Assembly (NCBI GenBank): GCA_030652215.1
Contig: JAUSBC010000035.1
Location: 1-64,000, forward strand
DNA length: 64,000 bases
Source of the DNA: Sideroxyarcus sp.
GTDB taxonomy: Bacteria; Pseudomonadota; Gammaproteobacteria; Burkholderiales; Gallionellaceae
Reading direction: 5' to 3'
Both the position numbers and the translations under genes were made by a program. Below the pieces are notes generated by a model. The model did not search any database. It saw only the letters and a program-made list of their open reading frames with translations, and was not told the DNA's origin. Below are positions 1-64,000 of this stretch, piece by piece. Positions within the stretch are counted from its first letter, which is position 1, and each line of letters opens with the position of its first letter.

Positions 1-1
1 C

Positions 2-2113
2 CTGAGTCTGGTGCTGCTCACGCCGCCCGGCGAATGGGGAGCGGACGTGGTGCTGGGTTCCACGCAGCGCTTCGGCGTGCCGATGGGCTACGGCGGCCCG
101 CACGCCGCCTATTTTGCCTGCCGCGATGCGCACAAGCGCTCGATGCCGGGCCGCATCATCGGCGTGTCGGTGGATGCCGACGGCAACCCCGCGTTGCGCA
201 TGGCACTGCAGACGCGCGAGCAGCATATCCGCCGCGAGAAGGCGACTTCCAACATCTGCACCGCGCAGGCCTTGCTGGCGATCATGGCCAGCATGTATGC
301 GGTGTATCACGGCGCGGAAGGTCTGCGCGGCATTGCCGCACAGGTACACCGTTCCACCGCCTTGCTGGCGGGCGAGTTGAAGAAGCTCGGCTACAAGGTG
401 GCCGAGGGCGTGTTCTTCGACACCATCAAGCTCATGCACACCGACAACGTTAAAGTGCATGCACTGGCCGAAGCGGCGCAGATCAATTTCCGCTACGCCG
501 CCGACGGCGTGGGCATCTCGCTCGACCAGACCACTTCGCTCGACGACCTCAACGCCATCCTCGCCGTGTTCGCGCAAAAGGTCGGCAAGGCAGCGCCGGT
601 ACTTACTACGGCACAGCTCGCCACCCAGCCGCTGCTCGTAAAACCGCGCCAGTCGGCCATCCTGAGCCATCCGGTGTTCAGCCGCTATCACTCCGAAACC
701 GAGATGATGCGTTACATCAAGCGCCTGGAGAACAAGGACCTGTCGCTCACCCACTCGATGATCTCGCTGGGTTCCTGCACCATGAAGCTTAACGCGGCTT
801 CCGAGATGCTGGGCCTGACCTGGCCGGAGTTCGCCAACCTGCATCCCTTCGTGCCGCTGGAGCAGGCCGCGGGTTATCAGGAACTGATCGCCGGGCTGGA
901 CGCGGATTTGTCCGAGATCACCGGCTTCGCCCAGATGAGTTTCCAGCCCAACAGCGGCGCGTCCGGCGAATATGCCGGTCTGCTGGTGATCCAGGCCTAT
1001 CACCGTTCGCGCGGCGAAGCGCAGCGCAACGTGGTGCTCATCCCCTCCTCCGCACACGGTACCAACCCGGCGAGTGCGGCGATGTGCGGCATGCATATCG
1101 TGGTGGTGAAGTGCGACGCCAAGGGCAACATCGACGTGGACGACCTGCGCGCCAAGGCGGAAGAACACAAGGCCGACCTGTCCTGCCTGATGGTGACCTA
1201 CCCCAGCACGCACGGCGTGTACGAGGAAAGCATCAAGGACATCACGGCGATCATTCATGCCAACGGCGGCCAGGTGTACATGGACGGCGCCAACATGAAC
1301 GCGCAAGTGGGCCTCACCAGCCCCGGCAACATCGGCGCGGACGTGTGCCACCTGAATCTGCACAAGACCTTCGCTATCCCGCACGGCGGCGGTGGGCCCG
1401 GCGTCGGCCCCATCGGCGTGGCGGCACACCTCGCACCGTTCCTGCCTTCGCACCCGGTGGTCAAGGTCGGCGGCGCGCAGGGCATCCATGCTGTTTCCGC
1501 CGCACCGTACGGCAGCGCACTGATCCTGATGATCTCCTATGGTTATATCAAAATGATGGGCGGCAAGGGCCTCACCGAGGCAACCAAGATGGCGATCCTC
1601 AATGCCAACTACATCAAGGAATCGCTGAAGGACAGCTACGCCACGCTCTACAGCGGCAGCAACGGCCGCTGCGCGCACGAAATGATTTTGGATTGCCGCG
1701 AGTGGAAGAAAGAAGGCGTGGAAGTGACCGACATCGCCAAACGCCTCATGGACTTCGGCTTCCACGCGCCGACCACTTCCTTCCCGGTGGTGGATACGTT
1801 GATGGTGGAACCGACCGAGAGCGAATCCAAGGCCGAACTGGACCGCTTCTGCGAGGCAATGATCGCCATCCGCAAGGAGATCGAGGAAGTCATTTCCGGC
1901 AAGGTGGACAAGAAGGACAACATCCTCAAGCATGCGCCGCATACGGCGAAGGCTGTAGTGACCGGCGACTGGACGCGCAGCTATACTCGCGAGCAGGCAG
2001 CGTTCCCCTTGCCTTGGGTGCGCGAAAACAAATTCTGGCCGAGCGTGGCGCGGGTGGATAATGTGTACGGGGACAAGAATCTGGTTTGCGCTTGTCCGCC
2101 AAAACAATCATAG
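2..2113 (+). CDS. gcvP: Glycine dehydrogenase (decarboxylating), P protein; 5' end outside window
   Basis: PLP-dependent P protein of the glycine cleavage system. It decarboxylates glycine and passes the aminomethyl group to lipoyl-GcvH in the cytoplasm. The open frame runs in from the left edge, so about 700 of the usual roughly 950 residues are visible. The PLP-lysine region [16 protein letters not shown] lies near base 1360 and is followed by the typical glycine-rich loop. The C-terminal domain is complete and the gene ends in TAG. A perfect inverted repeat follows the stop directly, and tpx begins 85 bases later. Family assignment is secure; the real start is not in this window. Confidence 0.97.
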
Positions 2114-2119
2114 GCATTT

Positions 2120-2167
2120 GTAGGAGCGAGCTTGCTCGCGAATCATCGCGAGCAAGCTCGCTCCTAC
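2120..2167. repeat. REP-like perfect palindrome after gcvP
   Basis: Two 21-base arms (2120-2140 and 2147-2167) are exact reverse complements around a 6-base loop. The arm begins GTAGGAGCGAGCTTGCTCGC, a widespread proteobacterial REP-type palindrome. There is no T-run after it, so it is better read as a REP element or mRNA-stabilising hairpin than as an intrinsic terminator. It fills the gap between gcvP and tpx. Confidence 0.85.
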
Positions 2168-2198
2168 ACAAAAAGCCGTTAACAAGAGGAGACTCAGC

Positions 2199-2744
2199 AT
2201 GGCCAAGGACACTACGAAAGCACCCTCAACCACGCTAGGCGGCGCGCCCGTCACCCTGTTCGGCACCTTCCCTGCCGTCGGGCAGATCGCACCCGATTTC
2301 ACGCTGGTGGACAAGGACCTCAAGGACGTATCGCTGAAAGACTTCGCGGGCAAGCGCAAGGTGCTCAACATCGTACCCAGCCTGGATACCGCCGTGTGCG
2401 CAACCTCCACGCGCAAATTCAACGAGGCGGCAGGCAAGCTGAACAATACCGTGGTACTGGTGATCTCCGCCGACCTGCCGTTCGCCATGAGCCGCTTCTG
2501 CGTGGCGGAAGGACTGGAGAACGTGGTCACGTTGTCGCTGATGCGCGGCCGCGATTTCATGCGCAACTATGGCGTGAAGATCGCCGACACCGCGCTGGCC
2601 GGCGTAACGGCGCGCGCGGTGCTGGTGCTGGACGACAAGGACCGCATCGTGCACGCCGAACTGGTGGATGACATCAAGCATGAGCCGAATTACGACGCAG
2701 CACTGGCCGCACTGGACAGAAGCGAACAAGCTGTAGCGCCCTGA
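2199..2744 (+). CDS. tpx: Thiol peroxidase (atypical 2-Cys peroxiredoxin)
   Basis: 181-residue Tpx that reduces H2O2 and organic peroxides using thioredoxin. The peroxidatic cysteine is C67 in [14 protein letters not shown] and the resolving cysteine is C101 in [10 protein letters not shown], the normal Tpx arrangement. Length and the N-terminal APDFTLVD motif fit the family. An AGAGGAG ribosome site lies about 8 bases before the ATG. A REP-like palindrome precedes it and an intrinsic terminator follows, so it looks like a single-gene transcript. Confidence 0.97.
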
Positions 2745-2764
2745 ACTTCTTCGTCCCGATAGAG

Positions 2765-2795
2765 CGCCATGGAGATATCCATGGCGTTTTTGTTT
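2765..2795 (+). terminator. Intrinsic terminator of tpx
   Basis: Perfect 8-base stem (CGCCATGG, 2765-2772, with CCATGGCG, 2779-2786), loop AGATAT, then a run of five T. It starts 20 bases after the tpx stop. Confidence 0.9.
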
Positions 2796-2908
2796 GGGGC
2801 ACCCAATCACCGGCGGCACTTTATACTGTGGGCAACCGGGCAGACGCCGGCGTGTCGTAGCATGCTACAACTACGTCAACGATGCCGATGAACCAAGCAG
2901 AGGTGAGC

Positions 2909-5605
<2,697 letters not shown>

Positions 5606-5637
5606 ACGAGAGCGACTGGGCGAGCGCAGGCGGATTG

Positions 5638-5722
5638 ATGAGCGGCATCGGCCTGTTCCTGCTCGGCATGAACCTGATGACCGGTGGGCTCAAGCTCGCC
5701 GCCGGTGCGGCGCTCAACTTTT
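5638..5722 (+). pseudogene. N-terminal remnant of a Na/Pi-cotransporter family protein
   Basis: Just after the P-type ATPase an ATG opens a frame reading MSGIGLFLLGMNLMTGGLKL and then AAGAAL. This is the hallmark first helix of NptA/PhoU-linked Na/Pi cotransporters. The similarity stops abruptly near 5720 in a T-rich stretch, exactly where the convergent antiporter gene ends, and the frame continues as nonsense. I read this as a gene truncated by deletion or rearrangement. The family call rests on about 26 residues. Confidence 0.6.
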
Positions 5723-7420
5723 TTGTTTTTCCTCAAGCACGGGCGTGTAATCCCAGGCCCGCACCCCCTGCACGAGCTGATCGATGTCTTCGGTCGGTAC
5801 ATGCAGTATCTGCAGGGCAGTCGCCCCGAGCCGCAGGCTTGCCTCTATCGCTTCCGGATAGGCATGGGTCGCACCCGCCTCTATCAGCTGCGCGCTGGCT
5901 TCCAGATCCCGCGCGCGGGCAATGACCGGCACCTGGGGACAGGCTTTGCGCAAATGCGATACCGCGCGCAAGGCTTTCGCGGCGTGATCTATCGTGATCA
6001 CGACCAGGGAAGCGCGTTCCACCCGAATGGTTGTAAGCAACTCCGGATCGGAAATGTCGCCATACAACACCGGGTGTCCGTCGGACCGTCCTTGCGCCAC
6101 CCGCTTTGCATCGGTGTCGAACACCACGAAAGGCACACCGCTGGTGCGCAGCAGCACGGCAATGGTATGCCCGACCCGCCCGTAGCCGCCGATCACCACC
6201 TGCGCTTCCGCTGCACCGGGCAACTCGACCGGCACACCCCGCTCTTCGCGGCGCCGCTCTCCCGCCAGCCAGCGCGCGATGGCATGATTGAACCGAATCA
6301 GGATGGCCCCGGCAATCATGGACAGCAGCACCGAGGTCATCGCGATCTGTCCCAGTTCCACGCCGATCACGCGGGAGTCGAGCGCGATGGCGATCAGGGC
6401 AAGTCCGAATTCGCCGCCCACGGCCAGCAACAAGCCGGTGCGCCAGGCCACCAGCGCATCTATTCCGCTCTTGCGCATCAGCAGGGCGACGATCAGCGTC
6501 TTGCTCACCAGTATGAGCAGCGCACCGAGCAGAGCCCAGTGCCAGATCGGGGGTAGCGCGCCCGGATCGAAGCGCATGCCGATGCCGATAAAAAACAGGC
6601 CCAGCAGCACATCGCGGAACGGACGGATGCTCAATTCCACCTGGTGCCGGAACTCGGTTTCGCCCAGCATCATCCCGGCAAGGAATGCACCGAAGGCGAG
6701 GGATAACCCGAGGTTGCTGGTGGTCCATGCCGCCAGCAAAGCGACCAGCAGCACGGCCAGCGTAAATATCTCGGCCGACTGGCGCTCCGCGATGAAATGG
6801 AACAGCGGGCGCAACAGCCAGCGCCCCGCAAAGAACACCAGCGCGAATGCAAACACTGCCTTGACGAGCGCCCAACCCAGCGCACCGGCGAGCGCGCCCG
6901 CGCCTATCGCCACGCCCAGCACGGGAATGACCACCAGAAACGGCACGGCCGTCACATCCTGAAAAACGGACATGGCGAGCCCGAAGCGGCCATGGTGGCT
7001 ATTCTCCTCGCCCTGCTCGGTCAATTGGCTGCCGATGATGGTGGTGGACGATTGCGCGAATACGGCTCCGATCACGAATGCCGCCGCCGCAGAAAGCCCG
7101 GCCAGCCACGCGATAACGCCCACCGCCAAGGTGGTCAGCGCGACTTGTCCGGTTCCCAATCCCAGCACCTGGTGCCGTAGCGCATGCAATTGCGGCAGCG
7201 AGAAATTGAGACCGATGGTAAACAGCAGGAACACCACGCCGAACTCGGCAAGCGCGGCAAACTCCGGCACGTAAACCGTGGGCCCGGCGGTATACGGTCC
7301 CAGGATGACCCCGACCAGTAAATATCCCAGACTGGTCGGCACACGCAAGCGCTGAAAGATCACCACGACGGACACGGCGACTGCCAGCAGCAGAATGATT
7401 TGTGCGAGATTTTCCATCAT
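5714..7420 (-). CDS. CPA2 monovalent cation:proton antiporter with RCK/TrkA-N domain (KefB/YbaL-like)
   Basis: About 568-residue inner-membrane antiporter or K+ efflux protein. Residues 1-385 form some 12 hydrophobic helices, including LGYLLVGVILGP and FLLFTIGLNFSL typical of Na_H_Exchanger proteins. The C-terminal cytoplasmic part has a Rossmann nucleotide site, GYGRVG, near residue 411, as in TrkA-N domains. Of several starts, the ATG at 7420 overlaps the stop of the upstream 63-residue ORF as ATGA; the next ATG (7417) has GGGAG better spaced. The 3' end abuts a broken Na/Pi gene. K+ versus Na+ specificity is unknown. Confidence 0.92.
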   Translation of the reverse strand: MMENLAQIILLLAVAVSVVVIFQRLRVPTSLGYLLVGVILGPYTAGPTVYVPEFAALAEFGVVFLLFTIGLNFSLPQLHALRHQVLGLGTGQVALTTLAVGVIAWLAGLSAAAAFVIGAVFAQSSTTIIGSQLTEQGEENSHHGRFGLAMSVFQDVTAVPFLVVIPVLGVAIGAGALAGALGWALVKAVFAFALVFFAGRWLLRPLFHFIAERQSAEIFTLAVLLVALLAAWTTSNLGLSLAFGAFLAGMMLGETEFRHQVELSIRPFRDVLLGLFFIGIGMRFDPGALPPIWHWALLGALLILVSKTLIVALLMRKSGIDALVAWRTGLLLAVGGEFGLALIAIALDSRVIGVELGQIAMTSVLLSMIAGAILIRFNHAIARWLAGERRREERGVPVELPGAAEAQVVIGGYGRVGHTIAVLLRTSGVPFVVFDTDAKRVAQGRSDGHPVLYGDISDPELLTTIRVERASLVVITIDHAAKALRAVSHLRKACPQVPVIARARDLEASAQLIEAGATHAYPEAIEASLRLGATALQILHVPTEDIDQLVQGVRAWDYTPVLEEKQKS

Positions 7421-7608
7421 GCTCCCAAACACACGCGCAAGGCCACATCGCTCCCGACATGCTTGCCGAAGACGAGTGCGCTACAGCGCGCACACACTCG
7501 CGCAAATGCGCCGGCTCCGGGCGAACCGAACAAGGCCGGACATTCGAATTTGGCGGAGAGCCGCCGCAAAAAATCGCTGGCGGGGACAATGGATTGCGGT
7601 GCGTGCAT
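7417..7608 (-). CDS. Small ORF translationally coupled to the CPA2 antiporter
   Basis: 63-residue frame of unknown function. Its ATG is preceded by a strong AGGAG at a spacing of about 7, and its TGA overlaps the antiporter ATG as ATGA, the usual sign of translational coupling. The protein has no membrane helix but contains a CxxC pair (VCARCSAL) plus two further cysteines. I do not recognise a family. It could be a small regulatory subunit or only a leader peptide driving antiporter translation. Confidence 0.5.
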   Translation of the reverse strand: MHAPQSIVPASDFLRRLSAKFECPALFGSPGAGAFARVCARCSALVFGKHVGSDVALRVCLGA

Positions 7609-7746
7609 GGCAGACTCCTGATGGACGGCACGGCGGTCGGAAAACCAGGACTGGCGTTTCGATTGTAACGCCTATCCGCACCCTGCGGGCGCGGCCAAGC
7701 GCCCTGCTATAATCCGCCCACCTTATAACCACACATCCGGCGATAC

Positions 7747-8685
7747 ATGAAAACTCTCATCTGCGGTTCCATGGCTTACGACACCATCATGGTGTTCAAG
7801 GATCAATTCAAGAAACACATCCTCCCCGAACAAATCCACATTCTGAATGTCGCCTTTCTGGTGCCGGAAATGCGCCGCGAATACGGCGGCTGCGCGGGTA
7901 ACATTGCCTACAACCTGCAACTGCTGGGCGGCCATCCGCTGATCATGGCAACCGTGGGCGACGACTTCGCGCCCTACACGCAGCGCCTGGAAAACCTCGG
8001 CCTGCCGCAAACGCATATCCGCCATGTGCCGGGCAACTTTACGGGCCAGGCTTTCATCACCACCGATCTCGACGACAACCAGATCACCGCGTTCCATCCG
8101 GGCGCGATGAGCATGTCGCACCTGAACCACGTCAAGGAAGCCAAGGAAGTCACGCTGGGCATCATCTCCCCGGATGGCCGCGACGGCATGCTCAACCATG
8201 CGCGCGAGTTCGTCGAAGCGGGCATCCCCTTTGTGTTCGATCCGGGCCAGGGCATGCCCATGTTCTCCGGCAATGAATTGCTGGATTTCGTCGAGCAGGC
8301 CAACTACGTCACGGTGAACGACTACGAAGCGAAGATGTTGCAGGACAAAACCGGCAAGTCGCTGGCCGACATCGCGCAGCGCGTCACCGCGCTGATCGTG
8401 ACGCTGGGCGGCGACGGATCGCTCATCTACGCCGACGGCAAGCAGATCGCCATTCCCACGCCGAAACCGAAAGCCATCGTCGACCCGACCGGTTGCGGCG
8501 ATGCCTACCGCGCCGGTTTGCTGTACGGCATCCAGGCCGGTTGGGATTGGGAAACCACAGGACGTCTGGCCTCGCTCATGGGTTCGCTCAAGATCGTCAG
8601 CCGCGGCGGACAGAACCACAAATACACGCGCGCCGAACTGGCGGAGCTGTACAAACTGCATTTCGGTTCGCGCATCACGTTGTAA
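7747..8685 (+). CDS. PfkB-family carbohydrate/nucleoside kinase (adenosine-kinase-like)
   Basis: 312-residue ribokinase/PfkB fold enzyme that phosphorylates a sugar or nucleoside. The N-terminal GG region is present in REYGGCAGNIAYNLQLLGG, and PfkB signature 2, with the anion hole and catalytic Asp, is DPTGCGDAYRAGLL near residue 248. A TATAAT box at 7708-7713 could be its -10, although no good -35 is visible. A hairpin lies downstream, before the VOC gene. Annotators often call this family adenosine kinase; substrate is inference. Confidence 0.9.
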   Translation: MKTLICGSMAYDTIMVFKDQFKKHILPEQIHILNVAFLVPEMRREYGGCAGNIAYNLQLLGGHPLIMATVGDDFAPYTQRLENLGLPQTHIRHVPGNFTGQAFITTDLDDNQITAFHPGAMSMSHLNHVKEAKEVTLGIISPDGRDGMLNHAREFVEAGIPFVFDPGQGMPMFSGNELLDFVEQANYVTVNDYEAKMLQDKTGKSLADIAQRVTALIVTLGGDGSLIYADGKQIAIPTPKPKAIVDPTGCGDAYRAGLLYGIQAGWDWETTGRLASLMGSLKIVSRGGQNHKYTRAELAELYKLHFGSRITL

Positions 8686-8694
8686 TACCCGGAC

Positions 8695-8721
8695 TGTCAT
8701 GCCCGGTTTTCGGGCATGACA
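8695..8721. repeat. Perfect hairpin between the PfkB and VOC genes
   Basis: TGTCATGCCCG (8695-8705) and CGGGCATGACA (8711-8721) are exact inverted arms around GTTTT. There is no downstream T-run, and the ribosome site of the next gene follows almost at once. It is probably a REP-like or processing hairpin rather than a terminator. Confidence 0.7.
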
Positions 8722-8736
8722 AGCAAAGGAGGCAGC

Positions 8737-9174
8737 ATGAAGATCCCGCGCATGACCGTCATCACCCTGGGCGTATCCGATCTCGCCCGTGCCACCGCCT
8801 TTTACCGCGAAACATTTTCCACCCCGCCAATCACCGAGAACGCGGGCGTCACCTTCATCCCGCTGCCCGGTGTATGGCTCTCGCTGTATCCGCTGGACAA
8901 GCTTGCCGAGGATCTCGGCGAAACGGTGACCTTGCCGCCGGCAGGCACTTTCCGCGGCTTTACACTCGCCTACAACGCCCGCAGCAAGGAGGAGATCACC
9001 GGTATTTTCACCCGCGCCGCAAAAGCCGGCGCTCGCATCGCAAAGGTTCCGCAGGATACTTTCTGGGGCGGATACAGCGGCTATTTCACCGACCCGGACG
9101 GGCACTACTGGGAAGTGGCCTGGGGGCCGATGTTCGATTTCACCGAAAACGGCGATTTGCGATTCAAGGCGTAA
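8737..9174 (+). CDS. VOC/glyoxalase-family protein
   Basis: 145-residue vicinal-oxygen-chelate fold protein. It has the typical beginning MTVITLGVSDLARATAFYRE and ends with FTDPDGHYWEVAWGP, which carries the usual metal-ligand Glu. AAAGGAGG is placed 4 bases before the ATG at 8737, so I reject the upstream in-frame ATG at 8716 inside the hairpin. Its TAA overlaps the next gene's ATG (TAATG), indicating an operon with the fructosamine-kinase-like gene. The actual reaction is unknown. Confidence 0.88.
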   Translation: MKIPRMTVITLGVSDLARATAFYRETFSTPPITENAGVTFIPLPGVWLSLYPLDKLAEDLGETVTLPPAGTFRGFTLAYNARSKEEITGIFTRAAKAGARIAKVPQDTFWGGYSGYFTDPDGHYWEVAWGPMFDFTENGDLRFKA

Positions 9175-10064
9175 TGCAGCAACTGCTTCCCCTGCTTTCC
9201 GCCGCCATCGGCGCTGCAACGCAGCAGCCGTTCCGGGCGAAGGATCTCGTTCCGGTCGGCGGCGGCAGCATCAACGAAGCTTTTCGCGTGCAGGGCAGCG
9301 ACGGCGCGCGCTATTTCCTCAAGCTCAACGCTGCAAAACATTACCCGATGTTCGTCGCTGAAGCGGCAGGACTCGACGCAATCGCCGCGACCAAAACGCT
9401 GCGCGTTCCGCAGCCCCTCACCCACGGCATTACCGGCGATCAATGCTATCTGGTGCTGGAATACCTGGATTTGAAGCCGCGCGGAAATGCGCAGCAGCTC
9501 GCCGAACAACTCGCCGCAATGCATCGCTGCTCGAACAGTCGCTTCGGGTTTGCACATTACAACTACATCGGCAGCACGCCGCAGTCGAACGCCTGGCGGG
9601 ACGGCTGGATCGATTTCTGGCGCGAGCAGCGACTGGGGTTTCAATTGCGGCTTGCGGCGGAAAAAGGCTATGGCGGCACGTTGCAGAGCCTGGGCGAAAA
9701 AGTGCTGGCTGCGCTGCCCGCTTTCTTTGAAGGATATATCCCGCAGCCTTCGCTGCTGCACGGCGACCTGTGGAGCGGCAACCATGCGTATCTGGCAGCC
9801 GGCACTCCGGCCGTTTTCGATCCCGCCGCCTATTACGGCGACCGCGAATGCGATATTGCGATGACGGAGCTTTTCGGCGGCTATCCTGCAGACTTCTACG
9901 CTGCCTACCGCGCCGCCTGGCCGCTGGATGCCGGCTATGCCAAGCGCCGCGACTTGTACAACCTGTACCACATCCTCAATCACGCCAATTTGTTCGGGGC
10001 GGGATATGTGCGGCAGGCGGAGCAGATGATGCGCGGACTATTGGCCGGTGTTAACCGGGCATGA
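9174..10064 (+). CDS. Fructosamine kinase / aminoglycoside-phosphotransferase-like kinase
   Basis: 296-residue protein of the fructosamine-kinase family, whose members phosphorylate glycated amines to repair protein glycation. Visible motifs are VGGGSINEAFRV (nucleotide loop), the catalytic HGDLWSGN near residue 198, and FDPAAYYGDRECDIAMTE (metal-binding Asp). The length is normal. The start ATG shares one base with the VOC stop. A VOC protein next door fits a carbonyl-damage repair theme, but that is inference. Confidence 0.9.
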   Translation: MQQLLPLLSAAIGAATQQPFRAKDLVPVGGGSINEAFRVQGSDGARYFLKLNAAKHYPMFVAEAAGLDAIAATKTLRVPQPLTHGITGDQCYLVLEYLDLKPRGNAQQLAEQLAAMHRCSNSRFGFAHYNYIGSTPQSNAWRDGWIDFWREQRLGFQLRLAAEKGYGGTLQSLGEKVLAALPAFFEGYIPQPSLLHGDLWSGNHAYLAAGTPAVFDPAAYYGDRECDIAMTELFGGYPADFYAAYRAAWPLDAGYAKRRDLYNLYHILNHANLFGAGYVRQAEQMMRGLLAGVNRA

Positions 10065-10238
10065 TCGCTGCCGCGCCGCACTTGGCCTTGCGCCTGCATC
10101 CCGCAACGGGCACAATTTGCGCAGGCGCGCTGCTTTGCGCCGCATCGACTCCGGGCTGCAGTTTGATTGCAGATTTGAACGCCACCTTCGAGCCGAACAC
10201 ATGATAAGAATGCCACCCTGTTCCCCGGACATGCTGCC

Positions 10239-11189
10239 ATGAACCAGGCCGTGCTGGAATTGATTTACGGCGAGGAATGCCTGTATCCGAGGCAATTGGA
10301 ACAGCACCATCCCCGCGTTCTGGAGAAGATCGTTCTTCTGTGGCACACGCCGCAGATGGAGGAGTTCTTCCGCGAGTTGATGGTGAGCACGCGCGCCGAC
10401 CGGCAGGGGTTTACGCACGAGGTCGCCAGCGAGCTGTTTTACCTCGGCGAAGTATTCGAAGGCACGCGCAACCTGCCCAAGGTCTTCGACGAAAATCCGC
10501 TGGCCCAGCTCAACAACAAGGTAGCCAAAGGCGGGAACTTCGAGCACTCCCCCCAGGATTTCATCAATATGCGCGCCCCCAACGACGATGGTCCCTGGGC
10601 CAGCATCAAACCCGATGCCCGGCAGGCCATTGAAAGTCTGGGCTACCCCTGCACCGCGAACGGTTTCCTGAAGGCAACCGGCGCCAAGGACCTCAAGGCA
10701 ATCGGCCTGTTCCTGCACTGCGATATCAATATCGACACGTGCGACGAGCGCGGCTGGTCGCCGCTGTTCTTTGCCGCATTCAACGGCAATCTCGAACTGG
10801 CCAAGCTTTTTCTCGAGTTCGGCGCCAACATCAATCTCAGGGACCACGGTGGTTTTTCGCCCCTGCACTGGGCCGCATACAACGGCCACGCCCACGTCAT
10901 CAGGCATTTCGTCACACACAATGCGGAGATCAACGCCCGCAGTCTGCGCGACTGGACGCCGCTGATGATGGCCGCGATGAACGGGCACTTGTCCGCATGC
11001 TCCGCGCTGATCGCGAGCGGCGCCGAGACCGGACTGGTTTCCAGCCACGGCTGGACAGCGTTGCAGAAGGCCAGCCTCAACCGGCATGTGCCCGTGATCA
11101 AACTGTTCCTGTCGCTGCTGAAAGATCACGTCAAGTTCCTAAAACCGTCGACTGCGGCAGATAGAACGGATCAGCCCAACGCGTTATAA
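10239..11189 (+). CDS. Ankyrin-repeat protein
   Basis: 316-residue protein whose second half (about residues 165-290) is built of ankyrin repeats. SPLFFAAFNGNLELAKLFLE, SPLHWAAYNGHAHVIRHFV and TPLMMAAMNGHLSACSALI are three good units, and the next is degenerate. The first 160 residues form no domain I recognise. There is no signal peptide, so it is probably cytoplasmic with a protein-binding role. A 174-base gap upstream shows nothing clear. Confidence 0.88.
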   Translation: MNQAVLELIYGEECLYPRQLEQHHPRVLEKIVLLWHTPQMEEFFRELMVSTRADRQGFTHEVASELFYLGEVFEGTRNLPKVFDENPLAQLNNKVAKGGNFEHSPQDFINMRAPNDDGPWASIKPDARQAIESLGYPCTANGFLKATGAKDLKAIGLFLHCDINIDTCDERGWSPLFFAAFNGNLELAKLFLEFGANINLRDHGGFSPLHWAAYNGHAHVIRHFVTHNAEINARSLRDWTPLMMAAMNGHLSACSALIASGAETGLVSSHGWTALQKASLNRHVPVIKLFLSLLKDHVKFLKPSTAADRTDQPNAL

Positions 11190-11372
11190 ACATCTGCGCG
11201 CACGGGGTATTCACCCGGAATTCAAATTCATTGCAGATATCGTTTGCTATTCCCCCGGATATCACGCATAGTGCGTCCCGCGATTCCTCAAGTCAGTCGT
11301 TTTTGTCTGGTTAGTCTCCGTTCTGCGGTAATCCTTCCTTCATCTTCTTGCCGTCTTGAAATTCGCCCTAGT

Positions 11373-11401
11373 GCGGGGTAACGCCCCGCTTATTTGTTTT
11401 T
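11373..11401 (+). promoter_or_regulatory. Hairpin plus T-rich tract in the csp leader
   Basis: A GCGGGG/CCCCGC stem (11373-11378 with 11384-11389) is followed by TTATTTGTTTTT and then directly by the TAAGGAGA ribosome site of the cold-shock gene. It looks like an intrinsic terminator placed inside the 5' leader, so it may be an attenuator or a temperature-sensitive structure. A separate upstream transcript ending here is the alternative. Confidence 0.5.
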
Positions 11402-11414
11402 AAGGAGATTCAAA

Positions 11415-11621
11415 ATGGCAACAGGTACAGTTAAGTGGTTCAATGATTCCAAGGGCTTCGGCTTCATCACACCGTCCAACGGCGGCGATGATCTTTTCGC
11501 CCACTTTTCCGCAATCCAGAGTTCGGGTTTCAAGACCCTGACCGAAGGTCAGCAAGTCAGCTTCGACATCACTGCCGGCCCCAAGGGTCAGCAAGCTTCG
11601 AACATCCGCGCAGCGGAATAA
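11415..11621 (+). CDS. Cold-shock protein, CspA family
   Basis: 68-residue single cold-shock domain that binds single-stranded nucleic acid and acts as an RNA chaperone. Both RNP motifs are present: KGFGFITP and DLFAHFSAI. The ATG at 11415 follows AAGGAG by 8 bases; a longer in-frame start at 11394 lies within the leader T-tract and is unlikely. The roughly 225-base leader is typical of csp genes. An intrinsic terminator follows and infA comes next. Confidence 0.96.
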
Positions 11622-11671
11622 ATGGACGGGCAGGCGGGGCGTTTCGCCCTGCTGTCAGTCCTGACCATGAG

Positions 11672-11693
11672 CCCGGCAACTGCCGGGTTTTTT
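11672..11693 (+). terminator. Intrinsic terminator between csp and infA
   Basis: Six-base GC stem CCCGGC/GCCGGG with an AACT loop, then TTTTTT and further T-rich sequence. It ends csp transcription. Confidence 0.88.
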
Positions 11694-11720
11694 ATTTTTG
11701 AATTCCCCGGGAGATTTGGC

Positions 11721-11981
11721 ATGGCCAAAGAAGAACTGCTTGAAATGAACGGCGTGGTGGATGAAATTCTGCCCGACTCGCGTTTTCGCGTAACGCTGGA
11801 CAACGGGCACAAGCTCATCGCTTACAGCGCGGGCAAGATGCAAAAACACCATATTCGAATTGTCGCCGGCGACAAGGTTTCGCTGGAGCTGTCCCCCTAC
11901 GATCTTAGCAAGGGACGCATCACGTTCCGGCATATCGAAGGCCGCGGACCGGCTGTTCCGCAACAGAAGCGCAGATACTGA
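11721..11981 (+). CDS. infA: Translation initiation factor IF-1
   Basis: 86-residue S1-fold protein that occupies the ribosomal A site during initiation. The start [20 protein letters not shown] and the motif [18 protein letters not shown] are diagnostic. It is slightly longer than the usual 72 residues, with a basic C-terminal tail. GGGAG lies upstream of the ATG. The gene is convergent with apaH, whose stop is only a few bases away. Many betaproteobacteria carry a second infA near csp-type genes; whether another copy exists cannot be seen here. Confidence 0.95.
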
Positions 11982-11987
11982 TTCAAA

Positions 11988-12809
11988 CTACCAGTTCTTT
12001 TCGACCGGGCTCTTGCAGTCGACTTGAAACAACTGGCGGTCCTCCAGACGGATGGCCGTCATGGGACCGCCCCACAGGCATCCGGTATCCAGCGCGATGA
12101 CGTTGGGCGTGACTTTAAGCCCGAGTGCCGACCAGTGACCGAAAATGACGGTGGCTTTGCGGCTCTTGCGGTCAGGCAACTCAAACCAAGGCAAATAGCC
12201 TTCCGGTATCTTTTCCACCTCGCCCTTGAACCTGAATTCCATCTCGCCTTGCAGGGTACATACGCGCAAGCGCGTGAACGCATTGACGATGACGCGCAGC
12301 CGTTTGTAACCCTCGAGTCCGTCCTCCCAGCCGTGCGGCGCATTGCCGTACATGCGCGACAAAAATGTGGCGTAATCATCCCCGCGCAGCACTTCTTCCA
12401 CTTCATTCGCGAGCTTGCCCGCCTTCTTGACGCTCCACTGCGGCAGTAAACCCGCGTGCACTAATACGTACTCGCCTTCCGCGTGCATCAGGCGCTGCTG
12501 GCGCAGCCAGGTCAGCAATTCGTCCCGGTCCGGCGCCGCTAGCACCTCGTCCAGCGTGTCGCTGCGGTGCAGCTCGGCGATGCCTTCGGACACGGCCAGC
12601 AGGTGCAGGTCGTGATTGCCAAGCACGGTGACGGCACTGTCGCTCAGCGATTTGACGTAGCGCAACACTTGCAGCGAATCCGGCCCGCGGTTGACCAAGT
12701 CCCCCACCAGCCACAGCTTGTCCCGCGCGGGGTCGAAGCGTATCTGTTCCAGCAAATGCAGGAGCTCCGTGTAGCAACCCTGAATGTCGCCTATTGCATA
12801 AGTTGCCAT
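11988..12809 (-). CDS. apaH: Diadenosine tetraphosphatase (symmetrical)
   Basis: 273-residue calcineurin-like phosphoesterase that cleaves Ap4A to two ADP. Metal-ligand motifs appear in order: GDIQGC (residue 7), [10 protein letters not shown] (about 36), GNHDLHLL (about 64) and VHAGLLPQW (about 117). Length matches the family. It converges on infA. Upstream, 310 bases separate it from the divergent msbA. Confidence 0.97.
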
Positions 12810-13119
12810 TTCTCACCCATCGGTTTAACCAAATATTTCATAGACAATGCTTCGCCTCACCCTTATTCATTGAGGGGAATGCTGTTTCATAGAACTTTCT
12901 GTGCTCTTGCAAACCATCCTGAACAAACGCTGCATATGCTTATTCTATCGCCTGGATGAAAAATGCTTGCTCGTGCGCTTCAACTGTATTGACGCCGAAA
13001 TATCCGCCTCGGGATGCCATTCAATTTCTGCTGAAATTGTCTTTGCCGCAGTGCGATGATGGGACATTAAACTCGATTGTACCTGCCACAACTGACTCAT
13101 ATCCGTAAAAGCCGGAACT
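12810..13119. other. Intergenic region between divergent apaH and msbA
   Basis: 310 bases without a convincing gene. It is AT-richer than the neighbours and must hold both divergent promoters. The one structure I see is a perfect 7-base inverted repeat CAATTTC-TGCT-GAAATTG (13022-13039), a possible operator. A 66-codon minus-strand frame here has no recognisable content or ribosome site. Confidence 0.5.
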
Positions 13120-14889
13120 ATGATTTCTGCTAAAATGCACGACATGAAACTTACCAGTGCTCAGCTTTATTTACGTCTTCTCGGTTACGTCAAACCATAT
13201 TGGCGCACCTTCGCATTATCCATCATTGCCATGGCAGTAACTGCCGCGACCGAACCCCTGTTGCCTGCCTTGTTGAAACCAATGCTGGATGGCACCTTCG
13301 TCCATAAAGATGACACTGTCATCAAACTCGCACCAATTCTTATTCTGGTTATATTTTTTGTGCGAGGTGTTTCATCATTCGTTGGGACTTATGCCATCGG
13401 CTGGGTCGGCAATAAAGTAGTGATGGTTTTGCGCGAAAAGATGTTTAACAAACTGCTGACGCTTCCCACACGGTATTTTGACGACCATGCCACGGGCAAT
13501 CTCATTTCCAAGCTGACTTTCGATGTGACTCAGGTGACGGCTGCCGCCACCAACGTCGTGACCGTTTCTGTTAAAGATTCCATCATGATAGTCGGCCTGC
13601 TCGGATGGCTGTTCTACCTCAATTGGCAGCTCACATTGCTCAGCCTGCTGATGCTTCCCGTCATTGCCGTATTATTGAAGTATATCAATGCGCGCTTGCG
13701 CAACGCCAGCCGCGATTCGCAACGTGCCATGGGTGATATCACGCAAGTGATTGAAGAAAGCGTTGCTGCTCATAAGGTCGTCAAGTTGTTTGGCGGACAG
13801 CGATACGAAAGCGACCGTTTTAGCGATCAGGCCAACTGGGTGCGTCGCCACACCATGAAGCAGGCAATGGCGGCCGCAATCAACGTTCCCATCGTACAAA
13901 TGATCGCCGCCATCGCATTATCGGTCATCGTCTATCTTGCCACCGTACAATCGCGCAACGATGAAACCACAGTGGGAGGGTTCCTTTCATTTATTGCAGC
14001 CATGCTGATGCTGACTGCTCCCATTAAGCGCCTGACAGGCGTCAGTGAATCCTTGCAACGCGGACTGGCTGCATCGGAAAGTATATTTGAGCTGCTTGAT
14101 ACACCCGGTGAAATCAACACCGGAAAAGTTGCGATAGAGCGCGCTGCAGGGCGGATAACTTTCGAGCATGTGAGCCTGTCTTACCAGCAGGATGACAGGC
14201 TTGCTTTGCGTGACATCTGTTTGGAGATTCCCGCTGGCCAGGCCATTGCCCTGGTGGGCCCTTCCGGTGGCGGCAAGAGCACGCTGGCAAATCTGGTTCC
14301 GCGTTTTTATCAACCCAACAGCGGACGCATCACGCTGGACGGGCATGATCTTGCAGACCTCACACTGGACAGCCTGCGCGCCAACATCGCACTGGTGAGT
14401 CAGGAAGTAGTGTTGTTTAACGACACAGTAGCTGCGAACATCGCTTACGGCCAGATGCGCGAAGTACCTGAATCTGAAATTATCGCCGCCGCAAAAGCAG
14501 CGCATGCGATGGAATTCATAAGCGAAATGCCGCAGGGCCTGAATACCATGGTTGGTGAACGTGGCGTAAAGCTATCCGGAGGTCAGCGCCAGCGCATCGC
14601 CATAGCGCGCGCCATTCTCAAAAATGCACCCATTCTGATTCTGGATGAAGCCACCTCCGCCTTGGATAGCGAATCCGAACGCCATGTTCAGGCCGCTCTG
14701 GATACGCTTATGCAAGGGCGAACATCCTTGGTCATTGCTCATCGTTTGTCCACCATCGAAAAAGCGGATCGCATCGCCGTACTTCAAAAAGGCGAAATCG
14801 TCGAGACTGGCACGCACCACGAACTGCTGACCAAGAACGGGGTATATGCGCAGTTGCACCGCATCCAGTTTTCGAATTCCAGTGTTTAG
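13120..14889 (+). CDS. msbA: Lipid A export ABC transporter (permease-ATPase fusion)
   Basis: About 589-residue half-transporter that flips lipid A-core across the inner membrane. Residues 1-330 form six helices. The ATPase domain has Walker A GPSGGGKST (about 380), signature LSGGQRQRIAIARA (about 485), Walker B LILDEATSALD and the H-loop AHRLST. Starts at 13120, 13135 and 13144 are possible; 13120 has GGAA close upstream, but MKLTSAQLYLRLL at 13144 also looks natural. It borders the surface-polysaccharide locus, which suits its role. Confidence 0.95.
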   Translation: MISAKMHDMKLTSAQLYLRLLGYVKPYWRTFALSIIAMAVTAATEPLLPALLKPMLDGTFVHKDDTVIKLAPILILVIFFVRGVSSFVGTYAIGWVGNKVVMVLREKMFNKLLTLPTRYFDDHATGNLISKLTFDVTQVTAAATNVVTVSVKDSIMIVGLLGWLFYLNWQLTLLSLLMLPVIAVLLKYINARLRNASRDSQRAMGDITQVIEESVAAHKVVKLFGGQRYESDRFSDQANWVRRHTMKQAMAAAINVPIVQMIAAIALSVIVYLATVQSRNDETTVGGFLSFIAAMLMLTAPIKRLTGVSESLQRGLAASESIFELLDTPGEINTGKVAIERAAGRITFEHVSLSYQQDDRLALRDICLEIPAGQAIALVGPSGGGKSTLANLVPRFYQPNSGRITLDGHDLADLTLDSLRANIALVSQEVVLFNDTVAANIAYGQMREVPESEIIAAAKAAHAMEFISEMPQGLNTMVGERGVKLSGGQRQRIAIARAILKNAPILILDEATSALDSESERHVQAALDTLMQGRTSLVIAHRLSTIEKADRIAVLQKGEIVETGTHHELLTKNGVYAQLHRIQFSNSSV

Positions 14890-15097
14890 CTGTTACAAGT
14901 AACCTCGAGATTAATCCCAGCACAACGTAATATAGCCTAGCCGTGCTTCAAGATACGCGCTTTCAGTACCCCCATAAAAGCATAGGGCCATTTAAGATGA
15001 TAAAATCGCATTCGGCGGATAGATAATATGGGCTCATTCTTGTTTTTTCGGCTATTCAAAATCAACACAAGTTTCAACAATCGCAAGGTATCCAGCT

Positions 15098-15744
15098 ATG
15101 AATACATTTAGTCTTTTGAAAACGTCGCTCAGGGAATTTAATGCCCGACGCAAAGAAAAAAGAGCTCTGCAAAAAGAACCAAAACTTTGGGCAGAACGTG
15201 GATACGCCCCGCCAAGTCCCGCGTTTATCAAACGCAAGGTTGTTTTGCGAAACGGAATACCCGGAGCAACTTGGGTTGAAACTGGCACGTACAAGGGTGA
15301 CACCACAGCGTTACTTTCTGTAAACTCAAAAAAAGTGTTTACCATTGAGCCCGCGATCATTTGTTTGCTGCAGCAAAGAGACGTTTTGCTTCCCAGTCCA
15401 ATGTGGAGGTTATCCATGGTTTGTCTGAAAATGTTTTCCCCACGCTTATTCCAAAGCTTCGTGGTGAAATCAATTTTTGGCTTGATGGTCACTTTTCTGC
15501 CGGTATAACCCATCAGGGTCCAAAAGACACACCAATTGAAGAAGAGCTTGCCTGTATTGAAAAATACCTCGGGAATTTTTCCAAGCTTGCAGTTTTGGTT
15601 GATGATGTAAGGTGTTTTAACCCTACATTACCCAATTGTGCGGGCTACCCTAAACTTGATGTCCTGGTTGATTGGGCCCGAAAGAACAAATTTGAGTGGC
15701 ATATTGAACACGATATCTTTGTTGCAACAAATTCAAACTCCTAA
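15098..15744 (+). pseudogene. Frameshifted class I methyltransferase-like gene
   Basis: The 5' part (15098-about 15350) encodes ATWVETGTYKGDTTALLS, resembling a SAM-binding motif I. The 3' part, in another frame from about 15355, encodes FAAAKRRFASQSNVEVIHG and then INFWLDGHFSAG and VLVDDVRCF, typical of the C-terminal half of such enzymes. Joining the two requires a -1 shift (one missing base) around 15345-15361. It could be a true pseudogene or a sequencing error. The gene is AT-rich like its neighbours in the block. Confidence 0.6.
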
Positions 15745-15818
15745 TTTGCAAGACCAGCTCCGTTGGATAAGGTCTGCTGTCGACAATTATTTACATCTCC
15801 AAGGGGTAATTTGCTGAA

Positions 15819-16862
15819 ATGCCATCACTTATCTTTTCCCTTAAAAAAATATATTACAAGCGGCTGGATAAGATCATTAGCAAATTCCAAAAGTCAAAGG
15901 AGAAGGTATATCGGGCCAAATACCAAGCTGATTATCCTTCTGCAGGAAAACCCAGAGTTTGCGCGTACCAAACCGACTTTCACAAGCACTACACCCGTTT
16001 TTTTACTTCAAGCAATGCACTTGATCATCCTTTTTATCTGGTTGAACAGCCCGAGCAAGCTGATGTTGTGGTCTTTATCAACACCGTGGACGACAAAGTA
16101 TTAAGGCCTAACCAGCATGCCATTTTGTTTTTTCATGAGCCGCTTGCCTATGCCCATCTCTATCAGACCGAGATACATGAGAATCGTTTTTCCAATGCAA
16201 ATCTCGAGGTAGTCGGCCATCCACCAACTCCCTCTCTTTTTATAAAGAATTCTGACGGCATCAAGTACCATCGCTCAATTCCATATGTGCATTTCCATCA
16301 TATGGCCACATACGAGCAACTAAACACAATAGATGAAACCAAAAGAATAAAGCTGATTTGCTCGATCGCATCCGGCCTTAACGGAATACCCGGCTATCAA
16401 AACCGCAGGCATTTCTTCGAAATGTTTTCAGTTTCCAATCCGCGTTTCGATTTGTTCGGCAAGTTCAATGAGTTTTCCTCTGCTATCCCGTCCTATAGAG
16501 GTCAATGCATATTCAAGTGGAAGACTGTCAGCCAGTACAAATATAGTTTGGTCATCGAAAATTCAACTGATGATTACTACATCTCTGAGAAGATATTTGA
16601 TGCGCTTATTTGCGGAAGCATGCCGATCTACCACGGCAGCGACAAAATATTCGAAGTTTTGCCCAAGGAATGGTTCTACTATTTACCCAGTCTGGACGCT
16701 GCCGAAATTATCAAACTTAACGCATTTATTGAGACGGATGCTCATAGAGCGGTATCGTCTAACAGGGCTGAAATTTGCAGAGTCGTTTATGAGAAGTTTT
16801 CATTTTTTAGTGCTCTAGAAAAATTGTTGGCGAATGAATCATTACCAATTGTTGCCAAATAG
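15819..16862 (+). CDS. GT10-family (fucosyltransferase-like) glycosyltransferase
   Basis: 347-residue glycosyltransferase, soluble or peripheral. The C-terminal region YKYSLVIENSTDDYYISEKI, followed by DALICGSMPIYHGS, matches the donor-binding signature of alpha-1,3-fucosyltransferases. The N-terminal half is poorly conserved, as usual for acceptor domains. GDP-fucose could come from the gmd/fcl genes further right. The gene is strikingly AT-rich, suggesting transfer from outside. A second GT10 lies at 21009. Confidence 0.8.
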   Translation: MPSLIFSLKKIYYKRLDKIISKFQKSKEKVYRAKYQADYPSAGKPRVCAYQTDFHKHYTRFFTSSNALDHPFYLVEQPEQADVVVFINTVDDKVLRPNQHAILFFHEPLAYAHLYQTEIHENRFSNANLEVVGHPPTPSLFIKNSDGIKYHRSIPYVHFHHMATYEQLNTIDETKRIKLICSIASGLNGIPGYQNRRHFFEMFSVSNPRFDLFGKFNEFSSAIPSYRGQCIFKWKTVSQYKYSLVIENSTDDYYISEKIFDALICGSMPIYHGSDKIFEVLPKEWFYYLPSLDAAEIIKLNAFIETDAHRAVSSNRAEICRVVYEKFSFFSALEKLLANESLPIVAK

Positions 16863-16941
16863 ACTATGTTGCTATTGCGTGCCAGATACCTATTGGCCCA
16901 TTTGGCAGAATTATTCTGTATTGTCGTGAGGCACCAAGCTA

Positions 16942-18213
16942 ATGCGAAATGAATTGCATGGAATTATCGCTTCGGCAGGCGTTGAAAGATCAGAAAAGAT
17001 TTTCAATTTTCTTAATTTTTCAATTCCTCTGCTCATGGGCATTTATGTATTTGCAAATCCCCTCCCCCTGTCGGCCCTTAGCAATGTTTGCTTTTATTTG
17101 TCTGTTTTGTCTCTGCTGATACTTATTGGCTTCAGGAAGACATCTTTCTCTTTGCGTTCACCGCTAACCTTGCCTTTTGCACTATTTTCTTTTTGGGCTG
17201 CTATCGGCCTACTCTTTACTCTTGATTTTGATAACACTCTGCACGATTTGCGCAGTCACTTGTTGAATTATCTAGTTGTATTCTATTTGTTGGTAAATTA
17301 TTTCAATTCGCAAATGCGACTCGAATTTTTATCTGTGCTTGTTATTTTCGGGGCAACCGTTTCTTCGCTGGGAACAGTTATAAGCTACTATTTCATCGAC
17401 GGCTTTCCCTTTTCGTCAAGACTGGGGATCGGCGCCAACTTCAGAGACATGCCCTGCATCTATATCGGTTTTATTACAATCCCCGCCATTGTTCTTGCTT
17501 TCAACAGGTTGCAATACAGCAAGACACTCACGAACACTCTGCTTTCTGCGTTTGCTATTGCTGTTCTAGTCAGTACCACGTTGCTTACTCAATCGAGGGG
17601 GGCCCTATTTGGGCTTTTAGCAGGACTGATAATTTTGTGCTTTAGCAACAGGAAATTCTTAATTGTCCTTATCTCAGCTTTGATTCTCTCCCTCTTCGTA
17701 CCGGGTCTAGTGGACAGATTTGATCCTGAAAAAATGATCCATGATGAAAGAAACAAGACCAACCATCTTGCCATGGAAGTGTTTAAGTTACATCCGACTA
17801 CCGGCGTGGGCTTCGGTATGCAGATTTATACCAATCCCAGTCTTGTCGATCTGGAGAAAATGAACAGTCAGTTTCCTCCCGAATATCGGCAGGAAAAAGT
17901 AATTGCGCAGCCTCACAACACGATAATGGATATCGTAGTTAGAACCGGAGTCGTTGGTCTTGTTCTGTATTCAAGCATACTGTTTGCTTCATTTTTACTG
18001 CTCTGGAAGACATACAGGACGACAAAGAATCAATATTACAGATCATGGGTATTTTGCCTTGCCGCCAGCTATGTATCGTATTTAGTGCCGGCATTGTTTA
18101 CAGATACAACATACGGCGCTCGGGCAATTATTTTTTATATTCTGTTGGCAATGATGACCATTTTGTGGAATCTTGTTCGAAAAGAAGATACTTTTGAAGT
18201 CAACCCGTCTTAA
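16942..18213 (+). CDS. O-antigen ligase (WaaL)-family membrane protein
   Basis: 423-residue polytopic protein with about 11-12 hydrophobic segments. The family motifs are visible: TLLTQSRGALFGLLAGLI in the middle and HPTTGVGFGM followed by QPHNTIMDIVVRTGVVGL in the large periplasmic loop. WaaL moves undecaprenyl-linked polymer to lipid A-core. Wzy polymerases share the fold, but a better Wzy candidate exists at 34621, and the neighbouring GT9 and msbA favour a ligase. It precedes the GT9 gene by 10 bases, likely in one transcript. Confidence 0.8.
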   Translation: MRNELHGIIASAGVERSEKIFNFLNFSIPLLMGIYVFANPLPLSALSNVCFYLSVLSLLILIGFRKTSFSLRSPLTLPFALFSFWAAIGLLFTLDFDNTLHDLRSHLLNYLVVFYLLVNYFNSQMRLEFLSVLVIFGATVSSLGTVISYYFIDGFPFSSRLGIGANFRDMPCIYIGFITIPAIVLAFNRLQYSKTLTNTLLSAFAIAVLVSTTLLTQSRGALFGLLAGLIILCFSNRKFLIVLISALILSLFVPGLVDRFDPEKMIHDERNKTNHLAMEVFKLHPTTGVGFGMQIYTNPSLVDLEKMNSQFPPEYRQEKVIAQPHNTIMDIVVRTGVVGLVLYSSILFASFLLLWKTYRTTKNQYYRSWVFCLAASYVSYLVPALFTDTTYGARAIIFYILLAMMTILWNLVRKEDTFEVNPS

Positions 18214-18223
18214 TGGATGTTTT

Positions 18224-19333
18224 ATGAATGACATAGGTGTGCCCAAAATCAACCGTGTCTTGGTAATCCAGTTGGGGGATATTGGCGATGTTGTCCTGAC
18301 CACTCCGACAATCCGCGCCGTCAAGGATGCTTTCCCAGAGGCGCGTATTTCTGTTCTGGTTCGCAAACCTTTCGGCAGCCTGCTGCAAGCGGACCCGAAT
18401 CTCCACGAGGTGGTTGAAGCTGCAAAAAGCCACGGCTTGTCGTTGCGTATCCTGCGTGACCATATTGCTTTCGCACGCCGTCTTCGTCGGGCGCGCTACG
18501 ATCTTGTGATTGATCTGCGCACCGGTGATCGCGGAGCCATCTATTCATTCCTTACACGCGCCAAGACTCGTATCGCCCGGCAAACAGAAAACCCTTTCTG
18601 GCACGACCTCCTTTTCACGAAGCTTATTGCTGACCCGCCGTACTCTCAACTTCCAATTCATCCCGGTGCCGATCAGTCACTTCGTATCGTGCGCGCCCTT
18701 GGCATTGACACTACAGACCCATCACCCAAACTTTATGTCGCCCCGCATGACAGGGATCATGCTGTTGGATTACTCGCCATGTGCGAACTAGCACCAACCG
18801 ATCGCTGGGTTACAATCAATCCCTGTTCGCGCTGGAAATATAAGGAATGGGGCTATGAGAATTGGGGAAAAGTTATCGACCTTCTCTGGCGAGACCATCG
18901 GCTGGCAGCAGTTCTGATAGGCTCGCCTGAAGAGGCCGAGGCAGCGAAAGCAATTGTTTCTGGGCGAAACGATCATGCCTTTGCCCTTGCCGGGAAAACG
19001 ACGCTGGGAGAATTGTCCGCACTGATTTCCATGAGTACGCTCCATCTCGGCGTGGACAGCGCGGCACCTCACATTGCCATGGCCGTAGGCACGCCCTCGT
19101 TAACTCTTTTCGGGCCGGGAAACTGGAAGAGTTGGACTGTGGTGGATGAACTGCACAGGGTTGTCACCGCTGATATGCCCTGTGTGCCCTGCAACAGGAT
19201 GGGATGCGACGATTCAAGAAAAAGCCGATGCCTTGATGAACTGGGTGCTGGCAAGGTGTATGCGGAAGCCAATGCAATCTTGAGCGTTCTTGATCTAAAT
19301 CGTGCAGACAGCAACTCCGCTGTCGAAAATTAG
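18224..19333 (+). CDS. GT9-family glycosyltransferase (heptosyltransferase-like)
   Basis: 369-residue member of the ADP-heptose:LPS heptosyltransferase family. It begins INRVLVIQLGDIGDVVLTTP and carries the donor-site motif GVDSAAPHIAMAVGTPSLTL plus LFGPGNWKSW. The ATG at 18224 (MNDIGVPK) gives the normal N terminus; a longer frame from 18173 overlaps the ligase gene. It is more GC-rich than the genes just upstream. Whether it adds core heptose or an O-unit sugar is unknown. Confidence 0.88.
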   Translation: MNDIGVPKINRVLVIQLGDIGDVVLTTPTIRAVKDAFPEARISVLVRKPFGSLLQADPNLHEVVEAAKSHGLSLRILRDHIAFARRLRRARYDLVIDLRTGDRGAIYSFLTRAKTRIARQTENPFWHDLLFTKLIADPPYSQLPIHPGADQSLRIVRALGIDTTDPSPKLYVAPHDRDHAVGLLAMCELAPTDRWVTINPCSRWKYKEWGYENWGKVIDLLWRDHRLAAVLIGSPEEAEAAKAIVSGRNDHAFALAGKTTLGELSALISMSTLHLGVDSAAPHIAMAVGTPSLTLFGPGNWKSWTVVDELHRVVTADMPCVPCNRMGCDDSRKSRCLDELGAGKVYAEANAILSVLDLNRADSNSAVEN

Positions 19334-19335
19334 CC

Positions 19336-20175
19336 TTACAGCTCTCCTCGACGCAGCCGGAAGAAACGCTCATACGGATACTGGTGTTCCCCGGGGGACT
19401 TCATTACAACCGCCGTTTCGAACATTCCCTTTATCCCTTCAGCTGCGGGCGAATATTTTTCTTCGTGGATAAATTTCTTGTTGAACAAGCTGTACTTTGT
19501 TCCGGAATGTGTCTGGATATTGACCGGTTTGTAACTTCTGACCGATTCTTCCGCAAAGTTTTGAAATGCTTTTATCTTGAAGCTCGCTATCGCTTCGCCG
19601 TATTGCTTGATATAGCGCCATGACATGTCACCATCTTCCTCGCCGATACCCAAAAGCCGTTCATCAAAATAGCCCAAGGTATCTAGCTCGTCACGATTGA
19701 TCAGATAATGGGACCATGATCGATTGATCAAAAATGTTCTCCCTCCGTTGCGGCGGAGGGAATCGCATACTTCACTCATGAAATCCGGGCTTTCAATCAT
19801 GATGTCGTCATTCAACATCAGGATGTGATCATGTGTGGCGTGAATGACTATGCTGTTCCACAGCTTCGACAGCCCCCTGAATCGAGGAAACAATATAGGA
19901 TATACATTCTCGTAATCCGCTATGCAATTAAGCAGTTTGCGGCGGTATTCCGGACCGAAAGGCCGACCATTCTCACCATTGACTGCTACTATAATTTCAC
20001 TATCGGAATATTCGCGAATCTGTTTCAGTAGCGGGACAAAATACTGGTCAAACCGGGCTTCAAAGGTAGTAATACCAATGCTAATGTTTTCCCGTGCTAT
20101 CTGGCTTTCAGATCTCCCAAACATACCTTTGCCGGCATTAATCAGCTTCTCAGTGAATTTTTTTAGCGGACTCAT
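19336..20175 (-). CDS. GT2-like glycosyltransferase (GT-A fold)
   Basis: 279-residue protein with a GT-A type nucleotide-sugar domain. The start region ISIGITTFEARFDQYFVPLL and the DxD-like LMLNDDIMIE near residue 120 are visible, and LGIGEEDGDMSWR in the second half resembles the acceptor/base region of GT2 enzymes. It converges with the GT9 gene, their stops two bases apart. AT-rich composition matches the neighbours. Substrate unknown. Confidence 0.72.
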   Translation of the reverse strand: MSPLKKFTEKLINAGKGMFGRSESQIARENISIGITTFEARFDQYFVPLLKQIREYSDSEIIVAVNGENGRPFGPEYRRKLLNCIADYENVYPILFPRFRGLSKLWNSIVIHATHDHILMLNDDIMIESPDFMSEVCDSLRRNGGRTFLINRSWSHYLINRDELDTLGYFDERLLGIGEEDGDMSWRYIKQYGEAIASFKIKAFQNFAEESVRSYKPVNIQTHSGTKYSLFNKKFIHEEKYSPAAEGIKGMFETAVVMKSPGEHQYPYERFFRLRRGEL

Positions 20176-20202
20176 TGTTCGACCTTTTATTGGATGAAGT
20201 TG

Positions 20203-21012
20203 TTATCTGGGTTTATGAATCAGGCCTTTTTCACAAAACACCGGTATGTGTCGCCGCGAGTAGTATTCCATATTTGCACCTTCCTTCCAGTGCTGGCTGC
20301 CCATTTCACTCGGATGCCATAAATGCAATACTTTGGCTGTCTTGATGACTGATGTTCCACGAAATCCTCCTCGCACCATTCGAGTTGCAAAATCCACGTC
20401 TTCTCCGCCCCACCCGACAAACTTTTCGTCATAGCCGTTGACGGCCTCGATATCCTGTTTGAACGCGGAAAAATGGCCTCCAAACACCACCTTTTTCGCC
20501 GGTGCCAGTAAAAGTTTGTATAACAAAGAGTAGCGGATGAAGCGACGGTGCTCTTTTTCTATGGGTTCTTCAGAAAGTTCGGCATAAATCTTCTCCAGAA
20601 GCATCTCCGATGCCCCTTCTGCAAGGATTTTCTTACACTGTGCCTCGGTTGTATATTTGCATCTCCCTGCAGCAAAGTATCCCCGCTTGGCAGCCTCAAC
20701 GTGACTGCGAACCGCCCCCGGAAGAAGTGCAAAATCCGCATCAATAAAAACCAAATAGTTGCCGGTTGCATGGCGAATACCGTTGTTCCGGGTTGCCGAC
20801 CTGCGCGCCCCCTGCCGGGGATGCCACGCATGGATGATCGGAAAATCATATTTTTTGATTAACTCCTGCACGCTTTTCACAACGTCGGCACTGGATCCAT
20901 CATCCGCAATCACGACTTCGTGAAAATCGGACGAAGAACTCCGCAAGGAGTCGAGACACGCGGGAAGCAAGTCCAGGCGATTGTAGAAACAGATAATAAC
21001 GCTTGTTCTCAT
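20203..21012 (-). CDS. GT2-family glycosyltransferase with galactosyltransferase-type C terminus
   Basis: 269-residue GT-A enzyme: MRTSVIICFYNRLDLLPACL at the start, DDGS near residue 38, the metal-binding FIDADF near 94, and the C-terminal GWGGEDVDFATRM motif of the Glyco_transf_7C group, used by chondroitin and galactosyl transferases. AGGAGG precedes the ATG. The start overlaps the stop of the upstream GT10 gene as ATGA, so the two are translationally coupled. Confidence 0.88.
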   Translation of the reverse strand: MRTSVIICFYNRLDLLPACLDSLRSSSSDFHEVVIADDGSSADVVKSVQELIKKYDFPIIHAWHPRQGARRSATRNNGIRHATGNYLVFIDADFALLPGAVRSHVEAAKRGYFAAGRCKYTTEAQCKKILAEGASEMLLEKIYAELSEEPIEKEHRRFIRYSLLYKLLLAPAKKVVFGGHFSAFKQDIEAVNGYDEKFVGWGGEDVDFATRMVRGGFRGTSVIKTAKVLHLWHPSEMGSQHWKEGANMEYYSRRHIPVFCEKGLIHKPR

Positions 21013-22022
21013 TTGGTTTTCCTCCTGAGAAAATATCGCTTCACCTTGTAAACCAGCCGTCGCAGCCTGGTCATCGTACTGCGTTTGTACGCAGGTACTG
21101 TATGTTCAATTTGTATTTGGCTCATTGGTGGTTCTGACTTGAGCAATTTGGACAGTACTGGAAATATCTGGTACTCATAAAGGACGCGGCGCCTTGCCTC
21201 TTCAAGCGCGGGAAGTCGCCGACCCCAGTCATCTTCACGTAGCGTACGTTTGATAATCGCAATTGCCTCTTCCGGCTTTTCGATATCAATTCGAATGAAG
21301 GAATCCGCAGGGAAATATTTTTCCAGGTTTTGAGAGCCATGATAAAACGGGACCGTCCATGCAAGAAAGCAATCGGCGATTTTTTCGGTCCAGTAATCCG
21401 GCCATAAAGTGTTTTCAGCGGCTATCGAATAGCGGTATGGCGCCAAGCCGTCCCACTTGTCATCGATGAAACGAATCTCTCGTCCGTATAAATCGATATC
21501 CAGGTTTTCCTCTTCCTTTACTGCGCGCAAAAACGCTCCGCGTTTCAAATGCCCGGGCAGATCTTTGAAGTTGCCCACTATCCAGGAAAGCTGGCGGCTT
21601 TTTTCGGGCATGGCGCAGGTTGTCAATTCATCGAAAGTGCGGTTGACATGCCACGGCAGTGCCGGTTGTGAGGCTATGTATTTCGGGTCAGATGATGGGA
21701 GGTAGTTTGTATATACCCGGTCAAAGGAATCGTGCCCTTCCACCATCCAGTCCGTAAATCCCTTGGCATACGGTTCCTGCATCAGTGCCCAAATACGCCC
21801 TTTGGGGCATTTTGCATGGACAGCGCACTTCATGCGGTTATTTAACATGACAAGTGCGTCGCACTCTACTACATCGCTGGTAGTGAATTGTATGCCGTCC
21901 CAAATTCCCTTGCTGCCGGGAGTCTGGCGCAATAAATCCGGCCAATCCCAGTCTTTGGCGATACGCACGACGGGCATCGCTGAAGATTCGAAATTGTCTG
22001 TTTCCATGTTTGAATTTTTCAT
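21009..22022 (-). CDS. Second GT10-family (fucosyltransferase-like) glycosyltransferase
   Basis: About 337-residue enzyme. YRYSIAAENTLWPDYWTEKI followed by ADCFLAWTVPFYHGS is the GT10 donor signature, like the gene at 15819. The C terminus is basic (a run of R/K), perhaps membrane-associating. I chose ATG 22022; the longest frame would need a TTG at 22049. It overlaps the downstream GT2 by ATGA. Two divergent GT10 genes in one locus suggest two separate fucosyl-type additions. Confidence 0.82.
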   Translation of the reverse strand: MKNSNMETDNFESSAMPVVRIAKDWDWPDLLRQTPGSKGIWDGIQFTTSDVVECDALVMLNNRMKCAVHAKCPKGRIWALMQEPYAKGFTDWMVEGHDSFDRVYTNYLPSSDPKYIASQPALPWHVNRTFDELTTCAMPEKSRQLSWIVGNFKDLPGHLKRGAFLRAVKEEENLDIDLYGREIRFIDDKWDGLAPYRYSIAAENTLWPDYWTEKIADCFLAWTVPFYHGSQNLEKYFPADSFIRIDIEKPEEAIAIIKRTLREDDWGRRLPALEEARRRVLYEYQIFPVLSKLLKSEPPMSQIQIEHTVPAYKRSTMTRLRRLVYKVKRYFLRRKTK

Positions 22023-22058
22023 AAATCCACTTGAAGAGCTTTGTCTCAAAACAAGTGT

Positions 22059-22898
22059 CTAGAGCTTTTTCTGAAAGTATGCGACAGCCCGACGCCATAA
22101 CGATGGATGAAACCAATCTGGCTTCAGTACCTTAACGGGCAGATTGAGGTGTTCTAGCTGGATCGAGGAATTGATTGGTGCATCCTCTAGCGCAAGCGAT
22201 ACTGCAAGATAGCGCTCCATCAATATGGCCGGCGAACGCCAGTTGTGCCGATGATACCCTTCGATTTTGCCTGACTCCATGACAGAAGTATGAAACTGCA
22301 TAATTCGATCAAACATTGAAGACGGCATGAGCAGGCTGTGGCAGATCGGTAAACAATTTTTTTCTTCTAGTCGGTCAAGCGAGTGGGTTGTCTTGTGAAA
22401 ATCGTTGTAGTCCTTGAGTGCTACATTGACAGCGTTCCATGGAGAGTCAGGATTCCCTTCAATCTTTTCCCGCCGGTTTGGATTCATCAGAATACCCTGA
22501 TCAAACAGTTGGCGAAAAGTGAATGACTGAAATGAGAAAATGACATCCTCTTCTGCTGTATCCAGCATGCGCTGAATGGTCTCAGTAAAGTTCTCCGACA
22601 AAACATGGTCGTATTCTATAAAGCCGATGTAGTCGTATTTCTTGTGCTCGCCATTCTTGTAGAGGTGCCAGAGGACGCTGCTTTCGCAGTAACCGTTTTC
22701 CTGGAAGTCGGGCCGGTAAACAGGAAAGTCGTGTTCAACGAGAATTTCGTAGGGAAGCCGGTTGTCAGCAAGCTCCAGCGGGAATCTGTCGTTCACTTTC
22801 ACAAATTCGAAATTGCCCGGATTCCATGTACGGTCAGCCTTATAGTGATCGTCGTACAGGTTCTTAAAAAACGTTACGTAAATTTTCCAGGTCTTCAT
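22059..22898 (-). CDS. Hypothetical glycosyltransferase-like protein
   Basis: About 279-residue protein I cannot assign firmly. The motif KYDYIGFIEYDHVLSENF resembles the acidic metal-binding site of GT-A transferases, and later RSPAILMERYLAVSLAL looks like the end of a DUF4422-type domain. ATG 22898 (MKTWKIYVTFF) is preferred over 22949, whose AAAGG touches the codon. It stands upstream of the coupled GT10-GT2 pair on the same strand and is AT-rich. Confidence 0.55.
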   Translation of the reverse strand: MKTWKIYVTFFKNLYDDHYKADRTWNPGNFEFVKVNDRFPLELADNRLPYEILVEHDFPVYRPDFQENGYCESSVLWHLYKNGEHKKYDYIGFIEYDHVLSENFTETIQRMLDTAEEDVIFSFQSFTFRQLFDQGILMNPNRREKIEGNPDSPWNAVNVALKDYNDFHKTTHSLDRLEEKNCLPICHSLLMPSSMFDRIMQFHTSVMESGKIEGYHRHNWRSPAILMERYLAVSLALEDAPINSSIQLEHLNLPVKVLKPDWFHPSLWRRAVAYFQKKL

Positions 22899-23024
22899 TT
22901 TATTTCTCGATCTCGAGATCGGCTGGTTAAGCCGGATGATTTTAAGCATCCTTTGTTGCCATTAGGAAATTTCCTCTTCAACTTTTTCTTCCTTGAAGTC
23001 TAACTGCGAGCCGATCCGTAAAGT

Positions 23025-24155
23025 TCATGTGTCGGCAAGCAGCGTTTCGTAAATATTCGCCATTTTTTCCGTCAGTCTCTCCCAGTCATGCATCGAAGCT
23101 GTCTGCGCAGCCGCTGTTCCCATAATTTCCCGTAGTTCACTGCCAGACAGCCGGACGATACGATCTGCGCCGACTTCAACATCCCGCGGTGAGGGAAGAA
23201 TAAATCCGTTGATACCTTCCTGCACAAGATCTTTCGCACCTACGTTAGGACTCACTATTACCGGCATTCCTGCAGCCATAGCTTCGAGCACTACCATACC
23301 GAAGGTGTCAAACGCGGAAAGCATGATGAAAATATCCGCCGCTCGGTAGTAACGCTCCAGGCCCTCTACTTGCGTTCCGGCAAATGTCACGGCATCGGCG
23401 ATTCCCAGTGAGCGCGACAGCTTGCCGTACTTGCCTTCATCGCCCCTGCCCACCACGAGAAGTCGGATGTTCGCCTCGGGCCGTGCATTCCTGGCCTTGG
23501 CCAGCGCCGCGATAATAGTATCCAGACCTTTGACTTCGAAATTCATCCCGACGAAGAGAAGAAGCGTATCTGCTGCGCCAATTCCATATTTTCCCCGGAT
23601 TTCTGCGCGGCATGCAGCACGATCCGGTGTTGAAAAGCGCGCCACATTTACTCCAGGATGAACTATCTGCCATTTCCCGGGCAATTCCTCATACTCCTGA
23701 CGGAATGCATCCATGGCAAGGCTGGAAACGGGCAGGAAACAGTTTTTGGCACCTTCGCGCATTATCCTGTTCTCAATGTAGATTACCGCCCGGTCATACA
23801 GGCTGGGGCTTCTTTTACGCACATTCCTGACCCAACCGGCATGAGGAACACCGTGCGCCGAATATATATCCGCATTCAATATCCAGTGATGGGAATGTAC
23901 CAAGTCAAAATTCATGCGCCCGATTTTCCATTTCACGTACCAGGCAAAAATCAACGGGCCCAAAAACCTCGGGAAAATGATTTTCGGTACTTTATGAAAT
24001 GTTATCCGGTTTGATGCTGCGATCCAACGATTCGCGAAGACGTGTATCTCTAGCTGTTCGTTGCGTGCAAGACGCTCGGTAATTTCGCTGGCGAAACGTT
24101 CTCCACCACCGACCAAGCCATATTTTGGAACCACAACGGCTATCTTGCTGGGCAT
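23025..24155 (-). CDS. GT4-family glycosyltransferase (WaaG-like)
   Basis: About 376-residue GT-B enzyme. The N terminus IAVVVPKYGLVGGGERFASE is typical of WaaG/RfaG-type transferases. The donor half has LLFVGMNFEVKGLDTIIAAL and the E-x7-E region FDTFGMVVLEAMAAGMPVIV. WaaG adds glucose to the heptose region of LPS core; here the sugar is inferred only by family. The longer frame up to 24206 adds an unlikely N-terminal tail. Confidence 0.86.
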   Translation of the reverse strand: MPSKIAVVVPKYGLVGGGERFASEITERLARNEQLEIHVFANRWIAASNRITFHKVPKIIFPRFLGPLIFAWYVKWKIGRMNFDLVHSHHWILNADIYSAHGVPHAGWVRNVRKRSPSLYDRAVIYIENRIMREGAKNCFLPVSSLAMDAFRQEYEELPGKWQIVHPGVNVARFSTPDRAACRAEIRGKYGIGAADTLLLFVGMNFEVKGLDTIIAALAKARNARPEANIRLLVVGRGDEGKYGKLSRSLGIADAVTFAGTQVEGLERYYRAADIFIMLSAFDTFGMVVLEAMAAGMPVIVSPNVGAKDLVQEGINGFILPSPRDVEVGADRIVRLSGSELREIMGTAAAQTASMHDWERLTEKMANIYETLLADT

Positions 24156-24353
24156 TCTGCTATCCGATTCAGTGCGTTGTAATGTGTGCCAAAGTCCCTT
24201 CATCAAGCTTTGGCCATATTCCTCTAGCTATACTCATATCCTTGTTCTACCATTCGCGGAGCAGGAATCGTTAGCGGTGACGATTTTATCACGTCTTACC
24301 GGTGACGATTACCCCGCAAAACCAGTAACTCAGCCATAGAAAGCTCTGTCCGT

Positions 24354-25193
24354 ATGTTCTCTATCATCATCCCTACCTGGAACAACCTTGCACTGCTGCA
24401 ACTGTGCGTACGCAGCATCAGAGAAAATTCCGCTTATGCCCACCAGATCATCGTGCACGTAAACGACGGCCAGGATGGGACTCTGGATTGGGTTCGCGAA
24501 CAAGGACTCACGCACACGGCCTCGCCACAGAACATAGGCATTTGTCTGGCCGTCAACGAGGCAGCCATGCATGCCACGCAGGATTACATCCTGTATCTGA
24601 ATGACGACATGTATTGCTGCCCCGGCTGGGACACAGCGCTGGTCAACCGGCTCAAACAAGTGGATACCGATCTGTTCATGCTTTCCGGCACGATGATCGA
24701 GCCGCGCGACACCAACAATCCCTGCGTGATCGTGCGTGATTACGGCAGTGATGTTCCGAATTTCGATGAAGCAAAACTGCTCGCGGAATTGCCGCAATTG
24801 CACAAGGAAGACTGGTATGGAGCAACCTGGCCCCCCACCCTGGTTTCCCGCCGCTGGTGGTTCAAGGTTGGTGGGTATAGCAGCGAATTCTCACCCGGCA
24901 TGAGCAGCGACAATGATTTCTCGATGAAACTGTGGCATGCGGGTTGCCGCTTGTTCCTCGGCGTGGGCGACTCGCTGGTGTATCACTTCCAGTGCAAATC
25001 TACCGGCAAGGTTGTCAAAAACAATGGTGGTAAGCAATTTCTGCACAAGTGGGGAATGCGCCAGTCGGTGTTTGACCACTATTATCTGCGGCGCGGGCAG
25101 CCCGCTCAGGACTTACACCTCAATGACCCCGAGGATACGCGCGAATTGCGCTGGCAATTGCTGCGCAGCCGGTTGAAACGTGCACTGGGCTAG
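24354..25193 (+). CDS. GT2-family glycosyltransferase
   Basis: 279-residue GT-A transferase. It starts MFSIIIPTWNNLALLQLCV, has the donor and metal region YILYLNDDMYCCPGWD near residue 83, and SPGMSSDNDFSMKLWHAGCR in the acceptor part. It is the only plus-strand gene in this stretch and is more GC-rich than the block to its left. Upstream, GGTGACGATT occurs twice within about 35 bases, possibly a regulatory direct repeat. Confidence 0.86.
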   Translation: MFSIIIPTWNNLALLQLCVRSIRENSAYAHQIIVHVNDGQDGTLDWVREQGLTHTASPQNIGICLAVNEAAMHATQDYILYLNDDMYCCPGWDTALVNRLKQVDTDLFMLSGTMIEPRDTNNPCVIVRDYGSDVPNFDEAKLLAELPQLHKEDWYGATWPPTLVSRRWWFKVGGYSSEFSPGMSSDNDFSMKLWHAGCRLFLGVGDSLVYHFQCKSTGKVVKNNGGKQFLHKWGMRQSVFDHYYLRRGQPAQDLHLNDPEDTRELRWQLLRSRLKRALG

Positions 25194-25270
25194 CAGTGCT
25201 TTCTTAGCAAGGATAACAAGTATCAGCCACGCTACGGCCATAGTTCATTCATACTCAGAACGAACGAATA

Positions 25271-26026
25271 CTAACTTGTTGAGGCTCCGGTATTCAGAAT
25301 CGCCAGTTTCCGGTATTTGAGAAAAGTGGTACGCGCGTTCATAAGTGCGATGTTCAGCCCGGCACTTCCGTCAAGGACACCCAGGCGCAGCAAGTAAGTT
25401 CGTACGAATGCCCACCCCGCGCTCGTTGCCGCCCCTGCCAGGGTCGTGCGTTTTCCCTTCTCGAACATCTGCTGCGCCGCGGCACTGGAATAGTGCTCAA
25501 CCTTGCGTTCGACATCGTCCATCGTGAGATAGCTGTAATGCAGTAGCGGATTTTTTAATCTGGCGCTGCGACCGGTCAGTTGCACACTCTCATGCACCAG
25601 ACTGTCGGAGAACCTGCCCGCACCGCGCCTGAACAGCCGCAGCACGTAATCGGGATACCAACCGCTGTGATGGATGTATGTGCCGCAAAACTGCGACAAG
25701 CGCGGACAGAAATAGCCATCGGCCGTCCCCTCGCGCATCACCTGTTCCAACTCGGCACGCAGTTCGGGTGTGACACGTTCGTCGGCGTCGATGGAAAATA
25801 CCCAGTCGGAGGTTGCATAGCCCAGCGCGCGGTTCTTCTGCCGGCCGAAGCCGGGCCAGTCGTGCTCATACACTTTCACGCCCATCGCGCGTGCTATAGC
25901 GACTGTATCGTCGGTGCTGCCCGAATCCACGACGATGATCTCGTCTGCCCACTCCACCGACTGCAGACATTCACGGATGTTTGCAGCCTCGTTCTTTGTA
26001 ATGAGGATGACGGACAGCGAAGGCAC
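25271..26026 (-). CDS. GT2-family LPS glycosyltransferase (WaaE/KdtX-like)
   Basis: 251-residue enzyme close to the WaaE group, which adds glucose to the inner core. LSVILITKNEAANIRECLQS opens it, VVDSGSTDDT and FSIDADERVTPEL give the donor and metal sites, and FCGTYIHHSGWYPDYVLRLF is characteristic of this group. The start is GTG at 26026, two bases after the WbpM-like gene's stop. The final gene of a long minus-strand run. Confidence 0.87.
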   Translation of the reverse strand: MPSLSVILITKNEAANIRECLQSVEWADEIIVVDSGSTDDTVAIARAMGVKVYEHDWPGFGRQKNRALGYATSDWVFSIDADERVTPELRAELEQVMREGTADGYFCPRLSQFCGTYIHHSGWYPDYVLRLFRRGAGRFSDSLVHESVQLTGRSARLKNPLLHYSYLTMDDVERKVEHYSSAAAQQMFEKGKRTTLAGAATSAGWAFVRTYLLRLGVLDGSAGLNIALMNARTTFLKYRKLAILNTGASTS

Positions 26027-26028
26027 CG

Positions 26029-27864
26029 TTAATGCCCGTTCGATGTCGGCACATACTCGGGCACCCAGCGCTGCAGACGCTCGCGTACCACTTGGTCGCT
26101 ATTTGCTAGGTCGGTATTCACCCAATCCAGCATCGCCTGCAATTCGGCTGCTGCAACCTGACGCGCCTGCGCGATACGCAACTTGGGATGCGGAGTCTCC
26201 AGTGTGTTTTCGTCGTCCGCAAGCAACTCTTCATACAGTTTCTCTCCGGGACGAAGGCCGCTGAATTCGATCTTGATGTCGTCCTCGCCCAGACCTGAGA
26301 GACGAATCATGTCCATGGCCAGATCGACGATCTTTACCGGCTCACCCATGTCGAGCACGAAGATTTCGCCGCCTTTTCCCATGCAGCCTGCCTGCATCAC
26401 GAGCTGCGCGGCCTCCGGAATGGACATGAAAAAGCGCGTGATCTCGGGATGTGTCACGGTGACCGGCCCGCCCCTAGCGATCTGTTCGCGGAACTTGGGA
26501 ATGACGCTGCCGTTGCTGCCGAGCACATTGCCAAAGCGCACGATCACGAAGCGTGTGCCCTCGGGTCGCTGCAGTCCCTGGCATACCATCTCTGCCAAGC
26601 GCTTGGTGGTGCCCATCACATTGGTCGGGTTCACCGCCTTGTCGGTTGAGATCAGCACGAACTTCTCGACGTCGTGTCTTTGCGCGCAGCTTGCCACGCG
26701 CCAAGTGCCGAATACATTGTTGCGCACCGCCTGCCAGGTGTTGTGGCGCTCCATCAAGGGGACATGTTTGTAGGCAGCGGCGTGAAATACAGCGCTGGGT
26801 TTACATTCGGCAAAAACCTCTTCCAGCCGCACATCGTCGCGCACATCGCCGGCCAGGTAAGAGATGTCAAGGTAAGGAAATTTTTGCTGCAATTCCTGTT
26901 CGATGTTGTACAGCGCAAATTCGCTTAATTCGAACAGTACTAGCTTTTTCGGTTTGAATACCGCAATCTGGCGGCACAATTCGGAGCCGATAGAACCGCC
27001 CGCGCCCGTTACCAATACGACCTTGCCGGTCAGTTGTTCCTGCAGGATGGCATTGTCCAACTGGACCGGGTCGCGGCCCAGCAGGTCATCCAACTCCACC
27101 GCGCGTAACTGCGAAATCGCAACACGTCCGCTTAGCAGGTCTTCGAAGGCGGGGACCATCAGTGCTTCAACGCCGATGCTGTTGGCCAGTTCGATGACAC
27201 GTCTGCGTACTTGATGCGTAGCAGAGGGTATTGCAAGAATGATTTGACTCACACCTTGCCGCTGCGCCCAGTGCGGCAAGCTGTCTATCGGGCCCAGCAC
27301 CTTGATGCCGTTAACCAACCTGCCGTGCTTGCCTGTGTCGTCATCCAGAAACCCCACCAGATGCCATTCGCTGCTACGGGCAAGTTCTTTGGCAAGTCCG
27401 ATACCAGCACTGCCCGCCCCCAGCACCAGCACCGGCTCACCGCGAAAATGAAAATCCCCATACAACTGATTGTCCTTCCACAGGCGATAGAGCAGGCGAT
27501 CACCGCCCATCACCAGCAGCAGCAGGATGGGATCGAGGATCAGCACCGAGCGCGGAACGACTGCATCGACACGGAACATCCAGAGGCACAACGGGATTAA
27601 CAACGCTGCCAGCAATACCGCCTTGAGGATACGGCGCAAATCCGCCACGCTGGCGAAACGCCAGATTCCGCGGTACAAGCCCATAAACCAGAAGATCGCG
27701 GCCTGCATCGGAACGACCCACAGCAAGGTGCGCCCTATCTCGTTCTGGAAGTTTTGCGGCAGGTCGAAATTGAAGCGCAGCAGGTAAGCCCCTGCCCACG
27801 CTGCTGCTGCAACTATCATATCGTGCAGTATTGCCAAGTAGGTATAACGATTGACCTTAAGCAT
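26029..27864 (-). CDS. UDP-sugar 4,6-dehydratase, membrane type (WbpM/PglF/CapD family)
   Basis: About 611-residue inner-membrane enzyme that converts UDP-GlcNAc to a 4-keto-6-deoxy intermediate. Four N-terminal helices and a CoA-binding-like domain precede the catalytic SDR part with GAGGSIGSELCRQI near residue 286. The catalytic lysine lies in STDKAVNPTNVMGTTKR, where Met replaces the usual SDR Tyr, as in WbpM and PglF. The ATG at 27864 follows GGGAG and overlaps the WbpL-like stop by 8 bases. It supplies QuiNAc/FucNAc-type sugars. Confidence 0.92.
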   Translation of the reverse strand: MLKVNRYTYLAILHDMIVAAAAWAGAYLLRFNFDLPQNFQNEIGRTLLWVVPMQAAIFWFMGLYRGIWRFASVADLRRILKAVLLAALLIPLCLWMFRVDAVVPRSVLILDPILLLLVMGGDRLLYRLWKDNQLYGDFHFRGEPVLVLGAGSAGIGLAKELARSSEWHLVGFLDDDTGKHGRLVNGIKVLGPIDSLPHWAQRQGVSQIILAIPSATHQVRRRVIELANSIGVEALMVPAFEDLLSGRVAISQLRAVELDDLLGRDPVQLDNAILQEQLTGKVVLVTGAGGSIGSELCRQIAVFKPKKLVLFELSEFALYNIEQELQQKFPYLDISYLAGDVRDDVRLEEVFAECKPSAVFHAAAYKHVPLMERHNTWQAVRNNVFGTWRVASCAQRHDVEKFVLISTDKAVNPTNVMGTTKRLAEMVCQGLQRPEGTRFVIVRFGNVLGSNGSVIPKFREQIARGGPVTVTHPEITRFFMSIPEAAQLVMQAGCMGKGGEIFVLDMGEPVKIVDLAMDMIRLSGLGEDDIKIEFSGLRPGEKLYEELLADDENTLETPHPKLRIAQARQVAAAELQAMLDWVNTDLANSDQVVRERLQRWVPEYVPTSNGH

Positions 27865-28834
27865 GCTTCTCCCGTTCAGTTCGTCTCCATGCCGCATCCA
27901 GTGCGATCATCAGCGCGCCATATATGCAGCCCCACATCAAGAACGCCTGCCAAGGCAGCGCTTGATCCCGTGCTAGTATCGCTGATATCCCGCTTCCCAG
28001 CATCAGCGCGTATTCGACCAGCGCTAGTTTGCGGTGACTCCATCCCATTTGAATCGCGCGCTGATAATAGTGTTCACGGTGCGCTTCCGTTACCTTCACA
28101 CCGCGCACTGTACGCTTTGCCAACGTGACACTCGCATCCACGATGAACGGTGAAAACACCATGAGCGGAAACCAGATGGCCCAGGCGCCTTGCTGCCAGC
28201 CCAACAAACCCATTGCTGCTGTAAGAAAGCCAAGGGGAATTGACCCCGCATCACCCATAAATACCCTAGCCGGTTGAAAATTGTAAAGGAGAAATCCAGC
28301 AGCAGCCGCGCTGATTGAGAAATTCAACATCGCCAGAGCATCGTTTTGGGCGATCAGCGCCGCGATGCCATAAGCAATGAAACCAAACAAAGCCATACCC
28401 CCTGCCAGCCCATTTGAGCCATCCATGAAATTATAAAGGTTGGTCATCCATACCGTGAATAGCAGCACCACGAGCGCAATTCCGATGCCGTGATCGGCAA
28501 ACAACCCAGAACCTCCAACCAGTATCGCTGCTGCCATGATTTGAGCGGAGAACCGCTGGCGCACCGGCAGATTGTGCATGTCATCAAGCAACGAGACAAA
28601 GATCAAGCCAATCAAAGGTAACATCAACCACCACGCCAAGGATGTAAACATCAAAGCCCAGGCTGATAACACCCCCGTCATCAGCCCGATACCACCGATA
28701 CGCGGAATAGGCGTGGAATGCAGTGAGCGTTCGTTGGGAATATCTTGGATGTTGTCGCGAAACCTGCTGGACAGGATGACCGCAATCACCAGAATGGTGA
28801 TCAACGCGGCGACTAAAGGTGAAAAATAGCTCAT
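27857..28834 (-). CDS. Undecaprenyl-phosphate sugar-1-phosphate transferase (WbpL/WecA-like)
   Basis: 325-residue polytopic MraY-family enzyme that starts O-unit synthesis by moving a HexNAc-1-phosphate to undecaprenyl phosphate. About ten helices are visible with the catalytic DDMHNLP, the Mg-binding NLYNFMDGSNGLAGG and VFMGDAGSIPLGF. Downstream overlap with the WbpM-like gene and a WbpV-like gene across the toxin-antitoxin module suggest FucNAc or QuiNAc as the first sugar, as in Pseudomonas. WecA proper would use GlcNAc. Confidence 0.9.
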   Translation of the reverse strand: MSYFSPLVAALITILVIAVILSSRFRDNIQDIPNERSLHSTPIPRIGGIGLMTGVLSAWALMFTSLAWWLMLPLIGLIFVSLLDDMHNLPVRQRFSAQIMAAAILVGGSGLFADHGIGIALVVLLFTVWMTNLYNFMDGSNGLAGGMALFGFIAYGIAALIAQNDALAMLNFSISAAAAGFLLYNFQPARVFMGDAGSIPLGFLTAAMGLLGWQQGAWAIWFPLMVFSPFIVDASVTLAKRTVRGVKVTEAHREHYYQRAIQMGWSHRKLALVEYALMLGSGISAILARDQALPWQAFLMWGCIYGALMIALDAAWRRTEREKHA

Positions 28835-29189
28835 AAGTTCAAATTTACTGCCGATTGCATTACTTGCATATTAAGATTATTAGAAGCGCCGATTTAGTCC
28901 CGATGCGTCATTCCGGCCAGCCCTCTATCCAACTTTCCCTCAGAAGGAGAAAGAGCAAACGCCGCCTCTCCATCTGGGAGAGGATTGAAGTGAGGGTTTG
29001 CCGGAATCCAGTGTTTTGCGAGTATCCGCTTCGTGGATTGCCTGTTTACCCCACTTCAACCAACTGAACACCGGCCTGACCGAAGGTCAGCCTTTCCTGA
29101 GTTAACCGAAGGGCCAGCGTGACGACTTTATCGGCTTTCCCCCAGTTAATGGAAAAGACTGAATATCCCCGTTCTCATCAACCCTACGG
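28835..29189. repeat. Intergenic region with several REP-like hairpins
   Basis: 355 bases with no gene. It contains CCTCTCC-ATCTG-GGAGAGG (28965-28983), in a wider imperfect fold starting near 28930, and a perfect CTGACC-GAA-GGTCAG (29076-29090) followed by related CCGAAGG sequence. These resemble families of short intergenic palindromes common in proteobacteria. It separates the vapC-like gene from the WbpL-like gene and could attenuate read-through. Confidence 0.55.
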
Positions 29190-29621
29190 CTAAGCCACGA
29201 TCGTCAGATTTTTTGCACTGGCGCCTTTCACTGTAGCGAGCACAATGCGCCGATCAAAGGTGACAAAGCGACCGCCGTTTTTCACCGCAAGTGCCAACAG
29301 GTAAGCATCCGTGACTTGCCGATGACCTAGCACTCTGGTCCAATCAAAGACGCCTTCAACAAGCATATTGACATCCGCCGCCCAGAATTCATGTTCGGGA
29401 CTGTTCGCTGCTTCTGCCAGTCTGTCGGCGACCTGTGCAGCAGCCAGACTGCCTGGGTATTTCGGCTGCGACATGATGCGTATGCAGCCGTTTTGTGTGA
29501 GCGGGCAAGACGCCCAACCATGACTGATCTCGCTTTCCAGCCAGGTCATCGCAAGACTGTGATGGACGTGCCCCTCATCCAACAAGGCAATCAGCACATT
29601 CACATCCAGCAAAGCGCGCAT
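29190..29621 (-). CDS. PIN-domain ribonuclease toxin (VapC-like)
   Basis: 143-residue PIN-domain protein, presumably an RNA-cleaving toxin. The first acidic residue is in LLDVNVLIALLD; further conserved acids are in DVNMLVEGV, QVTDAYLLALA and VTFDRR near the C terminus. ATG 29621 follows AAGGAGTTTG and overlaps the antitoxin stop by one base (TGATG). Paired with an RHH antitoxin, it forms a classic type II module. Confidence 0.9.
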   Translation of the reverse strand: MRALLDVNVLIALLDEGHVHHSLAMTWLESEISHGWASCPLTQNGCIRIMSQPKYPGSLAAAQVADRLAEAANSPEHEFWAADVNMLVEGVFDWTRVLGHRQVTDAYLLALAVKNGGRFVTFDRRIVLATVKGASAKNLTIVA

Positions 29622-29863
29622 CAAACTCCTTCCTGATCACGCAGCTCGTTAACTTGCTCGTTGCTGACTAGTGCGCCGCGTGCTGAAAACGGCCTGAACC
29701 CTCCAACCTGGCGGATTTCAATCTGCTGTTTGGGTTGGCCACCGCCCGCCAGCGCAGTTCTCAATAATTTTGAAACGATTTGGCCGGCCGAAACATTCTG
29801 CAATCGCGCCAGTTCTTTAGCCGCTGCCAAAACATCGTCCTCAATATCAATTGTTGTCCTCAT
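29621..29863 (-). CDS. Ribbon-helix-helix antitoxin (VapB-like)
   Basis: 80-residue antitoxin. MRTTIDIEDDVLAAAKELAR is the beta-strand and first helix of an RHH DNA-binding domain. The C-terminal half (FRPFSARGALVSNEQ) would bind the toxin. AGGAGG lies 4 bases before the ATG. The promoter upstream overlaps tandem palindromic repeats, which fits autorepression. It is translationally coupled to the toxin. Confidence 0.9.
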   Translation of the reverse strand: MRTTIDIEDDVLAAAKELARLQNVSAGQIVSKLLRTALAGGGQPKQQIEIRQVGGFRPFSARGALVSNEQVNELRDQEGV

Positions 29864-29873
29864 AAGCCCTCCT

Positions 29874-29913
29874 GATGCTAGCGCATCATGATGCTAGCGC
29901 ATCATGATGTCAA
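29874..29913 (-). promoter_or_regulatory. Toxin-antitoxin promoter with tandem operator repeats
   Basis: The 16-base unit GATGCTAGCGCATCAT occurs twice head to tail (29874-29889, 29890-29905), followed by a partial third copy. Each unit contains the inverted arms GATGC/GCATC. On the minus strand a perfect -35 TTGACA (29913-29908), 17-base spacer and -10 CATGAT (29890-29885) overlap these repeats. The TGA stop of the upstream epimerase gene is inside the -35 box. Confidence 0.82.
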
Positions 29914-30890
29914 GAACAGGTTCCGCGAAACCACTCTGCCGTCTTCTGCAGCCCTTGCTGCAAGGTATACGGTGGCGTCCAGTTCAATTCGCGGCGGATT
30001 TTTCCACTATCCACCTGCAACGAACCCAACAGACGTTCAACCTGATCTGCTTTGCCAAGCAGCCGCCCGGCCAATTTCAACAAAACAGGGGAAAGTGGAA
30101 ACAACCGCGCCGGTTGCCCCATCCCATCTCCCAACTGGTGTAGCAACCTGGAGGTAGAAATATCCTCGCCATCGCTGATCAGATAGGTTTGACCGGCAGC
30201 AGCGGGGTGTGTGGCACAGACAATCAATGCATCAACCAGATTCCCGACGTAGACCAGGCTGCGCAGATTGCGTACCGAGTTCAGTGGTAATGGAATCCGC
30301 GTGGCCAGAACCTTCAGCATTTGCGCAAAATTGCCCTTCACTTCAGCGCCGTAAACCAAGGGTGGGCGGACGATAACAATTTCCAAACCGGTTTCTTGAG
30401 CAACCCTATGCAAAACCTGCTCGGCCTCCCATTTGGAGACGCCGTATGAGTCGTGTGGAGAAGGTGCGTTCGATTCGGTAAATATGTCTTGTCCCCCTTC
30501 ACCGTTTGCGGGAGTAGGGGTGCTCTCCCCGTTCACCTTGATCGAACTGACATATACCAACCGCTTTACCCCGGCCATGGCGGCTGAACGTGCCAAATGC
30601 TCAGTCCCGGCAACATTCACCTTGCGAAACGCTTCCAATGGATCGGAAGCGTCTTCATGCATGACGTGAACGCGCGCGGCGAGATGAATCACTACCTCGA
30701 CACCGCGCAACGCCTCCGACCAATCTGTTGCACCATCAACATTCCCGACCACAACCGGCTCGACATCGTCGGCAAACTTGTCCGCAGACCGCAGTCCCGC
30801 TTGGACGAAATGACCGCGCCGCAGTAACTCGGCACAGAGCATCCTGCCAACGAAACCGTTTGCGCCAGTAATAAAAAATTTATGCCACAT
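29910..30890 (-). CDS. NAD-dependent sugar epimerase/4-ketoreductase (WbpV/Gne-like)
   Basis: About 326-residue extended SDR enzyme acting on UDP-sugars. The nucleotide site is FFITGANGFVGRMLC, the Ser is in VYVSSIKVNGES, and the active site is SYGVSKWEAE (YxxxK). Partnership with WbpM- and WbpL-like genes suggests it reduces the 4-keto intermediate to UDP-QuiNAc or UDP-FucNAc. The stop lies within the toxin-antitoxin promoter. ATG 30890 overlaps the end of a 71-residue ORF. Confidence 0.88.
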   Translation of the reverse strand: MWHKFFITGANGFVGRMLCAELLRRGHFVQAGLRSADKFADDVEPVVVGNVDGATDWSEALRGVEVVIHLAARVHVMHEDASDPLEAFRKVNVAGTEHLARSAAMAGVKRLVYVSSIKVNGESTPTPANGEGGQDIFTESNAPSPHDSYGVSKWEAEQVLHRVAQETGLEIVIVRPPLVYGAEVKGNFAQMLKVLATRIPLPLNSVRNLRSLVYVGNLVDALIVCATHPAAAGQTYLISDGEDISTSRLLHQLGDGMGQPARLFPLSPVLLKLAGRLLGKADQVERLLGSLQVDSGKIRRELNWTPPYTLQQGLQKTAEWFRGTCS

Positions 30891-31095
30891 GCCAAATAGC
30901 CTCATCCATCAAGCTTAGTAGAGCACTACCGCCTTTGCCAAGCACGCGGTTGTGCCAGACTTCGCCTGCCGACATACCGAGCGCTTTCCAGAAACAATCG
31001 ATTTGCGCGGTGCAACGCCCAGACTCAGGAAGGTTAACCAAACAGGTGCCGTCCCGCCCCAATACACTGCCTTCCCAACCCAAAATACTGGTCAA
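30880..31095 (-). CDS. Possible small coupled ORF
   Basis: 71-residue frame between the GT4 and epimerase genes. It could start at TTG 31095, overlapping the GT4 stop, and its own TAA overlaps the epimerase start by 11 bases. Its content (AQIDCFWKALGMSAGEVWHN, later LLSLMDEAIWHVA) looks protein-like with codon use similar to neighbours, but I recognise no family. It may be a remnant of a larger lost gene. Confidence 0.35.
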   Translation of the reverse strand: MTSILGWEGSVLGRDGTCLVNLPESGRCTAQIDCFWKALGMSAGEVWHNRVLGKGGSALLSLMDEAIWHVA

Positions 31096-32237
31096 TTTCC
31101 CCAGCGCGCCGAAGGACTCACCGCCATCTCCCGATAGAGCATCGCATATGCCTTGCCCAGCGCCTCACCGGAAAACAATTCTTCATAACGCTGCCGTGCA
31201 GCTTCGCCAAAGCGATCCGACAAAGGCTTGTTATTGAGCAAACCATTCATCGCCAGTGCCAACTCGTCCGGGCTCTCAGGTGGCACAACAAATCCTGTCT
31301 CTCCATCAGCATTGACATATGAGGTTCCCGTGCCGATTTCACAACTAATCATCGGTCGGCCAAACATGGCCGCCTCGACCAACACCATTCCGTAAGCTTC
31401 CGAACGCAAATGCGAGGGCAATACCAAGGCTTGGCAACCCCTCAATAGCGCCACTTTTTCGGCATCTGTGACTTGGCCAGCAAAAACCACGTTGCCAATT
31501 CCAGACTGTCGGATTTGCTCATGCAAAGCATCACCTTCCGGTCCTGAACCCGCAATCACGATCCGCGCCTTAACCTGCTGCGCAGCCTGAATCAAAGTAT
31601 GCAAACCCTTGTAGTAACGCAGAACACCGATGAATAGAAAATACTGCTCGCCTTCCTTCAGCCCAAGTCGAGAAAATACTGCATCATCTCCAAATGTCGG
31701 ATACGACTCCTCAACAATTCCCAGCGGAATCACCCGCACCTTGTCGCGAACAGCCTGATCTGAAAGCACCGGGCTCGTCCGTGCATAAGCCGGACAATTT
31801 GCGACAATCGCCCGCATAGAACCCAGTGTATGCGACATCAGTGGCGAGTACGCCTTACCCAGCCAGCGCTGCCGCACGACATCCGATATATAGGTAAGCA
31901 CCGCAGGTTTGTCCGGGCAAGCCAGTGCATGAAGCACGTCGGCAAAAGGCCAAGGAAAAAAGTAATGCACAACATCGGCCTCGGTTGCCAACCGGCGAAA
32001 TTGCGCAAAGGCAGAAAGACCGCCCAGATCACATGAAGCTGGCGCAGCCCAAGAACGACTACGGAAAACCCGCCCCTCTTGCCGCTCTATCTGTCTGGGG
32101 TACGGGTGTGGCGATAGTGTGAATATGGTGTTTTCGATACCATGTGTTTGCGTTGCCAAACAAATCTGTCGAATTGCTTCCTGCAACCCTCCGGGGGGAT
32201 CAGGAAAGTAGGTTCGATAGACATTTAGCACTTTCAA
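31092..32237 (-). CDS. GT4-family glycosyltransferase
   Basis: About 381-residue GT-B enzyme. LKVLNVYRTYFPDPPGGLQE starts it; the donor half has YFLFIGVLRYYKGLHTLIQA and the acidic motif SEAYGMVLVEAAMFGRPMIS. I chose TTG 32237 because AGGAG sits 8 bases upstream and this removes a long overlap with the preceding gene; the longest frame reaches 32306. It is part of the minus-strand O-unit assembly run. Confidence 0.87.
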   Translation of the reverse strand: MKVLNVYRTYFPDPPGGLQEAIRQICLATQTHGIENTIFTLSPHPYPRQIERQEGRVFRSRSWAAPASCDLGGLSAFAQFRRLATEADVVHYFFPWPFADVLHALACPDKPAVLTYISDVVRQRWLGKAYSPLMSHTLGSMRAIVANCPAYARTSPVLSDQAVRDKVRVIPLGIVEESYPTFGDDAVFSRLGLKEGEQYFLFIGVLRYYKGLHTLIQAAQQVKARIVIAGSGPEGDALHEQIRQSGIGNVVFAGQVTDAEKVALLRGCQALVLPSHLRSEAYGMVLVEAAMFGRPMISCEIGTGTSYVNADGETGFVVPPESPDELALAMNGLLNNKPLSDRFGEAARQRYEELFSGEALGKAYAMLYREMAVSPSARWGN

Positions 32238-32248
32238 TCCGGTGACTC

Positions 32249-33403
32249 CTAAATTTGCACTGCCGCCCGATAGACCGCAGCCGTTTCTTCCGCTGTGCGC
32301 TGCCAAGAAAACAACTTACTGCGCAACAGCCCTTGCCTTGAAAACAGTTCCCGCTCCTCCGGGTTCTCAATCAATCGCCTCATCGCATCTCTCAAGCCAT
32401 CAACATCCAGGGCGTCAACGGTGATACCAGCCTCACCAACCACCTCAGGCAAGGATGCGCGGTTCGACGAAATAACCGGTGTGCCGCAGGCCATTGCCTC
32501 CAAGGGAGGCAACCCGAAACCCTCGTATAGTGAAGGATAAATAAATGCCGTCGCTCCCGAATATAAAGCAGGTAGTTCATCATCTGGAACAAAACCAAGT
32601 ATTCTTATCTCTCCGCGTTGCAAAAGCGGCGCCAATATCCTGTCCAATTCGGTATTTTCCCAGCCACGCATGCCGACGATAACCAAATTGTTCTCTTTTC
32701 GCATGCGATCAGGAAGCGCCGCAAAAGCCCGTATTGCGGTTGCCAGATTTTTTCGTGGCTCCAGTGTGCCAACTGAAAGAAAATAGCCACGACAAGCCAG
32801 GTTATACCGGGCAAGAACTCCATTCAACATTTCATAAGATTGGGGCCGATATCCCTCAGATGCCGCTAGCAACACGGTAACTACCCTGCTCTCAGGCACT
32901 GAATATTCCGTGATTACCTCTTGACGAACATACTCTGAATCGGTCAACACAAACGCCGCTCCTTGAACAGCATCCGCAAGTCGCTTTTCCATGAATTTCA
33001 CGCGGGCGGCGGGATGTGTTTGCGGATAACGCAATACCGACAAATCATGCACGGTTACCACCGTCGGCAACTTGGTTTCGAAAGGCAAAAAATTCAATTC
33101 GTGATAAATCCCGCCTCGCGCCTGATCCAAGCCACGACGAAACATATTCCCTCTGAGTCTGTGCTGTATCTCCAATGACATCGGGACATAATTGCGCAGC
33201 ATATTCTTGAAATGCCAGAGCTTAGATGGCCTTTCTGCAGCGGAACCTTCAAGCAATTGATCCGACCAGCCCACCAGATAAAAATAGTGCGCTTCGATCT
33301 CCTGCATTCTCTGTAGCTGCTTCAATAACTGGTAAGCGTACTGGCGTATTCCGGTCTTTGGCAGCAACAATGGCACAGCATTGAAATAAACAGGCAGCAT
33401 CAT
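32249..33403 (-). CDS. GT4-family glycosyltransferase (mannosyltransferase-like)
   Basis: About 384-residue GT-B enzyme. TVHDLSVLRYPQTHP and VLTDSEYVRQEVI are typical of the WbaZ/MtfB mannosyltransferase group. The donor part has YFLSVGTLEPRKNLATAIRA and SLYEGFGLPPLEAMACGTPV. GDP-mannose is made by ManC in this locus, so a mannosyl role is plausible. ATG 33403 or 33400 is the likely start; the longer frame needs TTG. Confidence 0.88.
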   Translation of the reverse strand: MMLPVYFNAVPLLLPKTGIRQYAYQLLKQLQRMQEIEAHYFYLVGWSDQLLEGSAAERPSKLWHFKNMLRNYVPMSLEIQHRLRGNMFRRGLDQARGGIYHELNFLPFETKLPTVVTVHDLSVLRYPQTHPAARVKFMEKRLADAVQGAAFVLTDSEYVRQEVITEYSVPESRVVTVLLAASEGYRPQSYEMLNGVLARYNLACRGYFLSVGTLEPRKNLATAIRAFAALPDRMRKENNLVIVGMRGWENTELDRILAPLLQRGEIRILGFVPDDELPALYSGATAFIYPSLYEGFGLPPLEAMACGTPVISSNRASLPEVVGEAGITVDALDVDGLRDAMRRLIENPEERELFSRQGLLRSKLFSWQRTAEETAAVYRAAVQI

Positions 33404-33452
33404 TGAAACAGCCAACGCGCTCGAAAAAAAGATTCCCCAAAGTCAATTGTCA

Positions 33453-34175
33453 TCATTTTTTGCGGGAATAGAGAACACCATCGGAATACAAGGTGCCATT
33501 AAAGAGAGAGAGAATATTCTTTATACTGCTTTTTGATCTTGGCATGAATTCGACATCAAACCCTTGAACAGTCAAATAGTATATATATTGCTCTTTCAGA
33601 TAAATGTTTTCAGATACGTTTGCTGCAACTTCCGGCGACCTAAGCAGCTTGTTGATTTGCCACTTTGCCCTGTACGGACTCAAATATGCTTCGCGCTGTG
33701 CAATAAGCAATCCTCCTTTTTTTAGCACCCGGCGACATTCCGACAATGTTCTCCACATGGATTGGGCATGGTGTAGCGCCGCATCAAAAACAATCACATC
33801 AAGCTCACCATCAGCAAAAGGTAGCCGACCATTAAAGTCACTTGCAATTGGCGTGATTTTTTTCGAATTACCATCCAGCACGCTGGCGGATAACTCAATC
33901 ATTCTCTTCATACGCACCATACTAATATCTAATGCAACAACTTGTTTCACACTCGGCAAACGACTCAGGCAAACTGATAGTCCGCAACTTCCAGCGCCCA
34001 ATTCAGCGGCATTCCCACTGGTGCCGATCAGCGCATTATCCAACCTTGCCGCATAAGCATCAAAGTAGAACTCAATTTCCCGCATCCAGTTTGCATGCGC
34101 CACTAGCGAACCGACTGGCTCTTTATCATAAAAATCCTGGTCGCTTGTGGTGCCCATTTCCCCAGTTTCCTTCAT
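33453..34175 (-). CDS. Class I SAM-dependent methyltransferase
   Basis: 240-residue methyltransferase. Motif I is AAELGAGSCGLSVCLSRLP, the acidic residue after strand 2 is in VVALDISMVRMKRM, and motif IV/V regions are VIVFDAALHHA and RVLKKGGLLIAQREA. It may methylate a sugar of the polysaccharide. The frame extends further upstream, but that part aligns with the tail of the capsule-type gene and is a remnant, so ATG 34175 (GGTGGAA upstream) is preferred. Confidence 0.85.
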   Translation of the reverse strand: MKETGEMGTTSDQDFYDKEPVGSLVAHANWMREIEFYFDAYAARLDNALIGTSGNAAELGAGSCGLSVCLSRLPSVKQVVALDISMVRMKRMIELSASVLDGNSKKITPIASDFNGRLPFADGELDVIVFDAALHHAQSMWRTLSECRRVLKKGGLLIAQREAYLSPYRAKWQINKLLRSPEVAANVSENIYLKEQYIYYLTVQGFDVEFMPRSKSSIKNILSLFNGTLYSDGVLYSRKK

Positions 34176-34224
34176 CACTGTTCCACCATGTTTGAGAAAC
34201 CACCAGCGCCTAGCGCGTATTTTC

Positions 34225-34560
34225 TGCATCATGCAGTCCAAAACAAATGGGGTGTTTTTCAATATCCCATCACAAATACATTCAAATCCGGGCTCACCCT
34301 CCCGCATCGAACAATCCTGCGATTTTATCGCAAAACAAATATTGCGGCGCTCCCTTGAATCCCCTAAATACATGAACGGGAGCCATTCTTCGAAAAAGTG
34401 ATATGCACATTATCTGCGTTTTAAATTATCTCGAGTGATAAACGGCTCACAAGAGCAATTTGTCCAGTAGACTGCGGTAGCTTTCAATACTGGCCGCGAC
34501 TTGGGAAACACCATTCTTGCGAATTCATGCTCCCCCGCAATGATGACGGTATACCCTCAT
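34225..34560 (-). pseudogene. Decayed C-terminal copy of the capsule-type protein gene
   Basis: On the minus strand, broken frames align with the end of the gene at 36150-37871. GYTVIIAGEHE matches IPVIVAGEAW; in the next frame IRKNGVSQVAASIESYRSLL matches IRNKGVTIDATSPEKYGNIL; after a stop, AYHFFEEWLPFM matches AYHFFFRRMIPIN; and FECICDGILKNTPFV matches LDCICQGILDDAPFI. At least two frameshifts and a stop make it non-functional. It is a partial paralog, not an exact duplicate. Confidence 0.75.
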
Positions 34561-34620
34561 AAAGGTCGAAAATGCGCGCATCATAAAATGATTGGAGCTT
34601 TTCCAACGTGCAACCGTTAC

Positions 34621-35985
34621 TCAATATCCAACTTGGGTGATTGGTACTTTACCGGCATCACGTTCGGCGAGGCTCACACCCAAAATCCAGCAAAACAGAA
34701 ATCCAAACTTGCTGACAAAGCTGAGATGAAACATGCCAATTAAAAGATAACCCAGCGTCAACGCAACAAGGAACAGTCTCTTTTCGTCGGATAATGATCG
34801 CTCAACGCAGCACGAAACGACCAGATTGAGCACGAGCAGGAAAAAAATCGCCAAACCGAGCAATCCGTAGGCCAACACAAAAAACAGATATACATTATGT
34901 GGAGATAGATGCTTGCCCTCACACCATGTTTCATAGCCGGGCAATAGCTCGCCCGGGCTTCTTCCAAACAAGATGTTGGCCGGAGTGATGTACTCTAACA
35001 TCTCGCGCCAAATGGCCATTCGTGCACGACTCGAAGTATCGCTGTCGACCCTGAGCATGAGCATATTTGCCATTCTGAGATCAGCGTCACTTTCATTTCT
35101 GAGCTTAGTGTCACTTTCATTTATCTCGGTAGCTCGGCCGAATGGGCTTGCTACACTTTCAATTAGCTCGGCAGCTCGGCCGTTTGAGCTGATGATGAAC
35201 GCCAATGCAAACACCACTGCCAGACCGTAGCAGCCGGCAATCCTGATCCGGCCCTTGCCGCCCAAAATGAACACGATGGATATCAAACCAAGTACCGCAA
35301 CGGGAGTGCGTTCACGTAACACAATAATCAGTATCAACATGAACACAGTATTCAGCGCGAGAAGCCGACGCTGGCTGACGCGATCTCTATAAATCCATAA
35401 CAGGACAGGCACTACGACCGCAATCAACTGATAGTGAAAAAATGAATTCAACGTACCGAATAATCTCAAATCATTAGTTTGATAAACACTTAATCCCGCT
35501 GATATCATTTTTCTTACATAAGCGTCATCCCAGGGCAACAGCGTTGCGAGACTCTCCGAATTGAAGGCCCAAGCCTGCAATAGGCCATAGGCAACAAACG
35601 GGAGATAGAGACGGTTCAAAATATCGAAGCTTTGCTGTCGCGAGAGCAGAAGATAACCAAGAAGGATCCCGGCAATTGGTAGTGACAGATCTTTTGCCGC
35701 TGCAACGGCAACAAGGATGTGCTCACCCTTGACCAATGGAAAAATAGAAAAGTATGCTGCAACACCAATGACTGCCAACTGCCATTTCTGCAGCTTGGCG
35801 CTCAGGACATGAAGCAAGAACGCAAGCCCGGTAAGTGCATAGAAGGCTGCTGAGGCGCCAATGGGCATGATTCTGTCGATCAGATTGGAAAACAGAAAGA
35901 GAAGAATAATGGCAAACGAAAAGAACAAATCCGCCCTTTGGACTGAAGCCGCCAACAAAACCCTTGTGTTAACTAGTACCGACAT
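34621..35985 (-). CDS. Wzy-like O-antigen polymerase
   Basis: About 454-residue membrane protein with 11-12 hydrophobic segments. RERTPVAVLGLISIVFIL and, in the large loop, LFGRSPGELLPGYETW followed by LSPHNVYLFFVLAYGLLGL match the Wzy_C/O-antigen polymerase pattern. It lies beside wzx. ATG 35985 (MSVLVNTRV) is chosen; the open frame continues to 36153 but the extension looks non-coding. The periplasmic loop contains short internal repeats (35085-35182). Confidence 0.8.
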   Translation of the reverse strand: MSVLVNTRVLLAASVQRADLFFSFAIILLFLFSNLIDRIMPIGASAAFYALTGLAFLLHVLSAKLQKWQLAVIGVAAYFSIFPLVKGEHILVAVAAAKDLSLPIAGILLGYLLLSRQQSFDILNRLYLPFVAYGLLQAWAFNSESLATLLPWDDAYVRKMISAGLSVYQTNDLRLFGTLNSFFHYQLIAVVVPVLLWIYRDRVSQRRLLALNTVFMLILIIVLRERTPVAVLGLISIVFILGGKGRIRIAGCYGLAVVFALAFIISSNGRAAELIESVASPFGRATEINESDTKLRNESDADLRMANMLMLRVDSDTSSRARMAIWREMLEYITPANILFGRSPGELLPGYETWCEGKHLSPHNVYLFFVLAYGLLGLAIFFLLVLNLVVSCCVERSLSDEKRLFLVALTLGYLLIGMFHLSFVSKFGFLFCWILGVSLAERDAGKVPITQVGY

Positions 35986-36149
35986 TTTCTGGAATAATTC
36001 AGGTTGTATGGGGATGACAAACACCTTCGGTCTGACAACCGGCTTGAGCAAAGCCAACCGCTGGCGAAAGGTTGACTGAACCGATGCGCTGCAAACCCGC
36101 CCGCTGCGACAGCACAGCCTTGCGGGTTCCCGGGGTGAACCTAAGCCAC

Positions 36150-37871
36150 TCAAACATAACTATCTTCATAGATAAAAGGGGCATCATCCAGAATACCCTG
36201 ACAGATACAGTCCAGACCCTTATCGTTGCCAGGCTTTATACTAGCAAGCGGGCCGTGAAAACTGTACGGTGGCACGCCTGATCCGCCCTTGAATATATTG
36301 ATCGGAATCATTCTTCTAAAGAAGAAGTGATAGGCATATTTTTTAGCTCGAACTACAGTTTCAGCTGGCAAGCGCTGCGAGCGCGGCAACGTGGAAAGAA
36401 TATTTCCATATTTTTCCGGCGACGTAGCGTCAATGGTGACCCCCTTATTCCGAATCCAGGCTTCACCGGCAACAATCACGGGGATGCCGACACTGGTCAA
36501 TTCCACGCCAGTTTTCGTGCCGTAGATAATGACTGAGTCGCAAAGTTCAGAGAGTACATAAGTGCTAATGTTGCTCTCGGGCGGCACGATAAAGACATTC
36601 GATGGCAATTTGGGAAAGTGCTTTTCTAGCTCCTCAACCACTGGCTGCCTAGTTGGGACGGAACCACGGATTTCCGCAGGATGCACACGAATCACCAACT
36701 GCAGGTCGGGGCGCTTCTCAAAATACCGCACGGTGTGCAACAGCCATTCGAGCATATTAGGGAACGCATTGGCGGGATAGTGCAACTGTGCATCCCACAT
36801 CACATTGGTCAGGCAGCCGATGATTGGGCGGCTTGCATCGCAACCGATTTCGGCCAAGATTCGATCCTTCTCGAAATAGGGGTTTTCTGTAAAGCGTATC
36901 CAGTCGTTCTCGCCCTGCCAGCGGCTGCGCAAGTAGCGGCTTATGGTTTCTTCCCTCTCCGGCGACCAGTCCATGTTTTCCCAAGCCATCACCGGTTCGT
37001 CCATCAACGTATGGTGGTAAGTGTCGCCATGGCTGAAGATGAAGCAATTCTTGCGGTAGGCCGGATTCCAATTGACCACGCGAATACCCTGCTGCCGCGC
37101 AACCTCGCCGATGATGCCTTGGGGGACATAGATGCCGTGATGAAAAACGGCTACCTCGTATTTCTCTTTCTGCAGCAACTTCTTGACGGACAGCGCAGTC
37201 AGGATGGCAGCCTTCAAGTAACGCCGCAAAACCCGTTCGCCAAATGGCTCGTCGTCGATGGTTGCCCGCGCAAAGAACCGCAACGCACCCGCCTTGGCAT
37301 GCTCGCCAATCTTGATTCCATCAAGTTCAAAACCCTCAATTTCCGAAACGGGCAGTTTCGCCGACAGTTGTTCCGCATGCCGCTTGTCGTCATCCGTCAG
37401 ATTGTCGGAATAGGCATGGACAGGAATCCCGATATCTTCATAAACCCTGCGCCCTGGCACGTAGCAATGCCCGCATAAATCCTTGCTTGGCCCGTGGTCG
37501 GCAAAGCGTTTCGAATTGGGGAAAAAACGGGGTTCGCACATCTGGCAGCCGGGCAATACACCGTCACAAAGCAATGCATGAACATTGGCACCACGCAAAG
37601 TCAAAGCTGCAGCAAGCGTTGTCTCCATTTGCATGGCGGCAAGGTGGGATCCGATGCTGGTTGCGATAAGGACCTTTTTACCCTGTGTATTAGATGCATG
37701 CAATTCAGACCAGTGCTGCGATTCAACGCCTAAAAGACCTTTCCAATCTGGATAGCCGTCCCCAGAAGCCAGCTTTTTTCTCCGAGCCAGCTGAAGTCGG
37801 CTATCGAGACCCGGAAAATATCTAATGATTTTTACAACCTGCGATTTCAACTTATCAAGATGTTTAGACAT
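36150..37871 (-). CDS. Capsule-biosynthesis-type glycosyltransferase with cysteine pairs
   Basis: 573-residue cytoplasmic protein. The C-terminal half (LVIRVHPAEIRGS, then CDSVIIYGTKTGVELTSVGI and PVIVAGEAW) resembles the GT-B donor half of KpsC/KpsS-type and related capsule proteins. The N-terminal half carries CDGVLPGCQMCEP and LCGHCYVPG, two CxxC-like pairs that could bind metal. Lying 3 bases from wzx, it belongs to the O-unit operon. A partial decayed copy is found at 34225. Exact reaction unknown. Confidence 0.7.
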   Translation of the reverse strand: MSKHLDKLKSQVVKIIRYFPGLDSRLQLARRKKLASGDGYPDWKGLLGVESQHWSELHASNTQGKKVLIATSIGSHLAAMQMETTLAAALTLRGANVHALLCDGVLPGCQMCEPRFFPNSKRFADHGPSKDLCGHCYVPGRRVYEDIGIPVHAYSDNLTDDDKRHAEQLSAKLPVSEIEGFELDGIKIGEHAKAGALRFFARATIDDEPFGERVLRRYLKAAILTALSVKKLLQKEKYEVAVFHHGIYVPQGIIGEVARQQGIRVVNWNPAYRKNCFIFSHGDTYHHTLMDEPVMAWENMDWSPEREETISRYLRSRWQGENDWIRFTENPYFEKDRILAEIGCDASRPIIGCLTNVMWDAQLHYPANAFPNMLEWLLHTVRYFEKRPDLQLVIRVHPAEIRGSVPTRQPVVEELEKHFPKLPSNVFIVPPESNISTYVLSELCDSVIIYGTKTGVELTSVGIPVIVAGEAWIRNKGVTIDATSPEKYGNILSTLPRSQRLPAETVVRAKKYAYHFFFRRMIPINIFKGGSGVPPYSFHGPLASIKPGNDKGLDCICQGILDDAPFIYEDSYV

Positions 37872-37874
37872 AAT

Positions 37875-39335
37875 TCAAGCCTTACGAAGACGACTGCTGA
37901 TGATGGAAACAACTGCCTGCACGTCTTTTTGAGTTATCTCTCTAAATAAATAGAGTGCAAAACTATACGCAAACATGCCAAAAACAAAGCTCAAAACCAA
38001 CATGAGCGGCTTATAGGTTAATTCTAGCTGAAGAATGCTTACCATTGCAGCCGCCGCTACCAACAAAGCACCGCTTGCACGAAAGAAGGTGAGCCATGGG
38101 AATGAAGGCCCATGATATTTTGTCGCCGCTAAGCGTACGAAGAAAAGCCAAGAGGCGTAGGCAACGACTGTACTGATTGCAGCCCCGATGATGCCGAACT
38201 TTGGAATAAGCAGTACACATGAAAGCAGGTTCACAAGGAGTGCGCCAGCGCTGCACCACATGATCGTGTCCGTCCGCTTATGAAATGACAATAGCAAAGA
38301 ATATCTGTGCATTACGCCAACAAACAAACCTCCCGCAGCAACAATGGGGAGGACCAGTGCGCCAGCCTGATATTGAGCAGGCAACAGCAAGCCAACAATA
38401 TGCGGCGATAAGATCGCCAGAGCAACAACCAGAGGAGGGGCTGCCAGAAGATATATCCGCATTAGGCGAGACAGGAAATCTGCCGCTTTGACTTCACCTT
38501 CTTGCTCAAAAATTCTGAAGCCGATGACCGAAGAGGAAAGCAGCAGCATGGAGTTGGCAAAGAATACTGTTTTCTCTGCAAGATCGTAGCTTGCGCCGTA
38601 AATGGCAACTGACTCCGCGCCCATTTGAGCCCCGATAATATATCGATCAGCGAGGCTTAGTCCGGTGATGACCAAATTCGATATGGCTGCGGGAATCCCG
38701 TAATGCAATATCACCTTTAAATCGGATTTTGATTCATTTACTTGCCGCTGCCTGATTTCAGCTTGCAGGGCATATTTAGGTAGAAATGCAAGACCGACCA
38801 GCATTGCAACAGCAAATCCCAACACAATGATCGCTCCATCCCGAAAACCCAAGGCGAGCAAGACAACAGCAATGGACAGTCCTGTAGCACTGCGCCATGA
38901 CAAAGCGATGCTATAAGCCTTGGCAAAATTCCTCGCCCTGAGCCAACCTGAATAATATTCAAAGAATCCATGCGCGACCAGCCATAACACGCCAGCCAAT
39001 ATAAAGAATCTGTTGCTGAATGCGTTGCCTAGCAACTGCGAAGCGGCTAACCAAAGAAGGCAGGCGAGGAGGATAGAAAGGATAAGAAAGCGGCGACTAT
39101 ATCGATATAGCGCTTCAACACCGTACACGACATAAAAACGAATAGTGATAGAGACCAGCCAAGAGATACAAAACGCTGCGATCAGCGTCAGACTTGTCAT
39201 AGCCAGAAGGTATTGACCATATTGTTCCGGGGTCAACAACCGCGTCAGGATGGGTATGGCAAGTACCCCAACCAAAGCAGGCACGACTTTGGCGGGGAGA
39301 TATATTATCGCGTCGCGCAATACTTCACGGCTCAT
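37875..39335 (-). CDS. Wzx-type polysaccharide flippase
   Basis: 486-residue MOP-superfamily membrane protein with about 14 helices, starting DAIIYLPAKVVPALVGVLAI followed by PILTRLLTPEQYGQY, the classic Wzx N terminus. It would flip undecaprenyl-linked O-units to the periplasm. Its start overlaps the GT4 stop as ATGA. With the Wzy- and WaaL-like proteins it completes a Wzx/Wzy-dependent export route. Confidence 0.92.
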   Translation of the reverse strand: MSREVLRDAIIYLPAKVVPALVGVLAIPILTRLLTPEQYGQYLLAMTSLTLIAAFCISWLVSITIRFYVVYGVEALYRYSRRFLILSILLACLLWLAASQLLGNAFSNRFFILAGVLWLVAHGFFEYYSGWLRARNFAKAYSIALSWRSATGLSIAVVLLALGFRDGAIIVLGFAVAMLVGLAFLPKYALQAEIRQRQVNESKSDLKVILHYGIPAAISNLVITGLSLADRYIIGAQMGAESVAIYGASYDLAEKTVFFANSMLLLSSSVIGFRIFEQEGEVKAADFLSRLMRIYLLAAPPLVVALAILSPHIVGLLLPAQYQAGALVLPIVAAGGLFVGVMHRYSLLLSFHKRTDTIMWCSAGALLVNLLSCVLLIPKFGIIGAAISTVVAYASWLFFVRLAATKYHGPSFPWLTFFRASGALLVAAAAMVSILQLELTYKPLMLVLSFVFGMFAYSFALYLFREITQKDVQAVVSIISSRLRKA

Positions 39336-40531
39336 GCGACTCTCAATGCATCTAGAAAGTGACGCTCCATCGTTACATTGACCTGATTTTCGTCGAAGCT
39401 TGATTGCGATTTTCGATACCCCGCTTCGGCGAGACTAACGCGCAGCAATTCATCTTCAAGCAGTCGATTAATTGCACCGGACAAGGCTTCGATTTTTTCC
39501 GGATCCACCAAAAGCCCTGTCTTTTCGTGCTCTACGATTTCGGGTATCCCTCCAATGGCAAAACCTACAACCGCCTTCCGGGTTGCCATTGCCTCCATGG
39601 CCGCCAAACTGCTACAGGTGCGGTCACCTCGCGTTGGAACCACCACGATACTTGCCATGCGATAATAATTTGGCAAATCGGTGTAGGGTGAATTTCTCCT
39701 TAAAATATATCGCCCATCTGACGTTTCACATTTTTTCTCTATTTCATCGGCCAAATCACCTGTTTGGCCGACCATCACAAAACGTACATCGGGAAAACTT
39801 TGCGCTGTCAGTCGTGCAGCTGCGAAAAATGAATCCAGCCCCATTTCTCTTCCAAGGCGGCCCACAAACAAGACAACGGGGGCTGAGCCAATACCTAGTG
39901 ACGTCCGCAGATCTTTTGCTTCGCCAGGCGTGAAATGCCCAATATTCACACCATAAGTTACCGTTTGAACCGGGGTTTCAACTCCAAGCTGCCTAATGCT
40001 TTGGCCGCAGTGACTGCTGCATGAGAGGAGGCGGTAGGCTGACTTTACAACATGAGCAAAGAAACTTTTGTGACGAAGCATCGAGTCATACTTATAGACT
40101 TCTCCGAACACATTAACGACATGAGGGAGCCTGAATTGATCTGCCAAATAAGCGCCAACAGGCCCATAGGTCAATAGATTGTAGGAAGCTACTAACTGGA
40201 TATCGTTTTCACGGACAATTTTTTCACCTACGTCTGAATACATTTTGTAACGACGCCAAAATGCAGGTTCATATTTATCAAGCGATGCAGTACCCAACCA
40301 TCTCCTGAATTTCCTGTTAAACCCTTGGCGCAAATATCCAAGAAGCTTTGCTGGATATGTCGGCTTATAAATATGGAGTGCCCCGATATGTTGATTGCCG
40401 CTGGTGCCACCGGAAAGTACATGACACGTCCACCCCTTATCCACCAGGTATTCCGTCAGGCGTTCAATATGATGGGGAACACCACCGTAGGGAGGTGGAT
40501 AGTTGCCAATGATCAGGATGTTCTTTTTCAT
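39332..40531 (-). CDS. GT4-family glycosyltransferase
   Basis: 399-residue GT-B enzyme. ILIIGNYPPPYGGVPHHIER is the acceptor-side start; VVLFVGRLGREMGLDSFFAA and TCSSLAAMEAMATRKAVVGF give the donor half. ATG 40531 lies 5 bases after the methyltransferase stop, and the longer frame (to 40693) is an antisense-like extension of that gene. It overlaps wzx by 4 bases. Confidence 0.9.
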   Translation of the reverse strand: MKKNILIIGNYPPPYGGVPHHIERLTEYLVDKGWTCHVLSGGTSGNQHIGALHIYKPTYPAKLLGYLRQGFNRKFRRWLGTASLDKYEPAFWRRYKMYSDVGEKIVRENDIQLVASYNLLTYGPVGAYLADQFRLPHVVNVFGEVYKYDSMLRHKSFFAHVVKSAYRLLSCSSHCGQSIRQLGVETPVQTVTYGVNIGHFTPGEAKDLRTSLGIGSAPVVLFVGRLGREMGLDSFFAAARLTAQSFPDVRFVMVGQTGDLADEIEKKCETSDGRYILRRNSPYTDLPNYYRMASIVVVPTRGDRTCSSLAAMEAMATRKAVVGFAIGGIPEIVEHEKTGLLVDPEKIEALSGAINRLLEDELLRVSLAEAGYRKSQSSFDENQVNVTMERHFLDALRVA

Positions 40532-40536
40532 CAAAC

Positions 40537-41262
40537 TCAGCCGGGCTTGCGCGCGACTGCGATCAGGTTCATCGTCACAATCCTGTTGCCTCCGCCACTT
40601 TCGATGTAGATAGGCAATTTCAAAAGCGGCTCGATCAATCTCCACGCAATGTAACGGATTAGAGATTTCGTGCCTGTGATTGCAGGTCGCCACGGATGAA
40701 CTTCGATCCCCGTAAAGCCCACAGCGCCAAGTAACTGAGAAATGCTCGAAGCGGAAAAAGCCAGTTCGTGGGTAAAGTCACCATAGCGGACACGACCGAA
40801 GTAGGGTGATTCCGCGTTTGGAATCTGGAGGACGAGTTGCCCACCGGGTGACAATGCAGCAAAACATTTATTCAAAAAATCAAATACCGATTGCTTATCG
40901 AAATGTTCGATCAGATCGCGTGCGAACAGGACGGAGTAGCCCGTTTCCTTATCAAGAAATTCGAAGACATCACCCAGCGTTATGCCATCAATCCCCAGTT
41001 GATGCGCCAACGCAACCTGTTCGGGGCTTCCGTCAACTCCTTTGCTGTTTACGAAGCCCGAGTGTTGTAACCACCATACCAAGCCGCCTGATCCACAGCC
41101 CAGATCTGCGATTTGTGCGGATTTGTCGGTGGGGAGATGATTGCCGAAATGTTGTCGAAATCCAGAGGATTGACACCTGAGTTTACTGGCATCGACTAGT
41201 CCTTTCCGATGCGCAATATGCGTGCTCACATAGCTCTTGTAGAGTGCGTCCTTGAAATTCAT
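40537..41262 (-). CDS. Class I SAM-dependent methyltransferase
   Basis: 241-residue methyltransferase with motif I ADLGCGSGGLVWWLQ, YSVLFARDLIEHFDKQSV and LSPGGQLVLQIPNAES. The type is common in O-antigen clusters, where it methylates sugars. ATG 41262 overlaps the FkbM-like gene stop by one base (TGATG), so the two methyltransferases are coupled. Confidence 0.88.
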   Translation of the reverse strand: MNFKDALYKSYVSTHIAHRKGLVDASKLRCQSSGFRQHFGNHLPTDKSAQIADLGCGSGGLVWWLQHSGFVNSKGVDGSPEQVALAHQLGIDGITLGDVFEFLDKETGYSVLFARDLIEHFDKQSVFDFLNKCFAALSPGGQLVLQIPNAESPYFGRVRYGDFTHELAFSASSISQLLGAVGFTGIEVHPWRPAITGTKSLIRYIAWRLIEPLLKLPIYIESGGGNRIVTMNLIAVARKPG

Positions 41263-42110
41263 CACATAACCAATCGTGTATCGAAAGTATCATGTGAACA
41301 AGGGTGGCCTGACGGCAACCCGACGAGCTCGTATCGGGCCGGTTCGAAGTGCTTCTCAGATGTATAAGGGGCAAGAAAATGGTCGTCTAGCAGGTCATCG
41401 CGAACAAAGAAGGCATTGGTTCCAACGATATTGCAGCCGACGCAGCTATAGCCCTTACCTCGCAGTAAATCCTCAAAATACTTCAAGGATGCGCCGAAGC
41501 GGTCGGTTTTTTTCCAAGCATAGCTTCCGTCAAAAGCCATGCAGTAGCTAAGTGAAGGCCCGAACTTGGCGTTGTATTCAAATACGATTACACGCGGATT
41601 GATACAGGTGATTTTGTCAAACACGTGAGCATCGTTTCCGTCGATATCAACTGACAGCAGATCGATTTCCGATGACTTGATTTCTCGGGAAATCAGTTCG
41701 TTGATGTTTTCAGGAGTGACAAAACTATTTATAACTCTTAATTGTCCACTTGAAATAGCCGACGCAAATCCCCTGCCGATCCTTTCGCAAAAGTTACCTG
41801 AGCCCTCGATCCAGAGCCCGGACCAGCCTTCGTAAACAAGAGCAACGGTATTATTTTCGAGGCCATCACCGACTCCGAATTCGACGAATGTTTTGTTCGT
41901 CAGGCCGATTCTCCGAAATATCTCGTTGATGATTCCATCCTCATCGCTCTGCGAGAACACCTTGTAGCCATAGCCTGCAAGCGCCTTAGGTGCAGATTTC
42001 AGCTTCTCATTTTTTAGTTCCTCATATCGTGCCCTGCGTATAGCAACCGAGGATTTCGATAGCAGGTCAGACAAGAATCCAATTTTTTTCTTCAGGCGGT
42101 CAATAATCAT
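41262..42110 (-). CDS. FkbM-like methyltransferase family protein
   Basis: 282-residue protein. KTFVEFGVGDGLENNTVAL is a SAM-binding motif I, and IDLLSVDIDGNDAHVFDKI corresponds to the acidic motif of FkbM-type and related methyltransferases. A basic N-terminal helix (about residues 1-45) precedes the domain. It is coupled to the next methyltransferase. Target presumably a polysaccharide sugar; not provable from sequence. Confidence 0.75.
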   Translation of the reverse strand: MIIDRLKKKIGFLSDLLSKSSVAIRRARYEELKNEKLKSAPKALAGYGYKVFSQSDEDGIINEIFRRIGLTNKTFVEFGVGDGLENNTVALVYEGWSGLWIEGSGNFCERIGRGFASAISSGQLRVINSFVTPENINELISREIKSSEIDLLSVDIDGNDAHVFDKITCINPRVIVFEYNAKFGPSLSYCMAFDGSYAWKKTDRFGASLKYFEDLLRGKGYSCVGCNIVGTNAFFVRDDLLDDHFLAPYTSEKHFEPARYELVGLPSGHPCSHDTFDTRLVM

Positions 42111-42140
42111 TTGTCAGCACTTCAAGTAGTTAGTTTTGAA

Positions 42141-44081
42141 TTATCTCAGAGTGCCAAGGACCGTAGCGATTAAGCCGCTCCGATCAAATGCATGCTCACC
42201 AAGTATTTCTGGATTGGTCCCACATGCCGGAATTTCCGTCAGCGCAAGCCGATGCAGTGTCGTGCTTGTGAGCCCTTTTGATGCCATGGCATCCGCAATT
42301 CGATCTCCTTGCCCGCCAATCAAATAATGATTGTCGATGGAGAAAACTGCCTTGCAGTTACCCAACGCTGTCACCAGCCAATCTGCATCGACATGGTTCA
42401 GCCAGGGCAGGTTGATAACTTTCACGGTGATGCCGTGCTCGCTCCTCAGCTCCTGCGCTGCCTGTACTGCCGATGTCAACATAACCGGGCCATAGGCGAT
42501 GATGATCGCATCCTGCCCTTCAGTCAGTGCGTTGCCTTTGCCAAACTCGGGTTTGTAGCCAGCGGGCAATTCATACGGCAGCACCCAGGGCAAGCTGACG
42601 AGGCGCAAATAACTGCTGGCCTTGTTCGTATTGATCGCCCAGTTGAGGAGCATCCCCACTTCCGCTTCGCAGCAGGGCTCCATCATTGTAAGTCCGGGGA
42701 TTGCCGCCAGTGCGGATATGTCCCGTACCGCCTGGTGGGAATGCCCCGGCCCCCCTGGGACGACACCGGCAAGAGAGCCGACGTAGATGATTTTTTCGTG
42801 CTCGGTGGCGTTGTTGTAAATTTGTTCGTTCGGCCTCGCCGAGAGGAAACAGGCGAAGGAGTGCACGATGGGGAGCAGTCCCTGCAGTGCCATGCCGCCA
42901 GCCTGAGACACCATATCCTGCTCGGCGATGCCGCATTCCACAAAGCGATCGGGGAACTCCTTTTGGAATGGGATCAACCCGGTGTCGAGAATCAGGTCGG
43001 CGTCCAGTGCAACAATCTTGGGGTTCTGTCGCGCTTGTTCGATCAGTGCGTTTGAGTAGGCCTGAATCAGCCGCTGCGGGTTCTCGGGCTGCACTGCGGC
43101 GGGGCGAACGACTGTCTCCAGTTCGAGTGCAACAGCTCCTGCAGACTTCAGGCGAGCATTCGCGGCGTCGATGAGTTCCTGCGCCGCTTTGACGTAGGCC
43201 GCATCGGTTGGTGCGCCGCTGTGGAATTTGTAGAACTCGATATCGGAATCGATGGACGTGTGCTCCATGAAGGAGACACCTTTGCCTTTGATGGTGTCGG
43301 CGATGATAACTTTTGGCTTGCCGGAAATTGTTTTGGTCGCCGCCAGCGTTTGCGAGAAGGCTGCCATGTCATTGCCATCGCAGCGGCTGACATGCCAACC
43401 GAAGGCACGCAGCTTGGCTTCGAGGTCGCCCAGGTCGCTGACCTTGGTGACCAGCGTGTCCGACTGAAGTTTGTTATGGTCGATAATGACGGTCAGTTCA
43501 TGCAATTTGTGGTTGGCAGCGGAAACCAGAGATTCCCAGAACTGGCCTTCCTGCAATTCACCATCTCCGGTGAGCACATAGACATTTCCTGAATGTTTGA
43601 GCAATCGATTGGCGAAGATCATGCCCTTTGCCTTGGATACTCCCATACCTAGCGATCCGGTATTGGTGACAATATTGGGTGTGGATATATCGGGGTGTCC
43701 GGGCAACCCGCCGATGCGGCGCAGTTGGTGGATCAACTCGAAATCCAGCTTGCCCTGGCCGATGAAGGTGTTGTAGAGGCCTGGCGCATCGTGCCCCTTG
43801 GAGGAGAAAAAGATATCGCACGGCGATGTTGTGTCGCCTTCCGGCGGGGTGCGCAGTTCATTGAGTTGCAACCAGGACATGATGTCCATGCTGCTGAAGC
43901 TGCTGCCGATGTGCCCGGAACCCGCACGGGCAATCATGTAGAGGGTGTTGATGCGGCAGAGGGCGGCAAATAACGCCGTTCTCTCCACTGCGGAAACCGG
44001 CAAGGCGCGGATGCGCTCGAATTCTTTAAGAGGTACGTAATACAGGGTACCGCTGACTGCTACTCCAATTTGATCGCCCAC
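42141..44081 (-). CDS. Full-length transketolase in a nonulosonate-type operon
   Basis: 646-residue thiamine-diphosphate enzyme with both transketolase halves fused. The ThDP motif begins LTGDGELQEGQFWESLVSAA; the middle domain has VECGIAEQDMVSQAGGMALQ with the catalytic Glu; GHIGSSFSSMDIMSW is at the N terminus. GTG 44081 follows AAAGGAG. Unlike housekeeping tkt, it lies 12 bases from a CMP-sugar synthetase gene in a sugar operon, so I infer it moves a two-carbon unit in making the special sugar. Confidence 0.9.
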   Translation of the reverse strand: MGDQIGVAVSGTLYYVPLKEFERIRALPVSAVERTALFAALCRINTLYMIARAGSGHIGSSFSSMDIMSWLQLNELRTPPEGDTTSPCDIFFSSKGHDAPGLYNTFIGQGKLDFELIHQLRRIGGLPGHPDISTPNIVTNTGSLGMGVSKAKGMIFANRLLKHSGNVYVLTGDGELQEGQFWESLVSAANHKLHELTVIIDHNKLQSDTLVTKVSDLGDLEAKLRAFGWHVSRCDGNDMAAFSQTLAATKTISGKPKVIIADTIKGKGVSFMEHTSIDSDIEFYKFHSGAPTDAAYVKAAQELIDAANARLKSAGAVALELETVVRPAAVQPENPQRLIQAYSNALIEQARQNPKIVALDADLILDTGLIPFQKEFPDRFVECGIAEQDMVSQAGGMALQGLLPIVHSFACFLSARPNEQIYNNATEHEKIIYVGSLAGVVPGGPGHSHQAVRDISALAAIPGLTMMEPCCEAEVGMLLNWAINTNKASSYLRLVSLPWVLPYELPAGYKPEFGKGNALTEGQDAIIIAYGPVMLTSAVQAAQELRSEHGITVKVINLPWLNHVDADWLVTALGNCKAVFSIDNHYLIGGQGDRIADAMASKGLTSTTLHRLALTEIPACGTNPEILGEHAFDRSGLIATVLGTLR

Positions 44082-44093
44082 CGGGGTGCTCCT

Positions 44094-44849
44094 TTAGTCG
44101 TGAATTTGGAAGGGTGTTTGACTGACGACCGGCAGACGCGCCTCGCCTTTGGCAAGGTAATGCTCTGCAAGCAGCCAGTCTTCAGGTTCGTTGATGTCGA
44201 AGCCTTCAAGCCCTTGGCTGATGAAGGGGATGATGGCTTCGCCGGCTATCGTGTTTTGTTCCCTTGCGATGCGAGACCAGGCGATTTCCAGGCTGGCGTC
44301 CTGCGCGTAGATTTCCGGCAGAGCGGCGTATTGGCTGCTGTGCCACGGTGTTGTACCGTTCGTGAACGGCATCACGGGCAACATGCGCTTGCCGCGCACA
44401 ACCCACATTTTTCCTGGGTGTTGTTTGCACTTTTCGATGGCGCGCAGAGAATCGGCATTGGGATCGCTGGTGAAAACATTCCAGGCACGTCGGATCGTTT
44501 CCGGCAAGCGGAACGGACTGGTCGGGCGCAGGATACTGAAGATTTCATAGTCACGTCCCTGCGCCTTCAGGGTGTTCAGCATCCAGACCACCCATTCTAT
44601 GTCAGGCGATTTGTCCCCGGAGATTTCAGCAGACCGCAAAAAAGGCACTTCAGCGCCGTAATGGCGTGCGACATCGGCGTAAAGTTCGCTATCAGTCGCA
44701 CAGATCACAGAATCAAACACCCCGCTGTCGATGGCGGCGCGCACGGTATAGGCAAGCATGGGGTGCTCTGCCAAGGGCTTGACGTTCTTGTTGGGTACCC
44801 GCTTTGATCCTGAGCGGGCCGGAATGAAGGCGACAGTTTTTGGTTTCAT
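44094..44849 (-). CDS. CMP-sugar synthetase (NeuA-like acylneuraminate cytidylyltransferase)
   Basis: 251-residue cytidylyltransferase that activates a nonulosonate-type 2-keto acid with CTP. The signature AFIPARSGSKRVPNKNVKPL is at the N terminus; ILRPTSPFRLPETI and the C-terminal GFDINEPEDWLLAE match the NeuA/PseF/LegF group. It lies 4 bases downstream of the aldehyde dehydrogenase stop. The substrate is presumably the product of the NeuB-like gene. Confidence 0.9.
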   Translation of the reverse strand: MKPKTVAFIPARSGSKRVPNKNVKPLAEHPMLAYTVRAAIDSGVFDSVICATDSELYADVARHYGAEVPFLRSAEISGDKSPDIEWVVWMLNTLKAQGRDYEIFSILRPTSPFRLPETIRRAWNVFTSDPNADSLRAIEKCKQHPGKMWVVRGKRMLPVMPFTNGTTPWHSSQYAALPEIYAQDASLEIAWSRIAREQNTIAGEAIIPFISQGLEGFDINEPEDWLLAEHYLAKGEARLPVVSQTPFQIHD

Positions 44850-44853
44850 GATG

Positions 44854-46317
44854 TCAGATCAGATTGCTGCGGGTAAGGAAGGAAATATTCTTCAATTCGG
44901 AATAGACATCAAGCGCCTCTGCACCGGGTTCGCGCGTGCCATTGCCGGAAGCACCGAAACCGCCGAAGGGCATGTGCGGCTCGCTGCCGAAAGTACCCAG
45001 ATTGATGTTGGCGACGCCAGCACGTACCCGCTGGGCGAACCACATGGCACGATCCACACTGCGTGTATGTATTGCTGCGGTAAGCCCATACTCGGTAGCG
45101 TTGGCCAACTTGAGTGCGGTGGCCATGTCTTCAACCGGGTGCAGTGTGGCCACCGGGCCGAAGATTTCTTTGCAACTCAGTTCTGCCGACGGCTGTAGCC
45201 CTTCGATCACAGTAGGCTGAATGTAGTATCCATTTGCCAATTCCCGCTCAGTCGGTGCGGCCCCCCCGCATAGTATCCGCCCTCCTTCTGCCCTGGCGGT
45301 CGCAATAGCGGCGAGAATACTATTCTGTTGGCGTTTGTTGATGACGGGACCAAGGTCGCAGCCTGCACTCACACCCAATTTCAAGCTCCTTGCCTTAGCA
45401 ACGAGCTTGTCTCTAAATTCGTCAAAGACGCTATTGAATACCAGAATACGACTGCCTGCGGCGCAGCGCTGGCCGGCATTACTGAAGGCGGAGAGCGCGG
45501 CCCAATGTACCGCCTGATCGAGATCGGCATCGTCACATACGACAAACGGATTTTTGCCGCCCAGTTCAAGGGATATTCGAGCCAAGCGTTTACCAGCCAC
45601 TTCGGCAATCCAACGTCCAACTCCTGTTGAACCAGTGAAACTGATGACCGCTACGCGTGTATCTTCCACCAGTGCAGCGCCCGCAACTTGCCCTCGTCCC
45701 TGCACAACGTTGAAGACACCATCCGGCAAACCGGCTTCTTTGGTGATTTTGGCAAACAGGTTCGCGATGCCCGGGGAATCTTCTGCGGCCTTCATGACCA
45801 CAGTGTTTCCGCAAATTAGGGCGGGGAAGGTTTTCCAGGCGATGTTGGCAATGGGGGTGTTCGCCGGGACGATAAGACCGGCGATGCCGCGCGGCTGCCT
45901 GACAGTGTGACTGTATTTGCCAGGAGTGCCGGATGTCAGCGAGCGGCCATACAGGCGCATGCCTTCGCCAGCAAAGTATTCCGCCTGAAGAATGGCGCCA
46001 CCGACTTCGCCCTTGGCGTCCTGTGGCGGCTTGCCGGTTTCAATGGCAATGCAGTCTGCCAATTCTTCTGCTCGCTGCTTCATGGCCGCAACAATTTCGG
46101 TCAGGATTTGGCCTCGTTTGACCGGCGTTATTTCTGACCACGCGGGGAATGCATTACCTGCTGCAGCAATGACTCGCTGTGTGTCTGCGACAGATGAGTC
46201 GGCGACATGGTAAAGCAACTCACCCGTATGGGGATTGAATTTTTCCAGCCAAGCATCGCTTTCTGGCAGTGCTTCCTGGCCGTTGATCCAATTCGGAATG
46301 GGAGAAATGTTGGTCAT
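44854..46317 (-). CDS. NAD(P)-dependent aldehyde dehydrogenase
   Basis: About 487-residue ALDH. Visible are the nucleotide loop SFTGSTGVGRWIA, the catalytic Glu in LELGGKNPFV, and the catalytic Cys in FSNAGQRCAAGSR; the C terminus MPFGGFGASGNGTREPG is typical. It oxidises an aldehyde to an acid or reverses this in the sugar pathway. ATG 46317 is preferred; a TTG at 46323 would overlap the SDR stop. Confidence 0.92.
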   Translation of the reverse strand: MTNISPIPNWINGQEALPESDAWLEKFNPHTGELLYHVADSSVADTQRVIAAAGNAFPAWSEITPVKRGQILTEIVAAMKQRAEELADCIAIETGKPPQDAKGEVGGAILQAEYFAGEGMRLYGRSLTSGTPGKYSHTVRQPRGIAGLIVPANTPIANIAWKTFPALICGNTVVMKAAEDSPGIANLFAKITKEAGLPDGVFNVVQGRGQVAGAALVEDTRVAVISFTGSTGVGRWIAEVAGKRLARISLELGGKNPFVVCDDADLDQAVHWAALSAFSNAGQRCAAGSRILVFNSVFDEFRDKLVAKARSLKLGVSAGCDLGPVINKRQQNSILAAIATARAEGGRILCGGAAPTERELANGYYIQPTVIEGLQPSAELSCKEIFGPVATLHPVEDMATALKLANATEYGLTAAIHTRSVDRAMWFAQRVRAGVANINLGTFGSEPHMPFGGFGASGNGTREPGAEALDVYSELKNISFLTRSNLI

Positions 46318-46319
46318 GG

Positions 46320-47132
46320 TCAAATCGCCGTCCAGCCGCCGTCTATGACGAGATTCGCGCCCGTCATGTAGCGTGAGGCTTCGCTCGCGAGGAAGAGAAC
46401 CGAACCGTTGTACTCATCGACGTTAGCCATGCGCCCGACGGGGATGCGACCGCAATAGGCATCGAGAAAGGCTTGTTCCTGGTTGTTGAAGACGCCGGCG
46501 ATGGTCAGGGAGTTGACCCGCACGCCCTGTTTTGCCCAATACACAGCCAAGTATCGCGTCAGGTTAAGTATGCCGGATTTGGACGCCGAATAGGCCACTG
46601 GCTTGAAAAAGACCTCACCTCGCTTGCGACGGTATTCATAGAGGTTCTGGTCGGGCGATACAACACCATAGATCGAGGCAACATTGATGATTGCTCCCTT
46701 CCCCGCCGTGGCCATAGCTGAGCCAAACACCTGGCAGCAAAGATAGACGCCTTTGAGATTGACGTCGATGACCTTATCCCATGAGGCTTCCGGGTAATCC
46801 TCAAAGGGACCGTTTTCTTCCGGCGGGGCAGAGGGTGGGGAATCAATGGCGGCATTGTTGATCAGCACAGTGGGCGTGCCAAACTTGTCGGCGACTATTT
46901 TTAAAACAGCCTTCAATGCCGACTTGTCGGTGACGCTGGATGCACAAAACAGGAAGTTAGCGGGATATTGCGCCGCCAGCGCTTCGCTGCCCGGTGAATG
47001 GCGAACGTCCAAACCTGCCACGCGTGCACCTCTGGAAAGAAAGGCCTTTGCATATTCACCGCCCAATTGGCCCGATACGCCGGTGATCAAGACAATTTCC
47101 CGGCTAATATCAAAGAGTGTATCTGTCGTCAT
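46320..47132 (-). CDS. Short-chain dehydrogenase/reductase
   Basis: 270-residue classical SDR. The Rossmann motif is ITGVSGQLGGEYAKAF (a GxxGxxG variant), NNAAI is present, and the active site is Ser in INVASIYG and YSASK. An insert around residues 150-175 (NLYEYRRKRGE) resembles sugar-modifying SDRs in NulO clusters. It overlaps the phosphatase gene by ATGA. It probably oxidises or reduces a hydroxyl of the sugar intermediate. Confidence 0.9.
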   Translation of the reverse strand: MTTDTLFDISREIVLITGVSGQLGGEYAKAFLSRGARVAGLDVRHSPGSEALAAQYPANFLFCASSVTDKSALKAVLKIVADKFGTPTVLINNAAIDSPPSAPPEENGPFEDYPEASWDKVIDVNLKGVYLCCQVFGSAMATAGKGAIINVASIYGVVSPDQNLYEYRRKRGEVFFKPVAYSASKSGILNLTRYLAVYWAKQGVRVNSLTIAGVFNNQEQAFLDAYCGRIPVGRMANVDEYNGSVLFLASEASRYMTGANLVIDGGWTAI

Positions 47133-47647
47133 ATTGCTGCCACCGTCTGGTTATTGTTCTTTGCATAAAAAATCAGGTCGCACACTTCACGCACAGCTCC
47201 AAACCCGCCAGGCTTTTCTGTGCAGTACAGTACATGTGGATATACCTCGGGGTAGGCATCCGCAACAGCAACAGGCACGCCAATGGATTGGAAAGCGGGG
47301 ATGTCGTTGATATCGTTGCCGACGAACATGGTTTGATCCGTTGCGACCCCCAACTCTCGACAGGTCTCCAGTATCACCGCCGCCTTGTCCTCGACACCCT
47401 GCTTGCAAAGCATTTTCAGTTTTCTCGCCCTGGCAGTGACTACAGGATTAGCTTCTGTAGAGATGATGAAAGCTTGCACCCCAACGCTTCTCAGCCTTGC
47501 AAGCCCGAGTCCGTCACTACGCCAGCATCGAACAGACTCGATGCCATCTTGTGTGACATAGACGGTGTTGTCGGTAAAGACCCCGTCAAAATCAAAGACC
47601 ACCAATCCAATTGTGGCCAACAATTCCTGGCTTATCGTTGTTTGCAT
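47129..47647 (-). CDS. KdsC-like HAD phosphatase
   Basis: 172-residue HAD phosphatase of the KDO-8-phosphate phosphatase type. Motif I is VVFDFDGVFTDN, then Ser/Thr in FIISTEANPVV, K in KQGVEDKAAV, and FVGNDINDIPAF with the last two acids. In this operon it should dephosphorylate the condensed nine-carbon-type acid (for example a 9-phosphate), or act as a fused-pathway phosphatase; the exact substrate is inference. It follows NeuB by 12 bases. Confidence 0.9.
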   Translation of the reverse strand: MQTTISQELLATIGLVVFDFDGVFTDNTVYVTQDGIESVRCWRSDGLGLARLRSVGVQAFIISTEANPVVTARARKLKMLCKQGVEDKAAVILETCRELGVATDQTMFVGNDINDIPAFQSIGVPVAVADAYPEVYPHVLYCTEKPGGFGAVREVCDLIFYAKNNNQTVAAI

Positions 47648-47659
47648 TCTGGCTGTTTC

Positions 47660-48691
47660 TCAATCTTCAAGGTCTGCAAACAGAATTGCATCACCTTGGG
47701 CGATATTTCGCTTCGCAGTTCGACCGATCACTTGGTTGGATTCTCGCACAGGGATGTACTGAGTATTGAAGATTCTACCGGACAGATTCTCCAACGAGAT
47801 CTTTTCTCCGGCCCGGATATCCACATATGCAATCAATGACTTGCCTAGCTTCTTGAATACGCGCTCATTGCCAAGGTCATCCGTCGGCTTGGGTTGCATC
47901 ATGTGACGAACTCGTTTGATATCGCGCACGAACTTGCGAAAACCTTCAGGCTCAAGGGCGAAACTATGGTCGGTTCCCTTCCAGGCCCGGTTCAGCGTGA
48001 CGTGTTTTTCAAATACACGAGCACCTTTCAAATAAGCTACTGGACCGGACAAGGTTCCGTTGAAATGGTCCGAGGAACCGATTGTGCAGTTTGGAAACTC
48101 CTTGATCAGAACTTCGATATTGTCCAAACCAAGGCGATTATATTCGCATGGGTATTCGGACACACAATGCAGAATCGCCACTTCGTCATGTTGATTGAGC
48201 AACACCTCGACGCTTGATCGTATCTGCTCGATTTTTCCACCTCCAACGCTCATCACCACAGGCTTCCCCATACTGGCGATCCGGTGGATCAGCGGCAAGT
48301 TACCCAAATCAAATGAGGCGACTTTCAGAATATCAACATCGATTTGTTTTAGCAGATCAAGGCTGGGTTCATCAAAAGGTGTCGACATGAATTTGACGCC
48401 ATGCTTAATGCAATCCGCTTTCAGGATGGGCAGCCATTCGGGCTTGAGTTCAAGATGCTCCCGATGCGCACCGTAAGTCTCTGCGAATGCATTCTCGCTG
48501 GCATATGGCGCCTCATACGCATCTTTAGAAAACAAATATTTGTTATTGCGCGTCTGAAATTTGACGGCATTGGCTCCTTCGAAAGCAAAAATGCGAATGT
48601 ATTCGCGCGCTACATCCAAGTCACCTTGGTGATTCTGGCCAACTTCGGCGATAACGAAAGGCTCTTCGCCGATATCTTCACGTCTGAACAT
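47660..48691 (-). CDS. NeuB-family nonulosonate synthase with SAF domain
   Basis: 343-residue PEP-condensing synthase. The start FVIAEVGQNHQGDLDVAREY is diagnostic; FMSTPFDEPSLDLL and VILH-type ILHCVSEYPCEYNRLGL follow, and residues 285-343 form an antifreeze-like SAF domain. The family joins PEP to an aldose to give a 2-keto-3-deoxy acid. GGAGAA lies before the ATG. The usual hydrolysing 2-epimerase partner is absent. Confidence 0.92.
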   Translation of the reverse strand: MFRREDIGEEPFVIAEVGQNHQGDLDVAREYIRIFAFEGANAVKFQTRNNKYLFSKDAYEAPYASENAFAETYGAHREHLELKPEWLPILKADCIKHGVKFMSTPFDEPSLDLLKQIDVDILKVASFDLGNLPLIHRIASMGKPVVMSVGGGKIEQIRSSVEVLLNQHDEVAILHCVSEYPCEYNRLGLDNIEVLIKEFPNCTIGSSDHFNGTLSGPVAYLKGARVFEKHVTLNRAWKGTDHSFALEPEGFRKFVRDIKRVRHMMQPKPTDDLGNERVFKKLGKSLIAYVDIRAGEKISLENLSGRIFNTQYIPVRESNQVIGRTAKRNIAQGDAILFADLED

Positions 48692-48705
48692 TCAATTCTC
48701 CAAAA

Positions 48706-49695
48706 CTAGTCGATTGGTATTGGTTGTTTGCATTCTGCCTTGTACATTTTTCGTGCCACTTCCGGCCCAAGGCAACTGGGCTCCCATGCAAGCAGCTTTC
48801 TTGCCTTGCCTGGGTTGGCACAGATTTGCAGAGGGTCGGATAGCCTTCGTAAACTCGGATCTGATACCACGTGATCACGCCAATCCAATCCCGCTTCGGC
48901 AAAAACCGTCGCAATGAAATCCCTCAGGCTTTGAGTGATGCCTGTGGCAATCACAAAATCTTCCGGAATATTTATGTTGAGCATGCGCCACATTGCTTCA
49001 ACATACTCCGGCGCCCAACCCCAATCCCTGCGGATGTCGATATTGCCAAGCATAAGTTTCTCAGCACTGCCCTGGGCGATTCGGCAGGCAGCGGCAACGA
49101 TCTTTTTAGTCACAAAGCGCTCGGGCCTTAGCGGCGATTCATGATTGAACAGCATGCCCGTACAGGCAAATATTCCATACGACTCGCGATATACCGATAC
49201 ATGCCATGTGGCAGCTGCCTTGGCGACAGCATAGGGACTTTTAGGATGGAAAGGCGTGCTTTCGTCAGCTGGTGATCCACCAGTGTCGCCAAAACATTCA
49301 CTCGACCCTGCATTGTAAAAACGTATTGATGAATCGACAAAGCGAATCGCTTCCAGAAGATTCAAGGTTGCGAATGCAATACTTTCCATGGTTTCAAGCG
49401 GCTGCTCGAAGGAAAGACCAACCGAGGATTGTCCCCCCAGATTGTATATTTCATGGGGCCGTATCTCAGAAATCACCTGCAAAACATTACGGAAATCAAC
49501 GGGCGACATTGATAAGGTTTTAATCTGGTCGCGAACCCCCAATGTCTGCAAACCGGCAAACACATTCATTTGTGCATCGCGGGACGTGCCCCAGACCTCA
49601 TAGCCTTTATCAAGCAAAAATTTCGCGAGATAAGCACCATCCTGGCCCGAAACGCCGCATATCAGGGCACGACGAGGCGCGGTGATTTCGCTCAT
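48706..49695 (-). CDS. GDP-mannose 4,6-dehydratase-like SDR (second paralog)
   Basis: 329-residue extended SDR close to Gmd. [20 protein letters not shown] is the nucleotide site, and NAGSSECFGD plus SPYAVAKAAATWHV give the Ser/Glu/Tyr/Lys set expected for a 4,6-dehydratase. It overlaps the gmd stop as TAATG and ends 15 bases before neuB. It is clearly divergent from the adjacent canonical gmd, so it may act on a different nucleotide sugar. Confidence 0.85.
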   Translation of the reverse strand: MSEITAPRRALICGVSGQDGAYLAKFLLDKGYEVWGTSRDAQMNVFAGLQTLGVRDQIKTLSMSPVDFRNVLQVISEIRPHEIYNLGGQSSVGLSFEQPLETMESIAFATLNLLEAIRFVDSSIRFYNAGSSECFGDTGGSPADESTPFHPKSPYAVAKAAATWHVSVYRESYGIFACTGMLFNHESPLRPERFVTKKIVAAACRIAQGSAEKLMLGNIDIRRDWGWAPEYVEAMWRMLNINIPEDFVIATGITQSLRDFIATVFAEAGLDWRDHVVSDPSLRRLSDPLQICANPGKARKLLAWEPSCLGPEVARKMYKAECKQPIPID

Positions 49696-50795
49696 TACTC
49701 GTTGTAGTCCATTGATTTGTATCCATGACGATTGACTAGTTCATCCCGTTCGGCACTTTTGAGGTCTTCGCGCACCATTTCACTGACCAGTTCTTCAAAG
49801 GTAATCTTGGGAGTCCAACCGAGTTTGTTTTTTGCCTTGCTGGCATCGCCCAGCAGGGTTTCGACTTCGGTGGGTCGGAAATAGCGCGGGTCGACGCGCA
49901 CAATGGCGCGCGGGGTCTGAGTATCAAGGTAGCCGACTTCGTCGGCATCCTTTCCTTCCCAACGGATATTCATGCTCAACTCCTTCGCGGCAGCATTGAC
50001 AAAATCGCGCACGCTGTATTGCACGCCAGTGGCGATGACGAAATCTTCCGGCTTGTCCTGTTGCAGCATCAGCCATTGCATCTCGACGTAGTCCTTGGCG
50101 TGCCCCCAGTCGCGCAGGGAATTCATGTTGCCCAGATAGAGGCATTCCTGCAGGCCGAGCTTGATGCGCGCCAGCGCGCGCGTGATCTTGCGGGTTACGA
50201 ATGTTTCGCCGCGGATCGGAGATTCGTGGTTAAACAGGATGCCGTTACAGGCATACATCCCATAGGCTTCGCGGTAATTGACGGTGATCCAGTAGGCGTA
50301 GAGTTTGGCCACCGCATACGGGCTGCGCGGATAGAACGGCGTGGTTTCCTTTTGCGGTATCTCCTGCACCAGCCCGAACAGTTCGGAGGTGGAAGCCTGG
50401 TAGAAACGGGTTTTCTTTTGCAGACCAAGGATGCGTATCGCTTCCAGTACCCGCAGCGCACCCAATGCGTCGGAGTTCGCCGTGTATTCGGGCTCTTCAA
50501 ATGAAACTGCAACATGGCTTTGCGCGGCCAGGTTGTAGATTTCATCCGGTTGCACCTGCTGGATGATTCTGATCAGGCTGCTGGAATCGGTCAAGTCCCC
50601 ATGATGCAGGAAGAAGCGAACGCCATCTTCATGCGGATCGCGGTACAGATGGTCGATGCGTGCCGTATTGAATGACGATGCGCGGCGTTTGATCCCGTGA
50701 ACGATGTAACCCTTGTTTATCAAAAACTCTGCAAGATAGGCGCCGTCTTGTCCGGTCACGCCTGTTATCAATGCTACTTTTCTTGGCTGGCTCAT
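49695..50795 (-). CDS. gmd: GDP-mannose 4,6-dehydratase
   Basis: 366-residue enzyme making GDP-4-keto-6-deoxymannose, precursor of GDP-fucose. [35 protein letters not shown] and [20 protein letters not shown] are canonical. ATG 50795 follows AAGGAA at spacing about 8; the upstream extension to 50837 is not needed. Coupled to the second gmd-like gene and followed upstream by fcl. Confidence 0.95.
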
Positions 50796-50889
50796 TTCAA
50801 CAATTCCTTTTTCAGTTAGGCATTCACGGTACTGCATTTCATGGTCATTCCATCCATACGTGGACAGCTGAAGTAAACATGTTCATTCT

Positions 50890-51858
50890 TCAAGATTGGA
50901 GTTCGATTTTTTTCAACATGTCCTGATAGGAAAGCGCGATGCCTTCCTTCAGCGGCATCGTGCGCTTCCAGCCCAGAGCATTGATGCGCGACACGTCCAA
51001 CGCCTTGCGCATGGCGCCATCTGGCTTGCTGGTATCAAAAGAGAGGCCGCCTGTGAAGCCAACCACATCGGCGACCAATTCGGCAAGTTCACGGATGGTA
51101 AGGTCTTCGCCACTGCCGATGTTGATCAATGGTGGTGAGTCATCCCTGAACAGGCTGGTCAATTTGTCGTCCATCTGCTCAAGCAAAAAGATGCAGGCAT
51201 CGGCCATATCTTCGCTGTATAGGAATTCTCGCTTGGGCGTGCCTGTGCCCCACACCACAACGTTATTATCGCCGCGCTGTTTGGCTTCGTGAACCTTGCG
51301 CATAAGCGCTGGCAGCACATGCGAATTATTCAGGTCGTAGTTATCGTTGGGGCCGTACAGATTGGTTGGCATAGCTGCCAGATATCGTGTTCCATACTGC
51401 CTGTTGTAGGCATGGCACATTTCGATTCCGGCAATTTTGGCCAACGCATAAGGTCGGTTGGTCGGTTCCAGCGGACCGGTCATCAGGCATTCTTCAGACA
51501 TCGGTTGCGGTGCATTTTTAGGGTAGATACAGCTTGAGCCGAGAAACAGCAGTCTCTTGACGTTGTTCTTCCAGGCGTTGTGAATGACATTATTCTGGAT
51601 AAGCAGGTTGTCCTCAATAAACTCCGCCGGGTAGGTGTTGTTGGCATGTATGCCCCCTACCTTTGCAGCGGCGAGTATGGTGTATTCCGGCTTTTCCCGC
51701 GCAAAGAAAGCCTGCACGGCCGACTGATCGCGCAATTCCAATTCGGCATGAGTGCGCAGCACGAGGTTATTGTAGCCGGCCGCTTGCAGTCGGCGCACGA
51801 GTGCAGAACCAACGAGGCCTCGATGGCCCGCTACGTATATTTTAGAATCTAGATTCAT
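50890..51858 (-). CDS. fcl: GDP-L-fucose synthase
   Basis: 322-residue epimerase-reductase that converts the Gmd product to GDP-L-fucose. KIYVAGHRGLVGSALVRRL, LGSSCIYPKNAPQPM, and NRPYALAKIAGIEMC (YxxxK) are visible. It provides donor for the two GT10-type transferases of the locus. It stands 95 bases upstream of gmd in the same direction. Confidence 0.95.
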   Translation of the reverse strand: MNLDSKIYVAGHRGLVGSALVRRLQAAGYNNLVLRTHAELELRDQSAVQAFFAREKPEYTILAAAKVGGIHANNTYPAEFIEDNLLIQNNVIHNAWKNNVKRLLFLGSSCIYPKNAPQPMSEECLMTGPLEPTNRPYALAKIAGIEMCHAYNRQYGTRYLAAMPTNLYGPNDNYDLNNSHVLPALMRKVHEAKQRGDNNVVVWGTGTPKREFLYSEDMADACIFLLEQMDDKLTSLFRDDSPPLINIGSGEDLTIRELAELVADVVGFTGGLSFDTSKPDGAMRKALDVSRINALGWKRTMPLKEGIALSYQDMLKKIELQS

Positions 51859-51906
51859 TTTCCAAGTTTCTTGTTTTGTTGGGCTTGAATTTCAGCACGG
51901 CAAAGT

Positions 51907-52107
51907 TCAGTGCAATCGTTGTTTCAGCGTCACTGACTTGCAAATCATCATCCAGAATTCCTGGCAATCAGTTCGCCACTGCGTGGCATAACTATCAAGC
52001 AGAACACCGTGCCCTCTGATCTCGATGATCAAGACTTTCAGGTTTTCAATCTTCACCACATCGCTCATCTCGACTTCTCCGATTTGACCACTTTTGATTC
52101 CGCTCAT
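51907..52107 (-). pseudogene. Remnant of an ORF6N-domain protein
   Basis: A 66-codon frame whose middle reads KIENLKVLIIEIRGHGVLLD, matching the start of phage/plasmid-associated ORF6N domains (typically IRG-x2-V-LLD). After about residue 40 the similarity is lost. I read it as a truncated mobile-DNA gene between manC and fcl. Match covers about 25 residues only. It lies within a 354-base interval otherwise without genes. Confidence 0.4.
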
Positions 52108-52140
52108 GCTGCACTTTTTAAAACATGAATAACAATTAAG

Positions 52141-52165
52141 CCTTCGACAAGCTCAGGTCGAACGG
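52141..52165. repeat. Short dispersed-type repeat
   Basis: CCTTCGACAAGCTCAGGTCG followed by AACGG is a common proteobacterial intergenic sequence type that often recurs many times per genome. One copy is seen here, just after the manC 3' end; a related degenerate stretch (CCGAAGGTCAGCC...) is at 29080. Confidence 0.5.
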
Positions 52166-52212
52166 ATCAGCATTCTTTACATACCAGATCAACAACTCCT
52201 GCACTATCTGCA

Positions 52213-53616
52213 CTATCTGCCGTAATTGTCTTCATAGCGTTGTATATCGTCTTCACCCAAATATTCGCCGACCTGAATTTCCACGATATGCAACGGCTCG
52301 GTGCCCAGATTCTCCAGCCGGTGTTTCGTGCCGATAGGAATATAGGTACTCTGGTTCTTGTTCACAGTAATGACTTCCTCACCATTGGTGACCGTAGCTG
52401 TGCCAGCCACCACCACCCAGTGTTCAGACCGATGTTTATGGCTTTGCAGGCTAAGTCTCGCACCCGGTGCAACCTCAATGCGTTTGAGCTTGAACCCCTC
52501 CGGATCTTCTTCCAATACGGTGTAACTTCCCCAGGGGCGGTTTATTTTGGTATGAAAGATATGTTCAGTGGCGCCACTTTGCTGTAAGGCGTCCACCACC
52601 TTGCGCACATCCTGCGTCTGGTCACTCCTCGAAATCAACACGGCATCTGCGGTTTCAATCACGCAAAGATCTTCCACACCGATGACTGCGACCAAGCGTT
52701 TCTCTGAGCGGATCAGGCTGTTTTTGCAGTTTACCGCAATGACATTTCCCTGCAGCGCATTGCCGCTTTCATTCTTCGGGGAAATCTCATGCACTGCCTG
52801 CCAACTACCTACATCGTTCCAGCCGATGTCGCACGGAATGAGCGATACGCTATCCGATTTTTCCAGCACACCGTAGTCGATGGAAATGGAGGGCATCGCT
52901 GCAAAATGCTTTTCCACGGCTTGCTGGAAGGTTGTGCCCGCGCGGCTATCGGCTGCGATGGTTTGCGCGATCTTGTATACCTCGGGCAAGTACTTCTGGA
53001 TTTCGGCAAGAATCACCGAGGCACGCCATACGAACATGCCGGAGTTCCAATAATAATTGCCTTCCTTCAGGAAGCGCTCGGCGGTGGCATGATCGGGTTT
53101 TTCGGTAAAACGATCCACCTTGTAGACTCGCGCATCATTGGTTTGATGCGCCTTGATGTAACCGAAGCCGGTATCGGGTCGGCTTGGCTGAATACCAAAT
53201 GTAACCAATTTTCCGCTTTGCGCCGTTTCAATCGCGATATCCAGAAGTGCGCGGAAACGCTCTTCATTCTTGATAATGTGATCCGCAGGCAAAACCACCA
53301 TCACCGGATCTTTCCCTTCGGCCATCAGGTATGCAGCAGCCAATGCAATTGCCGGTGCAGTATTGCGTCCGATTGGTTCGAACAGTGACTTATACGGCAA
53401 CAGCGCGTGGTAGGCCTCGCCCTTGGCATGCGATTCCTGCGTTACGATCAATACGTTCTTTGCTTCTATTGTTGGCGACAGACGATCAATGGTGGTTTGC
53501 AGCAACGAACCCTCGCCGTCCAGCACCAAAAATTGCTTCGGAAGATGTTGCCGCGACAAAGGCCAAAGTCTGCTTCCGCTTCCGCCAGCCAGAATGACTG
53601 CGTGTACATCACTCAT
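52213..53616 (-). CDS. manC: Bifunctional mannose-1-phosphate guanylyltransferase/mannose-6-phosphate isomerase
   Basis: About 467-residue type II enzyme making GDP-mannose. The N-terminal pyrophosphorylase signature [20 protein letters not shown] and FVEKP-equivalent [14 protein letters not shown] are present; the C-terminal cupin has [12 protein letters not shown] and [30 protein letters not shown] precedes ATG 53616. It feeds gmd, the second gmd-like gene, fcl and mannosyltransferases. It slightly overlaps the MarR-type regulator gene upstream. Confidence 0.96.
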
Positions 53617-53956
53617 TTTTATTCTCCAATAAACCATTTTGCTCGGCTTCGCGCTGCAACTCTTCTATTTCCGCGCGTAGCCGCTCGTATTCCTGTACTT
53701 TGTATTTCAAAAATACAACGGTCATGCGCGCCCGCGATTCGATACCCTGCGGGGTCAGCAGATAGGCGTACGCCAGCTTGTTGTCGCTGTTGCGGAAGTT
53801 GTTGATTTTGAGACTGCCCTTTGCGACCAGAGCATTGAGGCAATAGTTGACTTTACCCAGGCTGACACCGAGCCGCTTCGCCAAATCCCTTTGGGAAAGT
53901 CCGGGGTTTTCTTCCAAAGTCTTGAGCAGGCCGTAGTGTGTTGCTTCGTCGAGCAT
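53609..53956 (-). CDS. MarR-family EPS-associated transcriptional regulator
   Basis: About 115-residue winged-helix protein. [40 protein letters not shown] and [20 protein letters not shown] are hallmarks of the EPS-associated MarR-like group, which sits near exopolysaccharide loci; a C-terminal coiled coil ([20 protein letters not shown]) follows. ATG 53956 fits family length better than 53989. As the first gene of the minus-strand run and overlapping manC by 8 bases, it likely controls this locus. Confidence 0.9.
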
Positions 53957-54072
53957 TTTGGGTGTGTTCAAGTAGTGAACGGGGCGCATTAGAGCAGTCG
54001 CAGGCGAAGGGTGTCAAGCAGGAAAATGCTCTCGTGTATCATGGCGACCTTGTTTTCGCCCTGAGTCATCGC

Positions 54073-55038
54073 ATGCAAAACGCGCCGAGCATCGTCCTGA
54101 TCAAAACGTCCTCATTGGGCGATGTCCTGCACAATCTCCCTGTCGTAACGGATATTTGCAGACATTTGCCCGATGCGCGCATTGACTGGGTGGTGGAAGA
54201 GAGCTTTGCAGCCTTGCCGGCGCTGCATCCTAAAGTACTGCATGTCATCCCGGTTGCCATGCGACGCTGGCGTAAAGCATGGTGGGCATCACGCGGAGAG
54301 ATGCAGGCTGTTTGCCGTGATTTGGAAGCAAGGCAGTATGACTTTGCCGTCGACACCCAGGGCTTGCTCAAGAGTGCGCTTATTACCCGTTGCACACACA
54401 CGATGCGCTGCGGTTATGCATGGGACAGCGCCCGGGAAGGCGTGGCTAGCTGGTTCTACGATCGGGGGTTTTCCATAGCAAAGGATCAGCACGCGGTGGA
54501 GCGCAACCGTCAACTGGCAGCCGCAGCACTCGGTTACCCGGTCGAAGGTACGCCGAACTATGGCATTCGTATCCCTGAATTGGCGCTGCCCTGGTTGCCG
54601 GTTAAACCCCATGTCGTCCTGCTGCACGCCACCAGCCGCGACGACAAGTTATGGGATGAGCAGAACTGGATTGCGCTGGGCACTCAGTTGCACCATGCAG
54701 GATTGAGTATTGTGTTGCCTTGGGGCAGCGAGGTTGAAAGAATGCGCAGCGCACGTCTGGCCGCCTCCATCCCCGGTGCCGTAGTGGCTCCGCGTCTGAA
54801 TCTGAACGAAGCTACGGCTTTATTGGGCGGCGCCCGTGCCGTGGTCGGCGTGGATACCGGTTTGAGCCACCTGGCCGCCGCTCTCGATGTGCCCACGATC
54901 GGCATCTACACTGCCACCGATCCGGGCCTGACAGGACTTTACGCCGGTCCGCTGGCGGTTAACCTCGGCGGCAAGGGCTCCCCTCCCTCTGTCGACTCTG
55001 TCATTGTGAAGCTTACGGAACTTGGGGCCTATGTTTAA
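54073..55038 (+). CDS. waaC: LPS heptosyltransferase I
   Basis: 321-residue GT9 enzyme adding the first heptose to Kdo2-lipid A. IVLIKTSSLGDVLHNLPVVT is the WaaC-type start, and VVGVDTGLSHLAAALDVPTI and GIYTATDPG mark the donor site. ATG 54073 gives the usual N terminus; the longer frame to 53938 is antisense to the regulator. Its last codons overlap waaA (ATG 55031 inside). Divergent from the MarR-type gene. Confidence 0.95.
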   Translation: MQNAPSIVLIKTSSLGDVLHNLPVVTDICRHLPDARIDWVVEESFAALPALHPKVLHVIPVAMRRWRKAWWASRGEMQAVCRDLEARQYDFAVDTQGLLKSALITRCTHTMRCGYAWDSAREGVASWFYDRGFSIAKDQHAVERNRQLAAAALGYPVEGTPNYGIRIPELALPWLPVKPHVVLLHATSRDDKLWDEQNWIALGTQLHHAGLSIVLPWGSEVERMRSARLAASIPGAVVAPRLNLNEATALLGGARAVVGVDTGLSHLAAALDVPTIGIYTATDPGLTGLYAGPLAVNLGGKGSPPSVDSVIVKLTELGAYV

Positions 55039-56299
55039 GCCGCGGTTTTATTACACCTTTGGCCTGTGGCTGCTGCTGCCATATGTGTTTTTTCACCTGC
55101 TGTGGCGGGCGCGCAAGCAACGCGAATATCTGCATCACATCGGTGAGCGCTTCGGTCGATATGCGGTTCGTTGCGAAAAGCCCGTCATCTGGCTGCATAG
55201 CGTATCGGTCGGCGAAACACGTGCCATCGTGACGTTGGTGCAAAGCCTGCGTATTCGATATCCCGATCATCAGATACTGCTCTCACACACTACGCCCACG
55301 GGGCGCGCCGCCAGTGAACAGCTTTTCGGCGAAGATGTGATCCGTGTGTACTTGCCGTATGACTATCCTTTTGCCGTTGAGCGTTTCTTGCGTCACTTTC
55401 GTCCGCAAGTCGGCGTATTGATGGAGACCGAGATCTGGTTCAACCTGATTCACGCCTGCCATAATGAGTCGATTCCGCTGCTGCTGCTCAGTGCGCGCTT
55501 GTCGGATAAGTCCGCCAATAATTACGCACGGTTCCCAAGACTCGTTCGCGCAGGGCTGCGCGAGCTTTCTCTTGTCGCTGCGCAGACTGAAGGCGACGCG
55601 ATGCGCTTGGCCGATTTCTGCAACCGCGCCGTTCCGGTCATGGGCAACCTCAAATTCGACATCGTCCCGCCCCCCGCCATGCTGGAGTTGGGCAAACGGT
55701 TGCGCGTCATGTTTGGCGAACAGCGCCCTGTTCTACTTGCTGCCAGCACGCGCGAGGGTGAGGAAGCGCTTCTGCTGGACGCCCTGCAACATGCTGAAAT
55801 CGAGCGCCTGCTTGTCGTCATCGTGCCGCGTCATCCCCAGCGTTTTGACGAGGTTGCCGCACTGATTGAGCAGCACGGTTTAAGCATGCAGCGCCGCAGC
55901 GCTAACGAGCCGGTTTCTGCCCGCACACAATTCGTGCTGGGCGACAGCATGGGCGAGATGTTTGCTTATTACGCTGCCTGCGATATCGCTTTTATAGGTG
56001 GCAGCCTGCTCCCGCTCGGCGGGCAGAATCTGATCGAAGCCTGCGCAGTAGGAACACCGGTGCTGATCGGACCGTATACTTACAACTTCGCACAGGCGAC
56101 CGAGATGGCTGTCGCCGACGGAGCTGCAATGCAAATCAATCACGCCGACGATCTTGTGCATCAACTGAACATTTTGCTACATGACCCGCTGCAATTGGCC
56201 AGAATGGGTGAAGCCGGAAGGCAATTCGTAAACAGCAATCAGGGAGCGACCGAAGGTGCGGTGAGATTGATCGCGCTGGCGGTTAACCACGCCCTGTAG
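55031..56299 (+). CDS. waaA: 3-deoxy-D-manno-octulosonic acid (Kdo) transferase
   Basis: 422-residue membrane-anchored GT30 enzyme that transfers Kdo from CMP-Kdo to lipid A precursor. An N-terminal helix (FGLWLLLPYVFFHLLW) is followed by IWLHSVSVGETRAI, VLMETEIWFNL and GGSLLPLGGQNLIEACAVGT, which are diagnostic. It starts inside waaC by 8 bases. It converges with the rfb operon. Confidence 0.96.
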   Translation: MFKPRFYYTFGLWLLLPYVFFHLLWRARKQREYLHHIGERFGRYAVRCEKPVIWLHSVSVGETRAIVTLVQSLRIRYPDHQILLSHTTPTGRAASEQLFGEDVIRVYLPYDYPFAVERFLRHFRPQVGVLMETEIWFNLIHACHNESIPLLLLSARLSDKSANNYARFPRLVRAGLRELSLVAAQTEGDAMRLADFCNRAVPVMGNLKFDIVPPPAMLELGKRLRVMFGEQRPVLLAASTREGEEALLLDALQHAEIERLLVVIVPRHPQRFDEVAALIEQHGLSMQRRSANEPVSARTQFVLGDSMGEMFAYYAACDIAFIGGSLLPLGGQNLIEACAVGTPVLIGPYTYNFAQATEMAVADGAAMQINHADDLVHQLNILLHDPLQLARMGEAGRQFVNSNQGATEGAVRLIALAVNHAL

Positions 56300-56368
56300 A
56301 CGGAATGGCTCCGGATCAATGAGTTCGGATTCGATAATCCTGAGCGACGCACTTGCCAGAAACTGCCG

Positions 56369-56914
56369 TTACGCGAATAGTTCTGCTTCCGCGAGCATTT
56401 TTCCCTGGGCATCCTTGCCTGACAGCGATGGCGCCGTCTGCAGTTGCCAGTCGATTCCCAAGGCAGGATCGTTCCAGCGAATGCTGCGCTCATGTTCCGG
56501 ATACCAGTAATCAGTGGTTTTATAGAGAAATTCGGCGGTTTCGGACAACACAACAAACCCGTGTGCAAATCCTTCGGGTATCCACAACATGCGCTTGTTT
56601 TCAGCCGACAGTTCCAGTGCAACATGCTGCCCGAAAGTCGGGGAGCTTTTTCGGATGTCCACGGCCACGTCGAGCACGGTACCCTGCACCGCCCGCACCA
56701 ACTTTCCCTGCGGGTGTTGAATCTGATAATGCAATCCGCGCAATACGCCCTTTACCGAACGGGAGTGGTTGTCCTGCACGAAATCCGCATCACGGCCGGT
56801 TAGTTCGGCAAATTTGCGCCGGTTAAAGCTTTCAAAGAAGAACCCGCGGTCATCCCCGAAGACTTTCGGTTCGATGATCAGCAAATCTGGGATTGCCGTT
56901 GAAATCACCTTCAC
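56369..56914 (-). CDS. rfbC: dTDP-4-dehydrorhamnose 3,5-epimerase
   Basis: 181-residue cupin enzyme of dTDP-L-rhamnose synthesis. [38 protein letters not shown] and the catalytic His/Tyr region are present. GTG start overlaps the rfbA stop as GTGA, with AAGGAA upstream. Last gene of the rfbBDAC operon. Confidence 0.96.
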
Positions 56915-57801
56915 TTGGCAATTTCCTTTTCGTTCAGCACCTGCAACAGATACTCGCCATATCCGCTTTTCTTCAACGGAGCTGCCAACTTCTCAAGCTG
57001 CTCGGCATTGATGAATCCCTGGCGATAGGCAATTTCTTCAGGGCAGGCGATTTTCAGGCCTTGCCTGTGTTCGATGGTCTGGATGAACTGGCTGGCATCT
57101 AGCAACGATTCGTGGGTGCCCGTGTCCAGCCAGGCATAGCCGCGCCCCATGATTTCCACCGACAATTTGTTGCGCTCCAGATAGATGCGATTGACGTCGG
57201 TAATTTCCAGTTCGCCGCGTGGCGAGGGCTTCAGATTCTTGGCAATGTCCAGCACGTCGTTGTCGTAGAAATACAGGCCGGTCACGGCGTAATTCGATTT
57301 GGGCTTAAGCGGTTTTTCTTCCAGGGACACAGCATTTCCCGCCGCATCGAATTCAACCACACCATAGCGTTCCGGATCGCGCACGCGGTAGGCAAATACC
57401 GTCGCGCCGGCGTTTCGCTGCGCAGCGCTGGCCAATTGGCTCTGGAAAGTGTGGCCGTAAAAAATGTTGTCGCCCAGCACCAGCGCGGAAGGACTCTTGC
57501 CCACAAAGTCGCGCCCGATGATGAAGGCCTGCGCCAAGCCGTCCGGGGACGGTTGGATTGCATACTGCAAATTCAAGCCCCACGCGCTGCCGTCTCCCAG
57601 CAGTTGCTGGAAGCGCGGCGTATCTTGCGGTGTGGAGATGATCAGGATGTCGCGTATCCCGCCCAACATCAGCGTGGACAGCGGGTAATAAATCATCGGC
57701 TTGTCGTAAATCGGCAGCAACTGCTTGGAAACCGCCAGTGTCACCGGGTGCAGACGCGTGCCGGAACCGCCGGCGAGAATGATGCCCTTGCGATTTGTCA
57801 T
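56911..57801 (-). CDS. rfbA: Glucose-1-phosphate thymidylyltransferase
   Basis: 296-residue enzyme that makes dTDP-glucose. [40 protein letters not shown] and [20 protein letters not shown] are canonical. ATG 57801 follows GGAGAAACAAGC; it overlaps the rfbD stop by ATGA. Confidence 0.97.
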
Positions 57802-58700
57802 GCTTGTTTCTCCAGTATCTCGGTCAACATGCGCTCTACGCCTGTTTGCCAATTTGGCAACTCAAGGTCGAATGCTTTTTTCAATTTGCTGCAATCCAGG
57901 CGCGAATTGAGCGGGCGTTTGGCCGCAGTGCGGAAATCACTGGTGGGCACCGCTTTGATCGCGTCGGTGGCGATCTTGAGGGGCAAGCCCTTGCTTCGGG
58001 CGAGATCCAGCACGAAGCTTGCATAGCCGTGCCAGGAAGTTTCGCCGCCCGCCACCAAGTGATACAGGCCGCACAATTCCGGCTGCAATTCGGCAGCACG
58101 GATGGCATGTGCCGTGACGTCGGCAAGCAGATCGGCGCCCGTTGGGGCGCCGATCTGGTCGTTGATGACGGACAAACTGTCGCGCTCTGTTGCCAAGCGC
58201 AGCATGGTCTTGGCAAAGTTTCCGCCGCGCGCGGCATAAACCCAACTGGTGCGGAAAATCAAATGCCTGCAGCCCGATTGCTGAATCAGTTTTTCGCTTT
58301 CCAGTTTGGTTGCGCCGTATACGCTGAGCGGAGCTGCCGCATCTGATTCGATCCAGGGTTTTGTGCCTTGCCCGTCGAATACATAGTCCGTCGAATAATG
58401 CACGAGCAAGGCATCAAGTTTTTTGGCTTCTTGCGCCAATACGCCGGGCGACAGGGCATTGATGGTTCTCACCAGTTCCGGTTCGCTTTCGGCTTTGTCC
58501 ACAGCCGTGTGCGCGGCCGCGCTGACAATTACGTCCGGAGCCACTGAACGGATCGTTTGCGCCAATCCGTCCGGCTTGCTGAAGTCCCCGCACATGTCTT
58601 TGGAGTCGAAGTCCAATGCGACTATGTCACCCAACGGCGCCAAGCTGCGCTGGAGCTCCCAGCCGACTTGACCGTTTTTGCCAAGCAAAAGGATTTTCAT
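57798..58700 (-). CDS. rfbD: dTDP-4-dehydrorhamnose reductase
   Basis: 300-residue SDR that produces dTDP-L-rhamnose. [28 protein letters not shown] and [14 protein letters not shown] are typical. ATG 58700 overlaps the rfbB stop as ATGA; the longer frame is within rfbB. Order rfbB-D-A-C is standard. Confidence 0.97.
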
Positions 58701-59752
58701 GCGGCGTACTGCTTCTGCATCCATTCGCGGTATGCACCGCTGGTCACGCCTTTGATCCAGGCATCGTTGGAAAGGTACCATTCGACGGTCTTGCGCAATC
58801 CGGTTTCAAACGTCTCTTGCGGCTTCCAGCCGAACTCGCGCTCAAGCTTGCTGGCGTCGATGGCGTAACGTTGATCGTGCCCAGGACGGTCTTTGACATA
58901 GGTAATCAGGTTTGCATGGGGCGCTCCCTGCGGGCGCATTTCATCGAGGATAGTGCAAATGCCGTGCACCACTTCGAGATTGGTCTTTTCGTTCCAGCCG
59001 CCGATGTTGTAGGTTTCGCCCAGCCGGCCCTTGTTCATCACCAGATGCAGCGCGCGCGCGTGATCGTCGACATACAGCCAGTCGCGAATGTTGTCGCCTT
59101 TGCCGTAGATGGGCAGCGGCTTGCCGCTAACCGCGTTCAGGATCACCAGCGGAATGAGTTTTTCGGGGAAGTGGTAGGGACCGTAATTGTTGGAGCAGTT
59201 AGTGGTCACTACCGGCATGCCGTAGGTGTGGTGCCATGCGCGCACCAGATGGTCGGATGAAGCCTTGCTCGCGGAATAGGGCGAGTTGGGTTCGTAGGGC
59301 ATGTCTTCGGTGAAGAAGCCCTCAGCGCCCAGGCTGCCGTAGACCTCGTCCGTGGAAATGTGGTGAAAGCGGAAATTGGCTTTCTTGTCGCCTTCCAGCT
59401 TGTTCCAGTGTGTGCGTGCGGCTTCCAGCAGCGTGTAAGTGCCGACTATATTGGTCTGGATGAATTCGGCAGGACCAGTGATGGAGCGATCCACATGCGA
59501 CTCTGCTGCAAGGTGCATCACGGCGTCCGGCTGATGCTGCTCGAATACGCGCGCCACTTCGGCCGCGTCGCAAATATCCACATGCTCAAACCGGTAACGC
59601 GGATTGTCGGCCACGGATGCCAACGATTGCAGATTGCCCGCATAAGTCAGCTTGTCTACATTGACGACGGAATCAGAGGTGTTGCCTATGACATGCCGTA
59701 TCAACGCCGAGCCTATGAACCCGGCCCCCCCTGTTATAAGTATCTTTTTCAT
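58697..59752 (-). CDS. rfbB: dTDP-glucose 4,6-dehydratase
   Basis: 351-residue extended SDR, first committed step to dTDP-rhamnose. [32 protein letters not shown] and [15 protein letters not shown] are the expected motifs. First gene of the operon; a TAGAAT box about 15 bases upstream of its ATG might be a -10, but no good -35 is seen. Confidence 0.97.
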
Positions 59753-59954
59753 AGCGCGCGATTCTAGTCGCGACTGCTACTTTTTCCTATAGGCCAATCG
59801 TCATATGTACAGGCAGTGCTTTACGTGCTAGAGCACTGCCAAAACTCGCATGAATTTCACAATTTCGACTCGCGCGGGCAAAGGTCGGCGTCAGGGGAAA
59901 ATTCGCAGCGGGTTCCGGCAATCTCTGACAATACACTGTTTAAAAGATGTTTAT

Positions 59955-60156
59955 TTAATGCAGCGCCTGATTCACCCTGCCCAGATCCGCCTCAGCCAGC
60001 CCGCCCACCGCCGCCTTCAGGCTGAGTTGACTGACCAAGTAGTTGTATTGCGCCTGATACAGGTCGCGTCGGGTGGCGAACAGTTGCTGTTGCGCATTCA
60101 GCACATCGAGGCTGGTGCGCACGCCGACTTCCTGTCCCAGCTTGCTGGCTTGCAGT
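59955..60156 (-). pseudogene. Duplicated 3' fragment of tolC
   Basis: About 200 bases repeat the last 66 codons of the neighbouring tolC (60440-60641) including the stop. By eye there are about 17 base differences, mostly silent; the protein QASKLGQEVGVRTSLDVLNA... differs only at a few positions such as LF for MY. It lacks the rest of the gene and its edge meets a REP-like element exactly at 60157. The 59753-59954 stretch beside it shows nothing clear. Confidence 0.88.
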
Positions 60157-60187
60157 CGTAGGTTGGGCAAAGCAAAGCGTGCTCAAC
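60157..60187. repeat. REP-like element, left copy
   Basis: CGTAGGTTGGGCAAAGCAAA and onwards is a known proteobacterial intergenic repeat type. It is the near-exact inverse of 60271-60301, with an 83-base spacer, and starts directly at the end of the tolC fragment. Confidence 0.75.
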
Positions 60188-60270
60188 GTTTTGAGGGAAA
60201 CTCGGTTACTGGCTAGACAGGCGATATTGAAGCGGGGGCATGACGGGGGAGTGTTGTTTATGACGGCATT

Positions 60271-60301
60271 GTTGGGCACGCTACGCTTTGCCCAACCTAC
60301 G
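60271..60301. repeat. REP-like element, right copy
   Basis: GTTGGGCACGCTACGCTTTG followed by CCCAACCTACG forms the inverted partner of 60157-60187. Two copies facing each other are the usual REP-pair (BIME-like) arrangement. Confidence 0.75.
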
Positions 60302-60386
60302 GCTGCTCAAAACACGTCAGCCGTATCAGCGCGAACATGCAAAAACAGTTGACGTTAAGGCCGGTATCTACAACTGTTATGGATCG

Positions 60387-60400
60387 CCCGACAAGTCGGG
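60387..60400. repeat. Small REP-type hairpin before the tolC 3' end
   Basis: CCCGAC-AA-GTCGGG, followed by CTCCTACA. The flank is like that of the palindrome at 2120-2167 (TAGGAGC family). It sits 40 bases beyond the tolC stop and may act as a transcript end. Confidence 0.6.
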
Positions 60401-60439
60401 CTCCTACAACACACGAACGACCCAATATACCTTACTGGC

Positions 60440-61768
60440 CTAATGCAGTGCCTGATTCACCCTGCCCAGATCCACCTCGGCCAGCCCGCCCACCGCCGCC
60501 TTCAGGCTGAGTTGACTGACCAAGTAGTTGTATTGCGCCTGATACAGGTCGCGCCGCGTCGCATACATCTGTTGTTGGGCGTTCAGCACATCGAGGCTGG
60601 TGCGCACACCGACTTCCTGTCCCAGTTTGCTGGCCTGTAGCAGGCTTTCGCTGGATTTCAGGGCTTGCTGCAGTGCTTGCACCTGGGCGATGCCGTTCAC
60701 CACGCCTAGGTAGGCCTGGCGGGTTTGCAGTTCGACGTTGCGGCGCGCGTTTTCCAGGTCTTGTTTGGCTTTTTCGCGGTTGGCATCGGCTTCGCGCCAT
60801 TTGGATTGGGTGGCACCGCCCTGGAACAGCGGCAGGTTGAGCTGGACGCCGACGCTGGTGCTGCGCATTTCGTTATGGCCGTTCAGGCCGCCGTAGGCGA
60901 TGCTTTTGTTGTAGTTGGCCACGAGGTCGATGGTGGGCAGGTGGCCGCCCCGGTTGCGCGCGACTTCCTGTTCGGACAGTTCGTACGCGGCTTGCGCCAT
61001 GGCGATCTGGTAGTTGCCAAGTTGTGCGTCCGCTATCCATTTTTGCGCATCGGCCGGGTCGGGCGTTTCGAGCTTGAAAGCGCTGCCCAGCACGTTGAGG
61101 GCCTCGAAGTCGCCGTTGATGAGTTGCTGCAGGGTGCGGCGCTTGATTTCAAGGTTGCTGGCGGCGGCGAGTTCCTGGGAAACGATGAGGTCGTAGCGGG
61201 CCTGGGCTTCGTAGGTGTCGGTGATGGTGGCGGTGCCGACTTCGAAGTTGCGCTTGGCTTGTTCGAGTTGCTGGGCGATGGCGGTTTTCTGGGCGGCGGT
61301 GAGGTGCACGGTGTCCTGCGCAATCAGCACGTCGAAGTAGGTTTGCGCGCTGCGCTGAATGATGTCTTGTTCCGCCAGTTTGAACTGGGCTTCGGAGATC
61401 ATCACTTGCAGCTCGGCCTCGTTGTAGGCGGCCCAGTTCTGTTCGCGGAACAGGGGTTGGACCAGAGTCACGCCGTGGCCGTGGGAGTAGTATTTGTAGT
61501 TGCCGCTGCCGTCGCTAAACCGGGGATCGTAAAACGTGGCGTCGAGGTCGTTTTTGGTGGTATTGGCGGTCAGGTTGACGCTGGGCAACAGCAGGGCGCG
61601 GCCTTGCGTCAGTTTTTCCTGTCCGGCCTGCTGGGCGGCACGAGCGGAGGCGAACACGGCGTCATGGCTTTGGGCGGCGCGGTAGATGTCGAGCAGGTCC
61701 GCAGCACTTGCCAGCGGACTCACGCCCAGCGCCAATAACACGCCGACAGCCATTTTGGATAAATTCAT
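60440..61768 (-). CDS. tolC: TolC-family outer-membrane efflux protein
   Basis: About 442-residue outer-membrane channel partner of tripartite efflux or type I secretion. A signal peptide (MNLSKMAVGVLLALG...ASA) is followed by two OEP repeats: DLLDIYRAAQSHDAVFASAR and the C-terminal LGQEVGVRTSLDVLNAQQQM, with long coiled helices between. AGGAG precedes ATG 61768. A perfect palindrome lies upstream and a duplicated 3' scrap downstream. Confidence 0.94.
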   Translation of the reverse strand: MNLSKMAVGVLLALGVSPLASAADLLDIYRAAQSHDAVFASARAAQQAGQEKLTQGRALLLPSVNLTANTTKNDLDATFYDPRFSDGSGNYKYYSHGHGVTLVQPLFREQNWAAYNEAELQVMISEAQFKLAEQDIIQRSAQTYFDVLIAQDTVHLTAAQKTAIAQQLEQAKRNFEVGTATITDTYEAQARYDLIVSQELAAASNLEIKRRTLQQLINGDFEALNVLGSAFKLETPDPADAQKWIADAQLGNYQIAMAQAAYELSEQEVARNRGGHLPTIDLVANYNKSIAYGGLNGHNEMRSTSVGVQLNLPLFQGGATQSKWREADANREKAKQDLENARRNVELQTRQAYLGVVNGIAQVQALQQALKSSESLLQASKLGQEVGVRTSLDVLNAQQQMYATRRDLYQAQYNYLVSQLSLKAAVGGLAEVDLGRVNQALH

Positions 61769-61778
61769 CACCTGCTCC

Positions 61779-61802
61779 TAATATTAGAGAACGCTAATAT
61801 TA
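61779..61802. promoter_or_regulatory. Perfect palindrome upstream of tolC
   Basis: TAATATTAG (61779-61787) and CTAATATTA (61794-61802) are exact inverted arms 6 bases apart, within 35 bases of the tolC ATG and between tolC and pcm. This size and position suit a dimeric repressor site such as a MarR- or TetR-type operator; the regulator is unknown. Confidence 0.5.
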
Positions 61803-61860
61803 CATGCAAAGGCGATACATTACAAGCCGACAAGGACTTCCCGGACCCGCCGGGAACGGG

Positions 61861-62505
61861 TCAGAACACGAAACGTTCGGGTTGCGGTGCGTTCGCCAGC
61901 GGGGCAACGCTGGTCTCGAACAGGGTGGTTGTCTCGAAAACGCCCGGGGCGACGCAAGTCACCAGCGTTGCGTGCATTGCGGGCGCATCGCCCACGATGG
62001 CGAACAGCCGTCCGCCCGGGTTCAGCATGGCGTAGAAAGTTTCCGGCGCCGTCGGCACCGAGCCGGTCAGCACGATGGCGTCGAATTTTTCGTTGCCCCA
62101 GCCTGTGGAGGCGTCGCCGACTTCCAGCGTGACGTTGTCGTAATGATGCGCGGCCAGCGTGCGTGCGGCGCGCGCGCTCAGTTCCTGCACCATCTCCACG
62201 CTGGTCACATGCTGCGCCATGCGCGAGAGCAGCGCGGTCAGGAAACCGCTGCCCGTGCCCACTTCCAGCACGCGGTCGGTCGGTTTCAGTTTGAGCGATT
62301 GCAAGGCGCGCGCTTCCAGCTTGGGCGACCACATGCTCACGCCGTGGCCCAGCGGTATTTCCACATCCATGAAAGCCAGCGCCTGTTTGTCCACCGGCAC
62401 GAAATGCTCGCGTTTGACCTTCTTGATGAGGTCGAGCACGTCGGCATCCAGCACGTCCCAGGGGCGTATCTGTTGTTCCACCATATTGAAGCGAGCGAGT
62501 TCCAT
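61861..62505 (-). CDS. pcm: Protein-L-isoaspartate O-methyltransferase
   Basis: 214-residue SAM methyltransferase of the repair type. MVEQQIRPWDVLDADVLDLI, RVLEVGTGSGFLTALLSRMA and FDAIVLTGSVP match the group found beside tolC in betaproteobacteria. ATG 62505 is chosen because GGGGG lies 9 bases upstream; at 62514 it touches the codon. Some members of this divergent group may not be true isoaspartate enzymes. Confidence 0.88.
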   Translation of the reverse strand: MELARFNMVEQQIRPWDVLDADVLDLIKKVKREHFVPVDKQALAFMDVEIPLGHGVSMWSPKLEARALQSLKLKPTDRVLEVGTGSGFLTALLSRMAQHVTSVEMVQELSARAARTLAAHHYDNVTLEVGDASTGWGNEKFDAIVLTGSVPTAPETFYAMLNPGGRLFAIVGDAPAMHATLVTCVAPGVFETTTLFETSVAPLANAPQPERFVF

Positions 62506-62627
62506 ATTGTTCATCCCCCTGTCCCCTTGCTGCGTAGTTTTAAATCCCGGCGCAGTATAGCAAGCGTACCCGCACGGCTCAACGATTGTATTGGGCCTTC
62601 CGGCTTGCCTTAAACCGGGCTTTCCAG

Positions 62628-64000
<1,373 letters not shown>

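What the first reader, a model, noticed from the sequence alone, without database searches (positions are those of the whole stretch)
42141..48691. Transketolase inside a NeuB-type sugar-acid operon
Six genes in one tight minus-strand run encode a NeuB-like synthase, KdsC-like phosphatase, SDR, aldehyde dehydrogenase, CMP-sugar synthetase and a full-length transketolase (overlaps or gaps of 2 to 12 bases). Known sialic, legionaminic and pseudaminic pathways do not use a transketolase or ALDH and usually need a NeuC-type epimerase or aminotransferase, none of which is here. I infer a novel CMP-linked 2-keto-3-deoxy acid whose aldose precursor is built or trimmed by two carbons and oxidised.
Basis: partly seen in the sequence, partly recalled or inferred. 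Interest (0 to 1): 0.85.

Follow-up and report, generated by a model that had tools for sequence, protein, structure and literature searches.

The report
Carbon-trimming pathway for surface sugar acid
A conserved set of bacterial genes appears to build a sialic-acid-like sugar, cut two carbons off its tail with a repurposed transketolase, oxidise the stump to a second acid group, and attach the product to the cell-surface polysaccharide.

Summary
Six minus-strand genes (NeuB, KdsC-like HAD, SDR, ALDH, CMP-sugar synthetase, transketolase) form one run in an LPS/O-antigen locus. The genome has a separate canonical transketolase and no PF02350 (NeuC-type) gene. The set is a conserved cassette: of the 80 best of 416 transketolase relatives, 60 had enough upstream DNA, and 37 of these keep NeuB-(HAD)-SDR-ALDH-CMP-TKT in order, in records titled from about seven phyla. 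Cassette ALDH and TKT occur in the same 5 of 369 sampled genomes; a KpsC-like glycosyltransferase (36150-37871) was found only in TKT-positive genomes. The transketolase keeps thiamine and donor-head residues but has lost the phosphate-binding ones, including the positions (E. coli R358, H461, R520) that were mutated to improve TktA on unphosphorylated 5-keto-gluconate. Best reading: NeuB/HAD make a nonulosonic acid (Kdn-like), SDR oxidises C8, TKT removes C8-C9, ALDH oxidises C7, giving a CMP-activated 3-deoxy-hept-2-ulosaric (Dha-type) acid. The reactions are inferred; no chemistry was tested. Starting aldose, C2 acceptor and stereochemistry are open. The rows shown by ten searches of open-licence papers held no description of it.

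The parts
47660..48691 (-). NeuB-family synthase: condenses PEP with an aldose (inferred aldose-6-phosphate) to a 2-keto-3-deoxy acid
   Evidence: PF03102 1.1e-66 and SAF; below NeuB and PseI equivalog cut-offs
47129..47647 (-). KdsC/Kdn-9-P-phosphatase-like HAD phosphatase: removes the terminal phosphate (inferred)
   Evidence: KdsC 113 bits, KDN-9-phosphatase 89 bits, both below cut-off; a second KdsC-like gene at C76, 36% identity; another HAD family in its stead in 9 of 59 relatives' loci
46320..47132 (-). SDR oxidoreductase: inferred oxidation of the penultimate hydroxyl (C8), making a terminal ketose
   Evidence: PF13561 1.1e-43; gluconate 5-dehydrogenase and KduD among its NCBIfam hits, all below cut-off; EpaB, of the same Pfam family, works with EpaA to 8-epimerise pseudaminic acid
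44854..46323 (-). Aldehyde dehydrogenase: inferred oxidation of the C7 aldehyde to a carboxylate
   Evidence: PF00171 1.5e-153; found in the same 5 of 369 genomes as the cassette TKT
44094..44849 (-). CMP-sugar synthetase (PF02348 superfamily of PseF/KdsB)
   Evidence: PF02348 1e-21; PseF 133.3 of 205.7 bits, below cut-off
42141..44081 (-). Transketolase without the phosphate site: inferred removal of C8-C9 as a glycolaldehyde unit
   Evidence: Three TK domains; thiamine and donor-head residues kept, phosphate-site residues replaced; model pLDDT 90.9
36150..37871 (-). KpsC-like GT-B glycosyltransferase, inferred to transfer the cassette's CMP-sugar
   Evidence: PF05159 23.7 bits over cut-off 20; model pLDDT 91.5, KpsC beta-Kdo transferases best by TM among 50 listed rows; in both genome samples only in TKT-positive genomes
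52213..53637 (-). Mannose-1-P guanylyltransferase/mannose-6-P isomerase: possible source of mannose-6-P for NeuB
   Evidence: TIGR01479 579.7 bits over cut-off 372.95

Best explanation
The six genes make a CMP-activated, chain-shortened, dicarboxylic ulosonic acid for the surface polysaccharide. Steps: (1) NeuB condenses PEP with an aldose-6-phosphate, most simply mannose-6-phosphate, giving a Kdn-9-phosphate-like acid. (2) The KdsC-like HAD removes the phosphate. (3) The SDR oxidises the C8 hydroxyl, turning the tail into a hydroxymethyl ketone (terminal ketose). (4) The repurposed transketolase takes C8-C9 off as a glycolaldehyde unit, leaving an aldehyde at C7. (5) The ALDH oxidises C7 to a carboxylate, giving a 3-deoxy-hept-2-ulosaric (Dha-type) acid. 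(6) The CMP synthetase activates it, before or after the tail is cut. (7) The KpsC-like glycosyltransferase at 36150-37871 adds it to the polysaccharide. Shown by sequence: gene identities at superfamily level, conservation and order, co-occurrence, loss of the transketolase phosphate site. Inferred: every reaction, the starting aldose, the order of steps 3-6 and the acceptor of the C2 unit.
For: Conserved order: 37 of 60 loci with at least 6.5 kb upstream keep NeuB-(HAD)-SDR-ALDH-CMP-TKT. ALDH and TKT share the same 5 of 369 genomes. The transketolase keeps its histidines, thiamine Asn and Glu in 87 of 87 rows; in E. coli numbering S385 is D in 87, H461 is L in 87, D469 is P in 85 and T in 2, R520 is S in 85, R358 is I/V/F/L/Q/P. 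Four metabolic split transketolases keep R358 and R520 in 4 of 4. TktA R358I/H461S/R520Q has 55.3% more activity than wild type on 5-keto-gluconate, giving tartaric semialdehyde, and a semialdehyde dehydrogenase is the proposed next enzyme to tartrate: the same dehydrogenase/TK/ALDH logic. EpaB, an SDR of the same Pfam family, takes part in changing C8 of pseudaminic acid. A phosphatase of one of two HAD families is present in 40 of 59 loci, never both. By bookkeeping from recalled configurations, 8-keto-Kdn read from C9 has the C3/C4 configuration of xylulose and fructose. A mannose-6-P isomerase lies in the same locus.
Against: No reaction is tested. Some loci have TKT without a close ALDH: L048 and L070 keep NeuB-SDR-CMP-TKT, and their genomes G749 and G752 have no ALDH at E<=1e-90, nor have G751 and G753 (4 of 10 genomes searched). 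The acceptor for the C2 unit is unknown, and loss of the phosphate site argues against the usual sugar phosphates. From mannose the product would be the L-arabino isomer, not the natural D-lyxo Dha. The single-chain transketolase model superposes on DXS (TM of query 0.71-0.76) better than on transketolase (0.41-0.46). In 19 of 59 loci neither phosphatase is nearby. L053, L055 and L063 lack a close CMP synthetase next to TKT. H461 and D469 are also changed in 3 of 4 metabolic split transketolases, so those two changes are not special to the cassette.
Confidence: 0.55

Rival explanations
1. C2 addition instead of removal: the SDR makes a ketone or aldehyde on the ulosonic acid and the transketolase adds a two-carbon hydroxyacetyl unit to it, giving a lengthened or branched CMP-ulosonic acid; the ALDH acts on another carbon.
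For: Transketolase is reversible; a Thermotoga transketolase adds C2 from hydroxypyruvate to galacturonic acid giving 7-keto-octuronic acid. S385, D469 and R520 were also mutated to accept new aldehydes. Loci without a close ALDH exist.
Against: It leaves the ALDH, near TKT in 51 of 60 loci, without an obvious substrate; no gene for a special C2 donor was recognised among the neighbours that I scanned.
Confidence: 0.17
2. The transketolase and the oxidoreductases build or trim an unusual aldose before NeuB.
For: NeuB comes in two types beside the same other genes, so NeuB substrates may vary.
Against: The transketolase lost residues that bind sugar phosphates, while a phosphatase is part of the set, which suggests that phosphate is carried through the NeuB step. 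An ALDH before NeuB would tend to consume the aldehyde that NeuB needs.
Confidence: 0.12
3. The transketolase is an extra copy of the ordinary pentose-phosphate enzyme that feeds precursors.
For: It carries the full three-domain architecture.
Against: A canonical tkt is elsewhere in the genome; phosphate-site residues replaced in the 87 rows examined; below every transketolase equivalog cut-off listed.
Confidence: 0.03
4. A DXS-like or other thiamine enzyme that decarboxylates an alpha-keto acid and adds an acyl group to the sugar.
For: The single-chain model has DXS-like domain packing; the C-terminal half scores 159 bits with the dxs model, below its cut-off.
Against: The histidine that binds the donor C1-hydroxyl in transketolases (human H110; role recalled) is kept in 87 of 87 rows where the genome's own DXS has Phe. 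The best whole-length sequence relatives in the PDB are human transketolase chains (about 325 bits against 170 for the best DXS).
Confidence: 0.08

Closest known systems
Kdn pathway (Kdn-9-P synthase, Kdn-9-P phosphatase, CMP-Kdn synthetase; pathway recalled)
   Same: NeuB-family synthase, KdsC-like HAD phosphatase and CMP synthetase, with no NeuC or aminotransferase among the six genes
   Different: Three more enzymes (SDR, ALDH, transketolase); HAD below the KDN-9-phosphatase cut-off (89 of 180 bits)
5-keto-gluconate to tartrate route (gluconate oxidation, transketolase, semialdehyde dehydrogenase)
   Same: Same enzyme logic: oxidise the penultimate OH, remove C2 with transketolase, oxidise the aldehyde; TktA R358I/H461S/R520Q, improved on 5-keto-gluconate, is changed at positions also changed in the cassette enzyme
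   Different: Acts on a C6 sugar acid and is partly engineered; the last step is described there as lacking validation; here a conserved cassette linked to NeuB and CMP activation
8-epimerisation of nonulosonic acids (EpaA/EpaB; AciE)
   Same: A PF13561 SDR (EpaB) paired with an enzyme that has a CTP_transf_3 domain (EpaA), changing C8
   Different: EpaA also has an aldo-keto reductase domain and no carbon is lost; here a transketolase and an ALDH are the partners
KpsC / WbbB retaining beta-Kdo transferases
   Same: PF05159 match, GT-B-type fold, best TM with KpsC among the 50 rows listed; invariant D360 and H397-P398
   Different: 12-16% identity to the KpsC chains, aligned over about half of the 573-aa model; the first residue of the QXXXD motif appears to be N (own reading, by eye)
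[quoted passage not shown]
   Same: C7 3-deoxy-ulosaric acid, the product class predicted here; its synthesis in plants is listed as unidentified
   Different: Predicted isomer from mannose would be L-arabino, not D-lyxo; no link between Dha and these genes is shown

Membership tests
Canonical transketolase (EC 2.2.1.1) | Three transketolase domains | tested here: met
   PF00456, PF02779 and PF02780 all above cut-off
Canonical transketolase (EC 2.2.1.1) | Thiamine-binding and donor-head residues | tested here: met
   GDG Asp, Asn, Glu and the His at human 37, 77, 110, 258 in 87 of 87 rows
Canonical transketolase (EC 2.2.1.1) | Sugar-phosphate-binding residues (E. coli R358, S385, H461, R520) | tested here: not met
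   Replaced in the rows examined
Canonical transketolase (EC 2.2.1.1) | Curated equivalog score | tested here: not met
   Best 383.4 of 488 bits
Neu5Ac / legionaminic pathway | Hydrolysing 2-epimerase NeuC/LegG (PF02350) | tested here: not met
   None in own genome; the search rings in 11 of 14 control genomes; genome 89.85% complete
Neu5Ac / pseudaminic synthase | NeuB or PseI equivalog score | tested here: not met
   247.2 of 399.65 and 208.8 of 340.25 bits
Legionaminic / pseudaminic pathway | Aminotransferase in the set | tested here: not met
   None among the six genes; rest of own genome not searched
Kdn pathway | Kdn-9-P phosphatase equivalog | tested here: not met
   89 of 180 bits; family-level resemblance only
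Kdn pathway | Kdn-9-P synthase activity on mannose-6-P | not testable with these tools
   Needs an enzyme assay; a mannose-6-P isomerase is in the locus
KpsC-like beta-Kdo transferase | Capsule_synth domain and KpsC fold | tested here: met
   PF05159 23.7 over 20; TMt 0.50-0.56 to KpsC chains against 0.27-0.36 for the other listed chains, but better E-values to WecB-type epimerases
KpsC-like beta-Kdo transferase | QXXXD nucleophile motif, catalytic His and Glu | tested here: inconclusive
   Invariant D360, near-invariant N356, invariant H397-P398; matched to the motif described by eye only
Dha (heptulosaric acid) biosynthesis | Product is a C7 3-deoxy-ulosaric acid | not testable with these tools
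   Needs MS/NMR

The most novel reading that the evidence does not exclude
This is a natural route to CMP-3-deoxy-hept-2-ulosaric acid (Dha-type sugars), in which a transketolase that has abandoned sugar phosphates acts as a carbon-chain trimmer on a sialic-acid-like molecule. It would be a widespread but unrecognised class of seven-carbon dicarboxylic sialic-acid analogues on bacterial surfaces.
Probability: 0.45. Interest if true: 0.85.

Novelty: new variant of a known kind. Interest (0 to 1): 0.73.

Why it matters
Dha was reported in plant RG-II in 1988, and a 2025 review still lists its biosynthesis as unidentified. A bacterial cassette with a testable seven-step route would make that question approachable, though the predicted isomer differs. 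It would add carbon-chain shortening to nonulosonic acid chemistry and would be a natural counterpart of the laboratory TktA variant made for tartaric semialdehyde. Ordered cassettes occur in records titled from about seven phyla and transketolase relatives from a dozen or so, so the sugar may be common but unnoticed. The linked KpsC-like transferase gives a marker for finding it.

Tried and rejected
Ordinary sialic/legionaminic/pseudaminic cluster: rejected. Ordinary transketolase copy: rejected. CMP synthetase-TKT fusion: looked for in 87 locus records, none found; apparent fused ORFs were over-long start choices.

Neighbour genes Pfam-scanned in case they replace cassette steps (20 proteins): methyltransferases (FkbM and others), a radical SAM protein, a GT2 glycosyltransferase, ABC exporter parts, a hexapeptide transferase, a DegT aminotransferase (one member scanned, L063; its ORF family is in 17 of the 89 maps, at no fixed place that I could see), and in L053 and relatives an NTP transferase, an NDP-hexose dehydratase and a C-methyltransferase. 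I recognised none as a substitute for SDR or ALDH; the HAD_2 gene behind TKT (two members scanned) looks like a substitute for the phosphatase. Three proteins of two families (316-317 aa and 537 aa) had no Pfam match.

Paper searches, all ten used. Of these, some were aimed at the gene set, the others at Dha, tartrate or transketolase engineering. The rows shown held no paper that describes the cassette, but several lists were cut (20 of 854, 15 of 64, 25 of 122). 'transketolase' with 'NeuB' as whole words gave three papers that are unrelated by title. Only open-licence PMC papers were searched. Papers were seen as listings, abstracts' beginnings or passages, none read whole: passages of PMC12016104, PMC5073344, PMC7661550, PMC5713287 (69, a reference entry only), PMC12168206, PMC11766843 (85, transketolase only as an EC number in a figure legend), PMC10148158, PMC12053666, PMC8317047.

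Weak points of my own work: the MAFFT alignment of the genome's canonical transketolase is gapped around R358 and R520 (it shows I and F there), so for those two positions I rely on (human TKT; split TKTs). The split-TKT control is four of 46 plasmid records, three of them rhizobial with the same operon. The 87 rows include at least four loci that appear to be second copies of the same contig (L015/L037, L016/L053, L020/L065, L021/L085; judged from contig lengths). The 80 loci are the best of 416; 336 were not seen. The E-value cut-offs of the genome searches were my choice.


Full report
WHAT IS THERE. Pfam and NCBIfam give NeuB+SAF, KdsC-type HAD, SDR (PF13561), ALDH, CTP_transf_3 and a three-domain transketolase. 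None of the six reaches a curated NCBIfam cut-off in the rows shown (for ALDH 25 of 44 and for SDR 25 of 198 families are shown), so each belongs to a known superfamily but no named function fits. The surroundings are an LPS/O-antigen locus: GMD, a GMD-like gene, a GDP-fucose-synthase-like gene just under its cut-off (482.3 of 500 bits), ManC, heptosyltransferase I and WaaA on one side, and Wzy- and Wzx-like genes on the other. GC is 0.42-0.57 between 10 and 54 kb against 0.61-0.64 in the first 10 kb.

The genome (G000, 3.64 Mb, 128 contigs, 89.85% complete) has a separate 679-aa transketolase on C73, DXS on C121 and weaker thiamine-enzyme matches on C114 and C43. It has one NeuB match at E<=1e-15, a second KdsC-like phosphatase on C76, and no PF02350 epimerase, a family found in 11 of 14 control genomes. 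So neither refutation came true as far as tested. I built no tree of NeuB with characterised synthases.

IT IS A CONSERVED CASSETTE. The transketolase is rare: 5 of 369 genomes of the class at E<=1e-100 and 5 of 398 of the phylum at E<=1e-90, own genome included in both. The nine genomes so found all carry a NeuB and the SDR (9 of 9 each). A scan of GTDB genomes with a nine-sequence profile found 416 relatives, of which the best 80 were returned; their titles name Pseudomonadota, Acidobacteria, Cyanobacteria, Chloroflexi, Bacteroidetes, Planctomycetota, Myxococcota, Spirochaetales, Gemmatimonadetes, Nitrospirae, Verrucomicrobia, Elusimicrobia and Parcubacteria. MAG titles may be wrong (one is called Bifidobacterium breve). 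Of the 80, 60 had at least 6.5 kb upstream of the transketolase. In these, within 7.5 kb upstream on the same strand, NeuB was present in 43, HAD in 27, SDR in 47, ALDH in 51 and CMP synthetase in 55; 22 keep all six in the window's order and 15 more all but the HAD. The titles of these 37 name about seven phyla: Pseudomonadota, Acidobacteria, Chloroflexi, Bacteroidetes, Spirochaetales, Myxococcota and Pseudobdellovibrio. Of twelve loci that looked incomplete ten could be searched genome-wide: ALDH at E<=1e-90 in 6 of 10, a NeuB at E<=1e-20 in 10 of 10, though in two only a distant one at 31-32% identity. An independent control: cassette-type ALDH (E<=1e-120) occurs in the same 5 of 369 genomes as the transketolase, with chance of about 1e-9 for the four other than G000 if genomes were independent, which they are not fully.

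THE PHOSPHATASE STEP. Among 59 of the 80 loci (those of at least 15 kb), 31 have the KdsC-like HAD, 9 have a gene of another HAD family close behind the transketolase (two members of it scanned, HAD_2), none has both and 19 have neither. The lack of overlap has probability 5.5e-4 under independence, again ignoring kinship. I read it as one phosphatase step filled by two different HAD families, so NeuB probably makes a phosphorylated product.

THE TRANSKETOLASE HAS LOST ITS PHOSPHATE SITE. Against human transketolase and in 87 aligned cassette-family rows (at least four apparently duplicates) the thiamine-binding and donor-head residues are kept in 87 of 87: Asp of GDG, Asn203, Glu387, and His57, 97, 129, 287 (human 37, 77, 110, 258). 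The phosphate-site positions, in E. coli numbering, are changed: R358 to I/V/F/L/Q/P, S385 to D in 87, H461 to L in 87, R520 to S in 85 (P and T once each). D469 is P in 85 and T in 2, and an Arg at 453 (E in the genome's canonical enzyme) is fixed in 87. Four metabolic split transketolases keep R358 in 4 of 4, R520 in 4 of 4 and S385 in 3 of 4, but H461 in only 1 of 4 and D469 in only 1 of 4. So loss of the two arginines and the S to D change mark the cassette; H461 and D469 vary elsewhere too. That R358, H461 and R520 bind the substrate phosphate is recalled; S385's role is stated in PMC5073344, and its abstract describes how S385Y/D469T/R520Q was evolved from phosphorylated towards unphosphorylated and aromatic aldehydes. 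PMC12016104 reports TktA R358I/H461S/R520Q with 55.3% more activity on 5-keto-gluconate than wild type, giving tartaric semialdehyde, with glycolaldehyde or formaldehyde as acceptor, and names a semialdehyde dehydrogenase as the proposed, not validated, next step to tartrate. Wild-type TktA thus has some of this activity too. That D469 reads the alpha-hydroxyl of the aldehyde is recalled; if so, its loss would fit a substrate whose C6 oxygen is tied up in the pyranose ring.

WHY C2 TRIMMING. Each enzyme then makes the substrate of the next: SDR makes a hydroxymethyl ketone, TKT makes an aldehyde, ALDH makes an acid. [quoted passage not shown] that EpaB itself oxidises C8 is my inference. NCBIfam matches of the cassette SDR, all below cut-off, include gluconate 5-dehydrogenase and KduD, which act on a hydroxyl near the tail of sugar acids (recalled); PDB relatives include a sorbitol dehydrogenase and a gluconate 5-dehydrogenase, at general SDR level. 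If NeuB uses mannose-6-P, which the ManC/PMI in the locus can supply, 8-keto-Kdn viewed from C9 has the C3/C4 configuration of xylulose and fructose, and the product is the L-arabino C7 diacid, not D-lyxo Dha (bookkeeping of recalled configurations). NeuB exists in two types (19 locus records at 60% identity or more to the window's, 40 below 50%, of 87) beside the same tail genes, so the starting aldose may differ between lineages.

THE TRANSFERASE. The gene at 36150-37871 was not in the finding. It has relatives of 40-63% identity within the fetched locus in 36 of 80 loci; in 16 of these it starts within 500 bases behind the transketolase and in 9 more within 1100. In the class sample it occurs in 2 of 369 genomes at E<=1e-50, both with the transketolase, while three transketolase genomes lack it; in the phylum sample in 5 of 398, the same five that have the transketolase. 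Handle numbers suggest 747 distinct genomes in the two samples; leaving out G000, 5 with the transferase all fall among 8 with the transketolase (hypergeometric 3e-11; two of the genomes are of one genus). Its model (pLDDT 91.5) is GT-B-like. By Foldseek E-value WecB-type epimerases lead the list, but by TM-score KpsC beta-Kdo transferases are best among the 50 rows shown (TMt 0.50-0.56 against 0.27-0.36), over about half of the model and with rmsd 6-9. PF05159 is just above its cut-off. No significant PDB sequence match. That it transfers the cassette's sugar is inferred.

RESULTS AGAINST. L048 and L070 keep NeuB-SDR-CMP-TKT but their genomes show no ALDH at E<=1e-90, so their product may stay an aldehyde or use another enzyme. 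One transketolase relative (L066, Minicystis rosea) sits outside any recognisable cassette in 22 kb, and L084 shows none on a short contig. The single-chain model of the transketolase (pLDDT 90.9) packs its domains like DXS (TMq 0.71-0.76) rather than like transketolase (0.41-0.46), although the best E-values are to human transketolase. It may be a monomer artefact, but it leaves a DXS-like mode open. The C2 acceptor is unknown. I know of no polysaccharide structure from a carrier; I did not search for one strain by strain.

NOVELTY. The rows shown by ten searches held no paper on this gene set; only open-licence papers were searched and several lists were cut. Dha-type acids are known products (RG-II; Rhizobiaceae LPS core, seen as a reference title), and a 2025 review marks Dha synthesis as unidentified. 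I rate it a new variant of a known kind: NeuB-type ulosonic acid synthesis with a new tail-trimming module.

Noticed in passing
window 47660-48691 and 59 of 87 locus records: NeuB falls into two types (19 records at 60% identity or more to the window's, 40 below 50%) beside the same tail-processing genes, as if different starting sugars are fed into one trimming module.
   Followed up: partly
L041:11942-12661, L079:8911-9612 and others: A gene of another HAD family close behind the transketolase stands in for the KdsC-like HAD in Acidobacteria and Cyanobacteria loci and was never seen with it in 59 loci.
   Followed up: yes
window 42141-44081: The AlphaFold single-chain model packs its domains like DXS rather than transketolase; real or a monomer artefact, unknown.
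   Followed up: no
L016, L053, L055, L063: The transketolase is followed directly by genes of the NTP transferase, NDP-hexose dehydratase and C-methyltransferase kind, suggesting a C-methylated sugar next to the trimmed acid.
   Followed up: no
L063:9780-10889 and others: A DegT-type aminotransferase family occurs in 17 of the 89 locus maps (one member Pfam-scanned); whether it serves the cassette sugar or another one is unknown.
   Followed up: no
L085:6044-7657; L089:4490-5440; L092:4792-5745: Two families beside cassettes (537 aa and 316-317 aa) have no Pfam match.
   Followed up: no
window 15819-16862, 16942-18213, 21009-22049, 34621-36153: Two GT10 fucosyltransferase-like genes and two Wzy/ligase-like genes in one window, perhaps two polysaccharide loci side by side.
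   Followed up: no
window 53609-53989: EPS-associated MarR-family regulator (TIGR04176, 156.1 bits over cut-off 88) at the head of the minus-strand run.
   Followed up: no
L066 (Minicystis rosea): A transketolase of this family without the phosphate site but with no cassette gene in 22 kb.
   Followed up: partly
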